Source: a virus
Direction: 5' to 3' (one strand)
Virus record (IMG/VR): IMGVR_UViG_3300032278_000125
Location: 1-22,663 of that record
DNA: 22,663 nt
The notes under the pieces were generated by a model. That model did not search any database. It was not told where the DNA came from and was given only the letters and a program-made list of their open reading frames with translations. Numbering within the stretch: position 1 is the stretch's first letter; every line of letters starts with the position of its first letter. Both the position numbers and the translations under genes were made by a program. Positions 1 to 22,663 of this stretch are shown piece after piece.

Positions 1-2
1 AT

Positions 3-149
3 CATGTCGTGCCGCATGATGGCGACTTCGATCGGTTCTGGACGCGCGACAACTGGCAGCCGCTCTGCAAGCCGTGCCACTCGCGCAAAACGCTCGCCGA
101 AACCAAGGCTCGCCGCCCGAGCCGCTTCCAGAGGGAGAACACCGCATGA
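3..149 (+). CDS. HNH endonuclease, C-terminal fragment (5' end outside window)
   Basis: The reading frame that is open from the left edge to a TGA at 147-149 encodes the last 48 residues of an HNH nuclease. The fragment shows the end of a beta-beta-metal core: a V-V-P-H segment, then D-N-W-Q-P-L-C, then K-P-C-H-S-R-K-T, which are the usual central Asn and last metal-binding His of phage HNH enzymes, with two of the zinc-knuckle cysteines. Phage HNH proteins of this kind usually sit near the terminase genes and can be needed for genome packaging; here a 2.7-kb accessory operon lies between. The stop overlaps the next start as ATGA. The N-terminal half is not visible, so the full length and start are unknown. 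The assignment rests on the motif and is fairly secure for a fragment. Confidence 0.8.
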   Translation, partial: HVVPHDGDFDRFWTRDNWQPLCKPCHSRKTLAETKARRPSRFQRENTA

Positions 150-649
150 CCGATCGATCGCTTCTACGTATTGACAGCAAGCAAGCCGCCGAGATGATCG
201 GCGTCACGCCGACCACGATCCGCACCTGGGCCGAGGCCGGGCGCTTCCCGTCGGTGCCCGGCGGTAAGTATGGGCGCAATCAGATCCGCCCGACGATCGC
301 CGACGTCGAGGCCGAGGCCGAACGGTGGCGCACGAAGCTCGCCGCCCGCGCCGAGGTGCAGGCCAAGCGCGACGCCGCGCGCACGTTGAAGCAAGCGCGG
401 GCCGATGCGCGCGTCGAGGCAATGCTGACCTCGTCGGATAAAGTCGACGCCGACCTCGCCGAGATCCGCGTGCTGCTCGAAGATTTCAAGCGGCAGTTTA
501 CCGACCTGCCCGGCGCGGTGCAGCGGATCGAGTCGCTCATTCTGGCGACGCACGACCAGGCGATCACGAAGCCGCCGAACGGTGGCGGCGAACCGCTGCA
601 ACGGCGGTTGATCGTTCCGCTGCCGACGACACCGCCCCGCGTGAGCTGA
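146..649 (+). CDS. Helix-turn-helix DNA-binding protein with helical C-terminal region
   Basis: 167 residues. Residues about 8-45 form a MerR/excisionase-like helix-turn-helix: S-K-Q-A-A-E-M-I-G-V-T-P-T-T-I-R-T-W-A-E-A-G-R-F-P, followed by a wing containing G-G-K-Y-G-R-N-Q-I-R. The remainder (about 55-150) is charged, Ala/Arg/Glu-rich and predicted helical, probably a coiled coil, ending in a proline-rich tail. The in-frame ATG at 74 would add 24 residues inside the HNH gene. The ATG at 146 is preferred because it has a purine-rich site (gagggagaa) just upstream and overlaps the HNH stop as ATGA. It is probably a phage transcription regulator or a DNA-recognition protein. There is no evidence of the target site. 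A terminase-associated role is possible but not shown. Confidence 0.75.
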   Translation: MTDRSLLRIDSKQAAEMIGVTPTTIRTWAEAGRFPSVPGGKYGRNQIRPTIADVEAEAERWRTKLAARAEVQAKRDAARTLKQARADARVEAMLTSSDKVDADLAEIRVLLEDFKRQFTDLPGAVQRIESLILATHDQAITKPPNGGGEPLQRRLIVPLPTTPPRVS

Positions 650-879
650 TGCCCGAGTCTGCGCCCTTGACTGTTGCCCTGCGCGGCGGCCTGCGCGTGT
701 CTGTTCCTGCCCTGGTGTTGCTGCTTTCACTAGAACAGGACGGCCGCGACGTGGTCGTGCGCGCGGGGCAGCTCGTTGTCGACCCGCCGACCGGGAACCA
801 GTCGCCGCGCGATCTCGACGTGGCGGCGTATCGCCGCGAGCTGATCGCGCTCGTGCGCTATTGCGAGGGTCAACTATGA
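649..879 (+). CDS. Small protein resembling a TubC-type docking-like fold
   Basis: 76 residues, start overlapping the previous stop by one base (TGATG). The layout is a hydrophobic N-terminal segment (V-S-V-P-A-L-V-L-L-L-S-L), an acidic beta-hairpin-like stretch (D-G-R-D-V-V-V-R-A-G-Q-L-V-V-D-P-P) and a C-terminal helix (Y-R-R-E-L-I-A-L-V-R-Y-C). This pattern of helix, hairpin and a final A-Y-R-x-E-L-x-A-L-V-R helix resembles small phage proteins related to the TubC N-terminal docking domain. That resemblance is from memory of the family pattern, not a search. Function in the phage is unknown. Its next neighbour starts inside its stop codon (ATGA), so it is a real, coupled operon member. Confidence 0.65.
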   Translation: MPESAPLTVALRGGLRVSVPALVLLLSLEQDGRDVVVRAGQLVVDPPTGNQSPRDLDVAAYRRELIALVRYCEGQL

Positions 880-1007
880 AGTGCTGCATTTGTGAGATCA
901 CGATCGTCGGCTACGGACACAACGCCGAGCCAGTCCAGGTCGGCAGGTGTTGCGACTTGTGCAACGCGGTCCGCGTTATCCCGGCACGGCTTCTAACAAA
1001 ACCATGA
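876..1007 (+). CDS. 43-aa four-cysteine zinc-binding-type miniprotein
   Basis: ATG at 876 overlaps the previous stop as ATGA; stop TGA at 1005-1007, which itself overlaps the next start at 1004. The product begins M-K-C-C-I-C and contains G-Y-G-H-N-A-E-P-V followed by G-R-C-C-D-L-C-N and ends with V-I-P-A-R-L. The two clusters, C-C-x-x-C-like and C-C-x-x-C, are spaced as in a small zinc ribbon. Proteins with this G-Y-G-x-N-A-E-P-V plus G-R-C-C-D-x-C-N layout are widespread among small phage and bacterial ORFs of unknown function, as far as I recall. Both flanking junctions are four-base overlaps, which strongly supports that this short frame is translated. The role is unknown; a protein- or nucleic-acid-binding adaptor is a guess. 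Confidence 0.8.
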   Translation: MKCCICEITIVGYGHNAEPVQVGRCCDLCNAVRVIPARLLTKP

Positions 1008-1186
1008 CCGAGTCACAATCCGAACGGCTGCTGCGCGCCCTCGAAGACCTGGTCGACGAGGTGCGCGCCACCAAGCACGAGATCTGTGTGCTCCGCGTCG
1101 ACCTGATCAACCGCTGGCAACCGGCGGCGGTCGAGGCGCCGCGCGAGGCGCGACCCGACGGGCCGACCACGCGGGGCAGTCGTTGA
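1004..1186 (+). CDS. Small helical protein of unknown function
   Basis: 60 residues starting M-T-E-S-Q-S-E-R-L-L-R-A-L-E-D-L. The ATG overlaps the preceding stop as ATGA. Residues about 5-38 have a leucine/valine periodicity (L-L-x-A-L-E-D-L-V-D-E-V-R-A-T-K-H-E-I-C-V-L-R-V-D-L) that suggests an amphipathic helix able to form a coiled coil; the tail is Arg/Pro-rich and probably disordered. Its stop overlaps a TTG start as TTGA. A longer version starting upstream at 947 is possible but would run through the Cys-rich miniprotein gene in another frame and lacks a coupling site. No family was recognised. Confidence 0.65.
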   Translation: MTESQSERLLRALEDLVDEVRATKHEICVLRVDLINRWQPAAVEAPREARPDGPTTRGSR

Positions 1187-1413
1187 CATGCTGCGCGCTG
1201 GGACCGTGCGATCGGTATCTCGACAACGGGCGCACCTACTTCGCCTGCCCCGTCTGCTGGTGGGGCGAGCAACCGCAGCCGGACATGCGGCGACGACCGC
1301 CTGGCGTGCGCTCTGCGCCCTTGCTGGCCGACGCCGGGCAGACGTCACGCGCTGCACCTACACGGGGCCGCTCGTCGGTGAGGCCGCGCGGCGGCGAGTC
1401 TTCGAGGACGTGA
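1183..1413 (+). CDS. Small Cys-rich (putative zinc ribbon) protein, TTG start
   Basis: 76 residues from a TTG at 1183 that overlaps the previous stop as TTGA. The N-terminal 35 residues carry C-C-A-L-G-P-C and A-C-P-V-C-W-W-G, a plausible C-C...C...C-x-x-C zinc ribbon. The second half is Arg/Ser/Pro-rich and low in complexity, so it may be poorly conserved. The stop (1411-1413) overlaps a GTG in frame with the next large gene (GTGA), the same junction type as in the rest of this operon. An alternative is that the downstream gene begins earlier, at an ATG at 1188, and that this frame is only partly used. Third-position G+C does not decide between the two frames in 1290-1410. Function unknown. 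Confidence 0.5.
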   Translation: MTCCALGPCDRYLDNGRTYFACPVCWWGEQPQPDMRRRPPGVRSAPLLADAGQTSRAAPTRGRSSVRPRGGESSRT

Positions 1414-2282
1414 GCGCCGATCCACTAGTGCGGCAGTTGATCGCCTTGCGTCGAGCCAGGGGCGAGTACTTCGTCGATCAACCTTGGAAGGCGATCGCGG
1501 AGCAACGAACCATTGCCGTCGCGATGGCATCGGCGCGGAAGCTCGTGCACCTGGACAACCGACCCTACGGCGACAGCGAGCGCGGCTATCTTTTGTCGAG
1601 CATCCTAGCGGCCGAGACGTTCGCGTTGTCGCACGACCTGACGAACCTTGCGGCAGACGCACCGATGCCGAGGCACGTTATCGACTCGGACCTGTTGCCG
1701 TTTCGGTCGATGTATCTCGCCTTCGAGGCTGAGTTTCAGACCGAGCTACGGCAGCACGGCAGCAGCGCAGAGCAGGCCGAGGCGGTCGGACTCCAGTTAC
1801 TCGGGCAGGATGACGGCGTCGCTGTTGTCGTTCATATGGAACGCCCTGATAATGCCTGGCCGATCGCGCATGATGTCCACATCAGATACGGGCAGACGTT
1901 TCCCGATGACATCCGAGCCAGGGATCGCAGTACGGTTCGATGGGCGCTCGCGATCCTTTCGCTGATCAACTCACACTACACCGACACCGACGACTGCACG
2001 CTGCCGAGGGCGTGGCGACGCGGCAAAGAGTTCGCCGCATACAAAGAGCAACAGATCCGCGTTGTGCGTCTGCGACGCCTGGCGACGGGCGAACCCAACG
2101 CCGACGCGAGTGAGGACGACGGGCAGCGTCGGGCGTATCGTCGCCGATGGATTGTGTCGGGGCATCATCGCGCCCAGTGGTATCCCAGTCGCAAGGCGCA
2201 CCGCGTGATCTGGATCGCCCCGCACATGAAGGGGCAGCAGGGCGGCGACGTGATCGAGAAGGCGTACATGGTGACGCGATGA
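1410..2282 (+). CDS. AcrVA2-like phage protein (C-terminal W-Y-P-S / W-I-A-P region)
   Basis: 290 residues from a GTG at 1410 (GTGA overlap with the preceding stop). An ATG at 1188 in the same frame would add 74 mostly Arg/Ala-rich residues over the Cys-rich ORF and looks less likely. The C-terminal 45 residues contain R-R-W-I-V-S-G-H-H-R-A-Q-W-Y-P-S, then H-R-V-I-W-I-A-P-H-M-K-G. I associate this signature with the C-terminal domain of phage proteins related to AcrVA2, an inhibitor that lowers Cas12a production, and with similar proteins in many phages and plasmids whose hosts lack Cas12a. The middle is helical with a conserved-looking H-Y-T-D-T-D segment. Function here is inferred only from that motif; it could equally be a general phage protein of unknown role. 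No catalytic residues are recognised. Confidence 0.6.
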   Translation: MSADPLVRQLIALRRARGEYFVDQPWKAIAEQRTIAVAMASARKLVHLDNRPYGDSERGYLLSSILAAETFALSHDLTNLAADAPMPRHVIDSDLLPFRSMYLAFEAEFQTELRQHGSSAEQAEAVGLQLLGQDDGVAVVVHMERPDNAWPIAHDVHIRYGQTFPDDIRARDRSTVRWALAILSLINSHYTDTDDCTLPRAWRRGKEFAAYKEQQIRVVRLRRLATGEPNADASEDDGQRRAYRRRWIVSGHHRAQWYPSRKAHRVIWIAPHMKGQQGGDVIEKAYMVTR

Positions 2283-2545
2283 ACGCGTTCGGAATTACGC
2301 GCGACGACCTGGCGGCGATGAACGATCAAGACAGGGCACAGGTAATTCGGCTTATCGCGAGGCACAAACGTCTCGTCGCGAGGGCGATCGAGTTCGGGAT
2401 CTGCGAACGGTGCAAGCGGCACGACACCACGGTCGACGAGCGCTACTCGTTCGGCGTCTATGCTGGGATCGTGTGCCGACGTTGTGCGCTCGGCTACCTG
2501 GATCGCTGCGGCTTGCGACCTGAAGGCCAGGGCGCGCGATTCTAA
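2279..2545 (+). CDS. Small zinc-finger-like protein, copy 1 of a tandem duplication
   Basis: 88 residues from an ATG overlapping the previous stop as ATGA. Residues about 1-38 are a helical N-terminal extension. The conserved unit is I-C-E-R-C, then Y-S-F-G-V-Y-A-G, then C-R-R-C-A-L-G-Y and C-G-L-R-P-E-G-Q-G, giving two C-x-x-C pairs separated by about 26 residues, a typical zinc-binding spacing. The DNA of this unit recurs 208 bases downstream in the next gene. The protein ends shortly after the shared unit. No enzyme motif is present; nucleic-acid or protein binding is a reasonable guess. An upstream ATG at 2147 in the same frame lies within the AcrVA2-like gene and is not preferred. Confidence 0.7.
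   Translation: MNAFGITRDDLAAMNDQDRAQVIRLIARHKRLVARAIEFGICERCKRHDTTVDERYSFGVYAGIVCRRCALGYLDRCGLRPEGQGARF
2375..2538 (+). repeat. Tandem duplication, unit A (about 160 bp)
   Basis: This segment recurs at 2583-2746, offset 208 bases. Over the 138-base core (2396-2533 against 2604-2741) I count nine differences by eye, five of them in third codon positions or otherwise scattered. This is a recent intragenic duplication that created the paralogous zinc-finger genes. Confidence 0.9.
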
Positions 2546-2558
2546 AAAGGGACCAGCG

Positions 2559-2786
2559 ATGAACGACAGACACGCGGCCTACGTTGCCAGGGCAATCGAG
2601 CGCGGGATCTGCGAACGGTGCAAGCGGCACGACACCACGGTCGATCTGCGCTACTCGTTCGGCGTGTATGCTGGGATCATGTGCCGACGTTGTGCACTCG
2701 GCTACCGGGATCGTTGCGGCTTGCGACCCGAAGGCCAGGGCACGCGCGCCGACTTCGAGGCGCTCGAAGGACCGGGCAGCTACTAG
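2559..2786 (+). CDS. Small zinc-finger-like protein, copy 2 of a tandem duplication
   Basis: 75 residues. The ATG at 2559 is preceded by a good ribosome binding site (aaaaaggga), unlike the overlapping junctions upstream. It carries the same I-C-E-R-C...C-R-R-C-A-L-G-Y unit as its upstream paralogue, with substitutions such as V-D-L-R for V-D-E-R and M for V before the second C-x-x-C. It has a shorter N-terminal extension and a longer acidic tail (F-E-A-L-E-G-P-G-S-Y). The longer tail may be the ancestral ending, because copy 1 stops abruptly after the shared unit. It is the last gene before a roughly 100-base intergenic gap. Function unknown. Confidence 0.7.
   Translation: MNDRHAAYVARAIERGICERCKRHDTTVDLRYSFGVYAGIMCRRCALGYRDRCGLRPEGQGTRADFEALEGPGSY
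2583..2746 (+). repeat. Tandem duplication, unit B (about 160 bp)
   Basis: Second copy of the segment at 2375-2538. Similarity begins at the valine/alanine codons just before the A-I-E/R-x-G-I-C-E-R-C motif and fades after the E-G-Q-G codons, so the duplication covers the whole cysteine-rich domain but not either terminus. Confidence 0.9.
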
Positions 2787-2888
2787 CACCCAGGGGGGGG
2801 GTCAATCCCGAGAGGGCGCACCCCGACAGCCCGCGCCAGCCCCTTGTGTATATGCTCGCGTTTTCAAAAAGTGGGGGGTATCGACAGA
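2787..2888 (+). other. Intergenic gap with a nine-G run before the ParB-like gene
   Basis: The gap between the accessory operon and the packaging operon contains a run of nine G at 2793-2801, a second G-rich run (ggggggt) at about 2873-2879 close to the start of the next gene, and a short AT-richer stretch around 2846-2872. No convincing -35/-10 pair or terminator was found, although this is the most likely place for a packaging-operon promoter. Confidence 0.4.
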
Positions 2889-3401
2889 ATGAGCCAACAG
2901 CAGCCCGCGCCGAGTGCCTGGCAGAATCGGATCGTGGCCGAGGGCGACGAAGCGCCCGACCAGTTGCTCGCGAATCCGGCCAACTGGCGCATTCATCCGA
3001 AGGCGCAGCAGGACGCGCTCGGCTCGGTGCTTGAGTCGGTCGGCTGGGTGCAACGCGTGCTTGTTAATCGACTGTCGGGCCATGTTGTCGACGGGCACCT
3101 GCGGGTCGCGCTGGCGTTGTCGCGTGACGAACCGACGGTGCCGGTCAGTTATGTCGAGTTGTCGCCCGCCGACGAGGCGCTCGTGCTGGCGTCGCTCGAT
3201 CCGATCGCGGCGATGGCGGGCACCGATAAGGACAAGCTTGCCGAGCTGCTCGCCGACGCGCAGATCAACGACGACGCGCTGCGGGCGGCGATCGCTGACG
3301 TCGCGAACCTGCCGACGGCTGCGACGTCAGCGCAGCGTGACCGCTGCGAGGCGTGCGGCCAGCGGATCGGCGCTCACGTTGTCGCGACAGAGAGGGGCTA
3401 A
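2889..3401 (+). CDS. ParB-like N-terminal domain protein (orphan, with C-terminal Cys pair)
   Basis: 170 residues. After a short Gln/Pro-rich leader, residues about 18-85 match the ParB/sulfiredoxin-like fold found in chromosome-partition proteins and in phage DNA methylases: L-L-A-N-P-A-N-W-R-I-H-P, then W-V-Q-R-V-L-V-N, then the nucleotide-binding-type loop V-D-G-H-L-R and a final hydrophobic strand. No methyltransferase domain follows; the protein ends with a C-E-A-C-G-Q-R-I-G-A-H tail that could bind zinc. Orphan proteins of this kind commonly lie just before the small terminase in phages. The role is unproven; DNA or nucleotide (CTP) binding is the family expectation. The ATG at 2889 is chosen over 2844 because the shorter form starts directly at the recognisable domain leader and follows a purine-rich stretch. 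Confidence 0.8.
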   Translation: MSQQQPAPSAWQNRIVAEGDEAPDQLLANPANWRIHPKAQQDALGSVLESVGWVQRVLVNRLSGHVVDGHLRVALALSRDEPTVPVSYVELSPADEALVLASLDPIAAMAGTDKDKLAELLADAQINDDALRAAIADVANLPTAATSAQRDRCEACGQRIGAHVVATERG

Positions 3402-3403
3402 AT

Positions 3404-3886
3404 ATGCCAGGACGCAAACCGAAGCCGACGGCGGTCAAGCGCCAGGACGGCAACCCAGGACACCGCCCGCTCCCGACGAACGAACCCGAGCCAGTGGTCG
3501 GGCTGCCCGACTGCCCTGATCACCTCGACGACGAAGCGCGGGCCGAGTGGCACCGGCTCGGCGAGCTGCTCGTGCGTGAGCATCGCATGGCCCCGATCTA
3601 CAAGGCGGCGTTCGCGGCGTATTGCGTCGCCTGGTCGCGCTGGGTGACGGCCGAAAAACAGATCCAGCAGTACGGCCTCGTGATCACGGCACCGAGCGGC
3701 TACCTGGTGCAATCGCCCTACGTCGGCATTTCTAACCGTGCCTGGGGGCAGCTCATGAAGGCGCTCGCCGAGCTGGGGATCTCGCCGACGAGTCAAGCGC
3801 GGGCGCAAACGGTCGACGCGCCTGCCGAGGTCGGCGGCAGTTACTTCGAGCAATTCGCGGCGCAGCGATCGACCGGGCGGCGATGA
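3404..3886 (+). CDS. Terminase small subunit, P27 family
   Basis: 160 residues, start preceded by gagagggg. The N-terminus M-P-G-R-K-P-K-P-T-A-V-K-R-Q-D-G-N-P-G-H-R-P-L-P and the following P-x-C-P-x-H-L-D-D-E-A-R-A-E-W-H-R-L block are typical of P27-type small terminases. The central region includes Y-C-V-A-W-S-R-W-V-T-A-E and G-Y-L-V-Q-S-P-Y-V-G-I-S-N, and the C-terminal part L-G-I-S-P-T-S-Q-A-R is the usual ending. The subunit recognises phage DNA and loads the large subunit for packaging into the procapsid. It overlaps the large subunit gene by four bases (ATGA). An ATG at 3353 would extend into the ParB-like gene and is not used. Confidence 0.93.
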   Translation: MPGRKPKPTAVKRQDGNPGHRPLPTNEPEPVVGLPDCPDHLDDEARAEWHRLGELLVREHRMAPIYKAAFAAYCVAWSRWVTAEKQIQQYGLVITAPSGYLVQSPYVGISNRAWGQLMKALAELGISPTSQARAQTVDAPAEVGGSYFEQFAAQRSTGRR

Positions 3887-5589
3887 CCGCCACGCGCCCG
3901 ACGGCTCGCGTACTCAAGCTCGCCACGCGGGCCGCCGCGCTCGACGACTCGCAGGCGACCGGCTACGCGCTCGGCGTGGTGCGGGGCGACGTCATTGCGG
4001 GGCCGTGGGTGCGCCTGGCCTGCGAGCGGCACCTCGGCGACCTGGTCGACGGACCGCGCCGTGGCCTGCGGTTCGATCGCACCGCTGCCGATCATGTGCT
4101 GCGGTTTTTCGAGCACCTGCGACTCGCCGAGGGGCAGTTCGAGGGGCGGCCGTTCACGCCGGAACCCTGGCAGGCGTTCATCCTACAAAATCTGTTCGGC
4201 TGGCAAAGTGCGCCGGGCGTGCGCCGGTTCCGAACGGCCTACGTCGAGGTCGGCAAGGGCAACGGCAAGACGCCGCTTGGCTCGGCTGTCATGCTGTATT
4301 GCCTGCTGGCCGACGGCGAAGCGAGCGCCGAGATCTACAGCGCCGCCACGACGCGCGAGCAGGCGCGGCTCGCGTTTACCGATGCGCGCAAGATGGTCGA
4401 GGCGTCGCCCGAGTTGTCGCGCGCCGTGCGGGTGTCGGCGCACAACCTGAGCCAGATCGGCGGCTACGGGTTCTTGCGCCCGGTGAGTTCGGAACATCGC
4501 GGCCTGGACGGGAAGCGCGTGCACATGGCGCTGATCGACGAGCTGCACGAGCACCGCGACGGCGGCCTGGTCGTTGAAAAGATGCGCGCGGGCATGAAAG
4601 CGCGCCGCCAGCCGTTGCAGTTCATGATCACGAATGCCGGGCACGACCGCACGACGATCTGCTGGCGGCTGCACGAGTACTCGACGCGGTTGCTAGAGGG
4701 CACGGTGGAGAACGATACCTGGTGGTGCTTCGTCTGCTCGCTGGATGACGACGACGATCCACTCGCCGACGAGTCGACGTGGATCAAAGCGAACCCGAAC
4801 CTGGGCGTCTCGATCGGACTTGACTACCTGCGCGACCAGGTGCGCGAGGCGGTCGGGATGCCCGCGAAGCAATCGATCGTGCGGCGGCTCAATTTTTGCC
4901 AGTGGACCAAAACGATCACGCGGGCGCTCGACCTGGCAGCGTGGGATCGGTGCCCGCCGATCGACGACGACGCGCTAGCCGGGGTGCCCGTGTGGGCCGG
5001 GCTAGATCTCGGGCAGTCGTCAGATCTGTCGGCGTTGGCGCTCGTGTGGCAACTGCCCGACGGGCACTACGCGCTGCGCTGTCGGATCTGGCTGCCGGAA
5101 GCGGCGATCGACGCAGAGACGTCGCGCCCGTACGAGCAATGGCTCGCCGAGGGACTGCTCGACCTGACGCCGGGCAGCGTCACCGACTACGACGTGATCG
5201 AGGATGTGGTGCGAAGCGAGTGCCAGGCGCACGCGGTCAAGTCGCTCGCCTACGATCGGCGCTTCGCTCAACAGTTGGCGCACCATCTCGACGCCGACGG
5301 GATCGAAGTCGTCGACCAGCCGCAGGGGTTCCAGCTCAACGAGGCGTGCGTGCGGCTCGGCGAGCTGGTCGCCGACGGTCGCCTGCATCACGACCACGAC
5401 GCGCTCTTGAGCTGGTGCGCCTCGAACCTGTGCTGGCGTACTGGCCGCTACGGCGAGATCCGGCCCGACAAGGATGCCGCGCCCGACAAGATCGATCCGA
5501 TTGTCGCCGCCGTGATGGCGATCCAGCGGTCGATCGCCCAGGTGGATACCAGTAGCGTGTATGAAGATCGCGGCGTGCTGACGTTCTAG
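3883..5589 (+). CDS. terL: Terminase large subunit
   Basis: 568 residues, full family length. The N-terminal ATPase has P-W-Q at about 95-97, a Walker A-type loop G-K-G-N-G-K-T at 124-130, Walker B M-A-L-I-D-E at 215-220 and a coupling motif I-T-N-A-G at 249-253. The C-terminal RNase H-like nuclease has an acidic residue in G-L-D-L-G (D375), a second likely one in A-Y-D-R-R (D458) and the third in K-I-D-P-I (D538). The enzyme cuts concatemeric DNA and pumps it into the procapsid through the portal. The start overlaps the small subunit stop. The portal gene, normally the next gene or two downstream, lies 2.2 kb away because an integration module on the other strand intervenes. Confidence 0.96.
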   Translation: MTATRPTARVLKLATRAAALDDSQATGYALGVVRGDVIAGPWVRLACERHLGDLVDGPRRGLRFDRTAADHVLRFFEHLRLAEGQFEGRPFTPEPWQAFILQNLFGWQSAPGVRRFRTAYVEVGKGNGKTPLGSAVMLYCLLADGEASAEIYSAATTREQARLAFTDARKMVEASPELSRAVRVSAHNLSQIGGYGFLRPVSSEHRGLDGKRVHMALIDELHEHRDGGLVVEKMRAGMKARRQPLQFMITNAGHDRTTICWRLHEYSTRLLEGTVENDTWWCFVCSLDDDDDPLADESTWIKANPNLGVSIGLDYLRDQVREAVGMPAKQSIVRRLNFCQWTKTITRALDLAAWDRCPPIDDDALAGVPVWAGLDLGQSSDLSALALVWQLPDGHYALRCRIWLPEAAIDAETSRPYEQWLAEGLLDLTPGSVTDYDVIEDVVRSECQAHAVKSLAYDRRFAQQLAHHLDADGIEVVDQPQGFQLNEACVRLGELVADGRLHHDHDALLSWCASNLCWRTGRYGEIRPDKDAAPDKIDPIVAAVMAIQRSIAQVDTSSVYEDRGVLTF

Positions 5590-5597
5590 GCGGGAGT

Positions 5598-5626
5598 GCC
5601 GCCGCCGCGAGGATTGCGGCGACGGC
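5598..5626. terminator. Hairpin between convergent terL and integrase genes
   Basis: An 11-base stem (5598-5608 with 5616-5626) and 7-base loop lie between the two convergent stop codons. On the plus strand it has one C-A mismatch. On the minus strand that position is a permitted T-G pair. No T-run follows on either side, so it may be a weak terminator or a transcript-end stabiliser. Confidence 0.4.
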
Positions 5627-5636
5627 CTGGGCGGGT

Positions 5637-6779
5637 CTATGCGGTGAGCGCGATCGCCGCGACGGCGTCGGCCTTGCGTTTGTCGCTGGCGTGCACGTAT
5701 CTGTGCAGCACCATCGTCGTCGACTTCCATCCGCCGATCGCGGCGATCGTCGTGGCGTCGAATCCGGCCTCGGCCATTCTGGTCGCGGCGGTGTGGCGGA
5801 GCGAGTGAAACGTCACGCCGCCATTTTTCCGGCCATATGTGACCCCCGCGCGTTCGCAGGCGCGCTCGAAGATGTCGCGCACGCGATCTTTCAGCCCGGC
5901 GGGATCTTTGCGCGTTCGCAGCGCGGCGAAGACATGCGGGCACCGCGCGCGGTTGTCGGTGCGGCACGTTTCGCACGGCCCGGTCGCGCCCGTGTGAATG
6001 TGCCGGGGAAGCTTCGCGAGTTCGTCGCGCAGTTTTGGCGATACCGGCACCGTGTAGGCTTCGCCGTTTTTCGGATCGGGCACTCTGATTTTGTCGCCTT
6101 TAATGTGCCCATATTCGAGGCCGATACAATCGCCGAGCCGCATCGCCGTGTAATACGCGAGCGCCACGAACGCGCGCTCGGCACCGGCCAGGGCGTCGAG
6201 GATACGCCCGGCGTCGGCAGGCGTCAGGACTTGCGCCTCGTACTGTGTCGCCCGCAGGCGCTTGTGCCCGACGAGCGGCGACGCGGTCAGCTCACCGGCC
6301 TCGACCGCCGACGCCAAGATTACCTTCAGTTCGTCGAGGTCGCGGTTCACGGTCGACGCGCTGACGGTTTTTGTTCTGACGGTCGACCATTCGTCGACCA
6401 TCTTGGCCGTGATCCGGTGCAGGCGTTTCGATCCGAACACCGCGATCAAGCGGTCGATCCGGGATCGGTCAGTCCGGCCGCCGTGCTTCCGCTGCCGCAG
6501 CTTATGTTCGATATACCAGGCGGCGAAGTCGGCAAAACGCGGCGAGGTTTTCTTCTGCGCGATGCCGACCGACCCCTGCGCCCGCGCCGTGATCTGCGTC
6601 GCGCGCAACGTGATCGCGTCGTTGATCGCGCTCTTCCCGCCCGCGACGATGCCCGTCGAGATCCGCGCCCTCGGCAGGTCGCCGACGGCGGGCAGGCGCA
6701 TCCAGAAGTACGGCGATTTCGGCTGGCGATAGAGGCCAGTGCCGTCGAGTGCCTTGCGTGCTTTTTCGTGGTTAGTCAT
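5637..6779 (-). CDS. int: Tyrosine recombinase / phage integrase
   Basis: 380 residues. The N-terminal part (about 75-165) is a SAM-like core-binding domain. The catalytic domain shows R214 in T-A-M-R-L-G-D, K237 in D-P-K-N-G-E, H325 and R328 in H-S-L-R-H, W351 in G-G-W-K-S, and nucleophile Y361 in L-H-R-Y-V-H, so the active site is complete. A Cys-rich insertion (C269, C272, C280, H282) between the K beta-hairpin and the H-x-x-R helix could bind zinc and is uncommon. The start overlaps the upstream helix-turn-helix gene as ATGA, and both are transcribed from the promoter at 7212-7240. It catalyses site-specific integration and excision of the phage genome. The attachment site was not identified. 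Confidence 0.95.
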   Translation of the reverse strand: MTNHEKARKALDGTGLYRQPKSPYFWMRLPAVGDLPRARISTGIVAGGKSAINDAITLRATQITARAQGSVGIAQKKTSPRFADFAAWYIEHKLRQRKHGGRTDRSRIDRLIAVFGSKRLHRITAKMVDEWSTVRTKTVSASTVNRDLDELKVILASAVEAGELTASPLVGHKRLRATQYEAQVLTPADAGRILDALAGAERAFVALAYYTAMRLGDCIGLEYGHIKGDKIRVPDPKNGEAYTVPVSPKLRDELAKLPRHIHTGATGPCETCRTDNRARCPHVFAALRTRKDPAGLKDRVRDIFERACERAGVTYGRKNGGVTFHSLRHTAATRMAEAGFDATTIAAIGGWKSTTMVLHRYVHASDKRKADAVAAIALTA

Positions 6780-6964
6780 TTCGATCCTCTTTTGGGGCGG
6801 CCAGGTTTGCCGAGTTTCCGGTTGAGTAAGCGCCGCCGCTCGGCGGGCGTCAAGACGAACACGCCGCCGATCGTGCGCGGCGTGATATCGAGGGCGTCGA
6901 GTAGTTGGTGTACGCGCTGGCGTGACACGCCAAGCTCGACCGCGACGTCGCTGACACTAAACAC
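6776..6964 (-). CDS. Small helix-turn-helix protein, likely excisionase/recombination directionality factor
   Basis: 62 residues from a GTG start. The sequence F-S-V-S-D-V-A-V-E-L-G-V-S-R-Q-R-V-H-Q-L-L-D-A-L forms a clear helix-turn-helix at residues 2-25, followed by a wing (T-I-G-G-V-F-V-L-T) and a short helix plus a basic Lys/Arg/Gly/Pro tail. The size, the winged-helix layout and the four-base overlap with the integrase start are typical of excisionases, which bend attachment-site DNA and direct the integrase. It could instead be a small regulator of the integrase promoter. The GTG overlaps the end of the upstream gene by eight bases. Confidence 0.75.
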   Translation of the reverse strand: MFSVSDVAVELGVSRQRVHQLLDALDITPRTIGGVFVLTPAERRRLLNRKLGKPGRPKRGSK

Positions 6965-7172
6965 GATCGAGCCTCGTGCCGAGCAACTGGCCGACCTTGT
7001 GGCCTTGCGGATCGTTCGCCGCGATCTCGGCGGCGAGGGTGTCGAGTTGGCGACTGAGCGCGAACGCCGTGGCGTCGTTGACCTGGTCGCGGTCGAGCCG
7101 CGTCCAGACTTGCACGTAGGCGTCGAGCCGTGCGGCCTGCGCCAGCTCGGCGGTGTTCTGTGTCTTCGTCAT
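6957..7172 (-). CDS. Small helical protein of unknown function in the integration operon
   Basis: 71 residues starting M-T-K-T-Q-N-T-A-E-L. Mainly helical with alternating Ala/Leu and charged residues (A-R-L-D-A-Y-V-Q-V-W-T-R-L-D, then A-L-S-R-Q-L-D-T-L-A-A-E-I). The ATG at 7172 is chosen because an aggag motif precedes it. An ATG at 7202 in the same frame lies only a few bases from the predicted transcription start and has no room for a ribosome site. It is the first gene of the integration operon, directly downstream of one of the two duplicated promoter modules. No family was recognised. Confidence 0.6.
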   Translation of the reverse strand: MTKTQNTAELAQAARLDAYVQVWTRLDRDQVNDATAFALSRQLDTLAAEIAANDPQGHKVGQLLGTRLDRV

Positions 7173-7211
7173 CGTGCCTGCTCTCCTATGCGTTGCCGTC
7201 ATGGCCCTTTA

Positions 7212-7240
7212 ATACTATGTAAACCCTTGACACGCGTCAA
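7212..7240 (-). promoter_or_regulatory. Promoter of the integration operon, with overlapping operator-like inverted repeat
   Basis: On the minus strand: -35 TTGACG (plus 7235-7240), a 17-base spacer, -10 TAGTAT (plus 7212-7217). A dyad TTGAC-N4-GTCAA covers the -35 (plus 7227-7240), as expected for a repressor operator. It lies 40 bases before the start of the 71-aa gene, and the predicted transcript start is near 7205. Confidence 0.75.
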
Positions 7241-7267
7241 CCACAAAGCGACACGCGGGCGGGTTTT
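7220..7267. repeat. 48-bp promoter/operator module, copy 1
   Basis: Matches 7589-7636 at 43 of 48 positions, counted by eye. All differences fall in or next to the centre of the TTGAC-N4-GTCAA dyad. The module is bounded by AAACCC and GGGTTT, which are themselves inverted repeats, and includes an invariant 23-base block on the side upstream of the -35 (plus 7245-7267). Confidence 0.9.
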
Positions 7268-7274
7268 GTTTTGC

Positions 7275-7305
7275 AAAAAAAACGGCCGCCAGGCGGCGGC
7301 CGTTT
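7275..7305 (-). terminator. Strong intrinsic terminator after the 67-aa gene
   Basis: A perfect 11-base stem (7280-7290 with 7295-7305), a 4-base loop and, on the minus strand, an eight-T run (plus A7275-A7282). It lies just after the stop at 7338 and before the next minus-strand promoter, so it separates the two leftward transcription units. Confidence 0.9.
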
Positions 7306-7337
7306 GTCGGTGCGGGCGAAACTATGAGCTGGGCGGA

Positions 7338-7541
7338 TTATCTGTCGCAGTCGTCTAATTCAACCGAGCCGCTCACGTCTGCCTGTGTGATCTCGATTGC
7401 CGTGTTGTCGGCGAATCCGTCGCCCTCTAGGCGGCCCAGTCCCTCGACCGCCTCCGCGATAGAAACGGCGGCGTCTTTGGCGCTGTCGGCCGTGAGGAAC
7501 CGGATATCGACCGTGACCGAGTAGTGTTTTTGGGATGTCAT
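7338..7541 (-). CDS. 67-aa protein of unknown function under the duplicated promoter
   Basis: Starts M-T-S-Q-K-H-Y-S-V-T-V-D-I-R-F-L. The layout suggests a strand (Y-S-V-T-V-D-I-R-F), a helix (D-S-A-K-D-A-A-V-S-I-A-E-A-V-E-G-L) and further strands (T-A-I-E-I-T-Q-A-D-V-S-G-S-V-E-L) with an acidic end. No helix-turn-helix is visible, so it is not an obvious repressor. The ATG at 7541 has a good aaaggag site eight bases upstream. The possible ATG at 7571 would be at or before the transcript start. It forms a single-gene transcription unit with its own promoter and terminator, which suggests a regulated leftward product, perhaps expressed in the lysogen. Function unknown. Confidence 0.7.
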   Translation of the reverse strand: MTSQKHYSVTVDIRFLTADSAKDAAVSIAEAVEGLGRLEGDGFADNTAIEITQADVSGSVELDDCDR

Positions 7542-7580
7542 TAAACTCGCTCCTTTATGTGTGGCCTTCATGTTGGAGTT

Positions 7581-7609
7581 ATTATCGTTAAACCCTTGAC
7601 GCCTGTCAA
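7581..7609 (-). promoter_or_regulatory. Strong sigma70-like promoter with overlapping operator-like inverted repeat
   Basis: On the minus strand: -35 TTGACA (plus 7604-7609), a 17-base spacer and -10 GATAAT (plus 7581-7586), close to consensus. The dyad TTGAC-N4-GTCAA (plus 7596-7609) covers the -35. It drives the 67-aa gene starting at 7541, with a predicted transcript start near 7574. Confidence 0.85.
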
Positions 7610-7636
7610 GCATAAAGCGACACGCGGGCGGGTTTT
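7589..7636. repeat. 48-bp promoter/operator module, copy 2
   Basis: Second copy of the module at 7220-7267, 369 bases away in the same orientation. The spacer-to-minus-10 portions differ outside the module, so the two promoters share their -35 and operator but have independent -10 regions. Confidence 0.9.
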
Positions 7637-7689
7637 CTTCGGCCCGCGACGGGTTGCGTTGTCAACGCTTCGCGCGAGACGATCTGCTC

Positions 7690-7848
7690 GTGTACGCCGA
7701 CGCGACGTTTGTGATCGGCTGGCTGATTGCGATCGCCGGGTGCGCCCTGGTCGCGCCATCGCTGGCCGTGATTGTCACCGGGTTAGTACTCGTCAGCGCG
7801 GCGGTGACGTGGGAGCGGAACAACAGAGACGATGAGCCTGATCAGTAG
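7690..7848 (+). CDS. Small two-helix membrane protein upstream of portal
   Basis: 52 residues if started at the GTG at 7690; a TTG at 7654 would add 12. Almost the whole length is hydrophobic in two blocks: F-V-I-G-W-L-I-A-I-A-G-C-A-L-V and L-A-V-I-V-T-G-L-V-L-V-S-A-A-V, separated by A-P-S, then a charged tail. This predicts a helical hairpin in the membrane. Small membrane proteins next to the portal are common in phages of this type, but their function is unknown; holin-like activity cannot be excluded. The ribosome binding site is weak. It overlaps the portal start by 17 bases. Confidence 0.55.
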   Translation: MYADATFVIGWLIAIAGCALVAPSLAVIVTGLVLVSAAVTWERNNRDDEPDQ

Positions 7849-9112
7849 ATTGCTCGAATCGCGGGCAGGACTGGCGCAGCCGAGTCGCTGGTTGCTTGAC
7901 GCCTGGGGCGGCGGGGCGACACCTAGCGGCGCGACCGTGACACACGAAACGGCGCTGCGCCATCCTGCCGTTTATCGCGCCGTGAGTTTGATCAGCGCGA
8001 CCGTAGGATCGCTACCGCTCAAGATCTATCGACGCCTGCCGAACGACGGCAAGATCGCCGAACCGGCGCACCGGCTCTATCCGCTGCTGCACGATTCGCC
8101 GAACGGCGAGCAGACCTCGATGGATTTCCGCGAGGCGCTCCAAAGCGATCTGTGTCTCTACGGCAACGCGTTCGCGCAGATCGTGCGCGACCGTCAGCAA
8201 CGCATCACCGCGCTGTATCCACTCCAGGCGCGACGGATGCAGATCTCGCGCGACAAGGATCTGCGGCTCGTGTATTCATACCAGACCGACGTGGCGCGGC
8301 ACGAGTTCGTCGCCGACCCGCTGCACCCGCCGATCCTGCACCTGCGATCCTTTAGCGCCGACGGCGTTGTCGGGCGTTCGCCGATCGAGGTCGCACGCGA
8401 TGCGGTCGCCGGGGCGATTGCGGCCGACACCTACGGGCAGACGTTTTTCGGCAACGGCGCGGCACCGGGCGGCGTCCTGCAAGGGCCGCGCGGCGGGCGA
8501 CTCACCGAGCAGGCGCACCAACGCCTGCGCTCGTCGTGGGATGCCGCGCACAAGGGGGCGGCACGCGCGCATCGCGTGGCGCTGCTCGAAGACGGATGGA
8601 CGTGGAACCCGATCAGCGTCGGCAATCGTGACAGCCAGTGGATCGAAGCGCGGCAGCTCGGCGTGCTCGACATCGCGCGGCTATTCGGCCTGCCGCCGTG
8701 GACACTGTACGAAATGGAACACGCCGCAACCTACAACTCGGTCGAGCAGCAGGCGATCGACTTTGCGCGCGAGATCTCGGGCTGGCTGCGTCGGTGGGAA
8801 TCGCAGCTCGATAAAACGCTACTGTCGGCCCGCTCGACGCGCACGCACTTTTCCAAGTTCGTGATCGAGGGCATGTTGCGCGGTGATATTCAGACGCGGT
8901 ATCAGGCGTACGCGACCGGCAGGCAATGGGGTTGGCTGTCGATCAACGACGTTCGCAAGCTCGAAGACATGAACCCGATCGGCGACGCGGGCAACGACTA
9001 CATGCAGCCGCTTAACATGCAGGCGGCAGGAGCACCCGACGACCCGGTCGACGCAATCAGCGACGAGCAGTCGGCGCGCTTGCTGGCGCTCGCGACTGGC
9101 GAACCGAACTAA
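7832..9112 (+). CDS. Portal protein, HK97 family
   Basis: 426 residues, normal for the family. Diagnostic blocks include H-P-A-V-Y-R-A-V-S-L-I-S-A-T-V-G-S-L-P-L, L-Y-G-N-A-F-A-Q-I-V-R-D, L-H-L-R-S-F-S-A-D-G-V-V-G-R-S-P-I and G-L-P-P-W-T-L-Y near residues 285-295. The twelve-subunit portal ring occupies one capsid vertex, is the channel for DNA packaging and the platform for connector assembly. The C-terminal section (R-G-D-I-Q-T-R-Y-Q-A-Y-A-T-G-R-Q-W-G-W-L-S-I-N-D-V-R) is also typical. The ATG lies within the end of the small membrane-protein gene, implying coupled translation. Confidence 0.96.
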   Translation: MSLISRLLESRAGLAQPSRWLLDAWGGGATPSGATVTHETALRHPAVYRAVSLISATVGSLPLKIYRRLPNDGKIAEPAHRLYPLLHDSPNGEQTSMDFREALQSDLCLYGNAFAQIVRDRQQRITALYPLQARRMQISRDKDLRLVYSYQTDVARHEFVADPLHPPILHLRSFSADGVVGRSPIEVARDAVAGAIAADTYGQTFFGNGAAPGGVLQGPRGGRLTEQAHQRLRSSWDAAHKGAARAHRVALLEDGWTWNPISVGNRDSQWIEARQLGVLDIARLFGLPPWTLYEMEHAATYNSVEQQAIDFAREISGWLRRWESQLDKTLLSARSTRTHFSKFVIEGMLRGDIQTRYQAYATGRQWGWLSINDVRKLEDMNPIGDAGNDYMQPLNMQAAGAPDDPVDAISDEQSARLLALATGEPN

Positions 9113-9121
9113 GGGGGCACG

Positions 9122-9709
9122 ATGGCAGATCGCGAAGTTCGCACCCTAACCCGACGCGTCGAGGCGCGTGCGTCTGGCGACGACGCCGGGCCGCACAACG
9201 AGATCACCGGCTACGCGGCGATCTTCGACACGCCGACGACGATCGCGGGCGCGTTCACCGAGACGATCGATCGCGGCGCGTTCGATGACGCCCTCGGCGA
9301 CGACGTGCGCGTCTTGTTTAACCACGACCCGAGCCGGTTACTCGGTCGCACCAAAAGCGGCACCGCGTCGATTGCGGTCGACGAGACGGGACTGCGCTAC
9401 CTGGTGCGCCCGCCGGACACCGCGACCGGCCGCGAGGTGCTTGAGTTGCTGCAACGCGGCGACATTTCTGGCAGCTCGTTCGGGTTCCGCGTATTACAAG
9501 ATCGCTGGACTGACGGCGCAACGCCGGGCGACTTGCCGGTGCGACATTTAGAACGCGTCGCCCTGTATGACGTTTCGCCCGTGACGATGCCCGCGTATGC
9601 AGAGACGACCGCCGAGGCGCGCAGCCAGGCGGCAGCCCGTACACACACGAACGACAGCGCGACCGCGCAGCGACGTCTGACGGTCGCCCGGCACACGATG
9701 CACGAGTAG
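9122..9709 (+). CDS. Prohead protease, HK97 family
   Basis: 195 residues, with aaggggg just upstream of the ATG. The herpesvirus-assemblin-like fold is shown by I-T-G-Y-A-A-I-F-D-T-P, then the catalytic His in V-L-F-N-H-D-P (H68) and the catalytic Ser in D-I-S-G-S-S-F-G-F (probably S119), followed by L-Y-D-V-S-P-V-T-M-P-A-Y. It cleaves the N-terminal scaffold (delta) domain of the capsid protein during head maturation, and then itself. Its position between portal and capsid is canonical. The C-terminal 40 residues are Ala/Thr/Arg-rich and likely removed or disordered. Confidence 0.95.
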   Translation: MADREVRTLTRRVEARASGDDAGPHNEITGYAAIFDTPTTIAGAFTETIDRGAFDDALGDDVRVLFNHDPSRLLGRTKSGTASIAVDETGLRYLVRPPDTATGREVLELLQRGDISGSSFGFRVLQDRWTDGATPGDLPVRHLERVALYDVSPVTMPAYAETTAEARSQAAARTHTNDSATAQRRLTVARHTMHE

Positions 9710-9747
9710 GACAACGGTTTAACACTCGCGTCGGCGCTCGCGTCATC

Positions 9748-9759
9748 GGCTAGCTAGCC
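9748..9759. repeat. 12-bp perfect palindrome before the capsid gene
   Basis: GGCTAGCTAGCC lies in the 86-base gap between protease and capsid genes. It could be a protein-binding site or part of an mRNA structure in the capsid leader, but no promoter was recognised around it. Confidence 0.4.
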
Positions 9760-9795
9760 CACACGCAGCAACGCGGCCTTACTGAGGGGGATCGC

Positions 9796-10977
9796 ATGAA
9801 GCTACGTGAACAACGCGCCAAGCTGGTCGAACAGCAGCGCCAGATTGTCAAGGCCGCCGACGACGAGTCGCGGGGCATGACAGTCGACGAGCTGACGAAG
9901 TTCGACGCAATCAACGACGACATCGACGCACTGAAGGCGACGATCGACCGTGCCGAAGCGGTCGAGGCCGAAGAGCGGGCCGACGTCCAGATCGCCGAGC
10001 CAATGGAAACGCGCACACCGTCAACGGTGAGCGTGCCCGTACACACCGAGACGCGCATCGGCGTCGGGTCCGACGAGTACCGCGAGGCATTCGACGGCTA
10101 CCTGCGAAGCGGCGTTATGGAGCGTCGTGCGCTCGAAGTCGGCACGAACAGCGAGGGCGGCTACCTGGTGCCCGATAGCTGGTCGAATCAGCTCGTCCAG
10201 GCGCGCAACGCAGAAAACGTGATGCGCCAGTTGGCGACCGTCGTGACGACGACTAGCGGCACCTTCAACGTACCGACGGTTAGCTCGCAAGGCACCGCAA
10301 GCTGGACCACCGAGGAAAGTGCTCATACGGAGAGCGATCCGGCGTTCGGTATTGTGCAGTTCTCGGCCTACAAGGCCTCGACGCTGGTGAAGGTCAGCGA
10401 CGAGTTGCTGAACGACAACGCCTACGACCTCGAAGGCTACCTCGCGCAGGAGTTCGGCCGACGGATCGGCGTGTTGGAGGAAGCTGCATTTTGCGATGGT
10501 TCTGGCTCTGGACAGCCCAAGGGAACGATCTACGACGCGACCGTGGCGGTAACAGCGGCGGGCGCGGCGGCGGTGACTGCTCTGGAGTTGGTAAGCCTGT
10601 ACCACAGTCTCGGTCGGCAGTATCGCGATCGGGCGTCGTGGCTTTTGCACGACAACACGGTGCAACTAGTCAGGAAACTGGTTGATGGTGATTCACAATT
10701 CTTATGGCAGCCAGGCCTCCAGGCTGGGGCACCCGACCGGCTACTCGGTCGCCCGGTCTACACGAGCGACGGGATCCCGGTTCCGACGACGGCGAAAAAG
10801 TCGATCGTATTCGGTGACATCGGATCGGCGTACTGGATCGCAGACCGTGCCGGGATCTCGGTGCAACGTCTCAATGAGTTGTATGCCGCGAACGGCCAGG
10901 TCGGGTTCATTGCATCGAGCCGCACCGACGGCGCAAACGTACTCACCGACGCGGTCAAGGTTCTCCAGCAGGCCTAG
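9796..10977 (+). CDS. Major capsid protein, HK97 fold
   Basis: 393 residues, preceded by a strong gaggggga site. Residues 1-70 are a charged coiled coil (M-K-L-R-E-Q-R-A-K-L-V-E-Q-Q-R... to about A-E-E-R-A-D-V), the expected delta/scaffold domain that the upstream protease removes. The mature part starts around residue 100-120 with the signature N-S-E-G-G-Y-L-V-P-D, followed by the P-domain and E-loop patterns A-S-W-T-T-E-E-S-A, V-K-V-S-D-E-L-L-N-D and E-F-G-R-R-I-G-V-L-E-E-A-A-F, and ends with the D-G-A-N-V-L-T-D-A-V strand. It forms the icosahedral shell. Whether it crosslinks as in HK97 cannot be judged by eye. A terminator-like hairpin follows it. Confidence 0.96.
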   Translation: MKLREQRAKLVEQQRQIVKAADDESRGMTVDELTKFDAINDDIDALKATIDRAEAVEAEERADVQIAEPMETRTPSTVSVPVHTETRIGVGSDEYREAFDGYLRSGVMERRALEVGTNSEGGYLVPDSWSNQLVQARNAENVMRQLATVVTTTSGTFNVPTVSSQGTASWTTEESAHTESDPAFGIVQFSAYKASTLVKVSDELLNDNAYDLEGYLAQEFGRRIGVLEEAAFCDGSGSGQPKGTIYDATVAVTAAGAAAVTALELVSLYHSLGRQYRDRASWLLHDNTVQLVRKLVDGDSQFLWQPGLQAGAPDRLLGRPVYTSDGIPVPTTAKKSIVFGDIGSAYWIADRAGISVQRLNELYAANGQVGFIASSRTDGANVLTDAVKVLQQA

Positions 10978-10998
10978 TCGGGCGGTGCTGAACTGCTC

Positions 10999-11038
10999 AA
11001 GGTGGCGCGGGTGCGTAGTGCGCCTGCGCCGCCTTTTT
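10999..11038 (+). terminator. Terminator-like hairpin after the major capsid gene
   Basis: A 16-base stem with three G-T wobbles (10999-11014 with 11020-11035), a 5-base loop and a five-T run at 11034-11038. It follows the capsid stop by 21 bases and would end or attenuate the transcript, raising capsid mRNA over the connector genes. Confidence 0.8.
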
Positions 11039-11056
11039 CCAGAGAGGCGACACACG

Positions 11057-11272
11057 ATGCAAATCAGAATGTTGACGTCGATCGCAGGTGCGGATCTGAC
11101 AGCCAGGCCCGGCGAGGTCGTCGAGTGCGAGCCGTTACTCGCGGCGCGATTGATCGACAGCGATCAAGCGGTCGCAGTCGACGGTGCGCCCGAAGCGGCG
11201 GCAGTCGGCGGTGCGCCGGAAGTCGCGACGACGGCACGCGCGCAGCCGCGACGCCGGGGCAAGCGTGGCTAA
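11057..11272 (+). CDS. Small protein between capsid and connector genes
   Basis: 71 residues with a gagaggcg ribosome site. The N-terminal half M-Q-I-R-M-L-T-S-I-A-G-A-D-L-T-A-R-P-G-E-V-V-E followed by A-A-R-L-I-D-S-D-Q-A-V matches a small beta-rich family often encoded in exactly this position in HK97-like phages. The tail is an Ala/Pro-rich then Arg/Lys-rich linker with a near-repeat (V-D-G-A-P-E-A and V-G-G-A-P-E-V). Function is unknown; a minor head component or capsid-associated factor is plausible from position. The next gene starts inside its last codons. Confidence 0.75.
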   Translation: MQIRMLTSIAGADLTARPGEVVECEPLLAARLIDSDQAVAVDGAPEAAAVGGAPEVATTARAQPRRRGKRG

Positions 11273-11858
11273 GTGGTCGGATATCTGGCACGAGCTGGTC
11301 GAGGTATCGGCCCCGAGTGCCGAGCCGATCACGACCGCCGAGGCGAAGGCGTTTTTGCGGGTCGACCATTCGACGCAGGATGATCTCGTTGACGATCTGA
11401 TCGCGGCGGCGCGGCAGCGTGTCGAGGCCGACACCGGGCGCAGCCTGATCACGACAACTTGGGATCTGACGTTTGATCAGTTTCCCGACGAGCGGGCGAT
11501 CGTGCTGCCACGGTTGCCGCTGGCGTCGGTAACGTCGATCACGAGTTATGACGAAGACGACGCCTCGGCGACGTTCGCCAGCTCAAAATACCTCGTCGAT
11601 ACGGCGCAGGGACGGATCGCGCTGAACGACGACGAAGACTGGCCGACGGATCTGCGAACGCATAGCAGCGCCGTCGTGCGGTTTGTTGCGGGCTACGGGG
11701 CGAGCGGGTCGAGTGTGCCGCAACCGTTGCGGCTCGCGCTGTATCAGCTCGTGGCGCACTGGTTCGAGCAGCCCGATCCGATTGCCGGGATCGAGCAGGT
11801 CGACGTCGCCTACGCCGGGCATGTGGCGGCGTATCGCGGCGGGCAGGGGATCGGCTGA
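11265..11858 (+). CDS. Head-tail connector protein (HK97 gp6-like)
   Basis: 197 residues from a GTG at 11265 that overlaps the previous gene by eight bases, with a ggggc site upstream; the in-frame ATG at 11184 would add an Arg-rich stretch and is rejected. Residues about 14-50 hold the family hallmark P-I-T-T-A-E-A-K-A-F-L-R-V-D followed by D-D-L-V-D-D-L-I-A-A-A-R-Q-R-V-E, and the C-terminal half has V-R-F-V-A-G-Y-G and P-L-R-L-A-L-Y-Q-L-V-A-H-W-F-E. The protein forms a ring under the portal that prepares the head for tail joining. The layout matches the gp6 / phiE125 gp8 group. Confidence 0.88.
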   Translation: MAKWSDIWHELVEVSAPSAEPITTAEAKAFLRVDHSTQDDLVDDLIAAARQRVEADTGRSLITTTWDLTFDQFPDERAIVLPRLPLASVTSITSYDEDDASATFASSKYLVDTAQGRIALNDDEDWPTDLRTHSSAVVRFVAGYGASGSSVPQPLRLALYQLVAHWFEQPDPIAGIEQVDVAYAGHVAAYRGGQGIG

Positions 11859-12211
11859 TGGCGCGGCGACCATTCAACCCGGCGAGGCTCAGCGAGCGTG
11901 TGACGATTCAAACAGCGACGACGAGCGTGGATAACCAAGGCGGGCGATCGGCGTCCTGGGGCACCCTGGCGACCGTGTGGGCCGACGTGCGGGCACTATC
12001 GAGTCGCGAGTCGATCGCGGCGAAGGCGGCGGCCTCGAAGGTCGGGTACGAGGTCACGGTGCGCTACCGATCCGACGTGACACCGAAAATGCGCGTGAGT
12101 TGGACGCCGTCGTGGGCCAGCGGAGCCGGGGCGACCTATTTGGAGATCCACGGCATCCGGCCTGACCGGGCATCGCAAACGCTGGCGCTAGATTGCGGGG
12201 CGGCGGCCTGA
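11858..12211 (+). CDS. Head closure / head-tail adaptor protein (SPP1 gp16-like)
   Basis: 117 residues, TGATG overlap with the connector gene. L-S-E-R-V-T-I-Q-T, D-N-Q-G-G-R-S-A-S-W, then T-V-W-A-D-V-R-A-L-S-S-R-E and V-R-Y-R-S-D-V-T-P-K-M-R-V are the beta-barrel hallmarks of the phage head-tail adaptor family (SPP1 gp16, HK97 gp7). It seals the filled head below the connector ring and gives the docking surface for the tail. Position after the gp6-like connector supports this. Confidence 0.9.
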   Translation: MARRPFNPARLSERVTIQTATTSVDNQGGRSASWGTLATVWADVRALSSRESIAAKAAASKVGYEVTVRYRSDVTPKMRVSWTPSWASGAGATYLEIHGIRPDRASQTLALDCGAAA

Positions 12212-12624
12212 TGCCACGCTCAGCCCTCGAACCGATCGGCGAGGCGGTCTATACCGCGTTGAACGTGTCGGCGTTTACGACGCTGGCCTCGGGCGGCGTG
12301 TATGACGACCCGCCGCAGAGTGTCAGCTATCCGTTCGCGTGGTACACGGTGCGCGAGGATGACACCGAGGGCACGTTCGGGCAGATCTTCAAACGGTGCC
12401 GGGTGCGAGTGCACTGTTTCTCGCAGTACGCCGGGAACCAGGAAGCGCAGCAAGTGATCAACAAGGCTGTCGACTTGATTCGCGGCACAACGCCGAGCCT
12501 GACGAACCACACGGCGATCCAAGTACTGCACGAGGGATCGACGTCGCTGCCCGACGAGCTGATCAACGGCATCAAAACCAAGCACATCGCGGCCGACTTC
12601 GTCTACACGGTGGCCGAGGATTAG
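12211..12624 (+). CDS. Tail terminator / tail completion protein (SPP1 gp17-like)
   Basis: 137 residues from the ATG at 12211 (TGATG overlap); the ATG at 12193 is less likely. It has an initial helix (L-E-P-I-G-E-A-V-Y-T-A-L), then V-Y-D-D-P-P-Q-S-V-S-Y-P-F-A-W-Y-T-V, a strand-rich R-C-R-V-R-V-H-C-F-S-Q-Y and a helix with A-Q-Q-V-I-N-K-A-V-D-L-I. This is the layout of DUF3168-type tail completion proteins, which cap the finished tail tube and join it to the head. It comes before rather than after the gp10-like protein, a small change from the HK97 gene order. Confidence 0.85.
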   Translation: MPRSALEPIGEAVYTALNVSAFTTLASGGVYDDPPQSVSYPFAWYTVREDDTEGTFGQIFKRCRVRVHCFSQYAGNQEAQQVINKAVDLIRGTTPSLTNHTAIQVLHEGSTSLPDELINGIKTKHIAADFVYTVAED

Positions 12625-12627
12625 GCG

Positions 12628-13050
12628 ATGGGCATCCGCAAACCGATCGACGCGACGGCGGCCAAGAGCGCGAATTTTAAACTACGCGGCCAGCGCGATC
12701 TGCGCGAGGCGCTCGAACGCCAGATGCGTCGGATCCCCGGCCAGGCAAAAGCCGCACTGGGCGACGAGGCCGAGTACCAGAAGGGACTCGCGCAGGAGCG
12801 CACGCCGTGGGATTCTGGCGACCTGGCCCGCTCTGCTATCGCGGGCGACGGGTTCCAGCTCGGCGACGACTTTGTCGCGAAGTATGGATTCGGCGGCGCA
12901 CCCGACGAGATCCCGTATGTCTTTATTCAGCATTACGCCCACTACAGGCACGACGACGGCGAGCGTAAGTGGCTGTACAACACGGCGCACCGGCAATCCG
13001 GTCGAATGCTCAAACGGCTCGCGCAGGATCTCCAGGTGAAGCGGATATGA
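12628..13050 (+). CDS. HK97 gp10-like neck/tail-component protein
   Basis: 140 residues. After a polar N-terminus come an amphipathic helix (R-D-L-R-E-A-L-E-R-Q-M-R-R-I-P-G-Q-A-K-A-A-L) and the family signature T-P-W-D-S-G-D-L-A-R-S, in which the phage gp10 family has a P-x-x-T/S-G-x-L motif, then V-F-I-Q-H-Y-A-H-Y-R-H and a C-terminal helix with L-Y-N-T-A-H-R-Q-S-G-R-M-L-K-R. It is expected at the head-tail neck. The assignment rests on this motif plus position; precise biochemical role is not established here. The stop overlaps the next start (ATGA). Confidence 0.7.
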   Translation: MGIRKPIDATAAKSANFKLRGQRDLREALERQMRRIPGQAKAALGDEAEYQKGLAQERTPWDSGDLARSAIAGDGFQLGDDFVAKYGFGGAPDEIPYVFIQHYAHYRHDDGERKWLYNTAHRQSGRMLKRLAQDLQVKRI

Positions 13051-13277
13051 CCGACCGCGATCGATCGTGCCATCGGTGCGGCGCGTCGGCTGAGTCGCGC
13101 GTCGAGTCGTGCGGGTTCGGCGAAGTGCGATCCGAGGTCTGCGGCGTGTGCGGGGCCGAGTGCCCCGAGCAAACTGCCGGGACTTTTTCAGGCGCGAAAA
13201 ATCCGCGATCGAAACGGCGGCGCGAGACACGACACCAGCACGAGGCCGAGCGCGATCTCGAACGCGCGACGAGGTGA
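13047..13277 (+). CDS. Small Cys-rich protein in the head-tail operon
   Basis: 76 residues, ATGA overlap with the gp10-like gene. C-H-R-C-G, then C-G-F-G-E-V-R-S-E-V-C-G-V-C-G-A-E-C give two C-x-x-C pairs about 24 residues apart, a zinc-ribbon spacing. The C-terminal 30 residues are strongly basic and charged (R-S-K-R-R-R-E-T-R-H-Q-H-E-A-E-R). Zinc-ribbon proteins are unusual in the connector segment of a head-tail operon. Not recognised; could bind nucleic acid. Confidence 0.65.
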   Translation: MTDRDRSCHRCGASAESRVESCGFGEVRSEVCGVCGAECPEQTAGTFSGAKNPRSKRRRETRHQHEAERDLERATR

Positions 13278-13282
13278 TCAGA

Positions 13283-13474
13283 ATGCCAAAAGGGAAAGAC
13301 TACATTGCAACGACGCGCCTGACGAATCGCGAGGGCGACGTGCTGGCCGCCGAGGGTCAGACGTGCGGCCAGGTGCCCGACAAGTCGATCGGCTGGCTCT
13401 CGAAGCAAAAGTTGATTATCCCGAAGAGCGAAGCCACGGGCGGGCGGTCGCGTGCACGTAGGGGGGGCGACTAA
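13283..13474 (+). CDS. Small basic protein before the tail tube gene
   Basis: 63 residues; a gaggtg site lies just before the ATG. Central pattern Y-I-A-T-T-R-L-T-N-R-E-G-D-V-L-A-A-E-G-Q-T-C, then V-P-D-K-S-I-G-W-L-S-K-Q-K-L-I-I-P-K, suggests a small beta-barrel-like module followed by a helix, loosely like the small protein after the capsid gene. The tail is Arg/Gly-rich. It overlaps the tail tube start by one base (TAATG). No named family; probably a virion or assembly component by position. Confidence 0.6.
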   Translation: MPKGKDYIATTRLTNREGDVLAAEGQTCGQVPDKSIGWLSKQKLIIPKSEATGGRSRARRGGD

Positions 13475-14193
13475 TGGCGAAGTATGGCGCGAAGGATGTC
13501 GGGTTTTTTCTGGTCGACGGCTACAACCTGATCGGCGTCTCGACGTCGCTCGCGGATAGCACGTCGGCAGAAATGGAAGAGACAACCGGCCTCGGCGACA
13601 GTTGGGCCGAGCAGACGGCGACCGGCGTGCGGTCTGCCGAGCTGACCGCCGACGGCTTCTACGACGATGCCAGCGACTCGGTCAACGCGGCGCTCAGCGG
13701 CAACGAGGCCACGTCGCGCGTGGTCTGTTACGCCTACGAATCAAACACGATTCACAAGGCAATGGTCGGGCACGAGGGCACATTCGGAGGCACGTATACG
13801 CGCACCGCGACGCGCGACGAGCTGACGAAGGCGTCGGCGAGTTGGACTGTGAGCGGGCAGAAAGACAACGGAATGATCATGCACGCGCTCGGGTCAGAGA
13901 CGGCGACCGGCACGGGCGGCGCGGCGAACAACGACGCGAGCACGTCGTCGGGCGCGGTCGGCTACTTGCAGGTTACGGTCAAGGCAGGCACGTCGCCGAC
14001 GCTCGACGCCAAGCTGCGCCACTCGGCCGACAATTCGACCTACGCCGATCTGCTGAGCTTCACGCAGGCGACCGACGTGACGGCCGAGCGCGTTACCGCG
14101 AGCGGCACCGTGAATCAGTACGTGCTGGCCAGTTGGACGCACGGCGGGACGTCGCCGGAGTTCACGTTTATGGTGGGCTTTGCGCGAGGCTAA
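13474..14193 (+). CDS. Major tail tube protein with C-terminal beta-rich domain
   Basis: 239 residues. Residues 1-138 are the tube domain: V-G-F-F-L-V-D-G-Y-N-L, E-E-T-T-G-L-G-D-S-W, T-G-V-R-S-A-E-L-T-A-D-G-F-Y-D-D, and Y-T-R-T-A-T-R-D-E-L-T. A Gly/Ala/Ser linker (about 141-160) leads to a beta-rich C-terminal domain (V-G-Y-L-Q-V-T-V-K-A-G and L-R-H-S-A-D-N-S-T-Y-A-D-L-L), which would decorate the tail surface, as in other siphoviruses. Its position just before the tail chaperones fits. A shorter paralogue is encoded 260 bases downstream. Confidence 0.85.
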   Translation: MAKYGAKDVGFFLVDGYNLIGVSTSLADSTSAEMEETTGLGDSWAEQTATGVRSAELTADGFYDDASDSVNAALSGNEATSRVVCYAYESNTIHKAMVGHEGTFGGTYTRTATRDELTKASASWTVSGQKDNGMIMHALGSETATGTGGAANNDASTSSGAVGYLQVTVKAGTSPTLDAKLRHSADNSTYADLLSFTQATDVTAERVTASGTVNQYVLASWTHGGTSPEFTFMVGFARG

Positions 14194-14450
14194 TGGATCT
14201 TGGACGTTATCAACATGCGGCGCGCGAGTTGGAACGCTTCGCGCGGCTGCAACTGTACGAGGCGACGGCCGAACAGGACGTTGCCGAGGCGCGCACGTTG
14301 CTCCGACTAACGGTCGGCGTGCGCCGCAAGCTCGAACGGTGGGCGGTTCCGGTGCCGCCCAAAACGGCAGACCACTCGCGCCGACGCGCGCCCGCTCGCC
14401 CCGGCTCTGCCGGTGCCTCGGTCGCCTCGCGACATTCGACAAGGGGCTGA
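14193..14450 (+). CDS. 85-aa protein between the two tail tube paralogues
   Basis: The ATG overlaps the tail tube stop (TAATG). Residues 1-50 are helical (Y-Q-H-A-A-R-E-L-E-R-F-A-R-L-Q-L-Y-E-A-T-A-E-Q-D-V-A-E-A-R-T-L-L-R-L) and could form a helical hairpin. Residues 51-85 are Pro/Arg/Ala-rich and low in complexity. Not recognised. It may be an assembly factor for the tube proteins, but this is only positional. The 3' end runs to three bases before the next ATG. Confidence 0.6.
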   Translation: MDLGRYQHAARELERFARLQLYEATAEQDVAEARTLLRLTVGVRRKLERWAVPVPPKTADHSRRRAPARPGSAGASVASRHSTRG

Positions 14451-14453
14451 CAG

Positions 14454-14873
14454 ATGGCGAAATACGGTAGTAACAGTTTGATCGTGGCGGTGGACAATTC
14501 ATCGGGATCGGTCGTGACGATGACCTCGTACATTACGTCGATCAACGCGATCGAAGTCGAGGCGATCTTGACTGAGTCGCACTCGTTCGGCGATGCCTGG
14601 TTTGAGCAGTTGGCGACCGGCGTACGCAAGGCGAGCGATCTGGTACTTGGCGGGCTGTACGACGACACGAGCACGACAGGGCCGGATGCGATCTTTAATG
14701 ACGTCGCCGACGGCCCGAGCGATAGCACTCGAACAGTGACGATCACGTTTGGGGGGTCGAAGACCTGCTCGTTCGAGGCGATCATCAGCAAGTACACCCG
14801 AACCGCGACACGCAACGAGCTGACCGCGTTCGAGGTAACGCTCGTACCGACGGGCACCGTAACAGAGGCGTAG
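14454..14873 (+). CDS. Second, shorter tail tube-like protein
   Basis: 139 residues, clearly related to the gene at 13474: both start M-A-K-Y-G; G-D-A-W-F-E-Q-L-A-T-G-V-R matches G-D-S-W-A-E-Q-T-A-T-G-V-R; G-L-Y-D-D matches G-F-Y-D-D; and K-Y-T-R-T-A-T-R-N-E-L-T matches T-Y-T-R-T-A-T-R-D-E-L-T. It lacks the C-terminal surface domain and ends right after the tube domain. It probably co-assembles in the tube, or forms a specialised ring such as the tail tip or terminal segment. A hairpin follows its stop. Confidence 0.85.
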   Translation: MAKYGSNSLIVAVDNSSGSVVTMTSYITSINAIEVEAILTESHSFGDAWFEQLATGVRKASDLVLGGLYDDTSTTGPDAIFNDVADGPSDSTRTVTITFGGSKTCSFEAIISKYTRTATRNELTAFEVTLVPTGTVTEA

Positions 14874-14885
14874 ATCGTTTCACAC

Positions 14886-14927
14886 GACGCCAGGCGCTCG
14901 CCGCAGAGTGTGGCCTCGCCTGGCGTC
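14886..14927 (+). terminator. Hairpin between tail tube and tail chaperone genes
   Basis: A perfect 11-base stem (14886-14896 with 14917-14927) closes a 20-base loop. There is no T-run, so it is more likely an attenuator or mRNA-stabilising stem than a full terminator. It would separate abundant tube-protein mRNA from low-level chaperone and tape-measure mRNA. Confidence 0.55.
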
Positions 14928-14945
14928 CTGTACTAAGGGGGCGAG

Positions 14946-15368
14946 ATGTTCGCATCGCGAATCACGAAAGAGATCCAGACGCCGACCGATCCGGCGTACA
15001 CGGTCACGATCCGGCAACTGTCGGGCCGGGCGAAAGCGCGGTGCCAGGAAGCCGTGATCACGCGTGCCGCGTCGCTGGTCGAGCGGATCGGCGGGGCCAA
15101 AGCGTTCGCGGCTATTCAGGATCTCGGAGGCGAGCGCGAAGTGCGCGAGGCGGTCGAGCGCGACCCGTCGCAGAGTTACGACCAAGCGACGGTACTCGTC
15201 GAGGGCATCGTCTCGTGGACGGCAGCCGAGGACGTGACACCCGAGCAGATCGACGACCTCGAACCCGAGACGTCAGATCTATTGTTCCGCGAGATCCTGC
15301 GGCTCAGTCGGGTCGCGGTAACGGCAGAGGATGCGACAAGCGATGCGGCTGCACGAAAAAACGGCTGA
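14946..15368 (+). CDS. Tail assembly chaperone, short form (lambda gpG-like)
   Basis: 140 residues, with aagggggcg before the ATG. The N-terminal R-I-T-K-E-I-Q-T-P-T-D-P-A-Y-T-V-T-I-R-Q-L-S-G-R-A-K-A-R is typical of chaperones that bind the tape measure, followed by helices with V-E-R-I-G-G-A-K and L-V-E-G-I-V-S-W-T and a C-terminal helical region (L-L-F-R-E-I-L-R-L-S-R). The gene lies immediately before the tape measure gene and ends with a slippery sequence, both diagnostic. The short form coats the tape measure while tail tube subunits assemble. Confidence 0.88.
   Translation: MFASRITKEIQTPTDPAYTVTIRQLSGRAKARCQEAVITRAASLVERIGGAKAFAAIQDLGGEREVREAVERDPSQSYDQATVLVEGIVSWTAAEDVTPEQIDDLEPETSDLLFREILRLSRVAVTAEDATSDAAARKNG
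15356..15362 (+). promoter_or_regulatory. Programmed -1 ribosomal frameshift site (A AAA AAC)
   Basis: The heptamer is in the correct register: codons CGA AAA AAC of the short chaperone, two codons before its stop at 15366. Slipping back one base opens the frame that runs to 15685. An imperfect hairpin at 15380-15403 (nine pairs, one bulge) lies 17 bases downstream and could stimulate slipping. Confidence 0.9.
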
Positions 15369-15685
15369 AGGCGTTTCACCGACTGCTGTCCGACAGCGAG
15401 TCGGCGAGCGCCGATCCCGAGCTGCTGCGCGTCTGGATGGTGTCGCGGTTGTGCGAGGAGTTCCATTGCCTGCCGACGGTCGCCGAAAAATTGTGGCTCG
15501 ACGATCCGCAGGACACCGCGATCCAGATCCTCGAACTGCGCGCCTATGCGAACGCGCTGCGGGCCTACACGCAGGCCGACGGAAAAATTGACAAGCTCGA
15601 CGAGTCGCCACTTATGGATCAAGTGATCGCCAACGTGTTCGCGCTGCACCAGGAACGGGTCGCCGCCCGCGAGGGTGACACCTAA
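15362..15685 (+). CDS. Tail assembly chaperone extension (gpT part of gpGT, made by -1 frameshift)
   Basis: This frame has no good start of its own before its conserved portion and is read after the shift. The fused product joins 14946-15362 to 15362-15685, about 246 residues. The extension begins R-L-K-A-F-H-R-L-L and includes V-W-M-V-S-R-L-C-E-E-F-H-C-L-P, W-L-D-D-P-Q-D-T-A-I-Q-I-L-E-L-R-A-Y-A-N-A and V-I-A-N-V-F-A-L-H-Q-E-R. In lambda the T part recruits tail tube subunits to the tape-measure/chaperone complex and the G:GT ratio is fixed by frameshift efficiency. The stop overlaps the tape measure start (TAATG). Confidence 0.88.
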   Translation, partial: RLKAFHRLLSDSESASADPELLRVWMVSRLCEEFHCLPTVAEKLWLDDPQDTAIQILELRAYANALRAYTQADGKIDKLDESPLMDQVIANVFALHQERVAAREGDT

Positions 15686-18600
15686 TGGCGACTGTCAACG
15701 TCGGCGTGCTCGAAGCGGTGCTCCGGCTGAAGGATACGATGTCGCCCGGCTTGAATAATGCGGGCAAGCAATTACGCCAGTTTGGCGCGAAGGCGCAGAC
15801 GGCGGGCGCATCGCTCACGCGCGGGATCTCGCTGCCGCTGGCGGCAATGGGCGGCCTGGCGGTGAAGGCGGCGATCGACTTCGAGAGTTCGTTCGCTGGT
15901 GTTCGCAAAACGGTCGACGCGACCGAGGCCGAGTTTCAAAACCTTGCCAAAGGGTTCCGCGCCCTGGCGCTCGAAATCCCGGTGTCAGTGAATCAACTGA
16001 ACAACATCGGCGAGGCCGCCGGGCAGCTCGGGATCAAGACCGAGAACATTCTCGACTTTACAAAAACAATGGCGCAGCTCGGGGTCGCGACGAACCTGAG
16101 CGCCGAAGAGGCGGCGACGTCACTGGCGCGGCTCGCGAACATTACCGGGATGGCGCAGGACGATTTCGACAAGCTCGGATCGACGGTCGTCGGCCTGGGC
16201 AATAACTTCGCGACGACCGAAGCCGAGATCGTCGAGTTCGGGCTGCGGATTGCTGGCGCGGGCGCGCAGATCGGACTGACCGAGGGCGAGATCCTCGGGT
16301 TAGGCACCGCGCTCTCGTCGGTCGGCATCGGGGCCGAGGCGGGCGGCACGGCGATCAGCAAAGTAATGATCCAGATCGCGAGCGCCGTGTCGACGGGCGG
16401 TGCCGAGCTGGATCAGTTCGCCGAGATTGCGTCGCGGACTGGCCGCATTGCGCGCGAGGATTTTGCGCAGGCGTTCGAGGAGGATGCCGCAGGCGCGATC
16501 GTCACGTTTATCGAAGGGCTGGGCACGCTCGACGATGCCGGGATCAACACGTTCGCCGTGCTCGAAGATCTCGGCATGTCGGAGATCCGCGTGCGCGATG
16601 CCATGCTGCGCGCGTCGGGTGCGGGCGACTTGCTGCGCGAGGCGGTCGAGGAAGGCAACACCGCGTGGACCGCGAACCTGGCGCTGACGAAGGAAGCCGC
16701 CGAGCGATTCAAGACGACCGCGTCACGACTGACGCTACTCAAAAACAAACTAGTCGACGTCGGGATCGAGCTGGGCGTTGCGCTGCTGCCGATGTTAGAG
16801 CGCCTGGTCGACATGGCCGACGCGGCGATCCCGAAGGTGCGCGCGCTGGTGCAGGGGTTCGCCGCGCTGCCGACGCCGATGCAGAACGCGGCGATCGGTG
16901 CGGGGGTGTTTGTCGCCGCGCTCGGGCCGATGTTGTTTGTTACGGGCGCGGTGTCGCACGCGTTCGGAACGCTCCTGCCGCTGCTCGGCGTGCTTAAGCG
17001 CGTGCTTGTCGGTGTCGGCGGTGGGCCGATCGTGAAGTTTGGCAGCCGTCTCGCACGGATCGCAACGTCGGCCGCAGGGTTGCGCGGCGTGCTGGTGACG
17101 CTCGGGCGAGTCGTTGTCGGGTTCTCGAACCCGGTCAGCCTCGCCGCGACGGCGGTGGCCTTGCTGGTCGGCTCGACCGAAACCGGGCGGCGCGTCATGT
17201 ATCAGCTCGGTCGGGTGATAAAGAATGTTGCGTTGTTGAGTATTCGACCGCTAATTTCCGAAGCGGTCGCCCTGTGGGGCGCGCTCAAAACGCTCGGCGC
17301 TTGGGTCGGCGACAAATTAACGCCCATCTTTCGGTTCTTCGGTGAGATCTTCGGATGGGTCGCCGATCGCCTCGAAGATCTGGCAGATTTTCTCAGCCTG
17401 GCCAAGACAAAAACTGAAGAGTTCACGCCCGCGATTAACACGCTGACGACCGCGACGCGCCAGGTCGACACGAGCCTGCGAGCCGTCGCCACGAGTGCGC
17501 CGAACGCCGGGGCCGGGTTGGAGACGTTCGGCACCAGAGCGGGCACCGCCTCGACCGCCGCCGATGATCTAGCGACAAAGCTCGACGAGCTGCGCGCCGG
17601 GATTCTCGACAGCGCGCTCGCGGGCGACGTCGCGAACCTCACGACGGTCTTCGAGGGACTCGACGACGAGCAACTCGCGAACACCGAGAACGCGAAACGG
17701 CTGGTCGATCAGATCCAGGCGTTGATCGATCGCGGCGGCCCTGTAAACGACGCGATGCGCGCCTATGCGACGAGCGCGGACCTGGCTGCCGACGCCGCCG
17801 CGCGAGCCGCCGAGAAAACGCGCGCCTTTAACAGCAAGGTAGAGGGCGCGATCACGACGATCACCGACGGCAATCTCGACGACGAGCTGCATGTGTGGGA
17901 AACGGCGCTTTCCGAAGTGCAGATCGCGGGCGAGTTGACCTACAACGAAGTCATGCGCCTGGGGGCGGAGGCGGTCACGCTGCGCCAGCGCGGCGCGCAA
18001 CTCTCGCCGCAGCTCGAAGAGGTTGCACGGCAACACGAGTATTGGCTCGCGATGATTAACGCGACCAAGCTCGGCGGCGTGACGCAAGACATCAAGCTGT
18101 TGAACGAGCAGCTCGTCGTACAGCCGTCACTATTTCAACAACTCCGCACGGCCTGGTCGGCGGTGCCCGGCATGATCACGAAAACGATCATGCAAGGCGG
18201 CGACGCGGTGCGCGCGGTCGGGTCGCACTTTGGCGGGCTGATCGGCACGCACCTAGAGGGCAAGCTCGTCGGCGCGCTTACCGGCAAAGTCGGCGCGGCG
18301 ATCGGCGCGGCGTTTGGTCCGATCGGGGCGATGGCCGGGCAACTGATCGGCAAGGGCATCAGCGCGGCGGTAAAGGAAGGCCTGAAGGGCTTACGAAAGC
18401 TCGGCGTGGCGCTCAAGGGGCTGTTCGGCCGGAGTACCGAGGACAACATTCGGATCATGGGCGAGCGGATGGGCTTCCAGTTTGGATCGAGTATGCAGCG
18501 CGCGATCGCGGCGACCTCGACCGAGATCGGGCACGACTACACGGCGTTCTTGCTGCACCTGTCGGAGATCACGCGCTCCCAGGGGTTGCATATGTCGGAG

Positions 18601-19296
18601 GACTACCAGCTCGTCGCGAGGACCGCCCGCGACCTCTGGTCGATGGTTGAGCAGGGGCACATTACAAGCGGCGAGGCGGCCGAGGCGATCGGGCCGATCC
18701 TCGAAGATCTTGCGGCGGGATTCGCGACTGCATCCGACACCGGGCAGATCCAGTTCTACGAGCTGATCCAGGTCGCGCACAAAATGGGCATGAGCCTCGA
18801 AGATCTGCGCGCGCTGGTCGGGTCACTGGCCGACGACGCGCTCGCGACGCAACTGAGCCGCGCGATTATCGACGTTAACGGCAACATCATCGATCTGGAC
18901 GCCTCGATCCGTAACCTGCCAGACGTGATCCACATTCGCACCGAGATCGAGTGGGATGTCGATAACGTGCCGTGGGACGAAATCCACGACGAGATGCAGG
19001 ATATCTTTAGCGACATCGTCGGCGAGGAAAGCGGCGATGCCGACAACTATACGCAAGGCTTCCAGCACGGCACGGGCGGGCGTTTCGTCGACTTTGGCGG
19101 CGGGCAGGGCACGTTGGTACGGTTGCACGGTCGCGAGGCGGTCGTGCCCGAAGGCCAGAGCGCGCCAGGGGTTGCTGCGCTCGCGCACGAGATCCGCGCG
19201 CTGCGGGCCGACCTCGAAGTCGAGCGCACGTTTCAATCGCAACTCGTGCCGAAGATGTTGGCGGCGGCGATCGCGCAGTCGGGGGCGACAAACTAA
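15685..19296 (+). CDS. Tail tape measure protein
   Basis: 1203 residues, the longest gene. Residues about 55-235 are the TP901-type core: F-E-S-S-F-A-G-V-R-K-T-V-D-A-T, then L-N-N-I-G-E-A-A-G-Q-L-G-I and S-S-V-G-I-G-A-E-A-G-G-T-A-I-S-K. Hydrophobic segments at about 405-445 (F-V-A-A-L-G-P-M-L-F-V-T-G) and a Gly/Ala-rich stretch at about 855-905 fit a role in DNA entry through the host membrane. The end has G-T-G-G-R-F-V-D-F-G and H-G-R-E-A-V-V-P, a common C-terminal module. It sets tail length; at the usual 1.5 angstrom per residue this gives a tail near 180 nm (inference). No peptidase domain was recognised. Confidence 0.96.
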   Translation: MATVNVGVLEAVLRLKDTMSPGLNNAGKQLRQFGAKAQTAGASLTRGISLPLAAMGGLAVKAAIDFESSFAGVRKTVDATEAEFQNLAKGFRALALEIPVSVNQLNNIGEAAGQLGIKTENILDFTKTMAQLGVATNLSAEEAATSLARLANITGMAQDDFDKLGSTVVGLGNNFATTEAEIVEFGLRIAGAGAQIGLTEGEILGLGTALSSVGIGAEAGGTAISKVMIQIASAVSTGGAELDQFAEIASRTGRIAREDFAQAFEEDAAGAIVTFIEGLGTLDDAGINTFAVLEDLGMSEIRVRDAMLRASGAGDLLREAVEEGNTAWTANLALTKEAAERFKTTASRLTLLKNKLVDVGIELGVALLPMLERLVDMADAAIPKVRALVQGFAALPTPMQNAAIGAGVFVAALGPMLFVTGAVSHAFGTLLPLLGVLKRVLVGVGGGPIVKFGSRLARIATSAAGLRGVLVTLGRVVVGFSNPVSLAATAVALLVGSTETGRRVMYQLGRVIKNVALLSIRPLISEAVALWGALKTLGAWVGDKLTPIFRFFGEIFGWVADRLEDLADFLSLAKTKTEEFTPAINTLTTATRQVDTSLRAVATSAPNAGAGLETFGTRAGTASTAADDLATKLDELRAGILDSALAGDVANLTTVFEGLDDEQLANTENAKRLVDQIQALIDRGGPVNDAMRAYATSADLAADAAARAAEKTRAFNSKVEGAITTITDGNLDDELHVWETALSEVQIAGELTYNEVMRLGAEAVTLRQRGAQLSPQLEEVARQHEYWLAMINATKLGGVTQDIKLLNEQLVVQPSLFQQLRTAWSAVPGMITKTIMQGGDAVRAVGSHFGGLIGTHLEGKLVGALTGKVGAAIGAAFGPIGAMAGQLIGKGISAAVKEGLKGLRKLGVALKGLFGRSTEDNIRIMGERMGFQFGSSMQRAIAATSTEIGHDYTAFLLHLSEITRSQGLHMSEDYQLVARTARDLWSMVEQGHITSGEAAEAIGPILEDLAAGFATASDTGQIQFYELIQVAHKMGMSLEDLRALVGSLADDALATQLSRAIIDVNGNIIDLDASIRNLPDVIHIRTEIEWDVDNVPWDEIHDEMQDIFSDIVGEESGDADNYTQGFQHGTGGRFVDFGGGQGTLVRLHGREAVVPEGQSAPGVAALAHEIRALRADLEVERTFQSQLVPKMLAAAIAQSGATN

Positions 19297-20867
19297 TGGG
19301 CGTTGCGCCGACCTCGATCGCCCTAGAGATGCAGTTCGCGGGCACGGCTGGCGCGTGGACAAACGTCTGGGCCGACGTGCGCGCGCAGGTTGACGTCGTG
19401 GCGTCCTACGGGATATCCGCAGGGGGGCCGGGCGACCGCTGCGCGCAGCCTGGCGCACTAACGTATGCGCTCGATAATTCCGCGAACAACTCGAACACCG
19501 CTGTCGGGTATTACAGCCCAGGGCATGCGAACGTCCGCAGCGGGTTCGAGATCGGCATCGCGTGCCGTCTCGCGATCACGTACGGCGGCACGACGTACTA
19601 CAAGTTCGTCGGGCGGCTGGCGTCGATTCATGCGACGGCAAACCAGCGCGGACCCTGGACGACGTTATGCGTCGTGCACGACTACCTTGACGAATGCCTG
19701 CGGACGTCACTCAAACGGCAGGCCGTGCTGACCTCGAAGCGCGGCGACGAGGTCTTCGACACGCTGGTCGCTGCGATGCCGTCCGCGCCTGGCAGTTCGA
19801 CGAGCGGCACCGGGCGGGAAACCTACGCGCTCGCGCTCGACGCGAAGTCGCCCGAGGAAGGCGTCAGCGTGCTCGGCGAGCTGCAACGCCTCGCAATGTC
19901 CGAGGCGGGTTTTATCTATGCGAAGGGCACGACCAACGCCAGCACGGCGCAGGCGTTCACGTACGAGAGCCGCACCGACCGCGCCAAGAAAAACACGAAC
20001 CAGTCGACGTTCGACGACGACGACATCGAGGCGATCTCGATCCGGCGCTCGCGGGATTCGGTGATCAACCGCATGCAGGTGTTGACGCACCCGCGCCGCA
20101 AGGATGGCAGCAGCGTCGTGCTGTACTCGATGCGCGACGCGACGGTCGGCACCGACTCGGCGGTCGCGCTCCTGGCGGGCGAGTCAATCACGCTTGTCTG
20201 CCCCTACACCGATCCCGACGACCGGGAGCAGCGGTGCGCGGGGACGTCAATGGTCACGCCTGCCAGCTCGACCGACTACACGGCCAACGCCGCCGCCGAT
20301 GCGTCGGGCGCTGACATGTCCAGCAGTCTCGGGGTGAGTGCCACGTATGGCGGCACGTCGGCGTCGGTCGTGTTGACGAACAACCACGCGAGCACGACGC
20401 TGTACATCACGAAGTTCGATTTCCGTGGCCTCGGGATCTACGACCAGCAGACGACCGTAAACGAATTAGAAGACGCGACGAGCCAGTCGACGTTCGGCAC
20501 GAACACCTACCGCTACGACGCCAGCTATCAGATGGACCCGGTGGTGGGCAACTCGTTCGCAAAACACTTCCTCGGGGTGTACAAAGACGCGCAACAGAGC
20601 GCCGAGAGCGTGACGATCCTGTTGAACAAAAACGCGGGACTCATGGCCGCCGGGCTTACCCGAGAAGTCGGCGATCGGATCGGCATCAGCGAAGCGCAGA
20701 CGGCGCTCGACGAGGGCTACTTTATTCAATCGGTGACGTTGACGATCAAGCCGACGAACGTTATCCGGTGTAAGTGGACGCTGTCGCCCGCGAGCCGGAT
20801 CGTGTACTGGTTCATCGGCACGGCGGGCGCGTCGAACGTCGGCACCTCGACGCTGCTGTCGTTCTAG
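19296..20867 (+). CDS. Minor tail protein (tail tip / baseplate hub type)
   Basis: 523 residues, TAATG overlap with the tape measure stop. The N-terminal 130 residues (W-A-D-V-R-A-Q-V, G-D-R-C-A-Q-P-G-A-L-T-Y-A-L-D-N, Y-Y-S-P-G-H-A-N-V-R-S-G-F-E-I-G, F-V-G-R-L-A-S-I) form a beta-rich tail-tip domain known from many siphovirus minor tail proteins. A helical central part (D-E-V-F-D-T-L-V-A-A) and a Thr/Ser-rich beta-rich C-terminal half follow, ending with I-S-E-A-Q-T-A-L-D-E-G-Y-F-I-Q-S-V. Gene order after the tape measure supports a distal-tail or hub function. I cannot tell whether it corresponds to Dit, Tal or a fusion of both. Confidence 0.7.
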   Translation: MGVAPTSIALEMQFAGTAGAWTNVWADVRAQVDVVASYGISAGGPGDRCAQPGALTYALDNSANNSNTAVGYYSPGHANVRSGFEIGIACRLAITYGGTTYYKFVGRLASIHATANQRGPWTTLCVVHDYLDECLRTSLKRQAVLTSKRGDEVFDTLVAAMPSAPGSSTSGTGRETYALALDAKSPEEGVSVLGELQRLAMSEAGFIYAKGTTNASTAQAFTYESRTDRAKKNTNQSTFDDDDIEAISIRRSRDSVINRMQVLTHPRRKDGSSVVLYSMRDATVGTDSAVALLAGESITLVCPYTDPDDREQRCAGTSMVTPASSTDYTANAAADASGADMSSSLGVSATYGGTSASVVLTNNHASTTLYITKFDFRGLGIYDQQTTVNELEDATSQSTFGTNTYRYDASYQMDPVVGNSFAKHFLGVYKDAQQSAESVTILLNKNAGLMAAGLTREVGDRIGISEAQTALDEGYFIQSVTLTIKPTNVIRCKWTLSPASRIVYWFIGTAGASNVGTSTLLSF

Positions 20868-20878
20868 AGGAGTGAGAC

Positions 20879-22663
20879 ATGGCATACGTCGCCGCTTCGA
20901 CCCTGACAACCGGGGATATGGTTACGGCCGGAGAGTGGAACGCCTCAGTCGTTGCCAATAGTGCCGCGTTGCGTACCGGCTCGATCGCGATCGCGTCACA
21001 GGGTGCGAACGAGCTGATCTTCGCGAGCAGCGGCACGCAACTGGCGAGAAATAGCGCGTTGACGTATAACGCCAGCACGAACAGCCTGTCGGTCGGCGCG
21101 TCTCCGCTCGATTACATCGCAAACTATTTTGCCGGGAATTTCACATCTGGCGGCGCGGCGTCGAACGCGGCGAAACAGTGGTACGCCGGAACGCTGACCG
21201 GCGTTGCTGGCGATACGTCATCCCTGGGCGGAACGATTTTCGGGAATGCGATCACGACGCAAGCAAGCCAAGCCGTCACGACGGTCTACCAAGTCAAGAT
21301 CGACGAGCCTACGATCATCGTCGGGGGCGGTGGAAGCGCTGGCACCTCAGCATCGCTCTGGATCACTGGCGCAGCTGGCGAGGCGAGTGCCAATTACGCC
21401 CTGTTTGTAGACGATGGGGCGACGCGGCTAGATGGCACCTTGGATGTTGACGGAATAACCACCATCACCAACACCGCGTCAGGCGCGACACCGGGGGATA
21501 CCAATACGCGCCTCATCGTGGAGCACAACGACAACTGCGCCGTGGGTATCTACAGCGGGACAGGTGGGGCCGGAATAATCGATTTCGGTGACAGTGGCGA
21601 CAGCGATATCGGGCGTCTCATCTACAACCACAGCTCCAACTTTATGTCGTTTACCACGAACGCGGCGGAACGGATGCGGATTGATAATGCCGGGAATGTT
21701 GGCCTCGGAGTAACCGATCCTGATGTTGCGCTTGACGTGACTGGCGGCGACAACGTGCTCGATATTTTCCGTATCACGCAGCGGGCATCAGGTGCAGCGG
21801 CGTACGGGTTACAAGTGGGATTGGCTGATACCGGCGACCCTGTGTTCCAGCGACTGGTGAACGACACCGCGACGGAGTCGTTCCGCATAGTGCGTGGTAC
21901 TGGTGTTGTGAAATTTAACGCCAACGTTGGGATCGGGACTTCCACCCCCACGTCACCGTCAGATGTGGCTAGAATCCTTGAGATTGAGGACGGCACCCAC
22001 GCGGGATTGGTGCTGCATGATTCCACAGCGGACGCATGGGAGATGTATGCGAACGGAACTGACGTGTCGTTCGCCTATAACAATTCAATCAAAATGCGGA
22101 TCGAAGGTGATACGGGGTACGTCGGCATCGGCACAACGGAGATCACCCAACCGCTCACGGTATCTGCTGGGGGCGGTCAAGGGATCAAGGTTGATACATC
22201 TCCCGGCACCTCTGGGGCAGCTGGCGCAACTGGGGGATCGGCATTCCTGACGCTCGGCTCCCACACGGGAACGACCAACAACAACAATACCGATAACGGG
22301 ATTAATTTCATGGTGGACAACGTCACCAAGTGGTCGTGGGGTATGAAAGGTCAGGGCAGTACAGACTCGACTGCCGACATGAATCTGTTTAATAACGTGC
22401 ATGACAATGTGTGTATCAAAGTGTTCGGAGCCTCAAATACCGTCAACTTCATCGACGCCGTGAACGTGGCGGGAACGTTGTCCAAGGTATCGGGGACATT
22501 CAAGATCGACCATCCGCTGCCGTCCATGACGGACACGCACCATCTCATTCATTCGTTCATAGAGGGACCGAAAGCGGATCTGATTTACCGTGGCACCGCC
22601 ACACTGGTGGACGGGCAAGCGACGGTGGATCTGGACGAGGCCGCAGGGATGTCCAGCGGGACA
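20879..22663 (+). CDS. Tail fibre / receptor-binding protein (3' end outside window)
   Basis: Open from a strong taGAGGAGtgag site and the ATG at 20879 to the window edge, 595 residues without a stop. The N-terminal 60 residues (T-G-D-M-V-T-A-G-E-W-N-A-S-V-V-A-N) resemble an attachment domain. The shaft has repeated fibre motifs: N-V-G-L-G-V-T-D-P near residue 271, N-V-G-I-G-T-S-T-P near 348 and Y-V-G-I-G-T-T-E near 413, each preceded by M-R-I-x-N/G-like strands, as in trimeric beta-fibres. From about residue 536, S-G-T-F-K-I-D-H-P-L begins a C-terminal domain (H-H-L-I-H-S-F-I-E-G-P, then Y-R-G-T-A-T-L) shared by many fibre-like proteins. The last 1.2 kb is lower in G+C than its neighbours. 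Receptor binding is inferred. Confidence 0.85.
   Translation, partial: MAYVAASTLTTGDMVTAGEWNASVVANSAALRTGSIAIASQGANELIFASSGTQLARNSALTYNASTNSLSVGASPLDYIANYFAGNFTSGGAASNAAKQWYAGTLTGVAGDTSSLGGTIFGNAITTQASQAVTTVYQVKIDEPTIIVGGGGSAGTSASLWITGAAGEASANYALFVDDGATRLDGTLDVDGITTITNTASGATPGDTNTRLIVEHNDNCAVGIYSGTGGAGIIDFGDSGDSDIGRLIYNHSSNFMSFTTNAAERMRIDNAGNVGLGVTDPDVALDVTGGDNVLDIFRITQRASGAAAYGLQVGLADTGDPVFQRLVNDTATESFRIVRGTGVVKFNANVGIGTSTPTSPSDVARILEIEDGTHAGLVLHDSTADAWEMYANGTDVSFAYNNSIKMRIEGDTGYVGIGTTEITQPLTVSAGGGQGIKVDTSPGTSGAAGATGGSAFLTLGSHTGTTNNNNTDNGINFMVDNVTKWSWGMKGQGSTDSTADMNLFNNVHDNVCIKVFGASNTVNFIDAVNVAGTLSKVSGTFKIDHPLPSMTDTHHLIHSFIEGPKADLIYRGTATLVDGQATVDLDEAAGMSSGT

Follow-up and report, generated by a model that had tools for sequence, protein, structure and literature searches.

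A phage protein distantly related to AcrVA2 and probably a member of the AcrVA2/FinQ superfamily

The window, that is, the whole stretch of DNA that was analysed, is an IMG/VR virus fragment of 22,663 nucleotides (22.7 kb). Genes for TerS, TerL, portal, protease, capsid, and tape measure, recognised by position and sequence, together with a tyrosine integrase gene, mark the phage as a temperate siphovirus of the HK97-like type. The terminase large subunit gene (3883..5589, + strand; Pfam TerL_nuclease, E 1e-39) belongs to the packaging module that lies downstream of the small genes described below. A minus-strand block (5637-7541) lies inside the late gene cluster, between the terminase large subunit and the portal; it contains the integrase (5637-6779), a small HTH gene (6776-6964), and two small ORFs. 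The search for the phage host found no near DNA match among phage records and no tRNA in the phage, and the nearest relatives of TerL and the major capsid protein belong to phages of unrelated hosts (42-45%). The same phage is represented, in permuted form, by a 29 kb contig (G001). Positions 1-2869 and 7933-22663 are common to both at 99.9%, and G001 has extra genes. The ends of G001 fall exactly at 2869 and 7933; the ParB-TerS-TerL-integrase block (2870-7932) is absent from it, which may reflect an assembly break or a variable segment.

The window begins with a series of short genes, all on the + strand. The first is the 3' end of an HNH endonuclease gene (3..149; Pfam HNH, E 2e-7), which is complete in an overlapping contig (L005:4351-4740). 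It is followed by an HTH (MerR/HTH_17-type) DNA-binding protein (146..649; Pfam HTH_17, E 2e-6, read with the longer 74-646 frame), a small ORF without assigned function (649..879), a tiny CxxC ORF (876..1007; MKCCICEI...CCDLC) with 4-base overlaps on both sides, a small coupled ORF without assigned function (1004..1186), and a zinc-ribbon-like small ORF (1183..1413) with a TTG start and CxxC pairs (TCCALGPC...ACPVCWWG), for which a Pfam scan gave no match. The gene under study, ORF 1410-2282, comes next. Overlaps of the same type as at its own start occur at the upstream junctions 146-149, 649, 876-879, 1004-1007, and 1183-1186; ORF 1410-2282 is therefore part of a series of small, tightly coupled genes. 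On its 3' side lie a zinc-ribbon-like ORF (2279..2545; CERC...CRRC) and a second, near-duplicate zinc-ribbon-like ORF (2559..2786). These two near-identical ORFs result from a direct repeat of 165 nt (91%; 2374-2538 and 2582-2746), the first copy of which is held by ORF 2279-2545. Three sister contigs end at or shortly past this repeat region (2374-2746). A setting of HNH, helix-turn-helix, and zinc-ribbon genes had been described in an earlier reading of the sequence alone (hereafter the sequence-only reading); the HNH and HTH assignments were borne out by Pfam, and the zinc ribbons are recognised as CxxC pairs by sequence only.

ORF 1410-2282 (1410..2282, + strand) encodes a protein of 290 aa from a GTG start. 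The start overlaps the stop codon of the preceding ORF 1183-1413 by 4 bases (GTGA), and the stop overlaps the start of the next ORF as ATGA (2279-2282). The frame is also open from an ATG at 1188; this alternative start was rejected on the GTGA overlap at 1410, which supports the GTG start proposed by the sequence-only reading. GC content by codon position (0.67/0.46/0.76) is coding-like. The ORF is found at 99-100% identity in three further IMG/VR contigs of the same phage species, one of which is G001; in two of these sister contigs, the differences amount to 5 synonymous and 3 non-synonymous changes. ORF 1410-2282 is a genuine gene, not a chance ORF. The two motifs quoted in the sequence-only reading are present as given, at residues 245-260 (R-R-W-I-V-S-G-H-H-R-A-Q-W-Y-P-S) and 267-275 (I-W-I-A-P-H-M-K-G). 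Both fall in the core of a basic C-terminal domain (residues 243-276, 2136..2237, + strand; RRWIVSGHHRAQWYPS...VIWIAPHMKG). The core forms four short beta strands in the AlphaFold model, and its net charge is +8 over 34 residues.

Neither Pfam nor NCBIfam gives a match for the protein, and Pfam gives none for its 14 first relatives. The C-terminal quarter (residues 212-285) matches the profile of PHROG_15934, a family of unknown function (E 1e-15). All 15 aligned members of PHROG_15934 match as well (best E 3e-120), and the family can be aligned as a whole. PHROG_15934 includes gp103 of Streptomyces phage Yara and gp029 of Corynebacterium phage phi16. By tblastn, the same C-terminal domain was detected in 51 actinobacterial plasmids and in the same two phages, where nearly all of the matches are annotated as hypothetical. 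Profile-guided scans yielded 164 stretches of viral sequence, of which 80 were kept, as well as 73 loci in genomes that are almost all from Actinomycetota. The closest full-length relatives, L022 and L024, share 29-30% identity with the protein. These comparisons place the ORF 1410-2282 protein in a large family of phages and actinobacterial plasmids that has no name as yet.

The C-terminal consensus of the branch is REYxHRWIVRGHWRxQWYPSRxxHRPxWIAPHVKGPxxAPL. The motif is kept in more than 100 proteins: H252 and G275 are invariant; W247, V249, G251, and R254 are conserved in more than 90%. The ORF 1410-2282 protein differs from the PHROG_15934 consensus at two core positions, R250S and W253H.

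The C-terminal segments had been read as a signature of AcrVA2-related proteins, and the relation to AcrVA2 was examined at the sequence level. The annotated AcrVA2 of Shewanella phage Y11 (ORF43; PMC10846135) was used as reference; it matches 7CI1, one of the structures of AcrVA2 from Moraxella (PDB 7CI1/7CI2), at E 1.5e-72 and is therefore a sound reference. When the PDB sequences were searched from the ORF 1410-2282 family by phmmer and with profiles, 7CI1 was not returned. Two weak candidates from the profile searches, Alba (E 0.9) and alpha-glucosidase (E 0.4), were discarded as chance matches. Hmmsearch between the family and AcrVA2 was not significant in either direction. A single AcrVA2 query found no relatives in IMG/VR, and an alignment query found 70 loci. 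Profiles of the branch (111 sequences) and of the AcrVA2/FinQ set (58 sequences) were then compared using hhalign. The alignment spans about 100 columns, beginning at the last long helix and running to the C-terminus, in the register GHW..W..W(I/L)xP (E 0.001). The score of 30.2 exceeds all of 150 controls with permuted columns (mean 14.1, s.d. 2.8, maximum 25.5) and the two reversed controls (16 and 17); the probability assigned by hhalign itself is only 15-24%.

The AcrVA2/FinQ set has the signature P-H-I-R-R-(G/A)-H-W-H...W-x-G...W, in which H287, R289, and H292 are invariant in the 58 sequences, and P-H-x-R...H-x-H is conserved at 98-100%. Of these, the branch keeps H292 (H252 in the ORF 1410-2282 protein) along with the neighbouring G and W positions; H287 and R289 are absent. 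Of the two fully conserved histidines, one persists, together with the tryptophans, and the pattern G/A-H-W ... W ... W-(I/L)-x-P, which was taken as the mark of a homologous C-terminal domain, is found in the branch. The protein resembles AcrVA2 and its phage homologues (Y11 ORF43, the Mcat phages, and RisingSun gp126) in the basic C-terminal domain and in R-(G/A)-H-W-x-x-x-W...W-(I/L)-x-P. It differs from AcrVA2 in that P-H-x-R is lost and in that there is no sequence match to AcrVA2 itself.

The predicted fold was compared in the same way. The AlphaFold model of the ORF 1410-2282 protein has a pLDDT of 82.9 and a pTM of 0.79. Foldseek against the PDB gave no significant match, and 7CI1 was absent among the top 50; the methyltransferases, Whirly proteins, and NEAT domains that were considered as candidates are all below significance. 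Against BFVD, 19 proteins were matched at E <1e-3, with a clear gap past rank 20. They include proteins of three jumbo phages, Dickeya phage JA13 (E 3e-6) and Erwinia phages Yoloswag (6e-6) and RisingSun (3e-5), with probabilities of 0.99-1.0. The three phages were also found by tblastn with the annotated AcrVA2, and the lengths of their CDSs (333, 341, and 347 aa) equal those of the BFVD entries. TM-scores of the model against its matches in BFVD are modest (0.27-0.46), which means that either the domains are arranged differently or the models are inexact.

Erwinia phage RisingSun gp126, which matches 7CI1 by sequence (E 8e-12), was modelled as a positive control for the PDB search. 7CI2 and 7CI1 were its only significant PDB matches (E 4e-14 to 2e-12, with 4e-14 for 7CI2). 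The PDB search therefore detects closer relatives, and the ORF 1410-2282 protein lies one step further out. This RisingSun protein (L186:1201-2202) is annotated as a "putative mycothiosynthase", yet it is an AcrVA2 homologue.

By comparison of the models, the order of helices and strands agrees with that of AcrVA2, including the four-strand C-terminal domain described for AcrVA2 (PMC10846135). A helical N-terminus, a mixed alpha/beta middle, and a four-strand C-terminal domain, the arrangement that defines the superfamily fold, are all found in the model, with Foldseek E-values of 3e-6 to 3e-5. Two of the helices of AcrVA2 are shortened or absent, one past the first strand block and one before the C-terminal domain. 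Taken together, the profile-profile score and the fold of the model indicate that the relationship is real and that the C-terminal motif quoted in the sequence-only reading does mark it, and the protein very probably belongs to the AcrVA2/FinQ superfamily. It is a distant relative of AcrVA2 and not an ortholog; the term "AcrVA2-like" used in the sequence-only reading is too strong for a remote relative that keeps the signature in part.

FinQ is a second characterised member of this superfamily. The plasmid search with AcrVA2 gave 607 records, of which 563 are conjugative, and finQ is annotated beneath the best enterobacterial plasmid matches. FinQ shares 25% identity with phage AcrVA2 over 95%, and matches 7CI1 by phmmer (E 4e-18) in the middle and C-terminal domains. 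In the E. coli IncI plasmid NZ_CP123589.1 (L104:1974-3053), the annotated FinQ start (2277) drops about 100 N-terminal residues that can be aligned to AcrVA2. These sequence comparisons show that FinQ and AcrVA2 share ancestry. The literature search found no paper that names FinQ and AcrVA2 together, although unpublished or uncovered work may do so. The C-terminal region of FinQ (IncI1 plasmids R820a and R621a), KRPHIRRGHWHTYW...RLIWLPPVPV, resembles that of the ORF 1410-2282 protein, ...WIVSGHHRAQWYPS...VIWIAPHMKG. The two proteins differ in their settings: the plasmids that carry FinQ are conjugative, and its target is the F tra operon (PMC8744291), whereas ORF 1410-2282 is in a phage.

FinQ is reported to terminate F tra transcription at multiple sites (PMC8744291). 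According to PMC13131331, a review that cites a preprint, AcrVA2 causes a translation-dependent loss of cas12a mRNA through recognition of the nascent LSKT peptide; the review presents this as the first documented destruction of a prokaryotic mRNA by nascent-peptide reading. According to these papers, the common outcome is the loss of a specific transcript, and a common mechanism might be shared. The suggestion of a broader, mRNA-directed function in the sequence-only reading fits with FinQ being an AcrVA2 homologue. Within the superfamily, a lowering of transcripts is reported only for AcrVA2 (PMC13131331) and FinQ (PMC8744291), neither of which belongs to the branch of ORF 1410-2282.

The genomic settings across the branch are varied. 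A constant partner gene was sought across the whole branch, and only the Streptomyces sub-branch has one. In these relatives (L080, L089, L083, and L013; viral contigs and a plasmid), an HTH gene lies directly upstream, mostly with a 4-base overlap. It matches Pfam Aca2_YdiL (PF08965) above the cut-off in three scanned proteins, and generic HTH models score about equally. The pair suggests an aca-like arrangement, that is, an aca-acr pair in reverse order. The plasmids of the branch are annotated without phage packaging genes nearby. Since the branch occurs on both phages and plasmids in such different surroundings, ORF 1410-2282 is an accessory gene.

Based on the analogy with AcrVA2 and FinQ, we favour, with modest confidence, a role of the ORF 1410-2282 protein as an accessory silencer of one gene of the host or of a rival element, other than Cas12a. 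That it acts by transcript silencing is close to an even chance, and is held somewhat more tentatively. The silenced transcript would probably come from a competing element or from the defence genes of the host. Target choice may fall to the variable N-terminal and middle domains, which, by analogy with AcrVA2, would read a nascent peptide or some other feature of a single target. The small, strongly basic C-terminal domain, with its invariant G-H-(W) and W-I-x-P, may contact RNA or the translating ribosome, and this contact would trigger the loss of the target mRNA. Transcript silencing, the division of labour between the domains, and the single target are all inferred by analogy.

The protein might instead share this fold but act in counter-defence in the classical way, by binding and blocking a mature host defence protein (CRISPR-Cas or other) and leaving the mRNA unaffected. 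AcrVA2 has been crystallised with an internal Cas12a peptide, according to PMC13131331; the Aca2/YdiL-like gene upstream of the Streptomyces relatives and the position of ORF 1410-2282 in an accessory cluster of small genes are also in line with direct contact. On the other hand, the two members of the superfamily whose function has been reported lower transcripts and not only protein activity, and the most conserved part of the protein is its very basic C-terminal domain, for which contact with nucleic acid or the ribosome fits better. We regard direct blocking as unlikely, though a serious alternative.

A FinQ-type fertility-inhibition or exclusion factor, which acts against competing plasmids or phages by lowering their transfer or lytic genes and not against a host defence gene, also appears unlikely. 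It would agree with the homology of FinQ to AcrVA2, with the predominance of conjugative plasmids among the plasmid-borne AcrVA2/FinQ relatives, and with the frequency of the PHROG_15934 family on actinobacterial plasmids. However, the copy in the window is carried by a phage, and of the 51 plasmids with the branch, only 1 was typed as conjugative.

A role as an accessory protein of DNA packaging or head assembly is quite improbable. ORF 1410-2282 lies between the HNH/HTH genes and the terminase, 1.6 kb upstream of the terminase large subunit gene; HNH, ParB-like, and terminase genes adjoin it; the closest relative, L022, has its gene between TerL and portal; and AcrVA2 in Shewanella phage Y11 lies about 5 kb from the terminase. 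Among 50 related viral records, a terminase is present in about 25, but within about 4 kb of the gene in only 5, and the packaging reading was rejected on this distance. Moreover, the branch is also found on plasmids, and the fold matches AcrVA2 homologues, not a structural protein.

The sequence-only reading had suggested that the host be checked for type V systems. Cas12a (TIGR04330) was found in none of the 41 bacterial host genomes carrying the PHROG_15934 branch and in 1 of 397 Actinomycetota genomes; the single match indicates that the search works. This lone Cas12a is on a contig (G277:C100; L259 and L260) with 24% GC and in-frame TGA codons, which is probably a foreign contig in the bin, from a TGA-recoding bacterium. 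The branch itself occurs in 3 of the 397 genomes, one of which is the centre genome itself. Because Cas12a was not found in the 41 host genomes, it is very improbable as the target of the ORF 1410-2282 protein. A true AcrVA2 ortholog inhibiting type V-A CRISPR-Cas12a in the host of this phage would share the superfamily membership and the C-terminal motif, and a phage host with Cas12a is possible, but the absence of orthology by sequence, the unconserved P-H-x-R signature, and these TIGR04330 counts make it highly improbable.

Returning to transcript silencing, a wider proposal can be made, although it is speculative and on balance unlikely in its full form. AcrVA2 and FinQ might be two examples of one widespread class of phage and plasmid silencers, in which recognition of a nascent peptide leads to destruction of a rival or host mRNA; ORF 1410-2282 would then lie in a third large branch, and the "premature termination at many sites" in the tra operon described for FinQ would be translation-coupled mRNA decay. 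If FinQ and the more than 100 proteins of phages and actinobacterial plasmids share one superfamily, silencing coupled to translation may be a weapon widely used between mobile elements and not a curiosity of Moraxella. The branches of the superfamily would then offer families with new target specificities. For FinQ, known for decades as an inhibitor of F transfer transcription, the old puzzle of tra transcript cutting would become directly testable.
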